NCBI RefSeq assembly: GCF_029227915.1
Contig: NC_079881.1
Span: forward strand, 22,047,501 to 22,111,500
DNA from: Hydractinia symbiolongicarpus
Taxonomy: Eukaryota > Cnidaria > Hydrozoa > Anthoathecata > Hydractiniidae
Length of the DNA stretch: 64,000 nt
Direction: 5' to 3'
This document shows, in pieces, positions 1-64,000 of the stretch. Made by a program: the position numbers and the translations under genes. The notes below the pieces were generated by a model. That model was not told the origin of the DNA, made no database searches, and saw only the letters and a list, made by a program, of their open reading frames with translations. The first letter of the stretch is position 1, and every line of letters starts with the position of its first letter.

Positions 1-1115
1 CGCAGACTACGCAGCCAGTAGAGTTCGTGCAGGGCAAAATGTGCAAGGAAAAGCGGGCAAACTGAAAGTAAAACACCCAAAGATTATGTGTCAAAAAATA
101 TCGGAGCAATTCTGAAACTCGAAAAAACGAGCAAAAACATAAGAAGTGGATAACAAAAATTGATGAAATAACAAATTTTGTATTGATAGGCTGTTCAGTC
201 ACGTGACAATTCTTGCCGTCAAAAAAATCTCGGCGCGGCGGAAATTGAGAACTTCAAAATTTTTAAAGGTGAGCGTATGGGCACCTTAGCATTTGGGTAC
301 TTTTCTTGCACTAAACCAATTTAGGCCGGTTTATGTTGGGTACCTATGCAAAGGTAGATGATTTTCTGAGGTAAACAAAGATGAAAATCCCGGTTTCTGT
401 TTGAGGAAGTAAAAAAATCAGGTAAATAAAAACTTCATATTTTGAGAAAAAGTACTAGATTTTAACTATTTTTTGATTTTCACTCAGGGAAACACTCTTC
501 AATGACACTTTTGTAAGCTTGTATAAGAGTTTTTACAACAACGCAATGTTTTAGCAAAGAAAACAAAGTTTTTTTTCTTTATCCTTTTTTTTTTTGTGGG
601 TGCCCCTTTTTGTCTCCATTTCTAGAATATACTAAATAAAGTTTGAAAGCTAGTTAGTTATAGTTATTTAGTTGGTTAGTTAGTTAGTTAGTTAGTTAAT
701 AAAAGCTAAACCATGTGCCAAGTACAGGTGTTTATTTTGTTGATTTTAGCCAACAGTTAAGAAGTTACTGCTCAGATATAATTTTACACTCAAAATTAAG
801 CATTGTAAAATTATGTTAAATACAGTCTAGCTAGCTAGCTAGGTTGTTATGACTTGCTCTAATACAACTTTTTATCCTTTCTTACATTGTGTTTTGAAGG
901 AAGAAAAATCCTAGCCAGAAAAGCACGCACATTTAATGCTAGCTAGCTAACACTAGCAAAGTTCAGTATGATACAGACTTGTGTATGGCCACCATGGCCT
1001 AAATATATGGTTACGATATGCAGGTATCGTTTATTTATACAGTAACAATTCATATTAAAGTTTTTCCTTACTCTGTTATGCAAAGTGCTTTTATTTTATT
1101 TCAGTGTAATTATTA
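1..1115. other. No gene seen; repeat-like intergenic DNA
   Basis: I see no supported coding region in this AT-rich stretch. It holds a tetranucleotide microsatellite (annotated separately) and scattered GCTAGCTA runs near 830 and 940. A polypyrimidine stretch ending in AG at 1104 could be the acceptor for the ORF that follows. Confidence 0.5.
651..698. repeat. (TTAG)n microsatellite
   Basis: The stretch is a run of TTAG/TAGT tetranucleotides with a few interruptions. Similar AACT/AACA-rich tandem DNA occurs on the opposite strand at 54760-54900. Confidence 0.85.
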
Positions 1116-1370
1116 GTGTTAGATGATCAAGTAAGTTATAATTTTATTGAAAATCCAGAGCTATTAGTGGGTAGAACAATTCAGCACCGTGTTTCTGAAG
1201 AGGACAGCGAGGAAGTTTTTTGGTGTAAAGGAGATGTTGTTAAAATTAGTAAACTTACCAGTGTTTTAAAGAAAACTGAATATGAAATTCGTTATGATAA
1301 CGAGCCTGATAATATTTGGTCTTTCCCCTTGCTTATAGATTTGGAAAAAGGAGATCTTTTTGTTATTTAG
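1116..1370 (+). CDS. Small hypothetical ORF, possible terminal exon
   Basis: This 84-codon frame opens at GTG, not ATG, just after a pyrimidine tract ending in AG at 1104, so it reads better as a last exon than as a free-standing gene. The product is acidic and has the patterns PELLVGRTIQHRV, YEIRYD and SFPLLIDLEKGDL. These resemble the short chromo/Tudor-like C-terminal tails I associate with uncharacterised transposon-derived proteins in invertebrates; this is recall, not a search result. No upstream exon was identified in the window. It could equally be a chance open frame in AT-rich DNA. Confidence 0.3.
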   Translation: MLDDQVSYNFIENPELLVGRTIQHRVSEEDSEEVFWCKGDVVKISKLTSVLKKTEYEIRYDNEPDNIWSFPLLIDLEKGDLFVI

Positions 1371-1439
1371 TTACGATTTATTTAGTGATAGATTATTTCC
1401 AGTATTTTCAAGTCATTTAGTAGTGGTGATTGTTATGAG

Positions 1440-2095
1440 CCCTGCATGTTAAGAGTTCTTTCAATGTTTTTGTTTTTTAGTGGTAGGAAAAACATTTTCT
1501 TTGATTATGCAGTAATAAACATTTTTGTTTTAATTTTCATAGGTTGTGGTTGCTTTTTCACTTATGTTGGGGTCTGGTCTGCAAATTGGAGATATAACGA
1601 AACAGCACAATATATTTTGCTAGCAATTATATATTTTATTTTATCCAATTATTCATATGTATTTGATGAGTTTTCACCATTTTGGTCTTCACTTCTTACT
1701 TCTGTGAATCATAATAAATCTAGTCTGTAAAATGTGATTCTGATAACTGAGCACACAATAATTTTTTTCCAAGTTGCAGTAATATTATTTATTAACTAAA
1801 TTATTTATATTTGCACATGTAGTCAATGATTTTTCACGATTTTGGTCTTTTTTTGTCAAGTCTGTAAATTACACTAAATCTGGTCTGTAAAATATACATT
1901 TCGAGTTTTAACATGGTACTTTATATATATAATTTATTTTGATAAGTAGTGATCATACTATTATGTCTCTTTAATAATATTCGCAATTTTTATATGATCG
2001 TTTTTGCTATTTTGGACATATTTTGCGCCTGGTCTGGAAATTACAAAGAATCTGGTCCGTAAAATGTACTTCTTGAAGGATCACGTGATACCTCA
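1440..2095 (+). repeat. Imperfect ~160-bp tandem array (TCTGGTCTGTAAAAT units)
   Basis: At least three diverged units carry the same block: a TTTTGGTCT-like sequence, 35-40 bases of spacer, then TCTGGTCTGTAAAAT or a close variant. The blocks end near 1732, 1892 and 2062, giving a period of about 160-170 bp. A weaker unit lies around 1545-1600. A 94-codon open frame (1446-1730) runs through the first part, but its composition follows the repeat and I do not call it a gene. Confidence 0.55.
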
Positions 2096-3190
2096 TAATT
2101 TATTTTTAAACTAAGTGGTATTTAAAGTAGCCTAGTTATGAATTTGCGTGTGTTTTATTGACGATTTCCTGTTATATTCCTAAAATTTATGACCATATTT
2201 GGTAATGTAATTTTGCGCATGCGCAATAGCATTTAGTAAAATATACGACCTAATCATATAGTACTTATCTTTCTCTGTATTTATAACAAATTTTAGCTTA
2301 ACTCGATAATTTTTTAGCGAACTATGCTGATCTGCATCATACCATCATTTTGACCTTTTTCAGAGCACCAAAAAACGCCTATTGGGGCCGAAAATATTGC
2401 CAGTGTTTATATGGAGGAATGCGCAGGAATTTGTCTAATTTTTTACTCCAATTAGGTATCTTCAAATCTTCATAACTTTGGAACGAAAAATGTTAGAAGG
2501 GTGAGTGACCCCTCGTTGGAAAGCACAATAATAGCTCTTTTACGTTAACATATAAAACCGCAATATCGTTGTTTCCAAGAAGTTTCATAACGGTTTTTTC
2601 GTATTATTGTCTACCTCGCTGATATTTGTCCAGCAAAACAAACGTTATTTTTAAACAGTAGATGTTTAGACTTTGCAATATTCCGCCATTATTGTTACGT
2701 CATTGTTCATTTTTACCAACACGATAAAAGATGTTTTGCATCACATTTTTTTAAATCGATTGGTAAGAAAGATGTATGTGCCAATGAAAGGGATCCATAC
2801 CGGAGATTCCAAGGGAGACAACGTGTTGGGAGAGGGGCTAAAAAGAGCGGGGGCTTTTTCTTGCAGAAGATGTGGTAATCTATCTGTTCCACCATGATAA
2901 TTAGTGAGAAAGTGTATAAGGGACACTTAAAAACACTGTGAAGAACAAAGATTTAAGTAAAATAACAGCTACACTAAGATACACATCTTTCCTTGCAATA
3001 ATATAAAAAAATTACCTCCACATGGTATCCAGTGCCATCTTTAGATATCGCAAACAAGGCGCACCAAATGCATGCAAATTGGCTGACTAAAACCAAGTTT
3101 TGCGTCGTTAAAATTCACATCAATCTCTTCTACCCAATTTTTAGAATGTCAAAACAGCTTCCTTGGGAAGATATGCAGTTCTGTTTAGGT
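2096..3190. other. No gene seen
   Basis: The short overlapping open frames on both strands around 2670-2930 show no recognisable motif. The rest is AT-rich DNA without clear repeats shared with the window. Confidence 0.4.
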
Positions 3191-3194
3191 TGAT

Positions 3195-3290
3195 TATGAG
3201 ATAACAAAACAGGAAGCTGTAGTGATTCGACTAGTCTAATGATTTTTATTTTAAGTGGTAGAGGTTAAACCCTCTAAAAAGAATGTTAAT
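3195..3290 (+). repeat. Three-hairpin module, copy 1 (partial)
   Basis: The module begins GAGATAACAAAACAGGAAGC and contains TAGAGGTTAAACCCTCTA (second stem). The third stem (CCCTTTTTACAAGG) is missing. It abuts the stop of the USP fragment at 3301. Confidence 0.6.
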
Positions 3291-3300
3291 CAGACAATTT

Positions 3301-3730
3301 TTACATTTTCACATAAAACAACACATACACAGAAGATTTATTTAAATCGGATGGTGCAACTCTAACAACTGCTTTATCGTCACGTATTAACCATGAGCCA
3401 CAGCTGCGATCTTTAATGAATGCCCAATAGTGACCTGCTCCTAGGGTACCCGAATATTTAATAGTGGCAGCTAACGAATATTTGTTGTTAAATGATATGT
3501 CATCCGTTGGCTGAGAGCGAACTCTAAAAATGTCGTCATTTGAAGCAAGGCAGGTAACAAATTTGTTATTTTTTAGGGTTCTTCCATCAAGAAACGTAAA
3601 TCTCTTCAGTTGGATAATTAGAATGTCTCCACACTGGGTGAAAACCGTTTCGCTTGTACTGTCTTGATAAGAAGAGCACTGCGGGCAAAGCCACCTGTCA
3701 TTTCCAGACAAATTTTCGGGCTGCAAAAAA
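3301..3730 (-). pseudogene. Second USP C-terminal fragment
   Basis: This open minus-strand frame starts after an acceptor-like TTTTTTGCAG and ends in a natural stop after YVLFYVKM. USP landmarks are CPQCSSYQ (Zn-finger half), GDILIIQLKRF, AATIKYSGTLGAGHYWAF (His-box) and RDDKAVV. It differs from the 5115-5470 tail but resembles the fragment at 35605-35917, so two USP subtypes are present. Hairpin modules flank it on both sides (3195-3290 and 3746-3875). The Cys-box half is not present here, so this is a partial domain. Confidence 0.7.
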
Positions 3731-3745
3731 CAATTAATTGATTGA

Positions 3746-3875
3746 TTGTGAGATAACAAAACAGCAAGCTGTAATGATGGAACTAGTCTACTGACTCTTT
3801 TGTTTTTGAATTGTAGAGGTTACACCCTCTAGAGATCTACATTCAGTGCAAGATCTCCCTTTTTACAAGGATAGT
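3746..3875 (+). repeat. Three-hairpin module, copy 2
   Basis: The three stems are ACAGCAAGCTGT, TAGAGGTTACACCCTCTA and CTCCCTTTTTACAAGGAT. The copy lies immediately upstream, in the minus-strand sense, of the USP fragment at 3301-3730. Confidence 0.75.
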
Positions 3876-3899
3876 CTGCAGAATCAAGGTAATTGAACT

Positions 3900-4440
3900 A
3901 AAGACCCTCTATAAACATTACATCACAAACACCTACTGACAGTTACAAATTACTATACGACATAGAAAGAAACAAATAAATATAAAACTATAAATACAAA
4001 ACTATAAAAAAGAGCAGACAGCCACCCATGCCCCAGGACTTGTGAACCTGGCCGTAGTTTTCCACATGTGTTACGGGATCCCAACACTCAGCCTTACACA
4101 GGTGATTGACGCTTCGGACCAGGTCTATGTAAGGACCAGCCTGAAGTTACTGGGGTAAATTGCGTGGGCGTAAATCCACGAAGACCCGAAAAAGAAATTT
4201 CAAACCCCCTTGCAAAGCTTCTTATAACAATAACTGTGGGTACATCAGGATCGTTAACCCTGTAGACAAAGTGAACAAACTTGGTCTCCCTAATGGACTG
4301 GGGTTAAAAGTGGGGCCGTCACACCCAAAGACAAAACAGTTTGTCAAACCCCTTTGCTTAGCTTTTTTTAATTACTCTGTAAGAGAGTGGGGAGTGAGCA
4401 AACTCCTGAATTACTGAATACTTTTCGTAGGAAAACAACA
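3900..4440 (-). repeat. Noncoding block of the RLE/USP element
   Basis: This segment includes the hairpin-like CCAGGACTTGTGAACCTGG near 4034 and a diverged copy of the CCAAAGACAA repeat near 4330. Matching blocks occur on the other strand between about 36390 and 36560, for example AGCCAGGTTCACAAGTCCTG. It therefore belongs to the element rather than to unique DNA. No coding potential is supported. Confidence 0.5.
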
Positions 4441-4469
4441 ACTACTACGGACGAAGCTACTCCTGTTAC

Positions 4470-4606
4470 GAAAATAATTTACACAGCGGTGGCAAGCCAC
4501 CGCAATGATGAACTTAACCTGTTAGGTCTTTGGAAATAAGCTAGAGGTTGTACTCCTCTAGAGAACATGCCTCAAAAAGCACAATTCTCCCTTTTTACAA
4601 GGAATT
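4470..4606 (+). repeat. Three-hairpin module, copy 3
   Basis: The first stem is a perfect GCGGTGGCAAGCCACCGC at 4486-4503. TAGAGGTTGTACTCCTCTA and CTCCCTTTTTACAAGGAA follow. Similarity to the copy at 18318 continues past the module into CAACACATTTGAAAAGATG. Confidence 0.8.
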
Positions 4607-4843
4607 AATTAAAAAAAAAATATAAAAAAAAATAAAGAGGACACAACACATTTGAAAAGATGAACAGAACTTTAACTAAGGGCAGGTAGGTTTCGACCCA
4701 TATTTCTGAACCTAAGTACCCTGGATGTCTAGCTGGGTCACCTCGAAGAGGTCCGCGGCGGTCATCAGCAGAAACTAGACATTCCTATCTTCCTAAAATA
4801 AACTTTGATCACTTTCTGTTTAACGTTGCTATTCTTTGTTTTT

Positions 4844-5095
4844 AACTCAGGTAATAAGTGGAGTCGTTACTCTCCAAAGACAAGATCATGTGTGATAAAC
4901 TCCCCCTGCTATTTGTTTTAACTGGGGTAATAAATGGGGTCGTCACTCTCCAAAGACAAGACCTAGTATGATCAAACCCCCTTGCTAACTTAATTTTTAT
5001 TTGATTTTGTTTTTTTTTATTTTTGACTTTGGTAATAAGTGGAGTCGTCACTCTCCAAAGACAAGACTGAGTGTAGTCAAGCCCCCTTACTGACT
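4844..5095 (-). repeat. Three direct ~75-105 bp repeats (GGTAATAAGTGGAGTCGT)
   Basis: Units start near 4846, 4921 and 5025. Each has GGTAATAA(G/A)TGG(A/G)GTCGT, then CTCTCCAAAGACAAGA, then a CCCCCTT(G/A)CT end. A diverged fourth unit lies near 4310. The same GGGGTAATAAGTGGGGTC block occurs in reverse at about 41140, inside copy B, so the repeat belongs to the retrotransposon family. Confidence 0.7.
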
Positions 5096-5114
5096 CATTC
5101 TGGTTAAAATATTC

Positions 5115-5470
5115 TTACCTCAGCTCTTCTAAAAAGAAAACATATGACTCGTGACTGTTAATAAGGCGGTCATCACAGAAAATTACTGCTCTATCGTTGC
5201 AATGTATCCACCTGTGAACCATTTGGTCGAAGGCTATGGTTGTGTAGTGACCATTATTTAAGTTTCCGCAATGGTTGATAATAGCCCTTAATTGAAAATT
5301 TTTACGAAATTTCACTTCTCCATCTACGGTAAAAGGTATGGAAGGGTACCAGGGTAAGCAGTAATACGAGAGGCAATTTTTGACACAAGGTCGTTGACAC
5401 TGGCAACGTTTTAGCTGTAAAATGAGATGGGAACCGCACGACACTACCTCTTTTTCATTGATGATGAGGT
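5115..5470 (-). pseudogene. USP C-terminal segment of copy A
   Basis: The frame contains the late USP landmarks: SHLILQLKR, then LRAIINHCGNLNNGHYTTIAFD with the His-box GHY, then HCNDRAVIF with the N/D position. It ends in a stop after FFLEELR. In the same sense it follows the YFCHVCNAHQ segment at 5650 and is separated from it by one hairpin module (5462-5592). It therefore completes a USP domain if that insert is removed, either as an intron or as an insertion. I see no clean GT donor, so an insertion is also possible. Confidence 0.7.
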
Positions 5471-5592
5471 GACAAAACAGCTAGCTGTAATGATATTTCT
5501 TGTCTAATGACAGCTGGTTCTACTATAGTTAGAGGTTGCAACCCTCTAGAGATTTTTCAAAAAAGCAAAATCCCCCTTTTTGCAAGGATTTC
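5462..5592 (+). repeat. Three-hairpin module, copy 4
   Basis: Stems are ACAGCTAGCTGT, TAGAGGTTGCAACCCTCTA and CCCCCTTTTTGCAAGGAT. The copy interrupts the USP domain of copy A between its Zn-finger half and its His-box half. Confidence 0.75.
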
Positions 5593-5649
5593 CTAAAAAC
5601 ATTGACCGTAAAAGGCAGAAAAATACAACAGCGACAGAACACAACACTA

Positions 5650-7120
5650 AAAAATAAATATTAATAGAGCAGTTTGATGAGCGTTGCAAACATGGCAGAA
5701 GTAGGCATTGGTATCTGACAACTCCTCGCTTTCGAAGAAATTATCTAAGGAAGATTGTAACGTAGGGTGCAGAGAAAGTTGGATGCATGGTGCTATAACT
5801 TCTGAGGAGCTGGTAATATGACATGAATTGCAAGTGGTTGATGTCTTGATGCCAATACTAAAAAGACTTCCAAGAAATGGAAAGTCTAATGACAGACCAG
5901 GTAGGAGATATTCAAGAACCGAACGGGGACGTCGTGCTGAGCAAAGATATTAAATGCACTTCCCTTTGCAGCTGAGATATGATGTTTCATAGCACGCAAA
6001 AAATGGGAGGGATCAACTGGACTTCTAGAAACAGCCAAGCTTTGAAGAACACCTACAAATGCTTCGCCTAACTTTGAGGTTGTTTTGCTGACAGAAATGG
6101 CTTCTTTAACTTTTGGAAGGTTATAAAAACATTGCAAAATGGAGTTTGCATAAAATGTGTTTCCCAAGCTTTTTAGACCGCTATTCCTAAAATCAGGGTT
6201 AGATGGCAATGCGACTGTTATGTTGGAAGACCTTGTAGCAAGTTTTCGGGTTTTTTGATTGTAAAAGATTTTGTGACTTGCGGAAGATTTCTCAGGGGTT
6301 TTTGATTTCTTACATTCCATATCTGTAACAGAAGAAACTTCAGGAATGATTGGGGCCTTTTCAGGCTCAACCCAAGTGGTAGAATTTCGAGACATCCAGA
6401 TGTAAAAAGAAGCACTCATGGAGGTAAAAGTTAGGGATTTTAATAGGGAACGTAAAGGCTTGTTACGGAAACCAAGGCGACGAAAACAGGTCCTTACTGA
6501 TTCTGAACAGAAACCCCTTTCACCCAACTCAATGGCAAAGAAATGCACGATCCATCCATTGTTTTTCATAGCATAACAAAGTGAAGAATATTTGTTAAGC
6601 TTTCGTTTGTGCCAATATTCCGTGTTCTCTTCACATGGACAAGTCAGTTCTACCATAATTACAGTTTTGGAAGAACTGGATATTAATAACACGTCGGGGC
6701 GTAGTTGTGTTATTGCAATGTATGGTGGAACAACTAAAACGAAATCTAAATCTGACAGTATTTTCCAATCGGAAGCAAGGTGAAGAAGGCCTGGACACTT
6801 TGTATGTCTCTTCTTAGATGGTGATTGACCGGCCGGAATGAAATTAATTTTGTTGCATTTAGAAACCTTAAGAGGTTCATATGATACCAAAAACTCTTTT
6901 AATGCCTTAACCAAAATTATTAAAACCGAGTCATAACGGTATGTGTATCTACCCTGCGTAAGGGAGGTCCTACAGGCACCCAATATGTGAGAGACATTTG
7001 AGGATGGTTTCTTGCACAGAGTGCAACTGGAGAGGGAAGGGTGTCGTAGGTTGCTCCTATACAAAAGGAAGTTAGACATTGTGGCAGTGAAAGTTTGTTT
7101 TCGGCATCATTTAGAAATTC
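5650..7120 (-). pseudogene. CCHC finger + restriction-like endonuclease + USP fusion
   Basis: A 397-codon uninterrupted frame (7079-5886) begins in a CCHC finger (C19, C22, H31, C36). It continues into a restriction-like endonuclease with RPDVLL (residues 127-132) and VELTCP (around 144), which fit the PD-(D/E)xK-type core of R2-like elements. After a ~70-residue Lys/Ser-rich linker it enters a USP (peptidase C19) domain at about residue 300: SGLKSLGNTFYANSILQCF is the Cys-box, but the catalytic Cys is Phe (residue 309, near 6153-6155). A one-base slip in HDVPV near 5930 shifts to a second frame that continues the USP to 5650 with CNSCH and YFCHVC, a probable Zn finger. Compared with copy B, about a dozen codons between the palm and the CCHC finger are missing near 7040-7060. 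Confidence 0.75.
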
Positions 7121-7152
7121 TTGTATTAGAGCAGAATCAGAGAAGGATGAGT

Positions 7153-9096
7153 TTATTGTTCTGCTAAAAACCTAATTGGATTAGAATGAATTGATGGAAT
7201 TTTTTCGCTGCCAACTGTAAACGGTGAACTTTGGACGACTTTTCCCTTATCAATAACAATGCTGCGTGATTTAGAAGGTCTAAACGACATGCCTACCCAA
7301 TCAAGAGCTGTTGTACACCTGTTTAATAAATTTTGAGTACTTGGAATTGACGTGGACATTAAGAACATATCATCCATAAAAGCTTTTATTGGGGGTTGGT
7401 CTGGGATTTTGTTTTTATTACCTTCAGTATCAATAAGGCTGGGGGTAACACACACATATTCAATAATAACGTTTATAGCTGGAAGAAATAATATAATGGA
7501 AAGTGTACAGCCAATAAAAATTCCCCTACAGTGTTGATGCCAACTGGAAGGAACAGAAGCCAAAAAAGACTTACTCCACAGGCTGTCGTAGTATAGCTGT
7601 ATGAGCCCTATCTAGGATTCTGGTACACCATAGCGTCTGAGAGCCATAAAAATCAGCTTGTGTGGAACTGAAGGGTACGCATTAGCAATATCAAGCCATA
7701 TGGCTGAAAGTGAAGAATGTTGTGCCTTCGCATTCTTAAGTGTGGACCAAACAAGAGACATGTGTCCCCAGCAACCCGGAACTTTTTCCATACAACCTTT
7801 TTGAATGGAAGTATTAATGAAGTTGTTTTTCTTTATAATATGCGATTCTAACCGCTTGGAAATCAAACTAAAAAAGAGCTTTTCTTCAACATTCAGAAGA
7901 ACTATGGGGCGAAAATCCTTTATGTTGGATGGACAAGGTGTGTTGTTTTTAGGTATATAAACTTCTGATGCAATTCTCCATTGCACAGGAATAAAAGAGT
8001 TCTTTAGACAAGCTTGCAAAAAGTTAAACAGAAACGATGCAATATGAGGACAATTCTTATATACTTTGTCAGGAAATTGGTTCAGCCCAGGAGAAGAAGC
8101 ATTTCTACGAGAATGTAGGACAGCTTGGAAATCCTTGAACTTTAGCTTGGAAGAATCGAAAGCTGAGACTAGATTTGGTGGTGAAGGCAATCCAGGGAGA
8201 TCTGAAAGAGTTATATGGCGTGAAGGATCGTTCAAGGTTGAATGTTTGTGGGAATCCATTTCGTACTGGGCAACTTCAAGTTTTATTGAACATTTAGGAT
8301 CTAAAATATTTTTTCCAGCCTGATAAGGATTCTTAGAGAAAGCCCGGCATGCATTCGAGATTTTCCATCGTCTTTTCCTATTCCACTCACCTCTCCGAAG
8401 TAACCTTAACTTAGCCATTATATCATCTAAAAGGTTTTGCATGTTGCTTTTCTCAACTGGGTCAGATGTGTTCTTAAGAGTTCGGAGTAGATTGTTCTTC
8501 TCGTTCACCAAACTGATGCTGCGTAAAGCTCTCCTGTTCAAACCTGATGGGTTGTGCTGGGGAAGTGACCTTACACAAAACAGGTGAGTAACAGGTGGGT
8601 AAGAGCCTAGAAGATTGTGGAAAACTGCATCATCAAGGGAATTCCACAATTTTGTGTCAATTGACTTCGGTCAAGCAATAGGTTGTTTCCATTTCATAGT
8701 GCTAAGATGGTCAGGTTCCGTTGATTGCTGAGAAAGAACACTGTGGGAGTTATCCGGGTTAGCTTTCAGCAGCCGAGACTTTTCAGTCGAATCAACAGCT
8801 AGCACATCTTGCAAAACAACTTTACACGGTTTTAATGTCCAATGCTTAGTGGAAGGAAGTAACGAAGAATCACAGGTAGCAGGAAGGACAGAGGAGTTAG
8901 TAATAACGACATCGATATCCGGAGGGGTAGTCCTAATACGGTCAGGGTCTACATCGTTGGGGGTGTCATTGTTTGAAAAATTTAACTTTGTTGTAGACCA
9001 TAAAAATCCCACGGGCCAGCCTAAGCTTGGTGCGAGCGACAGATAACAATTGGGTTGGGGCTGCCAAATTTTACGCGGGCTCAGCATGTTTTTCAT
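7153..9096 (-). pseudogene. Reverse transcriptase part of the RLE-type element
   Basis: One minus-strand reading frame runs from 9096 to 7153 with only two internal stops, TGA at 8671-8673 and TAG at 7612-7614. RT signatures are visible: FRPIVLLN (fingers), a palm motif A WLDIANAYPSVPH with the catalytic Asp, and motif C as AFMDDMFLM, where the usual YxDD is FMDD. The thumb side contains FRPSKSRSIVI. The N-terminal ~140 codons show no clear motif. A frameshift near 7160 joins this frame to the downstream finger/endonuclease frame. Next to the second copy at 40440 it is more complete and keeps both motif C aspartates. Family assignment to the R2/NeSL-like group rests on the downstream RLE and on recall of similar cnidarian proteins. 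Confidence 0.75.
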
Positions 9097-9110
9097 GCCA
9101 TCCCAAGACT

Positions 9111-9351
9111 CTACCTATTGACCCCTTGCGTGTCAGTACTATCTGTCTATTGCTGAATACTTAACTTATAACTGACTGACAATAAGAAGTGTGATGTTAT
9201 ATGCAACAGAAAAATAACAGAAAAATAACACACATACATACACACACAAAACAAAATAAGCAAAAGCATAAAAAGTAAGGGTCTAGTCTTTCCCAGTGTC
9301 AATCTGTCTTTCCAGATTGTGATTCGTTATTATCCTTTCGGACAGTAGCAA
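9111..9351. other. Spacer within repeat unit, no gene
   Basis: AT-rich spacer with a CACACATACATACACACAC-like dinucleotide run near 9225. The equivalent stretches at 11330-11570 and 13537-13777 are the same sequence. Confidence 0.5.
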
Positions 9352-9492
9352 TAAGAAAATAATTTACAACGAGGTGGCAAGCCACCGCAATGATGAACTC
9401 AACCTGTTAGGTCTTTGGAATTAAGCTAGAGGTTGTACTCCTCTAGAGAACATGCCTCAAAAAGCACAAGTCTCCCTTTTTACAAGGAATTA
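9352..9492 (+). repeat. Three-hairpin module, copy 5
   Basis: First stem GAGGTGGCAAGCCACCGC (one mispair against copy 3), then TAGAGGTTGTACTCCTCTA and CTCCCTTTTTACAAGGAA. It lies inside tandem unit 1. Confidence 0.8.
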
Positions 9493-9665
9493 ATTAAAAA
9501 AAATATCAAAAAAATAAAAAGGACACAACGGACTTTATCAGAAAATAATATACATACAAGATTTGTAAAAATCTGTTAAAATGTTTTAAAATGAAGTAAC
9601 AATGAACTCATTAAAAAGCTATGTGCTATACAATTGCTAAAAGAACTAACAGTTCGGGAGTTGAC

Positions 9666-9800
9666 ACGAAAAGGGAAACCACTACCCATCTGGGAAACAG
9701 TTTCCCATAACACAGTAGTCAGGTTTCCCGTATGGGAAACCATTTCCTAAACCTAGTTTTGAGAAACCGTTTCCTATTTCGGTATTGGTTTCCCGTTTCA
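9666..9800. repeat. GGGAAAC palindrome cluster, unit 1
   Basis: About 135 bp hold seven or so GGGAAAC/GTTTCCC boxes in alternating orientation. They include the 20-nt palindrome GGTTTCCCGTATGGGAAACC and the hairpin TGGGAAACAGTTTCCCA. The cluster ends at the ATG of the HIRAN-like ORF. It could be a promoter, a subterminal transposase-binding array, or a terminal repeat; the sequence does not decide. Confidence 0.75.
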
Positions 9801-9804
9801 AAAA

Positions 9805-10145
9805 ATGTTAATTTTAAAATGCGTTTTCAAAAAATCAACTAAGATAATAATAAAAGATTCTTTTATTAAGGGTTATCATATTTTCAAAATCACTCCACAT
9901 AATGATGTTAAAATGGAAGTGGAAAAAGAAGCAGATAATGAATTTGAGCCTTTTGCTGTGATAGTGAAAATGCCGAATTTAGAAAACATCATTCCAGAGC
10001 TTCATCGAGAAGTCACACGATGTGAAAAGACAGGACACGGCCAGAATAAGTAATGCGAAATACCGCAGGCAAAGTGGTTGGGAGAATTCCTGCAAACCTT
10101 GGGAACCGTTTTTGTGATCTGGAGAGAGTGTCTTTAAAAATAGTT
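9805..10145 (+). pseudogene. HIRAN-like N-terminal ORF, unit 1
   Basis: From the ATG at 9805, 82 codons read through a fold reminiscent of a HIRAN-type DNA-end-binding domain: KGYHIFKITPHNDV, KEADNEFEPFAVIVK and IIPELHREV. After the stop, a shifted frame continues with GKVVGRIPANLGNRFCDLE, the expected end of such a domain, so unit 1 carries a frameshift. It is the first segment of the multi-part gene that continues at 10487 and, after the third unit, at 15268. The HIRAN assignment is by eye; a profile search would settle it. Units 2 and 3 have lost about 10 bp here. Confidence 0.5.
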
Positions 10146-10486
10146 TGGTGAGTTTTTATTTTACTTTTTAACCTCGTTCCTGGTGTATTTTGTCAGTTAC
10201 CAAGACTGTGTAGTTGTATAGTGAAATAAAAAAATCTTTATTCTTTTAGCGAGACTGAAGATTGCACGGAATTCGCAGAAATTGTAGTTTACTCAAAATC
10301 GTAATTTATGTTTGTCTATTTAAAAAATACATTGTCGTTTCGTTGTTTATTTACCGTGTGTTTCGTGTATTAAGTGTCCCATTAAGAGACCATCTCTTCA
10401 CTTATGAAACTTATCGTTGTCCTTCAGGATAGCCAACCGGTAGTTCTTAACATTATTTTATTTTAATAGAAAAAAGTAAATTATAG

Positions 10487-10853
10487 AAGTATCCTTTAAA
10501 AGAAAATGTAACTGTGCGAATCACATAGAAAATTACAGCAATTTAATAGACTATAAGTCGGGAAAGAGAGTTAAAAAAGTCATTGTTGAAGACTTATTGA
10601 GGCCTGATGTGCTTCCGCCGAATAAAGGACGACACATTTGTGAAGACTGTTTAAAGCGAAATGCCACTGAATGTGACGAAGAAGTGGAAAGCAGTGAAAA
10701 TATGGACGATGCTGAGATAAAAAATGTGAATAACTCTGAAAGCCATGATAGAGCGACAGAAAAGCTAATAGAAGAAGTTATTACTTTAATTTAGAATGAC
10801 GTTAAGGATATTTCGTTACGAGAATCGTGTAAATCAATAGATGAACTGACTGA
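10487..10853 (+). pseudogene. Cys-rich second segment of HIRAN-like gene, unit 1
   Basis: The frame carries KRKCNCANHIENYSNLI, then LLRPDVLPPNKGRHICEDC and an acidic run. Paired cysteines (CNC and CEDC) suggest a small zinc-binding unit. A TAG at 10792-10794 interrupts it, after which the same frame continues NDVKDISLRESCKS to the unit border. The full continuation is only found after unit 3. I recall similar proteins, of unknown function and in many copies, in Hydra-like genomes. Confidence 0.5.
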
Positions 10854-10855
10854 AT

Positions 10856-11330
10856 CATCAAGGGAATTCCACAATTTTGTATCAATTGACTTCGGTCAAG
10901 CAATAGGTTGTTTCCATTTCATAGTGCTAAGATGGTCAGGTTCTGTTGATTGCTGAGAAAGAACACTGTGGGAGTTATCCGGGTTAGCTTTCAGCAGCCG
11001 AGACTTTTCAGTGGAATCAACAGCTAGCACATCTTGCATAACAACTTTACACGGTTTTAATGTCCAATGCTTAGTGGAAGGAAGTAACGAAGAATCACAG
11101 GTAGCAGGAAGGACAGAGGAGTTAGTAATAACGAAATCGATATCCAGAGGGGTAGTCCTAATACGGTCAGGGTCTACATCGTTGGGGGTATCATTGTTTG
11201 AAAAATTTAACTTTGTTGTAGACCATAAAAATTCCACGAGCCAGCCTAAGCTTGGTGGGAGCGACAGAAAACAATTAGGTTGGGCTCAGCAGGCATGTTT
11301 TTCATGCCATCCCACGACTCTACCTATTGA
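10856..11330 (-). pseudogene. Duplicated 5' end of RLE element, unit 2
   Basis: The frame (113 codons at 11237-10896) matches the N-terminal region at 9096-8671, including the TGA that interrupts the first copy. It cannot encode a working protein because the RT part is absent; the duplication breakpoint lies just inside the RT gene. Confidence 0.85.
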
Positions 11331-11570
11331 CCCCTTGCGTGTCAGTACTATCTGTCTATTGCTGAATACTTCACTTATAACTGGTGACTGACAATAGGGA
11401 GTGTGATGTTATATGCAACAGAAAAATAACAGAAAAATAACACACATACATACACACACAAAACAAAATAAGCAAAAGAATATAAAGTAAGGGTCTAGTC
11501 TTTCCCAGTGTCAATCTGTCTTTCCAGATTGTCATTCGTTATTATCCTTTCGGACAGTAGCAATAAGAAA

Positions 11571-11706
11571 ATAATTTACAACGAGGTGGCAAGCCACCGC
11601 AATGATGAACTCAACCTGTTAGGTCTTTGGAAATAAGCTAGAGGTTGTACTCCTCTAGAGAACATGCCTCAAAAAGCACAAGTCTCCCTTTTTACAAGGA
11701 CTTAAT
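11571..11706 (+). repeat. Three-hairpin module, copy 6
   Basis: Unit 2 counterpart of the module at 9352, with the same stems and loops. Confidence 0.8.
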
Positions 11707-11879
11707 TAAAAAAAAATATAAAAAAAAATAAAAAGGACACAACGGACTTTATCAGAAAATAATATACATACAAGATTTGTAAAAATCTGTTAAAATGTTT
11801 TAAAATGAAGTAACAATGAACTCATTAAAAAGCTATGTGCTATACAATTGCTAAAAGAACTAACAGTTCGGGAGTTGAC

Positions 11880-12014
11880 ACGAAAAGGGAAACCACTACC
11901 CATCTGGGAAACAGTTTCCCATAACACAGTAGTCAGGTTTCCCGTATGGGAAACCATTTCCTAAACCTAGTTTTGAGAAACCGTTTCCTATTTCAGTATT
12001 GGTTTCCCGTTTCA
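11880..12014. repeat. GGGAAAC palindrome cluster, unit 2
   Basis: Unit 2 counterpart of the cluster at 9666, with the same box order and the same 20-nt palindrome. Confidence 0.75.
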
Positions 12015-12018
12015 AAAA

Positions 12019-12350
12019 ATGTTAATTTTAAAATGCGTTTTCAAAAAATCAACTAAGATAATAATAAAAGATTCTTTTATTAAGGGTTATCATATTTTCA
12101 AAATCACTCCACATAATGATGTTAAAATGGAAGTGGAAAAAGAAGCAGATAATGAATTTGAGCCTTTTGCTGTGATAGTGAAAATGCCGAATTTAGAAAA
12201 CATCATTCCAGAGCTTCATCGAGAAGTCACACGATCTGAAAAGACAGGACACGGCCAGAATAAGTAATGCGAAATAAGTGGTTGGGAGAATTCCTGCAAA
12301 CCTTGGGAAACGTTTTTGTGATCTGGAGAGAGTGTCTTTAAAAATAGTTT
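12019..12350 (+). pseudogene. HIRAN-like N-terminal ORF, unit 2
   Basis: Same 82 codons as unit 1 with one Cys-to-Ser change near the end. A deletion of about 10 bp follows the stop relative to unit 1, which removes the AGK start of the continuation. Confidence 0.5.
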
Positions 12351-12694
12351 GGTGAGTTTTTATTTTACTTTTTAACCTCGTTCCTGGTGTATTTTGTCAG
12401 TTACCAAGACGGTGTAGTTGTATAGTGAAATAAAAAAATCTTTATTCTTTTAGCGAGACTGAAGATTGCACGGAATTCGCAGAAATTGTAGTTTACTCAA
12501 AATCGTAATTTATGTTTGTCTATTTAAAAAATACATTGTCGTTTCGTTGTTTATTTACTGTGTGTTTCGTGTATTAAGTGTCCCATTAAGAGACCATCTC
12601 TTCACTTATGAAACTTATCGTTCTCCTTCAGGATAGCCAACCGGTAGTTCTTAACATTATTTTTTTATTTTAATAGAAAAAAGTAAATTATAGA

Positions 12695-13060
12695 AGTATC
12701 CCTTAAAAGAAAATGTAACTGGGCGAATCACATAGAAAATTACAGCAATTTAATTGACTATAAGTCGGGAAAGAGAGTTAAAAAAGTCATTGTTGAAGAC
12801 TTATTGAGGCCTGATGTGCTTCCGCCGAATAAAGGACGACACATTTGTGAAGACTGTTTAAAGCGAAATGCCACTGAATGTGACGAAGAAGTGGAAAGCA
12901 GTGAAAATATGGACGATGCTGAGATAAAAAATGTGAATAACTCTGAAAGCCATGATAGAGCGACAGAAAAGCTAATAGAAGAAGTTATTACTTTAATTTA
13001 GAATGACGTTAAGGATATTTCGTTACGAGAATCGTGTAAATCAATAGACGAACTGACTGA
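12695..13060 (+). pseudogene. Cys-rich second segment of HIRAN-like gene, unit 2
   Basis: Copy of the 10487-10853 segment with the same TAG stop (12999-13001). In this unit the first Cys pair reads CNWANH rather than CNCANH, a loss of one putative zinc ligand. Confidence 0.5.
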
Positions 13061-13062
13061 AT

Positions 13063-13537
13063 CATCAAGGGAATTCCACAATTTTGTATCAATTGACTTC
13101 GGTCAAGCAATAGGTTGTTTCCATTTCATAGTGCTAAGATGGTCAGGTTCTGTTGATTGCTGAGAAAGAACACTGTGGGAGTTATCCGGGTTAGCTTTCA
13201 GCAGCCGAGACTTTTCAGTGGAATCAACAGCTAGCACATCTTGCATAACAACTTTACACGGTTTTAATGTCCAATGCTTAGTGGAAGGAAGTAACGAAGA
13301 ATCACAGGTAGCAGGAAGGACAGAGGAGTTAGTAATAACGAAATCGATATCCAGAGGGGTAGTCCTAATACGGTCAGGGTCTACATCGTTGGGGGTATCA
13401 TTGTTTGAAAAATTTAACTTTGTTGTAGACCATAAAAATTCCACGAGCCAGCCTAAGCTTGGTGGGAGCGACAGAAAACAATTAGGTTGGGCTCAGCAGG
13501 CATGTTTTTCATGCCATCCCACGACTCTACCTATTGA
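13063..13537 (-). pseudogene. Duplicated 5' end of RLE element, unit 3
   Basis: Identical by eye to the unit 2 copy. Open frame 13444-13103. Confidence 0.85.
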
Positions 13538-13777
13538 CCCCTTGCGTGTCAGTACTATCTGTCTATTGCTGAATACTTCACTTATAACTGGTGACTGACA
13601 ATAGGGAGTGTGATGTTATATGCAACAGAAAAATAACAGAAAAATAACACACATACATACACACACAAAACAAAATAAGCAAAAGAATATAAAGTAAGGG
13701 TCTAGTCTTTCCCAGTGTCAATCTGTCTTTCCAGATTGTCATTCGTTATTATCCTTTCGGACAGTAGCAATAAGAAA

Positions 13778-13913
13778 ATAATTTACAACGAGGTGGCAAG
13801 CCACCGCAATGATGAACTCAACCTGTTAGGTCTTTGGAAATAAGCTAGAGGTTGTACTCCTCTAGAGAACATGCCTCAAAAAGCACAAGTCTCCCTTTTT
13901 ACAAGGACTTAAT
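13778..13913 (+). repeat. Three-hairpin module, copy 7
   Basis: Unit 3 counterpart, identical by eye to the unit 2 copy. Confidence 0.8.
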
Positions 13914-14086
13914 TAAAAAAAAATATAAAAAAAAATAAAAAGGACACAACGGACTTTATCAGAAAATAATATACATACAAGATTTGTAAAAATCTGTTAA
14001 AATGTTTTAAAATGAAGTAACAATGAACTCATTAAAAAGCTATGTGCTATACAATTGCTAAAAGAACTAACAGTTCGGGAGTTGAC

Positions 14087-14221
14087 ACGAAAAGGGAAAC
14101 CACTACCCATCTGGGAAACAGTTTCCCATAACACAGTAGTCAGGTTTCCCGTATGGGAAACCATTTCCTAAACCTAGTTTTGAGAAACCGTTTCCTATTT
14201 CAGTATTGGTTTCCCGTTTCA
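14087..14221. repeat. GGGAAAC palindrome cluster, unit 3
   Basis: Unit 3 counterpart of the cluster at 9666. Confidence 0.75.
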
Positions 14222-14225
14222 AAAA

Positions 14226-14557
14226 ATGTTAATTTTAAAATGCGTTTTCAAAAAATCAACTAAGATAATAATAAAAGATTCTTTTATTAAGGGTTATCAT
14301 ATTTTCAAAATCACTCCACATAATGATGTTAAAATGGAAGTGGAAAAAGAAGCAGATAATGAATTTGAGCCTTTTGCTGTGATAGTGAAAATGCCGAATT
14401 TAGAAAACATCATTCCAGAGCTTCATCGAGAAGTCACACGATCTGAAAAGACAGGACACGGCCAGAATAAGTAATGCGAAATAAGTGGTTGGGAGAATTC
14501 CTGCAAACCTTGGGAAACGTTTTTGTGATCTGGAGAGAGTGTCTTTAAAAATAGTTT
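14226..14557 (+). pseudogene. HIRAN-like N-terminal ORF, unit 3
   Basis: Same sequence as unit 2. This is the copy that stands in line with the rest of the gene (14902 onward), so if the locus ever produced a full-length protein it would have started here or in an ancestor of this unit. Confidence 0.5.
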
Positions 14558-14901
14558 GGTGAGTTTTTATTTTACTTTTTAACCTCGTTCCTGGTGTATT
14601 TTGTCAGTTACCAAGACGGTGTAGTTGTATAGTGAAATAAAAAAATCTTTATTCTTTTAGCGAGACTGAAGATTGCACGGAATTCGCAGAAATTGTAGTT
14701 TACTCAAAATCGTAATTTATGTTTGTCTATTTAAAAAATACATTGTCGTTTCGTTGTTTATTTACTGTGTGTTTCGTGTATTAAGTGTCCCATTAAGAGA
14801 CCATCTCTTCACTTATGAAACTCATCGTTCTCCTTCAGGATAGCCAACCGGTAGTTCTTAACATTATTTTTTTATTTTAATAGAAAAAAGTAAATTATAG
14901 A

Positions 14902-17060
14902 AGTATCCCTTAAAAGAAAATGTAACTGGGCGAATCACATAGAAAATTACAGCAATTTAATTGACTATAAGTCGGGAAAGAGAGTTAAAAAAGTCATTGT
15001 TGAAGACTTATTGAGGCCTGATGTGCTTCCGCCGAATAAAGGACGACACATTTGTGAAGACTGTTTAAAGCGAAATGCCACTGAATGTGACGAAGAAGTG
15101 GAAAGCAGTGAAAATATGGACGATGCTGAGATAAAAAATGTGAATAACTCTGAAAGCCATGATAGAGCGACAGAAAAGCTAATAGAAGAAGTTATTACTT
15201 TAATTTAGAATGACGTTAAGGATATTTCGTTACGAGAATCGTGTAAATCAATAGACGAACTGACTGAATATGACGCGAAAAAATGGCTCTTAAATCGATC
15301 ACTGAAGTTAGTAACTGTTCTTTCCAAATTACTAAACTTAAGCCTTGTTTCCAACTCGTCAACTTCAAAAATTGCAGAATGCATTGAAATGATTTACGGT
15401 TTTCATAAAAAACGTTTAGTTTTACCAATCTCACTTCGTAAAAACTTGCTGACATACAGTCTATCCAACAGTAAATTGTTAGTAAACTTGAACAGCGATT
15501 TCATGCCAGCAGGTTCCTATTGGCATATTTCGAAGTGGTTTAATGATCATGGAAGGTATCCAGTCAAATTTCCTGAAGGAGTTGTTTGGGGTTGTATTTG
15601 ATAACGAACAGTTCGCCGGAAAAAAATTACGGAGTAAGGGCAGACCGCGGGTCCGTTTCTGTTAGTGTTAGTGCAAGTAAAGCTTACCTATGCATAAACC
15701 CATCCGATTTACAAGAACAAGAAAAACTAAAACCAACTCATTGGTTATTTGATGAATTGTCTGAGAAAGAGAAGAATCTCCTATCTTCGCCAAATGAGAA
15801 GTGCAGCGGTTGTTATCAAAAAACCCGGAACCAATTGATCGAAGATCGGTTGCAAACAGTATTCGACAAACAAATAATGAATGCCATTGAAGAAAAAAGA
15901 GCATATACGGACAATATCGATACTCTAGTAAAAACAAAGAACGAAGTTAATTCTGAAAAGAAATGCATCGATTGCAATGCATAGACTCTGCACAAATTGT
16001 TCCGGATAGCTGCGAAAGGAAAAGTTCTCCATACGCGAGGTTGAATTAATATCAACTCATATTTATCCATACAAACATTTTTTATTCCCTAACGAGTCCA
16101 ATAATGTAAAAACGATTGTTGGAGAACCTGATATGTTAAATCCTAATGGCTTCGAAAATATTGCTATTATCCTCAGAAATATTGGTATGCGTGCTGGAAT
16201 ACATAAGTAAGTTGTGGATGGGAAACGACAGTGGCTGTACGTTGAAAACGATGGTGCAATATATCGTATCATAATCAAACTAATAAAGAACGTCTTACAA
16301 TGTCCGAAGTGTAAAGTTTCCATTTATAAGGAGGAAAATTTTGAGGATCATGCTTGTTATGTTTTATTAAATATTGAACCAGAACACGAATTTGATTGGA
16401 TCGTTTTGATTACCGGTGTACTCCATTACGAAATGAATAGCGCACGATCATTTATGCAATTAAATTGGTCAATCTTTATGGAAAATATTGCAACAGAGCT
16501 CGGATTTACAAGTGACAATGCGTTAAAATATATACGCAAAGGTAGCCATCATCACAAACTTTGGTAAATATTAGAAGTTACGTACTTAGCATATGTACGA
16601 TACTGTTTAACAAACACTTTGCCAATGACGTCTCAAGCTTATTGGTTATACGTTGCAGATGTAAAAGACCCAAATTACATATATATGCAACAAATGATTT
16701 TTACATTTTTGCACGCCTTGATGCTTCTGCAAAGGTAGTCGTAGTGGTTCCTCAACAGCAATATCAAAAGCCAAAAACCGACTCAAGCTTTTATTCTTCG
16801 GACAAAATCATCCTACGTACAGGGAAATCGTGTATTATGAAGAAACACGGAACATCAGACTTCCCAATGCGGTTAAAAAATTACTGGATGAATCCTTGAC
16901 TACCAGTAGAATTGGAAATAAAGGTCATTACCAGGGGGGATGCATTGCTGAAGGAGATTAATAAAGCAGCCAAACAATGGGTGATTGGTGTTCCAACACA
17001 TCTTTAGTGGCAAAGAAGTTTCAGAAACTTGGACAAGTTATCTTCCGTTAGTTATCATAT
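14902..17060 (+). pseudogene. Unknown multi-copy gene, main body, decayed
   Basis: Starting from the Cys-rich segment, one frame passes a TAG at 15206 and runs to 15601. It contains WLLNRSLKLVTVLSKLLN, KKRLVLPISLRKNLL and PAGSYWHISKWFNDHG. Frameshifts then lead through VFDNEQFAGK (about 15593), a long segment to 15984, a segment with CSGC and CIDC pairs, EHEFDWIVLITGVLHYEMN (about 16385-16440), TSQAYWLYVADVKDPNYIYMQQ and FGQNHPTYREIVYYEE, ending near INKAAKQWVIGVP at 17000. At least five frameshifts or stops kill it. I recall long proteins with DNEQ and LHYEMN-type signatures in many copies in Hydra and bivalves, function unknown. Its repetition suggests a mobile origin. Confidence 0.5.
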
Positions 17061-17420
17061 ATCTTTGAATACTTTAACGTGAAACATAAATAAAATATAC
17101 AAATGTATAACAAATATAAAATATATGGAACAAATTACAAATGCAATGAAATGTAAATATCTCTATGTACAGTTAAAAACAAAACATTATAAAAGGGAAT
17201 TAGGCTGTAATAAACTTTCTAAATGTAACATAAACGTTGTGATATACTAAAATTTGTTTCTTGGGCTGATCAAATTTTCTTTCAAGGCAATTATTTTCTG
17301 CATAAATTTTGTGCATTCAAAATTCTTAAATACTACAACATTTCCTTCTAGATCCGGAAAGCAACTTTGAAAGATGCTGGCATGAATTGAGAGAGTACTA
17401 TTAGTGTTAAGAGCGGCAGA
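17061..17420. other. No gene seen
   Basis: AT-rich spacer between the decayed gene body and the next open frame. A run of AAATATAAAATATATGG-like sequence sits near 17110. Confidence 0.4.
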
Positions 17421-17828
17421 GTGGAGCTTGGTAATGAATACATGCAAATAAGAGTTTTGCTACGACAAAACCAATACCTAATAAGCCCATTCAAAACAAA
17501 ACGTCATGTTAGTTTAGATGATTTAGAATTAGCCAATGACTTAGTTCATTTCACAACTAATGCACATGACAATTACACAAATTATCTGTCAACAGAAGGA
17601 CAAAATAATAAACATAACATGCTGTATGTAACAAAAAATAATAAACAACCTGATAAAGTAATTAGAGCAATGTCGAAAAAACAAATTCAGGTTAAAATAT
17701 ACAAGTTATTTGAAAAAATGAATCTCAACGAATGCACGTTATATTTAGAGTATTTCAAAAAGGTAGTGAAAAATAAAGCAAAGCAAACATGTATAGAGTT
17801 CTATCTTGAATTTGTAAAAGAAACTTAA
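17421..17828 (+). CDS. Lys/Asn-rich ORF, possible C-terminus of the decayed gene
   Basis: A 135-codon open frame whose first Met is codon 8. The product is basic and charged, with LDDLELANDLVHFTTNAHDNY and a predicted helical end (KKVVKNKAKQTCIEFYLEF). It follows the decayed gene on the same strand and may be its C-terminal part or a separate small protein. No catalytic motif is seen. Confidence 0.35.
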   Translation: MELGNEYMQIRVLLRQNQYLISPFKTKRHVSLDDLELANDLVHFTTNAHDNYTNYLSTEGQNNKHNMLYVTKNNKQPDKVIRAMSKKQIQVKIYKLFEKMNLNECTLYLEYFKKVVKNKAKQTCIEFYLEFVKET

Positions 17829-18267
17829 AATGTAAGCACTTTTTTACAAAAAAATAAACACAAAGAAAAAGAGCCTTCCATAATACACATAGTGAGAATA
17901 ATTCCCTATGTGTTATAAAAAGTAACAGTTGTTTTCTTTAGTCTAAAATCTATAGCCTAAATAAAATTAAAAATAGAAAAAAATAAAATTCTAAAATATA
18001 TTAGCTAGCTATACCATCATAAACAGAATCGGCAGAGTCAGTACATTCTTGATCAGTGACTACCAATCCTTTATTTTCAACAGTTTCAAGAGAGTCAATC
18101 TCCGCCGAACTTAAATCTTTTAGTTGTGATTGCGAGAAAGGTGTCGGAGGCATTGGTACTTGACAGACATTTGTTTGTTGTTTTGGCCATAGCCGCAATA
18201 AAAATTCTGCTCAGTGGTAGCATCGGTTGCAGACGACGGAGTATTTGTACTTATAAGATACCGTATC
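17829..18267. other. No gene called
   Basis: A 65-codon minus-strand frame (18198-18001) has no recognised motif and no supporting context. The rest is AT-rich. Confidence 0.4.
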
Positions 18268-18304
18268 CCAATGGTTGATAATAGCCCTTAATTGAAAATT
18301 TTTA
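18268..18304 (-). pseudogene. 37-bp scrap of USP coding sequence
   Basis: The stretch containing AATGGTTGATAATAGCCC and TTAATTGAAAA matches positions 5268-5304, part of the USP His-box region of copy A. It lies about 15 bases from the hairpin module at 18318. Confidence 0.8.
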
Positions 18305-18317
18305 ACATATAGAATAA

Positions 18318-18458
18318 GAAAATAATTTACAAAGAGGTGGCAAGCCACCGCAATGATGAACTCAACCTGTTAGGTCTTTGGAAATAAGCTAGAGGTTGTA
18401 CTCCTCTGGAGACAATGACTCTAAAAGCACAATTCTCCCTTTTTACAAGGAATTAATT
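18318..18458 (+). repeat. Three-hairpin module, copy 8
   Basis: First stem GAGGTGGCAAGCCACCGC; second TAGAGGTTGTACTCCTCT; third CTCCCTTTTTACAAGGAA. Flanking similarity with copy 3 continues to about 18540. Confidence 0.8.
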
Positions 18459-18806
18459 AAAAAATATATATAAAAAAAATAAAAAGGACACAACACATTT
18501 GAAAAGATGCACAGAACTTTAACCAAGGGCAGATAGGTTTCGTGACCAATCATTTATTAAATGTTTTTGCACACGTTTTATGCGTCTCCAATCATGGAAA
18601 CCAATAAGGCCTCTATGGATTACGTAAAAAGATGCTCCCGAGCTTCTCTCAAAAAGTGGAACTCATTCAACTTTTTCAACGCGTATTTCTTCTCTCAAGC
18701 TTTTCGGCCAATGAAATTCAAGAAAAATGTAAACATTGCGTAATCCTTTCAGTGACATAAAATTTGGCGCAATTCCTTTTCATAACAAGTTTAAGGAAAT
18801 ATCAAG

Positions 18807-19933
18807 ATGGCAGAGAGATGTACTTTTGAAAGCTCACAAGAAAAACTTAACAATCTTGCCCGATTGGCTAAATTTTATAATTGCCCACAAACTAACGAAG
18901 CCAGTATACCAGAAGGAGAAATATTGAACGAGGATGTACAGAGACGAAGCAAAGACTTTGTAACCAGAGGTTATAATTACTTCTACAACAACAGAATCAA
19001 CAGTCATCACGACAAGATGAGGATGATATTATAACTGACTTTTCACAAGCATCAGGAGAAAACACTTTGGCCAATTATGACGTTGAAATCTTCATAAACG
19101 AGATGGAAGGTTTCCCATGCTTATGGAATACTTCAACCAGGTCACACCATGACCAAAACATGAGAAAGACAGCATGGCAACAACTGGCAACAAAGTTTGA
19201 AAAACGAGGTTAGAGTATTTTCGTACATTGAACACTCGATAAAAACCCTAAGCAGACACAGAAAAAATTATCAACAATTATTGCATTAGGTTAGCTACCT
19301 ATATTTTTAAATGCTGTTTTCCAATCAAACTATATAGCTAAACTTAAAGATTTATTTATTTTAGTTGAATTCCTGAAAGCGCAGTGGAAAAACCTGTATA
19401 ATAACCTAAAACGATGCTTGGTAAGGCGTGCAGAATTGACACAATCTGGTGCAGCAGCACATACATTGCCGAAATGTAAATATTTCTCACAGTTGCAGTT
19501 CGTACAAGACGAAGACATGAATAAAGAGACTTCCAGTAATGTTTCTATGCCCCCACCTTCACCAATCACAAGTGATGGCATGATGAGCCCTAGTTCAAGC
19601 CTTTCGAAAAATCATGAAGAAGAAAACTTGGATAGTACTAGTAACTCTGTTGAACCTATTCCAAAGAAGCCACGACAAAGTCAGAGAAATAAAAGACCCC
19701 GCGTACAAGCTGCAACTGAAATAGACGTTCAATTTTTAAAAACATTGGAGGACATAAATTCAACGACTAGGGCTGCCCTACTTCTAAATGATGCAGAAGA
19801 CGACAAAGATATGATTTTTGCCAAAAGTATGCCAACGCCAACGTTAAGAAAGTTAGCAGCTCGAAAGAATAAAATTGCTAAGCTTAAAATTCAAACATTG
19901 TTGTTTGAGCTGGAGTTTGATGAAACTGCATGA
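18807..19933 (+). CDS. PIF/Harbinger-type MADF (Myb-like) DNA-binding protein
   Basis: The likely start is ATG 18807 (MAERCTFESSQ). A MADF-type domain is split by an intron: VEIFINEMEGFPCLWNTSTR and AWQQLATKFEKR up to a GT near 19207, then after an acceptor near 19361 EFLKAQWKNLYNNLKRCLV and YFSQLQFV. A Ser/Pro-rich stretch, a basic KKPRQSQRNKRPR segment (possible nuclear signal) and a coiled C-terminus follow. PIF/Harbinger elements encode such a second protein that brings the nuclease to DNA and the nucleus, and the DDE gene lies convergently downstream. The frame changes between 18807-19000 and the MADF exon, so an unrecognised small intron or a frameshift exists there. Confidence 0.65.
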
Positions 19934-20343
19934 TTTTAAGAATATCTTTTTTTAACATATATTCTATATTTTCAACGTTTTTACTTGTATATATATTACA
20001 CACTTTTTAGATGGTAGAAGTTACATTATGGGAAATATTTTTATAAAAGAGAGGTTACCTTCTTGTGTTATATGTTGGTTCTTTAATTGGCTTTTCTCTC
20101 CTTACTTCAGACATGTCTAAAAATCACTTTAAAAATAATTTAAGAGCGAATATGTCGATTTTATAGGAATCACTAAACCAAAAAGCATAATCGTTATTAA
20201 AAGTGTGTATCATATTTCAAAAAAAAAAATTCACTTATATATATAGTTATATATTTCCATATTTTATATTTTTTTTCTTGTATGTAGTTATATATAGTTG
20301 CAAATATTTTTGCTGGTTTGTACTTTACTTGTTTTTTTTTTTG
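19934..20343. other. Intergenic, no gene
   Basis: T-rich DNA between the two convergent Harbinger genes. A low-complexity poly-T/TATA region (20215-20345) includes an open frame that I regard as chance. Confidence 0.6.
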
Positions 20344-20346
20344 CAG

Positions 20347-21684
20347 TCATACTTCCAAGTCAAACGGGTCTATCGTTCTGGATACATAGTCCCACTGCCA
20401 ACTTACAGCTCCTTCTTGTGTGTTAAAATAATCTTTATATTCTTTGCGCACATCCTTTGCACTTTTCGTATAGCTGTTTGATCGCGTAGTACCAATGTGT
20501 AAAAAGCCAGTATATCCATTGGTTTCATTCCTCCAGTCTTCAAGCTGTGAGTCCGCGCCATTTTCAGTATCCACAAATCCTGGTGGACAGTACCTGTACT
20601 CACCATGGTTTTCTTGGCTTTTCATTAAAAAGTTGTGTAGAGCAACTACTGCTTTTGTTATTAAATTCACAGTTTCAACCTGTACAATAATGGGACGTCT
20701 AAAAATGCGAAACCTTGCTTCTGATATGCCAAAACAATGTTCAATTATTCTTCTGGCCCTTAATAAACGGTAGTTAAATATTTTCTTTTTAATGCAAGAG
20801 GCCAGACGAGCGAATGGTTTTAGCATATGTGGTTTTAATTGAAAGGCATAATCAGTCACAAAAACATATGGATATAGCTTATTTCCTGCATCTTTTATTT
20901 TAGCTGGGGCTCTAGAAACAAACTCAATTAATAGATCACTATTAATTGAGTTTGTTTCTAGAGCCTGGGCAAGTTTGCTGTTTTTATACACTCCTCCATC
21001 GCTTTGACGTCCAGCATCACCAATGTCTATGAACGTAAATTTGTAACATGCGTTGCATATGTGTTTTTTTGTAATTAAAGTAGTCTGAACCACTTCAGGC
21101 TGGTGCTTGCATTACTACATGCTTGCCATCTATTGCCCCTAAACAATGTGGAAAGTTCCATCGGTCTTTGAACTCGTTCGCTATCTCTTTCCACTTGCTT
21201 TCTGTGTCAGGAACATCTAAAAATCCATGGCTCTGCAATTGATTCCATATTGCTCCGCACATTTTTCGCGTATAATGCGACTGACAGTTGGAGGGCTGAC
21301 TCTATAGCTACTTCCAATTGTAATCTGAGCATCTCCTGTAGTTAAATACCGCAATGTAATGCATAAACGCTCGCTAGGACTTGTAACATTCCTGATTTTA
21401 GACGACTTGACGATGACAGGGGCTATCCAAGAGAGTAGCTGTTCAAACCTTGCTGGTGTCATTCGAAACGATTTAAAGAAATATTAACTATCAAATAAAA
21501 ATAAATCTTTAACTTAAACATTGTACAACCCTTTGGTCCTTCTTTCCTGGAAAAGTCTCCTTATCCACATTCTTTTCTGTTTATGTTTTCGAGTTCTGCT
21601 TCTTTTTACACGGTGCCACATCAATAAAGTTGTAATTAATTTTAAATTTTGTAATAACACATATCTTCTGTTTACGGTAGCCAT
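20347..21684 (-). pseudogene. PIF/Harbinger DDE transposase (HARBI1-like)
   Basis: Reading from ATG 21684, the order is a basic N-terminus, a helix-turn-helix region (MTPARFEQLLSW, YRVSPPTVSRII), then GAIDGKHVV with the first catalytic Asp (about 21135), FTFIDIGDAGRQSDGGVY with the second Asp, and RRIIEHCFGISEARFR with the Glu. This is the DDE_Tnp_4 pattern. The C-terminal 248 codons (21093-20347) are open. Upstream it is broken by a frameshift near 21230, an in-frame TGA after VMQAPA near 21097, and a further shift. It is probably a dead copy of the nuclease belonging with the MADF gene. No terminal inverted repeats were found by eye. Confidence 0.8.
20908..20965. repeat. Perfect 27-bp inverted repeat inside the transposase
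   Basis: Arms 20908-20934 and 20939-20965 are exact reverse complements with a 4-base loop (ATCA). The arm begins GGCTCTAGAAACAAACTC. It lies in the coding region between the second Asp and the Glu of the DDE domain and is read as part of an open frame. Confidence 0.95.
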
Positions 21685-21714
21685 TTTAATCTGAATGAGC
21701 ACGTTTTCTCTTGA

Positions 21715-22335
21715 GCGGGAAGTTAATTTCCATCCACGTCAAACCGGAGAGAAAAAAGCTCGCAAGCTTTTTGCGGAGAGTAGCGGAGTGCGCGCTAGCG
21801 CACGGAGCGTAGCGAAGCCCATTTCCTCATTAAATAAGCCAAATATAAGTGAAAAGTAAGCACGGTGGAGAGTATATAGGATTTCTATACGATTTCGTCC
21901 GTATACATCAAATTTATAAAAAATTCTGCCATTTTATCAGTGTTGCCCAGTAATTTTATCTGGTCATTTGTTGGTAAATTTTCGTAAATATCTGATTGAG
22001 CGAGACAACGTGTTTTAGCACGGCGATGGAGTTTTTGTTGTGTTTTAAAGATGGTGCTAAACGTAGTCAGCCAGCTAGAAGCGAAATGATGATATTTTTC
22101 AAGAAAGAAGTGGTTATGATCACTGTTTTTTAAAGGTTGTGAAAACCCCTTACATACACATAAAGCTATCTAGCACAACAGTAGCAGCTAAGCTAGCATA
22201 AAACTACCAATTTAACTAGCATAAAAATGCCTATTAAGTTTTCTCTTATGCTAGATGATTAAAAGATAGCATCATAAGAGAATTCTCAAAAATCCGTCCT
22301 AAGACTTTAGGACAGATTTTTGAGCTAGCTAGCTG
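21715..22335 (+). repeat. Head of composite repeat (copy at 21.7 kb)
   Basis: Contains AGCGGAGTGCGCGCTAGCGC, TTTCCTCATTAAATAAGCC, GGTGGAGAGTATATAGGAT and TTTTAGCACGGCGATGGAG in this order. The reverse complement of the same series is found at 50350-50100. The element ends in GCTAGC-rich DNA. The GTGCGC/GCGCAC pair could form a small hairpin. Confidence 0.7.
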
Positions 22336-22884
22336 CTACTGCACACAGTGAGTGATGTCCATCACATAACTACTTTGTAGTTTTATCCAGCTCCACAAAA
22401 TGTGTTGGCTCTTGACAAATTTTTTAAATGTATATAAAGAATGACTAAAAAAACTTAGCAAAATCAACAAAAGAACATCGCTAATTTTTCCACATATAAT
22501 ACTTCCTGTCAATGTTTATATAGACATTGACATGGTCACATGTTACCGACACCAAAGGTAATTTTTTTCAAGATTGGATGACAGAGAAGCGTTGGGGAGA
22601 GGGCAGGGGGAGGAGAGTCATATGATTGTGGAGCTAGCTAGAAATTAAGAGGCATCACCAAACACCCAGAGGAGTAAATATTTAGCTACCACTGGGGAAT
22701 CACGGTGCTGGATGCAATTTTTGTTTAACATGTAAATTTGTAGTCGTCGGATTCTAAACAAAATGTAGACCCATAGACTATTTGGCGTTCCAAACAGACT
22801 ACTCTTTCGCCAATACAGCAACAGGATCATGTGTCTTCAAATTAATTTTATACACTAGTGCAAGTCATGTTATAGAAACTGTAA

Positions 22885-22916
<32 letters not shown>

Positions 22917-24300
22917 CAGGATTAACACCAACATCCATATTTTCTAGTAAAATTTTTTTTTAATTTCTAAGGAGTCGTTCTTGTGCAATCATTAACATGT
23001 CCTGAAAATCTTCAAACATCTATATAATAACAGAAAAAATAACATAGAAACATAGAAAATCTTCAAATATATATAAACATTGAACAACATTGAGCTTTTA
23101 TTTGAATTTATAGTTATGCATTTTATTGAGTGTATATATACATCTTTTTTTTTTTGAATTAAGACTTCTTTTGTTATTTTTCCTATGTTAGGATAAAACT
23201 TTGTTAGGATGTATATTTACATGAAAAAAGAACCTTGTTTCTACTTTTCAGCTGAGCAAACTTTTCGAAGCAAAATAACACAAATAAAAATGTGCATGCT
23301 CAGATACATTTCGCCTGCAAATTTGCCTTCCAATTCGCATTAGAAAAATCCTTCGTAACGTTTTGTAGCATCTTCTGATTTGTTTTGTTCTAAATAAAAT
23401 GTGTCACTGACCCATATAGAATATTGTGTCCAGAATAGACTGTGTTTTTGCTAATAAAGAAGCCCCATCTCTTATAATAATACGGAGAGTGTGTCTGTTT
23501 GTGTGTCTGTAACAGGCAAAGTTGATATCGTCATTTTCCTTTGATGTTGCCGAAAAAAAATCTTTGATGTTGCCGAAAAAATATGTCTTCTTTGTCGTGA
23601 AAAGCCGCGAGTTTTGTGTGGTTTGTTAAATGAAGTTCTAGCACAAAGTAACGGAAATTGTGTTTGCAAAAAAGATGGCTGTCCTTTTTAAGCATTTGTC
23701 TTCTCTTGCCTTCAAAATAAATCTTTACAAAAGCATTTAAAAAGGGGCATGGTATATAAATGAAGTATAGAAAGGTTTCTGAAGGTTTGTTTATGTTTTT
23801 TAAAGTTTTGATGATATTATTGATGCGAGACATGTTTGTTAGCTAGCATCAACCACAACAACAACAACTAGCTAGCTAGGTAGCAAGGAATTTATAAATA
23901 TGTAGCCATGTTCTTTATACCTAGCTAAGTCTCCAGTTTATATTTACCTGACCAGCTATTAGCTGCTGTAGCTACCTTATGTTAGCTTCAGTTTTATGTT
24001 GCTTTTTACATGTAAGCTAATCTTAGTGGTCTTTGCTAAGAATGTGACTGTAACTTATTTTAATTGACATTTTAAGCTTAAATTAACAAGCCACAATAAC
24101 TTTTAAAAAAGTATTACATAATATTTAAGAAGAGTTTAAGGACTGTTTTTAAGCAAATAATGTATTTTTCACAATTTGTGTATGCAAATAATGTATTTTT
24201 CACATTTTGTGTAACTAAACTTATATACATCGGTTACATGCAATATGACGAAACGATTTTTATTAAACATGTAGTAATTCTGGTACCTTAAGTGTAGTGA
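22336..24300. other. No gene seen; low-complexity DNA
   Basis: Holds a (TA)n tract near 22890-22916 and GCTAGCTA runs near 23865. Short minus-strand frames at 22645-22830 and 23472-23833 have no motif. Confidence 0.45.
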
Positions 24301-25830
24301 TTTTGGTTGTTCTAGATGTTCTGACTAAAATGTTTTTGTTTATGGCATTTTGTCTCAATTAAGAAAAGTTTCAACTTTTTTGAGGGAGTACAACACCGAA
24401 AAAACTTGTGTTTTTTTTATATTTTGTATAAATTCTTACCGGGCAGGACTCTGTACAACATACCGAAATGACTGATCCCTCTCTATTTATAAATTTGATG
24501 CGTTCCAAATCACAGTTTTTTGAAATTTTGGGTAATATTTAATGAGTACAAGATGCAAATACTGATTTTTGTTGAATCAGAAGTATTTCCTACAACGATT
24601 CTTTTTTTACACTTTTGTGGAGAAAAAGTGTATGCAATATCATCAGAATAACTGATTTTGTTGCAAACTGTTTTTCTTTTTCACATTTTGGATTGAAATA
24701 TTGTTATAAAGGGCATATATCAATAGACATATATATACCAAAATAATTAAATTCTGCAAACTTTGATTTTGTCGTTCACCTCTCATCTTTTATATTTTGA
24801 TTAAACTTTTGAGGAAAACCATAGGAATTATTTAGAATTTGTATTTTGTGTTGCAAATTTAGTGCAAAAATTTAACTGTTGTGAGGGAGGACCATATGCA
24901 ATTATTTATAAAAATAATAATTTGATATTCTACAAGTTGTATTTTTGTATGCACTTAAATGACTGCTTTTTCTGAGTTGAATTTGATGGGTTTCATATCT
25001 ATTTTGTGGAAGATTTTATGGCTGAAGACAATATAGAACATGCCAATTGAACTGATTTTTGTTCATATTTTGATTTGCTCCTCATAAACATAATTGTAAA
25101 CTTTTGTGAGGAAGGACCATATATATATACAATGTTTTCAAAATAATGATTTTTGTTGATTTGAAATTTACTCCTTGCTCATTGCTTTTTCGACATTTCA
25201 GGTTAAAATGTTTGGTAAAGTCAGTACGGATCATTAGACAAAAAATTGTTTTGTTAACCGGTTAATTTTTACATTTTGTGCATATTTTTGCGGGAGAGGA
25301 TGGTATGCAACCGAATAAATGATTTTTCAAAGTTTAACTTTTTGTTTTTAGGTGTTTTGTGTTTGTTTAAGTTTGGCTTTTTGATATTGTTCAGGTTGTA
25401 TTGTTGTATAAGCATTTAGGGAAAAGACAATGTTTAAAACGGGTAAAGAACTTATTTCATAGATCTGTGCTTACTGTTGCAAGCCTTTCTTTTCGACACT
25501 TCAGATTAAAATATTGAAGGTTTTCAACATAATCACATAATAAGATGTATACATATTTGAGATATGTGTTATTTCTGACATTATTATTATTGTTGTCGTA
25601 ACTGTCTGGGTTGTGACTGTCAATGTTGTAACTTTCTACTAACTAGATTTTACACCTTGCACGCCGTTGTTTTTCATATTTTGTCTGAAGTTTTGTTGGG
25701 AGGATTTCATGCGATTTGACATTTGATATTTTGTGTTAGATTTTAGGAACTTTTTTGTTAAATTATGACTTATATACTTTCTTTTTATGCATTTTCAGAT
25801 TATTTTTTTTAGTAAAAGGCATATTCAATA
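24300..25830 (+). repeat. Highly diverged array of ~170-190 bp units
   Basis: A loose pattern recurs: TTTTGTGAGG-like, then a purine block AGGACCATATGCAA, an ACTGATTTTTGTT-like stretch, then TTTTTCACATTTT. Instances are seen near 24385, 24615, 24885, 25100 and 25290. Units are too diverged for exact borders. No coding potential. Confidence 0.4.
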
Positions 25831-25884
25831 TACTGAAATATTTGCTGATGTCATCAAAATTCAAATGACAGAACTTTTCAATTG

Positions 25885-25945
25885 TTTTTCTGCCTAAGTG
25901 GATTTTTCCACGGGCCTAATCGACTAGTGACATATAAAAATTTGT
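25885..25945 (-). repeat. End of a GTGGAAAAATCCAC-family repeat
   Basis: The string GTGGATTTTTCCACGGGCC followed by CGACTAGTGACATA is the reverse complement of the start of the repeat at 53297. Only the terminal part is recognisable here. Confidence 0.7.
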
Positions 25946-26318
25946 GAGTAAAAATTCTCCATATATAAAGCCTCAGAAAACAGTATAGTCACTGTAGTTT
26001 GATGTAACCCTCATCCTCCTCTCTCTAGAGATGAAGTAGAAGAAGAGGAAGAAGTGACTGACGTCGGTCGTCCACGACAGGCGTGAAGCTACAACTTCAA
26101 AAGTTAACATAAGTAACATATGGTGTGCAGAGAGTACAAAGTTTTAACTCATTTTGGTTATATATTTTTATATTTTGATTAGTTTTTTGCTGTTGTGGTT
26201 AATATTGCAGTTCTAAGACACTTGTATAAAGAAAACTAAATTTTGATGTTCTTATATATCAGACTTTCTGTACATGTGTGGCTATAATGTGCAACTATAG
26301 AAGTATATATGCATTCAT

Positions 26319-26386
26319 GCCCTGTTGGTCTAATGGCTATGACACTCTTATAAATGAGAGATCCAAGTTCGAATCCTGGACAGGGC
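26319..26386 (+). tRNA. tRNA-like sequence, probably tRNA-derived repeat
   Basis: This 68-nt sequence has a perfect 7-bp acceptor pairing (GCCCTGT with ACAGGGC), an A-box-like TGGTCTAATGGCTA and a canonical B-box GTTCGAATCC. It is about 4 nt short and the anticodon arm does not fold with a 7-nt loop, so I doubt that it is a working tRNA. Two relatives occur at 30310 and 43733 in the same repeat context. The call of a gene is therefore low confidence; a Pol III promoter remnant is the safer reading. Confidence 0.4.
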
Positions 26387-26494
26387 TAGGAAAAACATTA
26401 ATTATGTTGCACATATATTACAGTATTAAGGATATTATATTCTGTATACTATGATGTATATATATATATTCTGATTTTTACCCTGACTTTTTAC

Positions 26495-26745
26495 CTTTGC
26501 CGCAGGGATCTGTGTTGGGCCCCTGCTTTTTCTTTTGTATATTGATGACTTAAAATCTGTCATCAATTCAAACCACCACCACCTATATGCAGATAATACA
26601 ATAATTATTTCATCCCATAAAAACTTGGATACCCTTGTCTCGCAGGTCGAGTTAGAACCTTCGCAAGTCGACCTCTGGCTGAATAATAACAAAATTAGAG
26701 CCAGTTGAAAAAAGTTGAGAACAAAACTATCAACTATATCTGTAT
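26495..26745 (+). pseudogene. LINE reverse transcriptase fragment
   Basis: Matches 32165-32450 of the LINE downstream: a QGSVLGP-type block, FLLYIDDLKSVINSN and the motif C region, where YADD reads YADN. An internal deletion removes about 50 bp after NNNK. A second LINE copy inserted here and is now a scrap. Confidence 0.85.
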
Positions 26746-26912
26746 TCCTTTTATATTTCTTAGTTCATTGTGTTTTTCTCTGTTTTTTCTCTGTCTTAGA
26801 AATACATATACGTGTGGCATTTCCACAATTGTCTTATTTTTTAGGAGTTATCAGCAGAGAAATTGGATTTGTAGTGGGACGCCTACCGGGACTTTTGTTC
26901 CCAAAATAAGAC

Positions 26913-26937
26913 TTTGGGAGCTTTTATAAGCTCCCAA
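26913..26937. repeat. Short inverted repeat TTTGGGAGCTT/AAGCTCCCAAA
   Basis: Two exact 11-bp arms are separated by 3-4 bases. The position gives no hint of a gene end, so a terminator role is not claimed. Confidence 0.75.
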
Positions 26938-26939
26938 AA

Positions 26940-27220
26940 TTACAAATCCTGGAAGACGTCTGGTGGCTCACGCACCTTTACACAGGAGGATGATATGCGG
27001 GAGCGGGCGAAGTTGAAGAGGAAGAACGGTGGAAGAGGGAGAGGAGGAGGATATAGGTGGTAAAAAAAAATGCAAAAACTTGCTGTTCTTAATTCATTCC
27101 TCTCAACCCATCCCCAGACTTTTCTTCTTTTAAAAATTTTCTTTTGCACAACAGTATGCGCTTTTAATATTTTGACGTAGTATATAGTTATATAAACATA
27201 TATAGTTATATAGATAGACA
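26940..27220. other. No gene seen
   Basis: Includes a purine-rich GAGGAAGA tract around 27000-27055. The 94-codon minus-strand frame across it is low complexity (prolines from CCT runs). Confidence 0.45.
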
Positions 27221-27380
27221 GCAAGCATAACTTTAGGTTATAAAATTCTTTATTAAGCTATTATAAAACAATTTGCGTTTTGTCATATTATTTGTGTCTT
27301 GCAAGCATAACTTTGGGTTATAAAATTCTTTATTAAGCTATTATAAAACAATTTGCGTTTTGTCATATTATTTGTGTCTT
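27221..27380. repeat. Tandem duplication of 80 bp
   Basis: Two adjacent copies, 27221-27300 and 27301-27380, start GCAAGCATAACTTT and differ at one position (TTAGG against TTGGG). Confidence 0.95.
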
Positions 27381-27450
27381 GCGTTTTTGTTCCAAGATTC
27401 TGCATATAATGTGCGTAATTACCTTATTCCATGAAATTACCCAGTTATGA

Positions 27451-27820
27451 TTTTACACGCTTTTTTATAAGGATATAATTATAAGAATATTGAGGCTGAG
27501 AAATGGGTTAAAATTAGAAATATCCTAAGAATATACCCAGGCTCAATTTCTTGTTTTAGATATGAAAATTTGTGTGATGCGCAGATTTTGATTAGAGGTT
27601 TATTTCTTATACTATATGTTTATTTTCTTGTCGGATCACATGTCGTTTTCACTTTGTTTAATCACTTTCCACCATTTTTTTAACCATCTTTAAGCATATT
27701 AAGGGTAATACATACTTTCCGGTGAAGAATATTTTTAAGAATATTTGAGGCTGAGATTTGTCAAAAAGCTGAGGCTGAAACGAAAAAACAATATTCTTAT
27801 AAAAAAAGCGTGTAAACCGG
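27451..27820. mobile_element. MITE-like element with ~20-bp inverted ends
   Basis: Left end TTTACACGCTTTTTTATAAG and right end CTTATAAAAAAAGCGTGTAA are near-exact reverse complements about 370 bp apart. The interior is AT-rich with two GAGGCTGAG motifs and no ORF. I could not read a clear target-site duplication. Confidence 0.55.
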
Positions 27821-28250
27821 TTTTTCGAAATTCGTGTTAATTTAAAGACTTTTAATTTCATGACTCGTTGATTAAAATACTGTAAATTGCTGACTTTTTT
27901 TACAATAAATAAAATCGCCTGTTACGGTAATTTTCGCTCCGTGTGATGTAGCATATTCTCAAATTCGCGTTAATTAAATGTAATTTGCGTTAATTTCTTG
28001 ACTCGTTAATTTCATGGAATAATAAAGAATAAAGTGGTAGTTTGTTCTGATAATATTCGTTCCGTGAAAATCTGGCTAATCGAGACAGCTTTATTTTATG
28101 CTGTTTCCAGTAGACATTGGTCTCCAACGAGTACGACGAATCCGGTTCTGTTTCTTACGCCCGATAGACATTTAATAGAAAAATACCGAGTTCTGATTCG
28201 TCAGATTGGATCACGTGGTTAAATTTTGTATCCGGGCTTTGGGTACTTAA
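27821..28250. other. Repeat-like, no gene
   Basis: Contains CTCGTTAATTTCATGGAATA followed by GTAGTTTGTTCTGATAAT near 28000-28055. The same pair of strings recurs near 30055-30095, so this too is repeat DNA. Confidence 0.5.
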
Positions 28251-28669
28251 AGTTCCCGCTTAAGTTATTTTATACACCCTCTTGAAATTTGAAATTTCAT
28301 GTGCGAGTTTTCATGAAAGTTTCTTGACCACAAGCCTTGGATTGTTGGATAAGTTATTATTTGATAATTACTTTGGATAGTTTTTGAAACTTCTGTGTTT
28401 CGTTTATTTTTTTGTTTGTCTGCTTTTGAATAGCTTCTCTTGCCGACTGGTTGGGGAGGTCACAAGTTGGATAAACTTTATATAGTTTATTTGTAAAGTT
28501 ATTTTTTGGTTTATTTTGTTTGCCTGCTTGGATAACTTCATTTCTAGAAGTTAGTTGCATAGCTGGCTGAGTTAATTTAGATTATTTTTTAAACTTTTGT
28601 GTTCTGTGCAATTTCTGTGCTTGATTGGTTAACTCGTTTTGCCTGAAGTTAGCTAGCTACCTAAAAATC

Positions 28670-29092
28670 ATGATATCGGTTCAAGCATATCGTTCCACCA
28701 TTGGTGCTTTTTATACCGCAGCTGCTAGTCACTGCCATAACAATACAGTAACAAATCATAATCACCACAAGTATTCAAATTATAAAATGGTTTTTGACAC
28801 TACTGGCCAAGACTATTTTTGCTTTTTAAGAACTTTCATTTTAATGAGTTTTGTGTGCCTGCTAATCTGTAATATTAACCTTGCATCGATAAAATTACTG
28901 CTGTTGTTATCTGGTGACGTTGAAATTAATCCCGGGCCTGTTACCAATAATGATATTGACTTCCAGATTGCATGTCAGGAATCATATGCCACGTATCTTT
29001 TCAACAACTCAAATTCTGCCAATCAAATAGTTGCACATGCTAGAAGTATTGTTTTTAGCACGGCGATGCAGATGGAGTTTTCGGACACATAA
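28670..29092 (+). CDS. ORF with 2A-like ribosome-skipping peptide
   Basis: From ATG 28670 the frame encodes about 140 residues. A hydrophobic stretch (FLRTFILMSFVCLLICNIN) leads into LLLLLSGDVEINPGP, a match to the 2A consensus DxExNPGP, so translation would break before the final Pro. Such 2A sequences with an upstream hydrophobic or signal-like segment are known from the 5' ends of several invertebrate non-LTR retrotransposons. No endonuclease or finger follows. After about 29050 the DNA becomes the composite repeat, so the frame's last residues are probably not native. It is likely the 5' end of a LINE, possibly the same family as 30362-33279. Confidence 0.65.
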   Translation: MISVQAYRSTIGAFYTAAASHCHNNTVTNHNHHKYSNYKMVFDTTGQDYFCFLRTFILMSFVCLLICNINLASIKLLLLLSGDVEINPGPVTNNDIDFQIACQESYATYLFNNSNSANQIVAHARSIVFSTAMQMEFSDT

Positions 29093-30309
29093 CGCCTCAA
29101 ACTCAATCTAAGCCATATCGCAACTGACGGAAGGGCTTGTTTTGTTCAAGAAAGCGAAAAAAGAAAGGGTATGTAGTGAACCCTTTCTTATTCTCACTCA
29201 CACCTAAGGCTAGGTAGCATTAAACTACTGACTGAGCTGGAATAATAGTAGAACTTAAATAGCTAGCTAGAGCTACTTTAATTGAAGAGCTAGCTAGCTA
29301 ATAGCATAAAAAAGATCAAACAATATCATAATGGCTAGTATAAAACTAGCTAGCTACAAAGAAATAGATTTTCTGGCTATAGCTAGCTATAGCTCTACAT
29401 ATACTACACAGTGAGTGAGATAATACACTCAATCATAGTGCCGTGTTCAATTTTTAATCTTTAACAGAAACTTTTTCCATTAAATATTGCGGGGGATTTT
29501 TGCTTAGAGAAGGTAAAAACAGGTTATAAACTGTATTTTTATTTTTAAATGTTACAAAATTTTCCACAAAGTATATAAAATTGTTTTAGCTGCATAGGAT
29601 AAGAACAGGTTGTTAACTGTTTGTTTGTTTGAACTGAAGTTAGGATAGTTTTTTAGAAATGGATATTGTGCCGAAACGTATGTGCGAAACAGTATACCTG
29701 TACAAATCACTCAGCCCTGTGTTAACAACAAGCTGTTACCTGTGTTTCTATTTAACAGAAGTTTAAGCTAATCTTTTGTTTGAAATGGTATTAAACCTAT
29801 ATGGATGTGCAACATACCTGTACTAAGCACTCACCCCGGATTGAAATTCACTTTTTAAGTTTTGCCAGAAACATTTTGAAAAAATTCGCTAAGATGGGAA
29901 CAACATATAAACTGTATTTTTGCAAAAAAGTTATTATTTAAACAATATATTACACCTGAGACATCTTACTGTTATGTGTGCTTCACATAATTTATCATAT
30001 ATATACTGCATGTACTAAAGCGCTCCACATGAATTAATGGGTTAGTTTCTTGACTCGTTAATTTCATGGAATAAGGTAGTTTGTTCTGATAATAGTCGTT
30101 CCTTTACATTGGGAAAATTTTCTATAAACATACTTAGTTTCACCTCAAGTTTTGGGATTAAGCCTGAAATACACGATCCTTTAAAACAAAAGGTGAACCT
30201 GGATAATGGATAATGGATGGATAATGACCAATCTTTTTAAAAGCTTAGTTAATTAGACATAAGCGTAAACATTTCATATATGTAATTAACAAAATTACAT
30301 CATTATTAC
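29053..30309 (+). repeat. Composite repeat body (copy R-a)
   Basis: Begins with TTTTTAGCACGGCGATG (also in the head at 22010), then the CTTACACCTAAGG-like block, GCTAGCTA-rich DNA and blocks such as ACAGGTTATAAACTGTATTT. The reverse complement of the same order is found at 50120-49180 and, split by a transposon, at 44481-43900 and 48821-48990. No coding potential. Confidence 0.7.
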
Positions 30310-30361
30310 GCCCTGTTGGTCTAATGGCTATGACACTCTTGCAAACGAGAGATGCAGGACA
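30310..30361 (+). repeat. tRNA-like module truncated by LINE insertion
   Basis: Starts GCCCTGTTGGTCTAATGGCT as at 26319 but loses the T-arm with the B-box; LINE coding sequence begins directly after GACAG. On the far side of the LINE (33280) the sequence resumes with AATTATCTTGCACCTACAAC, which follows the tRNA-like module in the copy at 43733. The LINE therefore inserted into this module. Confidence 0.7.
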
Positions 30362-33047
30362 GACAAAATTGATGACACCATCACTGACAATGACGTTAAA
30401 ATTGATGGCTATGTTTGTTATAGGAATGATCGGAATAGACGAGGTGGGGGTGTTCTAATTTTTGTTAATGAAAACTTGGATAGCCACCTTTTGAAACACC
30501 TTTACTTCGAAAATGTTGAATCACTATGGGTGAAAGTGTGCCTGAAAAAAACTAAACCTATTTACGTGTGTGGGGTTTACAGGCCACCTGGAGGTAGTGA
30601 TTTGCAGAGTACCGAAAACCTGTGTACTCATTTTAAACAGTGTTTTAACAAGCTCCCAGAAGAGAAAGAAGTTTTTATCTTGGGAGATTTTAACTGTAAC
30701 ATGCTTTCAAAATATGCTCTTTCCTCCAAAATAAAGGAACTATGCTCCACTCTTTTCCTAAAACAACATATTACGGAGCCAACTCGTGTTACTGAAAATA
30801 GTAGCACTCTTAAAGACTTGATACTTTCTAACAGTTCTTGTATTTCTAAAACTGGTGTCATGGATTTAGGCATCAGTGATCACAATTTAGTTTATGTGAT
30901 CAGAAAATTCAAAAGGCCAAAATTTGAACCTAAAACATGCAAGGTTCGTAGCTACAAGAACTTCAGTGAAGAGAATTTTCTGAAGGACCTCAGGAATTTA
31001 GACTCGTCATATTTTAATAATTATGATGACCTTGATAAAGCATGTGAGAAACTGAATAAAAATGTTAAAACAGTGGCTGACAAACATGCCCCTTTCAAAA
31101 CACATAGATTTTCTGGCAGTGTTGAGGCATGGGTCACTGATGAATTAATAATAGCCATCAAAGAAAAAGATTTCTTGAAACGGAAAGCATCAAAAACAAA
31201 ATCCATCATAGACTGGGAAGCTTTCAAACAAAAAAGGAACCAGGTAATAGGTCTCAAAAATCGACTCAAAAACGAGTACTATAATGACGTTTTGCAGGAC
31301 TTTCAAAAACGGCCAAAACAACTTTGGAAAACCCTAAAAAAACTGGTTCCTGATAAGTCAGGCAATACTACCTCGATAAAACTAGTAGTCCAAAACGATA
31401 GTACAGAAACTTCTCACCCAAAATAAAATTCCAACACATTCAACTTATTTTTTGTCAGTGTTGGTGCCAAACTAGCCTCTAAATTTTCTTCTGACACTAC
31501 TAATGTTAATCCACCTGTTAGCGGACACGATTTTCGGTGGGCTCGTATTGAGACCAAAAGTGTCGAAAAAATAATTAGATCACTAAAACTTAATAAAGCT
31601 ACAGGCTTGGACGGAATTGGTTCACGACTGCTAAAAGCAGGTTCGTCAGTTTTAAGTATTTATTTATCAAGTCTTTTCAACAAATCTTTATTTACTGGTT
31701 ATGTACCTAAATGTTGGAAGACTAAAAGGGTCTCGCCTATTTTTAAAAGTGGCAATAAAACAGATCCTACTAATTATCGGCCTATCTCCATTTTGCCAAT
31801 TCCTATGAAAATTTTTGAAAAGTTAGTGCATGAGCAAATGTCTCATTTTATTTCTGAGCACAACTTCCTGAATGACAGACAGTCCGGATTTCGAAAACTC
31901 TTTTCCACAGAAACTGCAGTAGTCGATGTCTCTGATTTTATTCTTACTGAGCTCGACCAACATAACTTTGTTTGTGCTGTGCTCATTGACCCTAAAAAAG
32001 CTTTTGACACTGTTGATCATAAAATTTTGTTAAAAAAACTATGGTGTTTTGGCATCAGAGATGCTGCCTTTGACTGGTTCGAGTCCTATTTAACGGGCCG
32101 AATGCAGCTGACTCTTGTAAACGACACAGGATCAGATCTGCTTCATGAAGACGCTTTTGGGGTGCCGCAGGGATCTGTGTTGGGGCCCCTGCTCTTTCTT
32201 TTGTATATTGATGACTTAAAATCTGTCATCAATTCAAACTATCACCATCTATATGCAGATGATACAATAATTATTTCGTCTCATAAAAACTTGGATACCC
32301 TTGTCTCCCAGGTCGAGTTAGAACTTTCGCAAGTCGACCTCTGGCTGAATAATAACAAAATGACTATTAATACGGACAAAACTGAAACAATCTTTTTCGG
32401 CAACCACAGCCAGTTAAAAAAAGTTGAGAACAAATCTATCAACTATATGGGTACTCCTTTGAAGAGGAGCGAAAACGTTAAATATCTTGGGGTAACATTT
32501 GATCAAAAAATGCAATGGGAAAAGCACATTAATGACATAAATAGAAAAATACTAATTAAATATTCTAAAATTAGAACCATTGCATCCTGTTTAACACCTC
32601 ACATAAAAAACCTTTTAATTAATGCACTAGTCATGCCATATTTCAACTACTGCTCCTCGACATGGGCTTGTGCCACCCAAGGTAGATTGGGAAAACTAGA
32701 AAAACGATTAAAATGTGTCCGTACCTTTCTTGGGAAAGAGAGGGAATATTCAATGAATAATTTACTCATCAAAAACGATGCCATATTAGTTTTCAAAGCC
32801 ATGAATCACATTGCTCCTGATTACATGCGCTCAAAATTCCTTTTGACAAAAAAACTGTCATAATCATCAAACAAGAGGAGCTTCAAAAAACAGGTTCACA
32901 CTTCCCTTGGTCAACACGGAATTTGGCAAAAAAGCCTTCCCATTTAGAGCTGCAAAAGTGTGGAATAATCTTCCAGACCAAGTGACCTGTGATGGAAGTC
33001 TGCTTTCGTTTGAGACTTCCATCTCTAATGTATTTGGCAAATTCTAA
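30362..33047 (+). pseudogene. LINE ORF2: APE endonuclease + reverse transcriptase
   Basis: One frame runs from 30362 to 32863 with a single TAA at 31424-31426. The endonuclease part shows RGGGVLIFVNENL, CGVYRPPGG, ILGDFNCNML and LGISDHNLV with the catalytic His. The RT part shows LNKATGLDGIGSRLLKAG, NYRPISILP, VLIDPKKAFDTVDH (motif A), GVPQGSVLGPLLFLLYIDDL and LYADDTIII (motif C with both Asp). A frameshift after 32860 leads to the tail KAFPFRAAKVWNNLPDQ, which ends at 33045-33047. Only two lesions are visible, so this copy is fairly young. The scrap at 26495 is from the same family. Confidence 0.9.
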
Positions 33048-33279
33048 TGGAGATCACTTTTTAACTTTTTAATTTTTGTTTTTTATTCTTTTTCTTTTCA
33101 ATTTTCACAGATTATAAATGTTACTATGTTTGATTGAGCTGAGGCAGTCTAAGGTTTATTATTTTTTGTTTCTTTTTTGTTCTAGTGGCCCCCAGTGGAA
33201 ACAATCCACTAACTATAGGTTTTTGTGATTTTCTGGGCCAGCCACTTTAAATATTTATTATTATTATTATTATTATTAT
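30362..33279 (+). mobile_element. L2/CR1-like LINE, 5'-truncated
   Basis: Carries the C-terminal half of an APE-type endonuclease, a full reverse transcriptase, the usual C-terminal tail and a 3' end with a (TTA)n repeat (33253-33279), typical of the L2/CR1/Rex1 assemblage. The endonuclease N-terminus is missing, as expected from incomplete reverse transcription. Confidence 0.85.
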
Positions 33280-33389
33280 TAAAACAATTATCTTGCACCT
33301 ACAACAACCAGGTTGTATTATAGTGGCACATAATTCTGCTAAGATGATTCACTGTACATTGACCTTATATAAATGTAATACTTTACATT

Positions 33390-33785
33390 GAGTATATCTT
33401 TGAGTTGTAGGGGGAGAGAGTTTCTATTAACGTGCCTGCCCCTGCCTTGCCGTCCCCTTGCCATTGCCTACCCTTCCTATGCCTTTTCTGTTGCCTGCCT
33501 TCTATGGCCTTGCCTGTGCGTCCCATGCCTTGCCTACCCCTGCCTTGCTGATTCCTCTTCCTTTTTCCTTGCCTACTTTGCCGTGCATTGCCGTGCCCTT
33601 TTCTTGCCGTGCTTAATGCCTTTGCCTGCCATTCCCATGCCTTTTTTGGTGCCTGCCTACTATGCCCTTGCCTACCCCTGCCTTGCTGATTCCTCTTCCT
33701 CTTTCCTTGGCTGCCTTTGCCGTGCCTTTGCCGTGCTTAATGCCTTTGCCTTGGCAACCTCTCCGCTACACTTTCTATACTAGTT
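33390..33785 (+). repeat. TGCC/TTGCC-rich degenerate tandem repeat, arm 1
   Basis: Short CCTTGCC/TGCCTA units fill about 400 bp. The reverse complement of a similar block lies at 42930-43225, and the flanking TATCTTTGAGTTGTA sequence is inverted with it. The open frame across it (131 codons, Cys/Leu/Pro-rich) is a by-product of the repeat. Confidence 0.7.
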
Positions 33786-34078
33786 TTTTTTACATTTATT
33801 AATAATATATTAACATAAACCAACCTAGAATTTACAATATAAAACACAAATGACTAAAGACATTATACGTGGAAAGATAACACTTTGAACATTGAAAGGG
33901 TGACATTACAATTCTATACTAGTTCCGCTCAAGCGGAAAATGCAGTCGTATGGAAACTTACCTTAAGCGATAGAAAAAATCGTGTAGCAAACATATTTTT
34001 GTTAAAGAACTAAGTACTAGAAATCTCTTTATTGATGACGTGCAAACTTGAAATTGCTGTCCACTTTAATCTAATGGT
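33786..34078. other. No gene seen
   Basis: AT-rich spacer without recognisable features. Confidence 0.4.
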
Positions 34079-34640
34079 GTTTTGCCTGATCTTCTCAAAA
34101 TTGCCAAAGTGATAGGCATGTTCAAAAAGGGCTCTCTACTGGATTGTCCTAACTATCGTCCTATTTCTCTTTTATGTAATGTGGATAAGATATTTGCAAT
34201 CATATTTAAACGACGTTATAACTTTATTTAGCACAATAATATTTTATTTTTACGTCAGTTTGGGTTTTTTAAATATTTTTCCACATCTCATGCACTTTTT
34301 TCCCTCGACCAAGGAAACTGCATGTGCCCTATTTATTGACCTTGAAAAAGCATTCGATACGGTTGGCAACATACTTCTTCGTAAACTCTAACATTATGGC
34401 ATTCGTGGAAATTCATTGGAAGTCTTTTCATCTTACCTCTCAAATTAAAAACAAATTGTCTCCCTTTCTGGTATTTCATCTTGCTCCAACATTATTAAAC
34501 ATGGTGTTTCTCAGATTCGGTTCTTGGTCCTCTTCTCTTCTTAATTTATATAAATGACTTTTTTCATGCTATTAAATTTTAGGAGGTCAATCATTTTGCT
34601 GATGATACCAACTTGTTACGCGTCAATAAAAATCTTAAAC
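34079..34640 (+). pseudogene. Second LINE reverse transcriptase fragment
   Basis: Read in three shifting frames, it keeps the RT order: LKIAKVIGMFKKGS, NYRPISLLCNVDKIF, ALFIDLEKAFDTVG (motif A), LRKL.HYGIRG, a damaged GVSQIR.LG block, INDFFHAIKF-like sequence and FADDTNLL (motif C, near 34595). Many indels mark it as old. The wording differs from the LINE at 30362 and suits another jockey/CR1-related family. Confidence 0.8.
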
Positions 34641-34965
34641 ATTGACGCCATAGATTAGTGGTTATAGCTCTCGTAGTCTGTGAGGGAGACCGGGGTTCGA
34701 TTCCTCTTGACAACGATTTAATATGGGCAAGTGAATGTTACCATACCCCTGGGCTAACCCAAGCCATGTGAGGGAAATTGGGGAGATGGCACACTGTGTG
34801 GGCTGTTGGATGTTGCCAGGAGTTTTCTAGCAGAGCGCAGGCCCTAATTGGGTCTGCGTAGCTCAAAACGAGCATTAAAACTTTAGGACTCCCCATCTAA
34901 GCCATGGCCATTCCTGGAAATAATAGACAGGGTATATCCCTCGATATTAGTCAGGCTAGCCATGT
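34641..34965 (+). mobile_element. tRNA-derived SINE
   Basis: The head has an A-box-like TAGATTAGTGGTTATAGC and a B-box GGTTCGATTCC (34693-34703), spaced as in a tRNA. A ~250-bp body containing CCTGGGCTAACCCAAGCC and GCTGTTGGATGTTGCCAGG follows. This is the usual SINE plan of a Pol III head and unrelated body. The 3' tail is not distinct. Confidence 0.65.
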
Positions 34966-35604
34966 AAAATATGCACATCTATCCAGCTAACTATCTACAA
35001 AAGTAGGCCCGGCGGAAGCACTGCAAAGTTCATGCTGTGGTAGCGAGCACTGTAAAATAAAATTTTTTAGCCTATTTACGAGGCTACATTGGTTTAAAAT
35101 GTAACAATTACATATAGTGTATATTACATTGCGTATAAAGAAGAGTCTTCAAATGAAACTATAATTTTAAAATTTGACGAATGCCTTCGTAGATACGGTT
35201 AAAGTTTGAGATACAAAAGCATCATTGCTTATATTTCAAATACATGCGACAAACATCTCCCTATATTCCTCCAGAAAATAAGAATTTACTCAATTTATGC
35301 ATAGATAGCAAGCTATTTTTAATTAAAATTTCTATTTTGAAAATGAAAATACAAAACTAACGTACAGATTGTCCGTAAAAAAGCAGAATGATTTGAACTG
35401 ATCGAAAACATCGCCTAATCTATACAATTTTATTTTCTTTTATGAAAGAATTTGCAATTCAATTTGACATTAAAAAGTGCTTAAATTTAAAAACATCAGC
35501 ATCTTGTAATACTTGTTTGTGTTCCTCTTCTAAAGAACAAAAAACAATTTTTACTTAACCAACATGCAAGTCAATAGGGGACTTTTGTAAGGCACTTTCG
35601 CAGT
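34966..35604. other. No gene seen
   Basis: AT-rich DNA between the SINE and the USP fragment. No repeat shared with the rest of the window was noticed. Confidence 0.4.
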
Positions 35605-35917
35605 CGCAGCAGCTTGTAGGTGACGACAGGTGTTTTTCCCCCAGTGTTCATCACACCAGGAGAGCACAACTGAAACACAAATTTCCAGTTGTGGCGATAT
35701 CCTTGTTATTCAGTTACTTAGGTATGCCTCAGTTAAAGGTTCTTCTTTCAAAGATACAAGATCGGTGAACTGTCTGCCTACGAAACACCACAAGCTAATC
35801 GTGCTTTTTCACCCTACTGATGAAATTTCCTTTAGCAACAAGTACAGATTAGTCGCCACCATTAACCATTCAGGTACCTTAAAAGCCGTACATTACTGGG
35901 CCTTTATTAAACATTAA
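35605..35917 (+). pseudogene. USP C-terminal fragment (copy B)
   Basis: The frame reads FFPQCSSHQESTTETQ, GDILVIQLLRYASV, FHPTDEISFSNKYRLVATIN and LKAVHYWAFIKH. It parallels the fragment at 3301-3730, but the His-box GHY is VHY and the C-terminal D-box is lost at a stop. Upstream of 35630 a frameshifted GDDR segment marks the Zn-finger half. Downstream sequence carries hairpin modules in the same sense as in copy A. Confidence 0.7.
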
Positions 35918-35959
35918 CGAAACACTTGGCTTAAGTACAAGGACCGCTGCGTTTCAGAA

Positions 35960-36600
35960 GTCAATCCATCTCACTGAAACAATTCATCCTGTTAAATACT
36001 GTTTTTTAACAGGGCTTAACTTTTTCCAGGGAATAAATTTCCCTAGGGGTTCTAATTTAGCCCAGCTAATCCTTGTCTAGTTCCTGCTGAAGACTGTTCG
36101 CAGACCTCTTTTGAGGTGACTTAGCTAGACATTTTGGGTACCTTGGTTCAGGAATATGATTTGAAACCCTTGTACCCTTTACAGAAGTCCTGTCCTACTA
36201 TCTCTGTCTGTTTGTTTGCTCCATTTTTGTGCCAATTATCTCCTTGGAAGATTTGTGTTCCTTTAAATGAGCCTATTCTTTAGAGGAGCAAAACCTCTAG
36301 AATTTAAATTTTAAGACTTAGCTGGTTGAGTTTAACATTGTGCGCGCACTTTGTAATTTTCACTCTGCTGCCCTGAGTCATTATAGAAGCTTTGCAAGGG
36401 GGATTGATATTCTTATCTTGTCTCCGTGGTTTGATGCCCAGGCACGTCATGACAGGCTGGCACTGTCATTAGGTTGACCTACCGCAAAGACTTAGTTTGA
36501 GCGCCGTTAACACGTGTAAAGCTACAGCCAGGTTCACAAGTCCTGGCACACAGATCGTTGCCTGCTTTAGTTTACATTTGATCTGTTAGGAATTATTCTA
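35960..36600 (+). repeat. Noncoding block of the RLE/USP element (copy B)
   Basis: Blocks such as AGACCTCTTTTGAGGTGACT, TACCTTGGTTCAG and AGCCAGGTTCACAAGTCCTG are reverse complements of blocks between 4020 and 4790 in copy A, in the matching order. GCAAGGGGGATTGATATTCT near 36395 answers the CCCCCTTGCT repeat. No ORF. Confidence 0.6.
36240..36360 (-). repeat. Three-hairpin module, copy 9
   Basis: In module sense the second stem is CTAGAGGTTTTGCTCCTCTA. The first stem is GTGCGCGCAC, replacing GGTGGC/GCCACC of other copies while keeping self-complementarity. The third stem is degraded. Confidence 0.65.
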
Positions 36601-36775
36601 AGATTTATCCGGTTAAGGATAGTTTTGTCATAATAAGTTTTATTAATGTGCCTATTAATTCAGTTTAAATTGCCTAATTATTTTGTTTGTTGCCTTTTTA
36701 TGTTTTTTTTATTAGTGTTTTGTGCTTTGCCACTGTTTTACCGTCCTGTTAAATGGTCAATGTATTTTTTCTGAG

Positions 36776-36900
36776 AGAATCCTTGTTAAAAGGGAGGGTT
36801 TTGCTATTATGCAGATTCTTCAGAGAGTTCTATAATATCTAACCTGTCGTCATTAGACAAGCTATATCACAACAGCCAGCTGTTTTGTCACTTCATCATC
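36776..36900 (-). repeat. Three-hairpin module, copy 10
   Basis: In module sense: first stem ACAGCTGGCTGT, third stem CTCCCTTTTAACAAGGAT. The second stem is weak. Resembles copy 4. Confidence 0.65.
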
Positions 36901-37134
36901 ATTGCACGTTTTTGAGTATCAAACTTTGTGACCAAACAGGTTTTTAAATTTTGAACTGTGGCATATGTTAACACTTTTGAGTAACTCATATCGTTCCGCT
37001 TTTTTCCAGACACCCTATATATAAACGAAAAACTAAAATAGTAGCTAAAAAGTACTTGTGTTTCTTTTGTTTTTACAAGAACATGTGCTTTTCTTTTGTC
37101 AGTTTCTTGAAATTTACCGAAAATTAAAAGACGG

Positions 37135-38310
37135 TGCTCCACTCACAAAAATATTATCAACATCAACAAGATCTAACACATCAGTTCGATCTTTATGTAC
37201 GTGTAACATCAAGATATGATTCTGACGTTTTTGGGTCATTGTACATTTTAGCACGGCTCAGTGCACTAAACGACCGTTCACTTGTGGCATATGTCGCTGG
37301 GCAAACCAGAATTAACTTTGCGAGACGAAATACTTCAGAGAAAAGTGTTTTTGCCAACATGAAGACTTATCAAATACTTTACCACATCAGTGAAATTTAC
37401 ATCTGAAGTAATTTTGGGAAAGTCTTCCTCGAACATTGTTAACTGTGACTTCAAAAGAGATCCATCGAAATCGTTGTTGTAAAATTGTAGCAACTCCAAC
37501 TTGGTAGAAAACTGCTGTTTTCTGGCAGCTCTAAGAATAAGCTCTTGCAACGCAGCATGTTTTTGATAATCTTCTTGGTTGAATCTTTCTTTGATGCAAT
37601 TCTCAACATTATTTAGGGATTCATAATAGTGCTTGCTGTAGAGATCTTTTGGTTTATCAAGTTGAGTTGACTTGGCAGGTCCATGACCATTAAAATCTTC
37701 TAACCTCTTCAGAGCACCGCATTTTCTTGGAAGTTTCAGTTCATGCACATCCAATGATTTGGCTTTCAAGCGGACATTCTCCCAGAAAAGAAATTTTCCT
37801 GGCTTCTCAATTTTTTCAATACTTTGATAGTCAAATTTGCACATTCTTGACCCTGTATAGCTGATAAAGTAGAACTTTAAAGCGTTTAACTTCAATTGTT
37901 ACTATGAGACAAGATAAGTTCTCCCAAATAAACACCAAAAACATAGTCGAATGTTCTCATGCAAGCATCAACACCCCGGATGCGAGCTTTCATTTTGGTA
38001 TCTAACAATTATTAACAGCCCACTCCCAAAGTTTCTTTAGATATGTGTAATTACTCAATATGCTTTCTAAGGATTTGGCACGAACTGTCAAGCTAGTTGG
38101 ACATAACAACCGTTATAGTTTAAATTCGCTTTTCGTTGAAGTTGATGGTTACAGCTTCCTTCTTGATGGCATCAAGTTTGGCGTCTCTCTTTGGTGATTT
38201 TTTTAAGCAGCTTTTGTGATTTCAAATGTCGTTTTGAGAGCATCCTTCATCACTTTACTGTTCTTTATTGCGTCACCTACTGCCAAGTTGATTGAGTGTG
38301 TGTAGCAATG
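37135..38310 (-). pseudogene. hAT-type transposase (ZMYM1-like), decayed
   Basis: On the minus strand, fragments appear in the order typical of hAT proteins: HCYTHSINLAVGDAIKNSK (RNase-H region near 38300), KKSPKRDAKLDAIKKEA, TKMKARIRGVDACMRTFDY, an open 186-codon stretch 37895-37335 with LPRKCGALKRLEDFNG and LNNVENCIKERFNQEDYQKH, then the C-terminal dimerisation block PATYATSERSFSALSRAK (near 37280). Several stops and frameshifts make it dead. The N-terminal zinc finger is not seen. No flanking inverted repeats or 8-bp duplication were identified. Confidence 0.75.
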
Positions 38311-38351
38311 GGTAAATAAAGCTTTCTTTCTTATTTTTTTTTATATTTTTT

Positions 38352-38490
38352 TTAATTCCTTGTAAAAAGGGAGAATTGTGCTTTTAGAGGCATATTCTCT
38401 AGAGGAGTACAACCTCTAGCTTGTTTCCAAAGACCTAACAGGTTGAGTTCATCATTGCGGTGGCTTGCCACCTCTTTGTAAATTATTTTC
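38352..38490 (-). repeat. Three-hairpin module, copy 11
   Basis: Near-identical in module sense to copies 3 and 8: AGGTGGCAAGCCACCGC, TAGAGGTTGTACTCCTCTA and CTCCCTTTTTACAAGGAA. Confidence 0.8.
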
Positions 38491-39080
38491 TTTTATTATA
38501 TCAACTAATATGTACTTATTACTAAAGAATATCTGCATCTTTTAAAACAATATATTGATACGCTTATGTAAGTTGTTTTCTTTTTTCAATTTCCTCGTGA
38601 AGCATCACTTTTGGCTCGCCATTTTGTTTAAATAATTCAGCATGACTGAGAGGCTAAAGACACATGTTTCCCCTGACGTAGCACAATGGTGAGAAAATCA
38701 AAACAATACGCGCTGGCCCGTTAAAGGATAAACCGGAACAAAAAATCTTATTGGCTTATTTTATTTTCGTTTATTTTTTTTTAAGTCAGTTAGTACCCCC
38801 GTGTAGCATGTATTCGGGAATGTGTTATAAATAATTTATTAGATTTCACAGGTTCTGTTATTATTCGCTAAAAGCTCTTCGCTGAATATAAAATTTAAAG
38901 ATCAAAATGTAAAAGAGGCTGCTTCAGCGCGACATTATGGAATTTCCCCTCGAAAGCAAACTAAAGAACATTTTTGTTTCTTTTTGTGAAACAACTCTGA
39001 ACGGAGGAAGGTCGAAAAACTTGCTGTTAGTATGGCGTACTGTTTGGCAGACTTTGTAAAAACAACATTAAATCAACCAA
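38491..39080. other. No gene seen
   Basis: AT-rich DNA between a hairpin module and the ballast-like pseudogene. Confidence 0.4.
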
Positions 39081-39084
39081 AGAT

Positions 39085-39850
39085 AAATATTTACCCTTAA
39101 ACCCAGTGTATCGTCCATCTACACTAGGATACTCCTTCCTAATCTTACAAACTGCACACGCTGGTATGACACGTCGTACACCTCGCCCAAGTTTGTTGTG
39201 GATAAACTAGCAAAACTGTCGATAAGCACTGTAACGGTACGTCCTAAATTTTTTTAGCAAAATAAGTTAAGTCAATCATCGAATTTTTAGTAACGCATGA
39301 AAGATTAAATCCTATTTGGTACATCGTCACGCTCAAGTAAACCGCGACTTTTCCGGTCATGTAGCGAGACTAACGCTGTCCATAACACATCTTTCAACAA
39401 CATGATGTAGTTAAAATGTGGATGCTGTGTGATGCCTTCCTGATCTTAAAATAATTATCATGAAGTTAGAAAAAAGTCTGGAAATATAAAAAAATAAATC
39501 GCTACCATTAAGATTGATATAACACATCTTTCAACAACATAATGTAGTTAAAATGTGGATGCTGTGTGATGCATTCCTGATCTTAAAATAATTATCATGA
39601 AGTTACAAAAAAGTCTGGAAGTATAAAAAAAATCGCTACCATTAAGATTGAAATATTATATGGCATCGATGTCAACACAGCAAACACACTCTTTCTCTGT
39701 CTGCATCCTCTCACATTTACCACAACGACACCAATCAGTAACAGGCTTGCACAATCTAGGATTTTGCTGAGGATGGAAGCCTGATCATCAAAAGCGTCAT
39801 TAGAAACCCGCCTAGGCTGTGAAGCTCTGATCTTTCTGGTTCATACTGAA
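39085..39850 (-). pseudogene. P2X7-ballast-like gene, third copy
   Basis: On the minus strand: FQYEPERSELHS (about 39835), the zinc module WCRCGKCERMQTEKECVCC (about 39755-39670), an exon QHPHFNYIMLLKDVLWTAL (near 39400), and a last exon with NKLGRGVRRVIPACAVCKIR and SVDGRYTGFKG (near 39200-39100). The order and wording match the ballast-like genes of the two Kolobok elements. The first exon is broken by a frame change between FQYEP and the zinc module, and the middle exon is partly duplicated. It lies just downstream, same strand, of an ankyrin exon with a good donor. Confidence 0.7.
39383..39658. repeat. Tandem duplication of ~138 bp
   Basis: Copies begin AACACATCTTTCAACAACAT at 39383 and 39521 and differ at a few positions. 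The unit covers the 5' part of the middle ballast exon plus its acceptor, so the gene has an extra partial exon. Confidence 0.9.
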
Positions 39851-39937
39851 ATCCTAATACCGTGAAATTTTATGTCTTAATATGACAAACTTGAATATGA
39901 CAAATTTATTCTTCTTTCTAATTTATTAAATAAACTT

Positions 39938-40435
39938 TTAATAACTTACTTCGTATTCTTTTATTTTTCGTCTTATTACTTCCCGGTTTTGTTTATTCAT
40001 CCATACTCCAGCACAATCATAAGCTGTTCTTCCAAATTCATCTTTGATCGTCACATCAATATTTTCATGACGCAACAAAACTTCAACGCATGACATGTCA
40101 GCATTCCTTGCAGCACGATTCCTTGCAGCACGTTGTAATGGTGTCCAGTTGTAAACATCTAGACGGTTGATGTTTGTTAGATCATGTCGACATGAAATAT
40201 CTAATATTGTGTGACGACCATGAAATCCAGCCCAATGATAACTGTTGTATTTCCATCTATCTTCCACCCCAACATCACTCCCATGTGAGATGAGAATGTC
40301 TACAATTGATGTATTGTTGGTGAAACATACTGTCCACAACAATAGTGTGAGTCCATCTCTCATGTGAACGATGTTTGATTGAATGGGTAGTAATTGTTTC
40401 AGTTTGTCGATATCATTAAAACTATCCTCCGGTTA
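39938..40435 (-). CDS. Ankyrin-repeat exon
   Basis: The frame 40363-39938, extended upstream to about 40430 in the same frame, has three to four ankyrin repeats: DGLTLLLWTVCFTN with VDILISHGSDVGV, LDVYNWTPLQRAARN with VEVLLRHENIDVT, and DEFGRTAYDCA. A near-perfect donor (GAA|GTAAGT) follows KEYE at about 39951, so it is an internal exon of a spliced gene. The upstream part ends abruptly where the RLE element copy B starts (about 40438). The next recognisable coding segment downstream is the ballast-like pseudogene. Host gene fragment or transposon passenger are both possible. Confidence 0.65.
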
Positions 40436-40437
40436 AG

Positions 40438-41130
40438 GCCTTTACGGATGGCACATTTTTAATGTCTTCAAGTGTCCCTCAAACTCAGAACTTGTTGGAT
40501 CGTTGTGTAACAGCCCTTCATTGGGATGGAATGGACTTTAGACCTTCAAAATCACGAAGCATTGTTATAGCTAATGGAAAAGTTTTAGATCAGTCTCCTT
40601 TTTGTGTCCTGCAAGAACCAATCCCATCTATTCACACAAACCCAATTAAGTTTCTTAGCCGGTTGATAAATTCAACATTGTCAGATTCACCTGTTGTCCA
40701 ACAGGTTATTGTTAAAGTTGTAGAGCAAGTCAAGCTCATAGATAATTCTTCCCATGGAGGCATTCACGAAGTGTGGTTTTTGCATCATCTTCTAATTCCC
40801 CGAATATGATGGCCTTTTTTAGTTTACGAAGTTCCGATGTCTCGTATTGTTTCACTAGAACAAAGTTTTTTTTTCTTCATAAGAAAGTGGCTAAGACTCC
40901 ATAACTCTATTTCTAACATAAGTTTGTATTCCGCTTCATCGCCATGCCCTTTAGCTTTAAAAAGTCTATCCTATGTACTAAAATGTGCTAAGATCAGTGG
41001 TCATCTTCTCCTGCGAGATTCGGCTGATCCTCTAGTCTCGGACTCTCCTCCAGACTTAAAGGCTGAACACTGAAAGGTAGATGAAACAGTAAAATCAGCA
41101 GAAAGTCAACTCGAGTTCAAGAAAATACTT
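40438..41130 (+). pseudogene. Reverse transcriptase 3' part, RLE element copy B
   Basis: Matches the thumb side of copy A: LLDRCVTALHWDGMDFRPSK and VLQEPIPSIHTNPIKFLSR. The motif C region reads AFTDGTFLM instead of AFMDDMFLM, losing a catalytic Asp. The frame closes near 40809; a shifted frame continues to 41073 (SNISLYSASSPCPLALKSL) and beyond. Confidence 0.75.
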
Positions 41131-41134
41131 GGTT

Positions 41135-41555
41135 TCCGCCAGCGACCCCACTTATTACCCCAGTCAACCCTTGTTTTATATGTCAATAGATTGCACAGAT
41201 TGAAGAACATTTGATGACAGCAGAGGATTCCAGGGCCTCCTGATGACCACTTAGTGGACCTCGGATTAGAAATGCCCCGCCTGGAATCCTGACACCCCTT
41301 GGTTGAAGCTTTGGGGCGAAACCGTTTGGTGTCGAGGTTGGGATTGTGCAATCTGTGTTGTGTGTGTGTGTTTTTTTCACTGATATTGTGTATCCTGCGA
41401 AAAGGAAGTTTAACTGTTTCGTTGGCAGTAACTTTGGAGGAACAAAACCTTAATGATTTAATCCTAAAACTTAACAGGTTGATTATTTCATTGTGCCTTG
41501 CTGCAATGTTAAAAATTTTCTTGGTGGAGCAGGCTTGGGACTGGTAATCTATAAG
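41135..41555. repeat. Insertion of element-family noncoding DNA into copy B
   Basis: This segment separates RT from RLE coding sequence. It begins with GACCCCACTTATTACCCCAG, the reverse of the 4846-5025 repeats, and ends with a degraded hairpin module. It appears to be a nested fragment of the same family in opposite sense. Confidence 0.55.
41430..41540 (-). repeat. Three-hairpin module, copy 12 (degraded)
   Basis: In module sense the AATCAACCTGTTAAGTTTTA segment is recognisable, followed by an incomplete AAGGTTTTGTTCC second stem. The first stem is damaged. Confidence 0.5.
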
Positions 41556-41556
41556 A

Positions 41557-42335
41557 GTGTCTAACCAATTGGTACCCATTCTTACAGCAAACTTGTACCA
41601 GATGTTGTGCAGGACAAAGAGGAAGACATCTATTATGCTCGAGCCGTTCAGCTTTATGTCCAAGGTAACTGGACTAAGTGCTGCTCGTTTATTAAATACG
41701 ATCTTTCTTGGAAGAACCTACTGTCTCTGCCGCAAAGTTTGTCTTCGTTTTGCATCGGCGCAACCTATGACACGCTTCCTTCTCCTACAAATCTTGTCAA
41801 GTGGGGAATCCAAAATGACAAAAGTTGCACCCTATGTAAAAAACCCTCTTGTAACGTCTCGCACTTTTTAGGCGCTTGTAAATTAGCCCTTTCACAAGGT
41901 AGGTTTACGTACCGCCAAGATACTGTTCTAAGTGTGCTAGTGACACCTATTCAGAAGTTCGTATCCAATTATGAGCCAGCAAAACCATCTAGATGTCATA
42001 AAATATCCTTTGTTCCAGCTGGTAAACGTCTTCCCACCAAAAAGCGTTCAAAAATTCAAGGAATCCTTCACCTTGCCTCTGATTGGAGATTATTGTCTGA
42101 CTTAGATTCAACCTTAATAGTACCACCTTATCTTGCTGTAACTTAACTCCGTCCGGACATACTTTTAACTTCTGCCATGACCCAAACTGTAATTATCCTT
42201 GAATTAACTTGCCCATGCAAAGAGAACATTGAGACTTGGCATGGATTTAAGGCTGATAAATACTTGTCACTTTGTTCCGTCATGAGATTAAACAATTGGT
42301 CTGCTTTTTCATTTCAAATACATAGCCACTGAAAT
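41557..42335 (+). pseudogene. CCHC finger + restriction-like endonuclease, copy B
   Basis: The 179-codon frame 41607-42146 reads DKEEDIYYARAVQLYVQ, SLSSFCIGATYDTLPSPTN, then the finger CTLCKKPSCNVSHFLGAC (C-x2-C-x8-H-x4-C) and LHLASDWRLLSDLDSTLIV. A TAA at 42144 interrupts; the same frame goes on with LRPDILLTSAM and IILELTCPCKENIE, the endonuclease core. It decays after about 42310. No USP Cys-box is seen behind it. This copy retains about a dozen codons missing from copy A before the CCHC finger. Confidence 0.75.
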
Positions 42336-42539
42336 AACACATGGTTGCTTTTTCTTTCTCTATAAATGTATTGTGTGTAGAGCAGGATGGTACTATATCG
42401 TTTTCAAAAGTGGATCCATTTAAATGGGCTAGTATAGGGTTTCCTTTTTTAAAAGCAACAAGTTGACATCCGTTAGTTGTATGTATTGTATTGTGTAGAG
42501 AGGGTTGTTTGGTTCAATTACCTTGAATCTACAGGCTAT

Positions 42540-42652
42540 CCAAGCAAAAAGGGAGATGTTGCACTGCGTTTTGATCTTTGGAGGGTGTAACCTCTACAAT
42601 TTTTACTTAAGGGTCGTTACACCAGCTCCATCATCACAGCTTGCTGTCCGTG
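42540..42652 (-). repeat. Three-hairpin module, copy 13
   Basis: Module sense: ACAGCAAGCTGT, TTGTAGAGGTTACACCCTCC and CTCCCTTTTTGCTTGGAT. Closest to copy 2. It lies behind RLE copy B. Confidence 0.7.
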
Positions 42653-42929
42653 AAAAAAATTATCTGCAACAATAACACACTAGTAAAACTTTTCAGCATC
42701 ACCATTATATGAGATTATTGGTCCTTTTATGAAACTGTAAGTGTGATCAACTTTGTCAAGGTCACCAACTTTCTGGCATATTTCACAAGTAAAAGTAGCA
42801 GCAGAGTCAACAAAAGATGCATGCGATTTTTTAAGAGAATCCCTAGAGTCAAACTTCTGTTGTCCTTCTAAAATATCATTATCGGTCCCTGCGAAAATTG
42901 CACCCAAGTCTTCCCCACTGAATCAATAT
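42653..42929. other. No gene called
   Basis: Short frames on both strands lack motifs. A CEIC pair on the minus strand is not enough for a domain call. Confidence 0.35.
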
Positions 42930-43225
42930 AGAAAGAGTTGCGGAGAGGTTGCCAAGGCAAAGGTATTAAGCACGGCAAGGAAAGGGCAAAGGCAGGCAAG
43001 GAAACAGGAAGAGGAATCAGGAAGGCAGGGGTGGGTAAGGCATGGTAGGCACAGGCATGGGAGGCACAGGCAAGGACATAGTAGGCAGGCACCAGAAAAG
43101 GCATAGGAAGGGTAGGCAAAGAAAGGCACGGTCAGTGCTGGCAAGGAAATGGAACGGCAAGGCAGGGGTGCATGACTTTAATAGAAAATATCCACCTTAC
43201 AACTCAAAGATTGTGTATACTCAAT
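42930..43225 (-). repeat. GGCAAGG-rich degenerate tandem repeat, arm 2
   Basis: Reverse counterpart of 33390-33785, including the flank CAACTCAAAGATTGTGTATACTC. Together they mark two inverted copies of the composite repeat. Confidence 0.7.
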
Positions 43226-43732
43226 ATATCTAAGATAAGTATCATATTAGTCCAGGAGTATAGAAAGTATTTAGGTGCAAATATTTCAAATTCAATATCT
43301 CAAAAAAAGTCTCAAATTTATCTCAGGTCAATATACAGTGAATCATGTTAGCAGAATTATGTGCCATTACAAGTATTTAAACAATCGGTCATAACGCCAT
43401 ATGATTTTTTGATAAATCTGAGATTAACTTGATTCCAATGACAACAACATTAAAAAGTCAAGATATGGAAATAATCATAGAAGTCCACGAGAAAGGCAAA
43501 AAAAATTTAAAAAACGCCTTTTTTAGTTTCTTGTGCCTACCAGGTATGTCAACACAAAACTTTTTACCATAATGTGATAGATCTATTACAAAAAACAAAG
43601 CACTTTTATGCTCTATAAATGAAAGTGATAAATGTATGCAACTCCCCCCCTCTACAACTCAAAGATTACCTATTATATGAAAGCCTGGTTGTTGTAGGTG
43701 CAAGATAATTATGTTTTTCCTAGCCCTGTCCA
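43226..43732 (-). repeat. Composite repeat, spacer part
   Basis: No gene. AGCAGAATTATGTGCCATTA near 43350 and GTTGTTGTAGGTGCAAGATA near 43690 are reverse counterparts of 33290-33345, so this belongs to the inverted composite repeat. Confidence 0.5.
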
Positions 43733-43800
43733 GGATTCGAACCTGGATTTCTCATTTGCATGAGTGTCATAGCCATTAGACCAGCAGGGCATATATATAT
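43733..43800 (-). tRNA. tRNA-like sequence, probably tRNA-derived repeat
   Basis: 68 nt with acceptor arms GCCCTGC/ACAGGGC (one mispair), an A-box-like TGGTCTAATGGCTA and a perfect 5-bp T-stem around TTCGAAT (CCAGG/CCTGG). The anticodon arm is short by about 4 nt, as in the copy at 26319. Conservation of the arms with a non-standard middle suggests a repeat-borne Pol III head rather than a working tRNA. Confidence 0.4.
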
Positions 43801-43859
43801 ATATATACAAAACTTTACAGGTGAACATTATATACACTTAGGAATTTACAGCACACAGC

Positions 43860-44481
43860 CTAGTTAATTAACCTTTTGAGAAATGCTGGTTAAGCCACAA
43901 GTAACTGTGTTACCTGGCGTAAAACGCTTGGTGGAACAGTTAATACAAATTGAAAACTGTACCACACATTCAGGTGGAGCGCCTTAGTACAGATGTGCAG
44001 TATATCGTAAATCGAGTGAAACACACAACATTTAAGGTGTTTCGGGTGTAATTATATTTATCCTTTAGCTTGAATAAAAACACAATTTACATATTGTGCC
44101 ATGTCATAGCGAAAACAGTCAGCAAACCTTTTTTATTTTTCACAAAATGTTCCCGGTAAAACTTAAAATATATGTACTTTAATCTGTGGTGCGCCATTAG
44201 TATAGGTAAAAAAACCCTTTCAAAAAAACTTTAGCACAACTTCTGTTAAATAGAAACACAGGTAATAGCTTGTCGTTAACACTAGGCTGAGTGATTAGTA
44301 CAGATATACTGTGGCGCACATATACGTTTCGACATAATATCCCTTTCCGAAAAATATCCTAACTTTGGTTCAAATAAACAGACAGTAAACACCCTGTTGT
44401 TATCCTACACAGCTAAAACAGTCATTCAGCAATTTTATTTTGCGGAAAAGTTTTTGTAACATTTAAAAATAAAAACACAGT
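43860..44481 (-). repeat. Composite repeat body (copy R-b, first half)
   Basis: Reverse counterpart of 29500-29990 (for example TTCTGTTAAATAGAAACACA). It is interrupted at 44482 by Kolobok-1 and resumes at 48821. Confidence 0.7.
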
Positions 44482-44795
44482 TTAAAGGGGAACTCCAGTA
44501 AAAATCACTTTTTTCTTTTTTGTTTTATACGTACTCAGAAAAGCATAAGAAATCAAAAAAAACTTACTTCACTTGTTTTCCTTATTTAAAATCGTTGTAC
44601 TAGCCTTCGCATATTCAATTTTTTTCTTATAAAAAAACAGACAGGCGCGATTTCATTTAGGACTGGACCCGATTATAAACAATGACATCACATCGTGCAG
44701 AAAGTTTAAGCGAGCGCAGAGAACGTTCATGTTAAGACCTCTGGCTTACATTTAAATCGCTTTTTGTATGTAAATTACGTTTAAATCTTTAAAAA

Positions 44796-47460
44796 ATGGT
44801 TAGTTGCTCTGCGTTTGGATGTACCAATCGATCAGAAAAGTGTAAAGAAGTCAGTTTTCACAGAATCCCGTCTGTGAAAAAGAAAGAACTCAGACAAAAA
44901 TGGCTAAACAAAATACGTCGTACAGGTGATCTACCAAGCGATCGAAGTTTTTATATTTGTTCGTCGCACTTCACAGATAGTTCTTTTAAAAGGGATCTCC
45001 AGGTAATAATCTTCCATATTAAAATATTGCCACTTCGTAAAAATGCCATTTTAGCTAGTCAACGCGATCAAAGTTTCTCATTTCTTCTTCATTTCATTAT
45101 TTGTACTTATATCCACAACACAACCAAATAACGTTTTCTACATATTTATATTATAAAAGAACATTATACCAATTTCCAATACAAAGTTATCTAGTTAGAC
45201 ATGTATCTTTCGTAGCGCTCGTAAGTTTCTATTCTTTGTTTTTCAAAAAAGAAGCTTTTTGATGGAAGGACCTGCCGAATATTTTCAGGGGGTAAATGTG
45301 CCCATTTTATTAGCATCATTTCATCGGCGCTACTTCTAATCTTTGTTTATTTAGGCTGAACTTACTGGTATCAAAAGAAAGAGACAGCTGACCGAGGATG
45401 CTGTTCCAACAATTTTTTCTTTTAGTAAGCCTGAAAATTCAAGAGAATCGACATCAAAAAGATTGGAAACTTTCGCTAAAAAACAAGTGTTTTTTTAAAA
45501 TTTATGCTATTGCCAAAATGTGAGTTGTGCCTGTCTTTTTTCTTGGAAGTTATTCTGATCATTTTTTTTCTAGTGTGTTGCAAAGGCTTTAAGTGTGGAG
45601 GATGATGTTGACCTTGAAGTATACGCTGAACAAGAAATAATTTCATTGGTTAAGGAACAAGGCGTTAGTGCAATTGTGGAAACGGTAGAGAAATCGGTTG
45701 GTGCCAATACTTTTACCAGGTCCGTTAGAACACAATGTGATCCCTTAGAGGCAATTCATCCTGAGATACAACCAACGAAGGATGTTTTAAAAGTGAAATT
45801 TACTCTTCCGCACGGACGATGTAAGTCTACTAACACCGACCTATCCTTTCCTCCGCAAGCTGACGTGACATTCTTGCTGAATGCAAATATGGAAAGTGAT
45901 CATGATATCGTCTCTGGTGATGAGTGCCCTTCTGATGATTCTTTATACTCACCGCAATTACAAATTCACATCGACGACAGTTATGATGAAAATATCTGCG
46001 AAGAAGAGTCTTTTGACACTGCTGAATGTAACCCAGGGCTCAAAAGCGACGCACAATTTCTTGTTTTCTGGTCTTGTCTGTTGACATTATTTCAAGTTTG
46101 TTTCACGTGTTTACAAAAAACGTGCATTACTCGTGTGGTAAAACGTGGAACTCTTATCATTGTTACTAGTATTTGTCCAAATAAACATGTTTTCAGCTGG
46201 CAGTCTCAACCTATCGTAAATGGAAGAGCAGCAGGGAACTTATTACTTTCTGCAGCCATATTGTATTCCGGAAACACATACGCCCGCATTGCCGAAATGA
46301 TGAGTATTTTGAGGCTTCAGTTTATCTCTAAGTCCACCTTCTATGATATTCAAAGGTCCGTTCTTTTTCCAAAATTAAACACTTTTTATAAAAAATATCG
46401 AAATAACATTTATTCTGAGTGCGCTGCGAAAGAAGGGAATTTGATTGGTGATGGGCGAAGTGACTCTCCAGGTTACAGTGCAAAGTATGGTACGTACACT
46501 CTAATGAGCGTAGACATCAATAAAATCATCGACTTTCAAGTTGTTCATGTTAGAACTGCAGGGAATTCTAGTCGAATGGAGAAGTGGGGATTAGTAACGC
46601 TACTAAATAAGCTGCGTGACCACAAAGTGACAGTTTCAGCATTAACAACAGATCGCCATGTTCAAATCCGCGCATTCATGAAGAAAGAACATCCTGAGAT
46701 AAACCACCAGTTCGACGTTTGGCACTTTGGAAAAAGCTTGAAAAAAAGCTTGACTGCTGCTGCGAAGCGCAAAGAATGTCTTGAGCTGATACCTTGGATC
46801 AAATCCATTATAAATCATTTATGGTGGTGCTGCGCTTCATGCGACAAAAATGAAAACGTTTTACGTGAAAGGTGGCTTAGCATTCTTTATCATATTCGTG
46901 GAATCCACTCTTGGCAAGGCAATGAATATTTCCATGAATGTGCGCACCCCACATTAGACCAGCAACGCAAATGGTTAAAGTTGAATTCACCTGCATATGA
47001 AGCAGTGGAGACTATTGTGCAAAATAAAAAAACTCTTGCCGACATGAACTATTTGGCGCACTTTTGCCATACGGGAAGCCTAGAGGTATTCCATTCTTTG
47101 CTTACCAAATATTGCTCGAAACGTATTCATTTCAGCATGGAAGGTATGGTCGCGCGCACGCAGCTGGCTGTCCTTGATTTTAACTCGGGGACTAATTGTG
47201 AACAGGCTGTTACCAAAAAAGGAGTACTCCGCTATAAACAAGTCTTTTCACGAGTAACACAATCCTGGGTCGTAAAAAAAATTACCGAGAAGAAAGAAAA
47301 GGCGTATTTAGCGGAATTAATGACGGCTAATTTGGAACCAATCGACAACGAAAAAGATAAGTTACCACAAACAGGAGAAATTGCTGAAAGAATAACAGAG
47401 GTTGAAAAACCCGACAAAAGCGATGCCATTAAAGCCACCAGGACAAGATTTAAAACGTGA
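44796..47460 (+). CDS. Kolobok transposase, THAP + DDE
   Basis: Exon 1 (44796-45002) encodes a THAP zinc finger: MVSCSAFGCTNR, FHRIPS, KWLNKI and CSSHFTDSSF, the C2CH pattern. A GT donor follows RDLQ. Exon 2 (45355 to about 45492) reads AELTGIKRKRQLTEDAVPTI. Exon 3 (about 45574-47460) is one long frame with CDPLEAIHPE, SWQSQPIVNGRAAGNLL, GDGRSDSPGYSAKYGTYTLM (first Asp), LTTDRHVQIRAF (second Asp), HQFDVWHFGKSLKK, a CC..C insertion region, and SLEVFHSLLTKY (Glu). The spliced product is about 745 residues with no stop or frameshift seen, so this copy may still be active. It should bind its own ends through THAP and cut at TTAA. Confidence 0.85.
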
Positions 47461-47483
47461 CTTTTTTATTTTTTTATTTTTAT

Positions 47484-48529
47484 TCAACTTTCTTTGAATA
47501 AAACATATTTTTCATCTTCTGCCGGATATTTTCTTCGAATTGCCCATACTACACAAGAAGGAATCACTCTTCTCACCCCTTTTCCCAATCGACTGTGTAT
47601 CCACCAAGTGAACTGTTTATAACCAGCGTAACGATAAGATCTATATAGAAAAATAAGGGAGGCATTATTGTCAGTTTTTTACCTTCTTTTTCTCGGACAA
47701 AAGAAGGGCTTGGAAACGAGGTTGAGCTACTTACTCATTTTTTAATTCTAAAGTGTCTCCTCTCAAATCATGCAATGCAGATAACGCAGTTTCTAAAACA
47801 GCTTTTGTCAAAACAACCACTTGAAAATCAGCAGCTTCTGTAACGCATTTATGACCTATGATAAGAGTGATTTTCAATTATACAATATTTATACCCCCGT
47901 TTTACTAACTTATCATTTCCACACGAACCTTATTCGATCTTTCGATCACGCATTTCAATGTTCTCCATCACGGAGAAAATGTAACATTACATAAGATTTC
48001 TTTGCATTTGTGTGCAAAAAAAAGCGCATGCGGAGGAATTAGATTGTTGAACCGTGAAATAAAAATAAATTGGCTTGTGAAGTAAAAAAAAAGTGATGAA
48101 AGATTATTTTATTGAAGCAAAAGATAAAGTTTTTGACGAAAAGAATGTAAAAGAAAAGCGATGAAATATATTTTTTATTTGTTTAAAAAGGAAAATTTCG
48201 CTTAGAAAAAAATTATATTTGCAGTATATATCCTACCTACCTTGGAAAAACTCATCAGGAATTTCGTTTGACTCGACACAGCACACGCTTTCAGTATCGG
48301 TTTCCATTGCTCTACAATTTCCACATTCACACCAATTTGCATTACCCGTACGTGGCTCTGCATCAGTAAAAGAAACCTCGTCATTTTCTACACCGTTACT
48401 AACTTCTTCCTCGTCAGACACAAGAGGTTCAAATTCGTATGGCTGTAGCTTTGTAAAGTCTTTTTCATGAAGAGAATTATCCGATTCTGAGCTTTCTAAG
48501 TTATATTCTTCGTCATTATTACAAGACAT
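47484..48529 (-). CDS. P2X7-ballast-like protein of Kolobok-1
   Basis: Three exons with consistent phases: 48529-48241, 47855-47735 and 47640-47484. Exon 1 starts MSCNNDEEYNLESS, passes the acidic LQPYEFEPLVSDEEE and the zinc module WCECGNCRAMETDTESVCC. Exon 2 gives GHKCVTEAADFQVVVLTKA and LSALHDLRGD. Exon 3 gives SYRYAGYKQFTWWIHSRLG and VRRVIPSCVVWAIRRKYP. This is the fold of the cytoplasmic C-terminal (ballast) domain of the P2X7 receptor, which binds zinc and guanine nucleotide in mammals; here it has no channel part. The stop lies 23 bp from the transposase stop, tail to tail. Function in transposition unknown. Confidence 0.8.
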
Positions 48530-48820
48530 CTTATCAACGAACAATGTAAACAGTAAGTAAACAAAACTTTTAGAAGGCGTGCTGCTGAGCTCACGGACTT
48601 TTTGCACGATGTGACGTATGCTAATTTATTCGGACCTAGTCCTCTCGACTTTACGCGACCTTGCAAATTTATTTGAAATTGAAGATGTTTACGGACGCGA
48701 TTAAGGTATAAATACAGATTTTTAACGATTGTAAAAGGTTTATTTTGACATATTTATGTATTGTCTTATAAAAATAACATTTTTTTCAAATATTTTTTTT
48801 CCACTGGAGTGCCCCTTTAA

Positions 48821-49180
48821 AACCTGTTATTACACTCCTAAAGCAAAAAGAATCCTGCAATAGTTTATGGGAAAAGTTCTTGTGCAAGATCAAACATTAA
48901 TCGTGAAATCGGATAGCCGTAATACATTTTTCCAAAAAACTTTACTGCAACTTCGGTTACCCTGCATGACAAAAAAAATTCTTATTTCCAACTGAGCAGA
49001 AACTTTAAAATAATAGTAATTAATTAGACTAGTGAGAAATTAAATAAGAAATACATGTTTCAATACATGTTGATGATTGCACGAGAACAGCTTGTCAGAA
49101 TTTAAAAAGCCTCTTAACAGAAAACGTAGACGTTGATGTTAAAGTTAGAATTTAAAACGCCTGGGTAATAACAAATGCAG
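48821..49180 (-). repeat. Composite repeat body (copy R-b, second half)
   Basis: Resumes with AACCTGTTATTACACTCC and GCAATAGTTTATGGGAAAAG, matching 49580-49640 and, inverted, 29460-29520. No gene. Confidence 0.6.
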
Positions 49181-50375
49181 ATGTTGAAAAATTAAATAAT
49201 AAAACAGGTATGTTGCACATCCATATAGGTTTAATACCATTTCAAACCAGACATAATCAACATTCAATGTGGCACAGTTTACAAAACGTATAAATCGCGC
49301 CAGGTGTTATAGTTACTTGTGACTAAACCAGATTAGCTTAAACTTCTGTTAAATAGAAACACAGGTAACAGCTTGTTGTTAACACAGGGCTGAGTGATTT
49401 GTACAGGTAGCTTTACTGTTTCGCACATACATTTCGGCACAATACCCATTTCTAAAAAACTATCCTAACTTCAGTTAGTTCAAACAGACAGTTAACAACC
49501 TGTTCTTATCCTACGCAGCTAAAACAATTTTATATACTTTGTGGAAAATTTTGTAACATTTAAAAATAAAAATACAGTTTATAACCTGTTTTTACCTTCT
49601 CTAAGCAAAAAAACCCCGCAATATTTAATGGAAAAAGTTGGACGATTGTGGATTGTGGCTAGAACAAGCTATGTAATGGGACATTCCTAATCAGGAGTAG
49701 AATTATATCACTTACTGTGTCATAGTATAGGTAGTGTATGGTAGCTACCTGATAGAAAATATGTCGAAAATAATTTTCTATGCTAGCTTGTGTAGCTGAT
49801 TTTATAGGTAAAGTAGCTAATTTTATGCTAGCTTTGTAGCTAGTTTTATGCTAGCTGTATATGTTATATGTTTGCTCTATTTTATGCCAGCTAGCTTAAA
49901 AAGTCTTAGAAATCTTTAAATCTATTTAAGTTCTATTATTATTTCAGCTCAGTCGGTAGTTTTGTGCTAGCTAGCCTTAGGTGTAAGTGAGAATAAGAAA
50001 GGGTTCGTTACATGTAAAAAATAGTTAGCCTTTCTTCCTTTTCTTGAACAATACGATATAGCTTTAGATTAACGAAAGTTTGAGTTTTAACAAACAACAA
50101 ACACTCCTTCGCCGTGCTATAAACAAGTTGTCTCGCTTACTAAAAAATGTACTAGAGAATGACCATATTAAATTGCTGGATTACTGTGATCCTTTGGACG
50201 AAATTTTAATATTTCCATAGTAACCATGATAATTTGGATGTATAGGGACGCAATCCTATATACTCTCCACCGTACTTACATTTCCTTTATATTTGGCTTA
50301 TATAATGAGGAAATAGGCTCCGTGCGCTGACGCGCACTCCGCTTCTCTCCGCAAAAAGTCAATTTTCTTCTAAAA
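49181..50375 (-). repeat. Composite repeat copy R-c with head
   Basis: Reverse order of 29053-30000, followed (leftward reading) by the head series of 21715-22020: CTTCGCCGTGCTATAAACAA, CCTATATACTCTCCACCGTA, TAATGAGGAAATAGGCTCCG and GCGCACTCCGCTTCTCTCCG. This is the most complete copy in the window. Confidence 0.7.
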
Positions 50376-51460
50376 ATTACTCGTTTGTTACCAAACCCAA
50401 TAAAAGTCCATCTTCACCCACCTTTGCAATGCCAAAACCCACGGAACACCATAACTTTAGCTAGAACTTAAACAAAAGGTAAGCGTCGCCCACACTAGTT
50501 TGATAAACAAGGCCATCACATGCCATGCAAACTATATTTTGCAAGCATTAACAGTTCTTTCAAGACTTTGATCTCAATTACCATCAGAGTCCTCTTTCCC
50601 ATCTCCAGTAAAGTCTATAGTCCTAAATATACTGAGTGGCTCTTGTTCACCAATTGATCCTTCTATTTTCTTGCGAGCGGTGCAAAATACAATCTATGCT
50701 TTTAACAATAACGGATTTGATTCAATCACCAATAGGATGTGCTTCAGTTAGTTCAGGTTGTTTTCTTTCCGCTGCTAGCATTTTTACAGGGAACACGCGC
50801 TTTTCCAGCCCCTTTTACAAAACTTGTTAGTTCTTCCTTCTTCTTTGTAAGATAGAATGCCTAAAGCAAACAATGTGTCTTTTTCTGCCAATCCCATTTA
50901 TTAAAAATCTTTATCTCCACAAATTCTAACAGCATCTTCATCTATTTATTATTTTATATTTTTAAGTATCAGTGTCATAAAAATAAACTTGTCGTCTTGA
51001 AATTTAAATGTGTTAAATCTGTGTGTTGCAATCATAAGCATATTATATAATCTAGTCTGTACTTTAGTACAAAAATAAACAGAATCGTAGGTAAAGCCAT
51101 ATTAAATCATTTAAACAAAACTAAATTCTTCTTTAAACTCTCCTTTGGTCATCCTGCAACATCGCTGCCATTTTTAATCATTTTATAAACAATATCAGAT
51201 TCAGGATTTCTACACCAGCATTCAGTAAGATCCCTATGTAACCATCGAAGACACGTGACCCTGAACTACTCTATCATGGGATTTAAAAAGAGTTCGGGGC
51301 GACTTGACAGTTATACCAAGTGGTGACAGTTATAAGTGTTGAGTCGACAGTTATAACACGCAGCGACAGTTATTAGTGTTGAGTCAACGATCATAAGGCG
51401 TGGCAATTCATTTTTTTGAATTTTTTTTCGAAAACTCGAACACCCATAACTTAATTAACC
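50376..51460. other. No gene called; possible remnant
   Basis: Minus-strand fragments such as EPLSIFRTIDFTGDGKEDSD (near 50600) read like old coding sequence, with stops in between. I cannot name the family. Near 51310-51370 three copies of a GACAGTTATA(A/C) box with GTGTTGAGTC spacers form a small direct repeat. Confidence 0.3.
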
Positions 51461-51466
51461 CAATTT

Positions 51467-51467
51467 T

Positions 51468-51502
<35 letters not shown>

Positions 51503-51505
51503 TTT
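51467..51505. repeat. (ATTT)n microsatellite
   Basis: About nine perfect TTTA/ATTT units. Confidence 0.95.
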
Positions 51506-51599
51506 CTTCTTTTCTTTTTTTTGACAAATCAAAACACCCCTAAAACCATTTTTTTAAGAATGGTCCAATTTTTGACTGGATTATTCCGATTAGTTTTCT

Positions 51600-53220
51600 G
51601 TATACTCCTTCGTCTTCTAGTTTTCTTTATTTGGCCTCACACATTCACAATTTTCATTTACGGATTGTAAGTCATCCTTTAACATCTTTTTCCTAGAACT
51701 TTTTAACTTTGTTTGGTTCACAGCATTTTGCCTTTTATACTTCAGTGTTTCAAATTTACAATTTCCATCCAAACAAATTAGCACATCTTCCAACGATTTG
51801 ATCTCAGCATCAAAAGCTTCTTCAATTTTTGCTTTTCTTGTTACTTCAGCTTTTTCTGATACAGCTGACTTAGTTTTAGGAGGGACCATTCCCATTCCAA
51901 CGAATCAATAACTTGATTATGACTTGGCTTCTTTTTATTGACCAGAAGTAAAACATCTTCGAAGAAATGACACAGTTTAAGTCGTGGCATGTTTACATAG
52001 TCTGGGAACGAATTGTTTTACTGCCGTGTCTTAAATCAGTCGCATTATAATTCAAAGCGTTGACCACAGCAGCATTATCTTGTTACATAATTTCTCATTA
52101 GTTGCTGCAAAAATCGTAAGATCTTCTGCAATTACACCTGACTTAATGGGTGGAACATTATCAACGTAAATATCAGGTTTTATTTTTTAAAAAGCATTTT
52201 AATATAAAAGTAGTTTTTCCACTCCCCGTTTGTCCTAAATTTTATGTCAGACAGCCCAACTATCGTCCAACTCTCTTGTAACAAAGACATTCAAATACAT
52301 CTTTCTGTTCTTTCGGTTTCTCACCAACTGCCACATGAAGTGTATCATCATAAGATGTCGTATTTTATGAAAATAACTTCGCCATCGTCCGTAAAAATGT
52401 TCTAGCCTTATAAGAGGGATCTGCCATTGGATAGTAAAATATAAAATAGCGCACTTTGTGTTTTGCGGATTGTATCTTATTTCGAAAGTAATTTTATTTC
52501 AACGTTATACCATTTTCTAACTGGTGATTGATTTGTTTATTTTTTCCACTTGTGACAACGCACAGCCAACTACAATATTCATTTATTCTTGATTTCTAAC
52601 CCTAGTTATTTTTAAATCAAAAAATATCTGTTGTTGCGTCCAGATGTCTTGGTTCTACTGATATATTAGAACAGTCTTTATCCTTATTCTCGATCTTATG
52701 ATATTTGAAATCTTCCACATGCCTAGCGTTTACTTCAAATGTGGTAATTGTTTCTCGTCCGAAGGTATAGAAATGCCGGGCCAAACAACTCTTATGATTT
52801 TGCATTTGCTGACGAATAACTTCATAAACCCCTGCCACCGCTACTTACTTTTAAATGGGCACAATTGATTACCTTTGTATTTGTCTAAATCCACTAAATT
52901 AGCATATTTGATAGTCTTTTAATCGTTCTGTTCATTCTATATTATATTCCTCATTCAGCCTGTAGATTTTGTCGAGCAACTGCAATTTCCTGTTCCTTCT
53001 TATTATGGATTTTCTATCTCCCATGTATTGAATATATCAAAGTCGCTTTTACATCACTCACCGCATTTACCTTCCATTGTGAAACAAAGTGGCTCCAAGT
53101 CCTTGTGACCATGAAATAAAGACATGAACTCATCCGAAAAGTAGTTGGATTTGTCATTTAACTTTCTGATCTTCACCTACTTTTGCATCTTTTTGTAGTT
53201 AACATTCCCAGCAGCCAGCA
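51600..53220 (-). pseudogene. Unidentified gene remnant with P-loop
   Basis: Minus-strand segments in order: LNDKSNYFSDEFMSLFHGH (near 53150), MGDRKSIIRRNRKLQLLD (near 53020), an open stretch 52838-52617 with FYTFGRETITTFEVNARHV, a Walker A motif LGQTGSGKTTFILKCFL (52180-52238), KPDIYVDNVPPIKSGV, NALNYNATDLRHGSKTIRS, and a lysine-rich coiled frame 51895-51617 (VSEKAEVTRKAKIEEAFDA). Stops and shifts separate them. The P-loop points to an NTPase, perhaps the ATPase of a large transposon or virus-like element, but I do not recognise the family. Confidence 0.35.
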
Positions 53221-53296
53221 TCCTATAACAATACGTTTACAGTAAGCAAAGAACCAAAATTCGATAATACATAATTTCATATATTATTATGACATA

Positions 53297-53874
53297 CTAG
53301 TCGATAAGGCCCGTGGAAAAATCCACTTAGGCAGGATAACAGAGAAAAATAACCGTCATTTCAATTTTGATGACGTCAGCAGAGACATGTCAGAACACAA
53401 AACATTTTTTTTCAGAAATGTGTATGCCTGTTGCCTTCATCGTATAGATCTTGAAACGCTGATCAAAAAAATGTATAGGATCGTGTATTTTTGACAAACG
53501 GTTGCAGAGATATTAGGGTTTGAAGGTTTTTTGATGACGTCATCAACCCGTCCATTCCCGAAACGGATTCAGGGACCCAGGTTTGGGAAACTTACCCAAA
53601 TTGGTCAAAGGTGGTCCCTAGTTACCTACGCAGGAGATGACGTCAGTTATTTCCACCCGTTTCCAAGTTATTTAGCCTTAAATTTAAAAGGCAATGCAAT
53701 GGCTTCACTAATCTTAATATACTTTCCTTTGACGTCAATATTGCTTTAACGTCAAAGTTTGGTAATTTACAGAACAAATTTATAGACGATGTTTTATAGA
53801 CTTTATCAAAGAAATTTTATCCACTTTGCAAAAGTCACAGACAGACAGAACTGGCGTATTATTATATAGACTAG
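53297..53874 (+). mobile_element. GTGGAAAAATCCAC-family repeat, full copy
   Basis: Starts ACTAGTCGATAAGGCCCGTGG with the hairpin GTGGAAAAATCCAC and ends GTATTATTATATAGACTAGT. The tips ACTAGTCG/ACTAGTCT are inverted, so a short TIR is possible. Several GATGACGTCA-type palindromes lie inside, and AGACAGACAGA precedes the end. The 72-codon frame inside is not supported as a gene. Confidence 0.6.
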
Positions 53875-54005
53875 TAGATAGGCCCGTGGAAAAATCCACT
53901 CAGGCAGAAGAACAATGAAAAATTAGAAGATTTTAGGAATTTTGATGACGTCAGCAGTGTCCTGTTCATCTACATAAAAATTGAATGCGTTTTTGATAGT
54001 TGGAA
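53870..54005 (+). repeat. Second, truncated copy of the same repeat
   Basis: Directly abuts the previous copy: ACTAGTAGATAGGCCCGTGG, the hairpin, then TTTTGATGACGTCAGCAG. Similarity fades near 54000. Confidence 0.7.
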
Positions 54006-54993
54006 AGGCCTGTGGAAAAATGACAAAAAAGCAGTAAAAATAAGGATAACTTACGAAAACGATAATGTTACGAAAAAGAAAACTTGGGATTTTGTTTTCC
54101 ATAAACCTCCATAAACCTAAAAAATAATAAATTATGATGATAATACTTTCCTATTTTTGTTTCCTGTAAAAAGATAATTCAATGGTTACATACAGATCGT
54201 ATAATATTAATATATTGGTAAGTAAGTTACCTGCAGTTGATGCTTCTTGAGTCTTTTCAATACCAAAAATATGTGATGCAATTTTAACATGGCATGCCCT
54301 GACTTTAAGTTCACGAATTATCTCCTTAAAAAGAAAATAATCCACCTAACGAAGCGCGCCACGGGAAGGCAAGTCATGGGCTTTGCGCTTCAACCTAAAA
54401 AAGAAAAAGAAAAGTACGTAGTGTGCTTTTGTACTAAAGAGAGTTAATAAGGTAAGTTTTGGGCAATATGACCAATTCCAGTAGCTTGTGAGCCCCCAAT
54501 ACCAGTGAATGTTGAAGTGAATATTGAATACATAATATAGATAACATTAACAGTTTTTTATAAGAACAAAATGTTTGAACATGAAAAACAATATGAGTAA
54601 ATATACAACCATTGAAAATGCTATTAATTTAATGAAAAGTGAAAAGGGTGGTTTTGTCAATAAAATACTCAATCTTGTAATTCAATTCTATATTTACAAC
54701 AGATTAAAAACAGAAAAGATAAACTAAACTAACCGATTAGTCTACTTACTTACAAACAAACAGACAAACAGCCAACAAACCAACCGACGAACACACTAAC
54801 TAACCAAACAAACAACTTACAAATAACTCACTAACTAACAAACAACTAACTAACAAACAACTTACTAACAAACAACTTACTAACAAACAACTAACAAATT
54901 AAGTAACTAAAGTCAGAGTTTAAAATTCCAAGCAACTTTTAAGAGTAAAAAGATATATGTAAATATAGACTATTTAGAGCTCAAATTTTCTAT
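54006..54993. other. Mostly no gene; exon-like patch at 54232-54335
   Basis: On the minus strand a block reading EIIRELKVRACHVKIASHIF and GIEKTQEASTA is bounded by a TTTTTAAG acceptor-like end and a GTAACT donor-like end, so it could be an internal exon. No partner exons were found. The rest is AT-rich. Confidence 0.3.
54760..54905. repeat. AACAAACAACTTACT-type tandem repeat
   Basis: Degenerate AACT/AACA units, with several exact ACAAACAACTTACTA repeats in the last third. Confidence 0.85.
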
Positions 54994-55790
54994 TTACTTA
55001 AAAGTTACTGACAAAGTGCCTCCATTAAATTGTAAATTGAATTGGTTTAATGAGCTGTTTAAAGTGTTGGCGTTGGTGTTATTGTTGGTGGTGGTGGTAG
55101 CATTGGTTGAGGAGTTGGTATTTTTATTGAAGGAAGTTTTTTTGGTATTTTGACGCCATTTAAAATTTGGTCTATCCTGGCCCCCATTAGCTTTCCAAAA
55201 TTTAAAAGCTTTGTTTGATTTGGGGCCAGGATGTTCCTGCCGATATAGTTTGAAGGCTTTTCTGGACAAATTCACTAAAATAAATTAGCTGTGTTTTTAG
55301 AATTAATATCATCCGAAAATTGTAAGTAATTAGTTAGTAATTAATTATCGATTGTGCTAAATTATCGATTGTGCTAACAAAAGCAGTTGCAAAAAATAAA
55401 AAAATTATAATAATAACATTTACCTGCTTTTTGTTTATTTTCTTTGTTCATATTCTCATCTATAACCACAATATACACAATAGTAGTAATTAGGCATATT
55501 TGAATTATTCTCATTAGAACCATTCATTATTTTGTGATACATGTTACGAAAATAATAAAAAGTCAATTTCAATAAAATATTAATATTAATAACATTTACC
55601 TGTTTTTTTTCTATGCTGTTATGTTCAACTTCGACAACATCATCACTCTCATCTATAGAATGTGTGGAATAGTTATAATTAAACAGTAGAAAAAAAAATT
55701 ACAAAAAAAGATATTTTATAAATTTAATTATTACCATCACTTTTCATCAGGACTTCCTCGTTAACCTCATCACTAATGTTACATGCCATT
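54994..55790 (-). CDS. Possible small spliced gene, Lys/Asn/Thr-rich product
   Basis: Exon 1 from ATG near 55789 (MACNISDEVNEEVLMKSD) ends at GATG|GTAATA. A candidate exon 2 (55655-55600) and exon 3 (55460-55425) both start ATGAGA after TATAG and end in CAG|GTAAAT. The last exon (about 55277-54994) reads NLSRKAFKLYRQEHPGPKSN, KAFKFWKANGGQDR and an Asn/Thr-rich tail. Joining exons 1, 3 and 4 keeps one frame and gives about 120 residues. Including exon 2 breaks the frame, and it ends in an A8 tract, so a one-base loss may have killed it. No domain is recognised. Confidence 0.35.
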
Positions 55791-55799
55791 TTTTATTAA

Positions 55800-56266
55800 A
55801 TTTTACTCTGATAACCTGCATTAAGAACAAATATTAATTAAGAAAAGAGTGGGTGAGATTAACTTAAAGCTGCACAAACAAATTGTTCTCACAACAAAAA
55901 TATATGAAATACTTGAAAAATTGCAAATTGTTGAACAAATGAATAAAATATGTGATCAATAGTTGATAATATTAAAGCTTCAATACAGAAAACATTTCAT
56001 GAAAATCTTGCATATTAATTACTTAATTATTTATATTATTGTTGCAAATTCTTATTCCTATCTTGGCTTTTAGTTCATGAATTACATACACATTTTTTTA
56101 CATGCAATTCACTTAACAGGGTGCAGCACGTGAAGGTAAGCCTTTGCACCCCACCTAAAAAGAAAAGGGAGGATAAAATGTTCTTAATGTTGATACTTTT
56201 AATAAAATATGATATAAATTAAGGAAAAAAAATAAGTTGTCCTGATCTTTACGTTGTCTTCAGCCT
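55800..56266. other. No gene seen
   Basis: AT-rich DNA up to the left end of Kolobok-2. Confidence 0.4.
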
Positions 56267-56655
56267 TTAAAGGTAGTGTCTGCTACAAAATAAAAACTTT
56301 TATATTAACTGATATAGATATACAAATAAAGAAATGACATACCTTTTTTTTTTATTAATCTCTGGAAATACATATAAACAAAACTTTTTTACTTGGCCAT
56401 GTCGAAGCACAGCTAGAGACGTTCTGAATAACATGCGCGAAAAAAGGCCTGGTAAAAATAATTATGCGTAATTATGCATTTGACGTCAGTGATTGGTTGA
56501 TTTGAAAGACCGAACATGCGAAAACGCGACAAACGCGACAAGCCCCCCTGAAAATAAAAACTTTTCCTTTTTTTTTTTTCAGGCGGGAGAAGGTATAAAA
56601 ATATTCTTCAAATCATTTATAGGTCTTTAAAACTAGGCGGTTTTAATTTTAAATA

Positions 56656-57440
56656 ATGGCGCAATCTAGACTATCCAATAAACCGAACGTTATAGGGTTT
56701 CAGTATGAGCCCTAGAGAGCGCCTGGCGCAAATGAAATGCCCGAATTTAATGACTCATCTGACGAGGATGAAGAAAGTGCGAAACCTCCAAGAAGTACCT
56801 TGAATAAGGACAAGTGGTGCTTATGTAAAAACTGCGAGGTTATGCCATCGCAGCAAGAATGCATTTGTTGTCATGAAATTGACGAGATAAAGTACGCCCA
56901 TCTGAACGGTAAGAACAGTTACATCTTGTTTCCAGCCTACTTTTTTGTCTCTAAGGAGGGGGCGGCAGAGACACTGGAAACGCATGACTAGTATAAATGT
57001 TTTTATAATAATCGACGTTCCTATATTTTATTATAGACAAACATTGCTTACTTGACCATCCTGACTTTGTTCCAGTCGTGCTCTTGAAAAACAACCTTTG
57101 GACGGCGTTAGTGGGCTTGCACGATAGAGGAAGTCGTGGTTTATCAAGCAGAAATAATGTTTCCAACAGGTATTAATATTACAACATGTATTTATGCGAT
57201 GGCCGTAACTGGAGTAGATGACTATTTGCTGTTATGTTTAGATCTTATAGATACGCTGCTTATCGGCAGTTTTGTTGGTTTATCCACACCAGATTAGGAA
57301 GAAGTGTACGTCGAGTGATCCCAGCTTGTGTAGTAACGATGATTCGTCAAGAATACCCGAGCCCTGATGGAAAGTACGTGGGTTTTTGTGAAGTGACAGG
57401 AGTCTCAGAGGTGGACTTTTCTTGGAGTGGAGACAATTAA
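56656..57440 (+). pseudogene. P2X7-ballast-like gene of Kolobok-2
   Basis: Exons 56656-56908, 57037-57169 and 57242-57440 join in phase at GT/AG borders. Exon 1 begins MAQSRLSNKPNVIGFQYEP, then an in-frame TAG (56713-56715), then MPEFNDSSDEDEESAKPP and WCLCKNCEVMPSQQECICC. Exon 2 gives KHCLLDHPDFVPVVLLKN and LWTALVGLHDRGSRG. Exon 3 gives SYRYAAYRQFCWFIHTRLG and VRRVIPACVVTMIRQEYP. Intron positions equal those of the Kolobok-1 gene. The only lesion seen is the early stop; an internal start at ATG 56737 would still give the zinc and ballast parts. Confidence 0.8.
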
Positions 57441-57584
57441 ATTTTGTTTTTAAATATAACCGTTAAGTGTAACATATATAAAAGAGAAGACGGCTATGAA
57501 ATATTTGTTGCTCAGAATTAATATCTTATTGCGGCCTTTTATGTTTTAAAAAAAACGTTTGTATTCTGTTTTCGTACTAACTAT

Positions 57585-60500
57585 TTACAACTTTATACGC
57601 TTGTATTTTATCGAATTTGATATAATTTCTTCTCTATCTGGTCTTGCGACAGGAGCAATTTTCTTGTCGTATTGACGTTTTTTTCTCTTCGATGCGCTGG
57701 CTTTACTTCCATATGATGCACGCAAAATTATTTTTTGAATTATGTAAAATAGATATCCTATTTCTTTTTCCTCTTTAACTGGTTTAGCCACAAATCGTTT
57801 GGTTGGTTTAGAGTACGCAATTTGAAACAGCGGTGTTGCTGTACCTTCATCATCCACCTGATATTTCTGTGAACGAAACATAAAATTTAACACTCTATTA
57901 ACATATCTTGTAGAGAAGATTTAAGTATTTTTTTACCTGTTCCCTTTTACAATTATTATTATGGTCGAGGATTGCTAATTGTGTTCCAGCGATCATTTTT
58001 TCCATTCCGAAGAACGAACTTTTTGGAAGATATCTAATCTTCAAGGAAGGAAAAACTTCGAACATGGTCGTGCGAATTTATTCGTTCATTTGCTCTAGAT
58101 CTGTGACGAGTGTTTTTTGCGTAACAATATGGATCAATGCATTGTGCGCAGGGGATCCCATTTGAAACCATTCTTTTTGCCGCTTATCCTCGTCCGTTAA
58201 CTTCTCGTGTTCGCATTCTTTATAAATTGAATTTTGTGGAAATGTGTGTTTATTTGCAGTATGATGGACGACTGACACAAATCTTTCAGCCAATTCTTTC
58301 CCGTCCCCTTTACACGTAGCGATGGACCAATATAAGTGGTTAACCACTGCTGGAGCCCATCGTGCAAGAAGCTTAAAATCTGAAACAACAACAAAAACAT
58401 TAAAATATTCCAGTTCGCAGCTTGATGTGAATATAGGCAAGTGGTGTTACGTTTGTTACCTTTCTTTTTGGATGCCTTTATCATTTTTTTCAAAATTCCT
58501 TTACCAATGTGCCAAGGGTCAAACTGGTGGATGATGTGTTTAAACCTTGGATCAGTTTGCATCAATTTTTAATGGAAACATGGCGGTCTGTCGATATAAC
58601 GCGGATCTTAACATCCAGATCGCTTTGGATGGTATTTATGCAACGCAGAAACCCTTCTTTTTCCATCGCTTGGGAACTTGTTACCTCCTAGACAAATATT
58701 TCTATTTTAAATTAACACCGTTGCTAACTACTAAAAATATGTATTGAAAGACAAAGTATACTATACCGTTACATGAACTATGCTATAATTTGGTACTTTG
58801 TTGGTGAACGTGTCGATTGCAGATACGGTACTATACGATGCATTATGACCTGGTGTGTCGCATTGTCCATCAACCGCAAGCTCTAAACTTCGATTGGCTT
58901 CCGTAATTTCTGTTACTTGCTGTTGTTGTTCCTTTCGCCAAGCATGGTCAATTTGCGGAAAGATGTAATTGCCTCGATGTTCAAAATACATCTGTTTCGA
59001 CAGGAATTGTACTTTTAAAAGCTTTGCAAACTTATGTAATTTTGGGTAGCTTCTTCCTGCTAGTTCTGCCGCTGCAGCAATTAAAAGATTTCCAGCTCCC
59101 TTTGTTCCATTGAGCATGGGTTGCGATGACCACTTATAGCTACATCCTAAATAGATTAAAAACCTTTCTCACATAAAAGAAAAAATGTTACGAACATTCA
59201 GCCGCACAGGTGATTTATACCTACTTTTAGCACATGTTAAGTTTAACATTAGTTGACTCCCCGTGTTTTTTGTTTCTCTTGTTAATGACGAATTGATTGT
59301 CGCTCCACATTTTAAACAGTATTTTACCAGTTGCAGTAACTGTGATTCGTACACAAGAAAAACCTTTTGTTTGTGAAGAGGTTTTGTTGCTGATAATGAT
59401 GGTGTGCTTTCAGAATTATCATCATCGAATTCTGATTCTGTGTTGTCATCGGGCGAATCGATAGCTGCGAAATCGGGATCTTTTTTCGCAGTTCTAAATA
59501 TGCAACGTTTAAAAAATAAATTTGCATAAAAAAGACTACTTTTATTACTTCTGGTTTATAAAATAACTTTTCACCTTTCAAGAGAGTTTTTCAGCCATTC
59601 GTCATCGTTCACATCAATTTCTTTGTTTTTTTCGAGAGGGTCTGAAACTGCTGATTCTTCAGCAATCTGCGTTTTTAAGTTAAAAGACAAAGAAACTCCA
59701 AGGACCTCCAAGAATCTTTCCAACTCTTCTATGTTGTTCAACTGAAACGTACCGTGAATACTATTCATCCTTTCTGTACTTTCAACATCTTCATCCTCGT
59801 CTATTTCGTCATCACTGCTTACCACGTCCATGCTTTGATCTTGGTTCTTTTCGGCATCTAAAAGTAAATCATATTTTAACGGTTTAACTAAATACTTCAC
59901 GCTTCTTAAGTAAAACTTAAGTGAAACTGTTTACAAACCCTTGAGTTCTTATTACGAAAAAGTTGATATTAATTTTACCATCATTAACACTCGAGCACTG
60001 GTTCGTAATTTGCGTTGCTCTGTTACAGCGCCTCGTGGGCAGTGTTTGGGTTTGGGCGTGAATGTCTGGCCTAAAATCCATTTGATTTCCATAGTCCCGA
60101 ACTTTTGGTGACGGCACCTGTGTTCCAAAATCTCTTGTTTTCCTTTTTTCTGTTTGTATCCCAATCGAGTATGTCGAGGGTAAAGGTTCGCAGGACGCGC
60201 AAGGTTCATCATGTGGCAATTCATCCCTCGTTATAGCGTTTTCGATAACCTTGAATTGGATTACATATAAAATAAAATAATTCTACAAAATACCACTTAA
60301 AAATGAGCCTAGGAATTATTTTAAGAACCGTATGTACCTCTTTTAAACTTTTTTTTCAACTCTTTTCTTGGAAGTTTGCCTTTCCTTAGGTTGCGGTTTG
60401 TGTGGGAAAATTGTTGGCAAAGATCCCGGTACCAATTTCCTTTTTGCCGTTCTCTCGGTATAAAACAATTCATTTTGAAGGCTCCAGCTTTTATCGAAAC

Positions 60501-60670
60501 AGTTCTCCGTAAAGTGATCAGAACATAAGAGAACTTTTTTCGGCAATTCTGTTCTGTTTATAGCTTTTACCCAGGCATTTCGTACATTTCGATCTCCTGG
60601 TAGACGAAAAAAACTTTTCTTTGTCGCGTTTACTATTATTGCTGCAACCGAACGCTGAGCACCAAGACAT
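57585..60670 (-). pseudogene. Kolobok-2 transposase, THAP + DDE, multi-exon
   Basis: The THAP finger starts at ATG 60670 (MSWCSAFGCSNNS) and goes on after a frameshift in a T7 tract (about 60610) with PGDRNVRNAWVKAINR and VLLCSDHFTENCF. Exons follow near 60238-59958 (GIQTEKRKTRDFGTQ), 59858-59581, 59490-59225 (FLVYESQLLQLVKYC), 59150-58771 (WSSQPMLNGTKGAGNLL, LAVDGQCDTPGHNASYSTVS with the first Asp), 58690-58460 (RVISTDRHVSIK, HQFDPWHIGKGILKK; frameshift near 58568), 58390-57935 (VNHLYWSIATCKGDG, MFEVFPSLKIRY with the Glu; TAA at about 58078) and 57890-57585. Kolobok-1 has the same protein with most of these introns absent. Confidence 0.8.
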
Positions 60671-61411
60671 GTTCGTTCTTAAACTGATAATTTTGGGACA
60701 TATCTTTGCTTATGATAAACTGTCTAGCAACTTCGTATCCACGTTTTTTTTAGTGTTTTTTATAACAGTTCCGTCCCGACCGGATAGATGTTTGGTCTGT
60801 GCTTAAAGTGTGTGTTCATACTAGCATAATCTTCAACGTTTCGCATTGTTTAAAACCCACGGCATTCAAAAATGTTTAAGAAAAAATAAAAATAAAATTA
60901 TTCTATTGCTTGTTTATGTATGACATTACATTACATACTTTGACAGATAAATTTACTTATTTCCGTTAAATAAATTTAAGGATTCATGTTATTAATTTGT
61001 GATTTCTATTTTTGCAGTCTGTCAATAGCCTTTCACGATCCAAAAATACTTATCGCAGACGATACATTTTTTATTCGAAAGCGTCTGGCTCGTAGCCGGG
61101 GGTTAATTTTTAAATCTTCGGCATTACAAATTAAATTTGTTCTTCATACATTCCCCATGTTTTCGGTCCCGATTTTGAACCTGGACACTGACGTAGGCGG
61201 GGACATATTAGAAAAGCCTCGCATTCATGCGCGGTCGTGTTTACAATATGGCGAACTAATGTAGCTACACGAGGAGGAAACTCTCAAATTTAAAAGAACA
61301 ACATTGCACTGGTACTTTGTATTTATTAAATTTTAACCTGAAATTCGTTAATAATAACATGTTTTCTTTATGTAAACTAACTTTAAATTTTGTAGCAGCC
61401 ACTACCTTTAA

Positions 61412-62109
61412 GGATTGTAATTAATAGAGCAATTTTGTACATCACCTAAAAACAAAACGTTAAGATGTATTTAAAAAAATGGTCAAAAAAAATTAAGGTT
61501 AAATAATTACCTTTAAATTGTGCGAGATTTTCATTTGGGAGGTTATCATAAAACCATTACGATGGAGTATTTACAGAGTCTGTTATTTAGAATTTAAGTT
61601 AAGGCTATTATGAACATGCACGAAATGAAAAGTTGCATTAGCAATGCCAAAAAATTAAATATTATGTTATTGAAAGAATGCAGGTAATGAGTAATTAAAA
61701 ATATAAAGATTGAAATAACTTTCGCAATTTAGCCTAAAATCTGGAAATTGCTGAATTTTGTTTCTCTAAAGATTCTACGTTTAAATAAGTACTTCTAGTT
61801 TATTTAATGAGACATCACCTTAACAGTTATACATACGCTATCAGTAAAAAAATGATAACCAACTGTAGGTATGAGACATTAGTGTCTTTAAATGAACTTT
61901 TTGATAATATTTAAAAGTAACAGAATCATAAGTACTCCTAGTTCATTTAATGAGACATCACCTTAACAGTTATACATACGCTATCAGTAAAAAAATGATA
62001 ACCAACTGTAGGTATGTAACATTAGTGTCTTTAAAATGAACTTTTTAACAATATTCAAAATTAACAGAATTATGTGAGAACTTGTGATTCTGGTAATTTT
62101 AAATATTAT
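61412..62109. other. 3' flank of the Helitron; no gene
   Basis: Two direct copies of a ~143-bp unit start ACTTCTAGTTTATTTAATGA at 61791 and ACTCCTAGTTCATTTAATGA at 61934; both contain ACATACGCTATCAGTAAAAA. A short repeat TTATGTGAGAACTTG occurs at 62070 and 62110. A Helitron 3' hairpin and CTRR end could not be fixed by eye. Confidence 0.6.
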
Positions 62110-64000
62110 TTATGTGAGAACTTGACGGTAAACAATATTTTGAGAGTAACATTTCCCATTAAAAAACCCTTGCTTGGATGGGGGAACAATACTTACTCTA
62201 ACATCATCAAATGCCCTTGCTCTAGAAAAAGCAACATACAACTGACCATGAGAAAAACAAGGCCTGCGCAACAATATACCAACCTTTTCAAAGGTTTGAC
62301 CTTGTGCCTTGTTTATTGTCATAGCATAAGAAAGCCTTAGTGGAAGCTGTCTGCGACGCAAAACAAAAGGCATACCTGTATCCGAAGGTGCAAGTTGCAC
62401 CCTTGGAATAAGTACCCTATCTCCAATAGCATTGCCAGTGAGTACTTTAGCATCGACACAGTTGTCGTAAAGATATCTTACAGTTAGGCGAGTGCCATTA
62501 CATAAGCCTTTATTTATGTTTATGTTTCTTAATAACATAACAATGGCACCCGATTTTAATTTAAGACAATGAGGAGGCATACCTGAAGGTGTGATACTAT
62601 TTAAAAATTCCACCGGATATTGATTCCGTTCCTCCTCATCATCACACACAACATCATCTGCACTAAAATAAATTTTTTCTTCACCCGGCAACAACTCCAA
62701 CACCTGATCATTAATTATAAGTGAATCATCATTTGTAGGTGTTAGTATTACAGATGATGCCATATTTTCTGGGTGAAAATCCCTAAACAAAGTATTAACA
62801 ATACATTGATTTTGTTGTAACACACAATTGGATGGCACTTCAATTGCACCTTGAAACGGTGGTTGTTCCCGAACTGGTAAAACACCTTTTCCAAGTTGCA
62901 GAAGCCATGCAGCAAATTCTTGTTCTCCTGGCCTCGTTCTCATGTTGTGAGTTAATTTAAATTCTGTAACCAAGTGCCATAGTGGAGAACTTTTTAGGCA
63001 CATGTCAACAATTTCAGTTGGTTTTCCTTTTCTGACAACAGGCAATAATTGTGAAAAATCACCACCTAAAAGAACAACTTTACCTCCAAATGGAAGTTCG
63101 CTATTGCAAATGTCTCGAAGAAGACGATCTATTGCATGGAAAGCATGCTTGGGAATCATGGAAGATTCATCAAGTAAAAAGAGATTTTTTTGCCGTAGCT
63201 CAACAGCATAAGCAGACACCGGAGTTCTGCATGTACTGTTTTCCAAAATAGGAACTGGTAACTGAAATAACTTATGTATAGTGGTACCGTTTTTTAAAAG
63301 AGTTGCTGCTATACCAGTAAATGCAGCAGTTCCAGCTTGAAAACCTCTACCTGAAATTTCGGAAATAAGGTAATTATAAGTAAAGGTTTTACCACTGCCA
63401 CCAGCACCCTCTAAATAAAACAAACGGTTATTTTGGGCTGTATTGTTAGCAACATTTAAAACCGCTTCTATAACTGCATCAGCCAGTGCTGTCTGTTCTT
63501 CAGTAAGTTGAGCCCTCAGTTGAGAAGCTCTTTCAGCCTCCAAAGCTACATCAATGTTTTCAGCTGGAGGTATTTCATCTAAACTTGGAAGATTAAAATC
63601 AGTAAGAGATTTACCAGATTGTCTAAGTACAGAATGAATATCTTGAAGCACCCTGTACTCAGCTTGATCCTCGTTCATTTGGCGAAGATAATCCTCACAC
63701 ATAGAACCCTTGTACCTTGTCCACAAAGTAAAAGGATCAGAAGGTTCACAGTGGATAAGTATTATTTCAAACAATTGTCTTAATTGCCGAGGCATCTAAA
63801 AGTTGACAGCCTCCTTCAAAGTATTGTTCCATTCGGTATCATCTTGCAGTAGTCCACGCAATAAACAGGTTTCACGAAATGTCTCAGCGACATTACCATC
63901 CACAGTTCTTAAATCTTCATAAGATGTTGCACCACACGTATGTAATAATAGCATACGTATATAAATAAAAAAGCTCACCTGCGCGAGGACTCACACTATA
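62110..64000 (-). pseudogene. Helitron PIF1-like helicase, partial
   Basis: The frame 63795-62110 (561 codons) is the C-terminal helicase of a Helitron Rep/helicase protein: LEGAGGSGKTFTYNYLI (Walker A), FLLDESSMIPKHAF (Walker B), GGKVVLLGGDFSQLLPV, MRTRPGEQEF, SYAMTINKAQGQTFEKVG and LYVAFSRAR. Upstream in the same frame, after one TAG at 63793-63795, GATSYEDLRTVDGNVAETF and LLQDDTEWNNTLKEA continue the protein; near 63975 a frameshift joins YSVSPRAGELFYL. The Rep (HUH) part lies beyond the window. The C-terminus is complete. With only two lesions it is a recent copy. Confidence 0.9.

Follow-up and report, generated by a model that had tools for sequence, protein, structure and literature searches.

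Two elements in the 64,000-nucleotide stretch of Hydractinia symbiolongicarpus DNA analysed here (the window), termed E1 and E2, are by their sequences members of two Kol0-lineage families of Kolobok, a group of cut-and-paste DNA transposons. Each encodes a DDE transposase, with a THAP DNA-binding domain and a catalytic core, together with a second protein, KolX. Our joint reading, to which we give a probability of about 0.6, is that E1 and E2 belong to Kol0, that KolX would be a trans partner of the transposase, and that the tail of the P2X7 receptor would come from such a gene.

Much of this framework is in print. Kojima and Bao 2022 (PMC9587614), crediting Kapitonov and Jurka with Kolobok, define the Kol0 lineage by KolX, a second protein paired with the transposase. 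In passages of the same paper, its authors report a P2X7 ballast fold for KolX, conclude that fusion of KolX with a P2X4-like gene gave rise to P2X7, and regard Nanor as a domesticated KolX. In our literature search the word 'KolX' occurred in that paper alone, as did P2X7, ballast and transposon together. The sequence-only reading of this DNA had known of no description of the pairing; the 2022 paper overturns that statement, since it reports both the pairing and the proposed origin of P2X7. As in E1 and E2, the Kol0 elements of those passages have TTAA sites, 5'-RR / YY-3' ends, a DDD/E transposase with DxxH, and KolX, and cnidarian hosts are named there, although the two Hydractinia families are not. 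The intron differences, N-terminal motif and deletion family with a broken KolX described below are small additions that those passages do not contain.

The element boundaries were scanned for as TTAA plus an adjoining inverted repeat of 18 bases. The pair of terminal inverted repeats (TIRs) matches at 15 of 18 bases in E1 and 17 of 18 in E2, and among 115 shuffled controls no TTAA-TIR pair was found (0/115). E1 ends as TTAA-AGGGG...CCCCT-TTAA and E2 as TTAA-AGGTAG...CTACCT-TTAA. The flanking TTAA gives both elements the target-site duplication of Kolobok, and both begin with AG and end with CT, in agreement with the 5'-RR / YY-3' termini that the definition in PMC9587614 calls for and unlike piggyBac. 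Both also encode KolX, with PF20478 detected in each, which is the mark of Kol0.

Table 1 Features of the two Kolobok elements and of the third KolX, in window positions
Feature	Position	Strand	Evidence
Left TTAA target site of E1	44482..44485	.	TTAA-TIR scan
E1, Kolobok element, TIR AGGGGAACTCCAGT...	44486..48816	.	TTAA-TIR scan, 15/18 bases
E1 transposase exon 1, THAP domain	44796..45002	+	Pfam THAP E 3.4e-15; gene model
E1 transposase exon 2 (model)	45355..45486	+	Gene model
E1 transposase exon 3, DDE core GDGRSD, TTDRH, DVWH, SLEV	45574..47460	+	Gene model, alignment
E1 KolX exon 3 with stop	47484..47640	-	Pfam, gene model
E1 KolX exon 2	47735..47855	-	Gene model, P0001
E1 KolX exon 1, PYEFEP motif and first zinc cysteines	48241..48529	-	Pfam, NCBI protein P0001
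Right TTAA target site of E1	48817..48820	.	TTAA-TIR scan
Left TTAA of E2	56267..56270	.	TTAA-TIR scan
E2, Kolobok element, TIR AGGTAGTGTCTGCTACAA	56271..61407	.	TTAA-TIR scan, 17/18 bases
E2 KolX exon 1, GFQYEP motif, then in-frame stop (codon 20)	56656..56908	+	Gene model
E2 KolX exon 2	57037..57169	+	Gene model
E2 KolX exon 3	57242..57440	+	Pfam, gene model
E2 transposase region, multi-exon, with THAP and DDE pieces	57588..60670	-	tblastn, Pfam; partial exon model
Right TTAA of E2	61408..61411	.	TTAA-TIR scan
Third KolX, degraded relic	~39096..39850	-	Exon 2 duplicated, in-frame TAG

KolX consists of about 190 residues, with an acidic N-terminal tail carrying a [PG]-[YF]-x-[FY]-E-P-like motif followed by a two-zinc ballast domain. 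This PYxFEP motif is near-constant in KolX and lies outside the part matched to P2X7. In E1, KolX is a 188-residue protein encoded by three exons on the strand opposite to the transposase; the genes converge with their stop codons 23 bp apart, and AATAAA/ATTAAA-type hexamers occur on both strands in and beside this interval. The splice model is supported by P0001, which belongs to a cluster of 12 sequences and carries the NCBI annotation "P2X purinoceptor 7-like [Hydractinia symbiolongicarpus]"; it is identical over all 188 residues except residue 35. Intron 1 of both KolX genes is in phase 1 and interrupts the codon three positions ahead of a conserved cysteine (C100 in E1); intron 2 is in phase 2 and interrupts the codon before SYRYA. 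At a cut-off of 23.5 bits, PF20478 (P2RX7_C) matches exon 1 (E 6.7e-6, 26.6 bits) and exon 3 (E 6.2e-9, 36.5 bits) of E1 KolX, and exon 3 of E2 KolX (E 8e-9, 36.1 bits), with exon 1 of the latter falling below the cut-off (E 9.4e-4, 19.6 bits).

The E1 transposase model, three exons and 741 residues, is open throughout. The NCBI model is shorter (523 versus 741 residues), but the longer one is supported by relatives of 729 to 783 residues that have THAP and cover the whole query (P0135, P0143 and P0175). Pfam detects THAP in both elements, at E 3.4e-15 in E1 and 7.8e-13 in E2, and the E1 DDE exon matches the Mutator-like family PF20700 just under the cut-off. E1 has the blocks GDGRSD, TTDRH, DVWH and SLEV, which are matched by invariant columns in a 54-row alignment of its relatives. 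Read by eye, the E1 transposase shows a C-x2-C ... H ... C-x-H pattern, a candidate zinc finger; the Kolobok superfamily is described as having a zinc finger between C/DxxH and E in all but Kolobok1. In E2, the THAP exon is broken into two reading frames near 60608-60615. Its DDE pieces show, by eye, blocks like those of E1; two of these pieces matched no transposase family in Pfam, and their identity as DDE rests on tblastn to the E1 transposase.

The architecture that the sequence-only reading had assigned to the two elements agrees with these results. Their coordinates were reproduced exactly by the scan, the THAP-DDE transposase is present in both (by Pfam THAP, the E1 motifs, and tblastn to E1 for the E2 core), and the gene models place a three-exon ballast-like gene tail to tail with it in each. 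Both KolX genes carry the motifs WC.C..C..M.....E..CC, SYRYA.Y.QF and RRVIP.CVV, and the block is the P2X7 ballast domain according to PF20478. Intron positions coincide in phase and codon, and the terminal repeats and transposase exon structures differ between E1 and E2, both as had been claimed.

The two copies are in different states. Both genes of E1 are open. Of the 150 genome matches scored for its KolX exon 3, 17 are open with 98-100% identity, counting the window copy and its inverted duplicate, so the E1 family is young. E2 is a decayed copy. Its codon-20 stop is shared with L002, which lies in an inverted duplicate of the region, and six other copies of its KolX family were read, of which the four L003-L006 are open and the two L007 and L008 broken. 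The pN/pS of 0.62 for the E2 family includes the decayed L007 and L008, the window copy and L002, and we draw nothing from it. The third KolX is an older relic, closer to E2, and the scan found no TTAA-TIR pair around it. The gene pairing reported earlier is confirmed, but the decay of E2 had gone unreported and the third KolX had been missed.

The part of the window at ~39-61 kb that holds the relic, E1 and E2 (C7:22.086-22.109 Mb) recurs inverted about 10 Mb away, at C7:32.671-32.695 Mb, with an E1 transposase 100% identical (rounded) and the same stop in E2 KolX. This second stretch is either a segmental duplication or an assembly artefact. The window contains other mobile DNA as well. A reverse-transcriptase element occupies 3304-8670 (-), with RVT_1 at 7615-8670 just below the cut-off (E 2e-6) and ubiquitin C-terminal hydrolase (PF00443) in its downstream frames, at 5889-7106 (E 6.6e-7) and 3304-3819 (E 2e-19); DNA related to it is present near 40.5, 42.1 and 42.5 kb. 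Also present are LINE-like endonuclease and reverse transcriptase frames at 30290-32860 (+), a DDE_Tnp_4 transposase at 20350-21111 (-; E 2.6e-15), probably of Harbinger type, and a PIF1-like helicase at 62113-63795 (-; E 5.6e-50), which we presume, as a guess, to be a Helitron remnant.

The pairing recurs throughout the genome to which the window belongs (481 Mb). For the transposase, 70 of 436 candidates were scored, giving 78 matches that merged into 65 loci; for KolX, 150 of the 436 to 714 candidates of each search were scored, and the merged lists (150 entries, plus 83 and 4 judged new) contain at least 237 KolX stretches. Of the 65 listed transposase loci, at least 45 are followed on the 3' side, no more than 3 kb away, by a convergent KolX from the lists, and the same holds for at least 30 of the 37 loci whose transposase is open (>=900 bp). 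KolX occurs solely in a non-convergent arrangement at none of the 65 listed loci, and one of the 45 paired loci has a further same-strand KolX 2.1 kb away. The random-placement control gave 9/20000, with the lengths of contigs C3, C5, C10, C12 and C14 guessed. Three of the seven open loci without a listed KolX were read, and all three have KolX exons in the convergent place. Paired families include transposases merely 31-51% identical to that of E1.

Seen from the KolX side, a sample of 20 of the 150 scored matches (rows 2, 3 and 5, then every second row to 39) has a transposase-core match at nine loci, THAP only at four and neither at seven, and KolX is convergent with the core at all nine. 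Twelve of the 20 lie inside a TTAA-TIR pair, among them L031, the inverted duplicate of E2, while the scan found none around the other eight; at L049, the Kolobok-type TIR pair ranks third behind unrelated inverted repeats. The idea that the ballast-like exons are insertions in two copies only is ruled out by the genome-wide pairing (at least 45 of 65 listed loci, and three of three read). The proposal that the gene is a conserved Kolobok accessory is therefore supported within the Hydractinia genome, to which the support is limited, and most full-length copies there do have the gene. Viral and prokaryotic contigs, scanned with a few peptide patterns, yielded no KolX relative.

The introns shared by E1 and E2 are not a general feature of KolX. 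In the P0046 family, KolX has no intron and occupies one exon of 204 codons next to the transposase (C4:1797066-1797677), and in the C1:12359677 family it reads through the intron-2 site; these two families rule out such a generalisation. Since intronless KolX exists, the single-exon ballast of P2X7 (exon 13) does not speak against capture from KolX.

Deletion derivatives bear on what KolX does. One family, of 2.65-2.73 kb, retains KolX only: L037, L041 and L042 lie inside TIR pairs and have no core match, whereas around L040, another member, no TIR pair was found. Twelve records of this family, four of them repeating loci, give eight distinct loci, and exon 2 is out of frame at all eight, with one shift in seven of them and another in L013. 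That these elements keep KolX functional is thereby ruled out for the eight loci read. Elements whose KolX is broken thus seem to have multiplied, and the protein, like the transposase, would be either supplied to them in trans or not needed by them. Four other loci (L032, L033, L046 and L049) have THAP and KolX with no DDE core seen, and in L032 and L033 KolX is open despite the missing core match, contrary to a simple rule. L032 (3.3 kb) and L049 (2.6 kb), both on contig C4, look like E2-type elements that lost the core, and the THAP frame of L032 is open.

The relation to P2X7 is seen in sequence and predicted fold. P2X7 was the sole match of KolX in a PDB sequence search at E <=0.1 (four distinct sequences, best E 8.5e-10), and the model of P0001, an E1-type KolX, predicts the ballast fold of P2X7. 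All seven zinc-coordinating cysteines are found in E1 and E2 KolX in the alignments, from which zinc binding is predicted; conservation was read from 14 sequences and from 71 rows chosen among 125 listed of 368 found proteins. There are also differences. In the receptor a channel domain precedes the ballast, whereas KolX is a separate small protein that lacks the channel part and begins with an acidic tail, and this extra PYxFEP tail is absent from the P2X7 ballast (PF20478; PTHR36981; PDB 6u9v). The P2X7 ballast is encoded by one exon, exon 13, as described in PMC7016195, but E1 and E2 KolX by three. Of the five P2X7 guanine-nucleotide contacts named in that paper (R546, H547, R574, R578 and K583), KolX keeps two, the equivalents of H547, R574 and K583 being absent. 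These residues do not support a nucleotide-sensing role for KolX like that of P2X7.

Rump et al. 2020 (PMC7016195) report typical P2X7 in bony fish and tetrapods and not in agnathans or sharks, and short ballast proteins in sponges and cnidarians. Nanor and the other short ZCD proteins of that paper resemble KolX in having the ballast without a channel and a short, variable N terminus; the paper treats them as host genes, and 'transpos' occurs nowhere in its main text. The 'ancestral synteny' of its Figure 6, two linked markers in invertebrates, might in part be a transposase beside KolX.

The tree of the domain that the sequence-only reading had called for, with P2X7 included, was built from 71 database KolX sequences, E2 KolX and two P2X7 segments. 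It puts E1, E2 and P0046 KolX in three deep KolX groups; P2X7, whose branch is 2.99 changes per column long, could not be placed. Approximately unbiased (AU) tests rejected joining P2X7 to one named fish KolX (p-AU 0.015) or to E1 (0.023). This result, which goes against a simple picture, is given little weight, because it involves a single fish row and a P2X7 branch long enough for long-branch error. The earlier suggestion that transposons may have supplied the P2X7 domain agrees with the match in fold and sequence; the tree does not test origin. Most likely P2X7 took its tail from a KolX-like gene, a published proposal that we accept on predicted fold and sequence, the tree being no proof.

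That the transposons instead took the domain from a P2X7-like gene is very improbable. The failure of the tree to place P2X7 inside KolX would fit it, but Hydractinia alone has at least three deep KolX groups, and the distribution reported in PMC7016195, with short ballast proteins in sponges and cnidarians and typical P2X7 not in agnathans or sharks, likewise speaks against it. Still harder to credit is a ballast host gene captured independently by several transposons, which we strongly disfavour. In its favour, the number of introns differs by family, E1 and E2 having two and the P0046 family lacking them. The gene nevertheless has the same place and orientation at each of the 45 loci where a KolX is listed, even where transposases are 31-51% identical to that of E1; such a layout would hardly recur, which makes independent captures improbable. 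KolX is moreover already described, in passages of PMC9587614, for the families on which Kol0 was founded, with Kolobok-1_XT as their representative.

The nature of the service that KolX performs is less certain. Judged from gene arrangement and sequence, it is most likely a trans partner of the transposase, a role suggested by its position beside the transposase across deep families as a separate, convergent gene and by the multi-copy deletion family in which it is broken. KolX would then act in trans as a non-catalytic partner in the assembly or regulation of the protein-DNA complex, perhaps making contact through its PYxFEP tail, and a KolX-type gene would later have given P2X7 its tail. 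The main rival, which we consider unlikely though worth keeping in view, is that KolX regulates the element instead of helping transposition itself, as a repressor, as a silencing suppressor, or as a convergent antisense gene whose 3' end overlaps that of the transposase so that the two damp each other. The 23-bp interval between the E1 stops, with its hexamers on both strands, and the convergent order, seen at every one of the 45 loci that have a listed KolX no more than 3 kb away, are compatible with such regulation. However, plain antisense would not need the strong conservation that the KolX protein displays. A repressor such as the KP type of P element would have a make-up like that of the four loci keeping THAP and KolX with no core seen (KolX being open in L032 and L033), and by analogy these might act similarly; yet with KolX towards one end of the element and THAP towards the other, both may survive internal deletions passively.

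The trans-partner role can be drawn in a stricter form, which we offer tentatively and hold to be no likelier than regulation. KolX would be a required partner, with PYxFEP as a docking site for the transposase or a host protein and the ballast as a zinc scaffold, and capture by P2X7, possibly from an intronless KolX, would have dropped the docking tail. If this is true, transposition assays could offer a way to study what the P2X7 tail does.

As a target for drugs against inflammation, P2X7 is of medical interest, but little is understood of what its large cytoplasmic tail does. Descent of that tail from a transposon accessory protein would be remarkable, though it is already in print. Hydractinia offers a dense, testable set, with at least 237 KolX stretches, young and decayed copies, and intron-bearing and intronless families, in which the service of KolX to its transposon becomes an experimentally reachable question.
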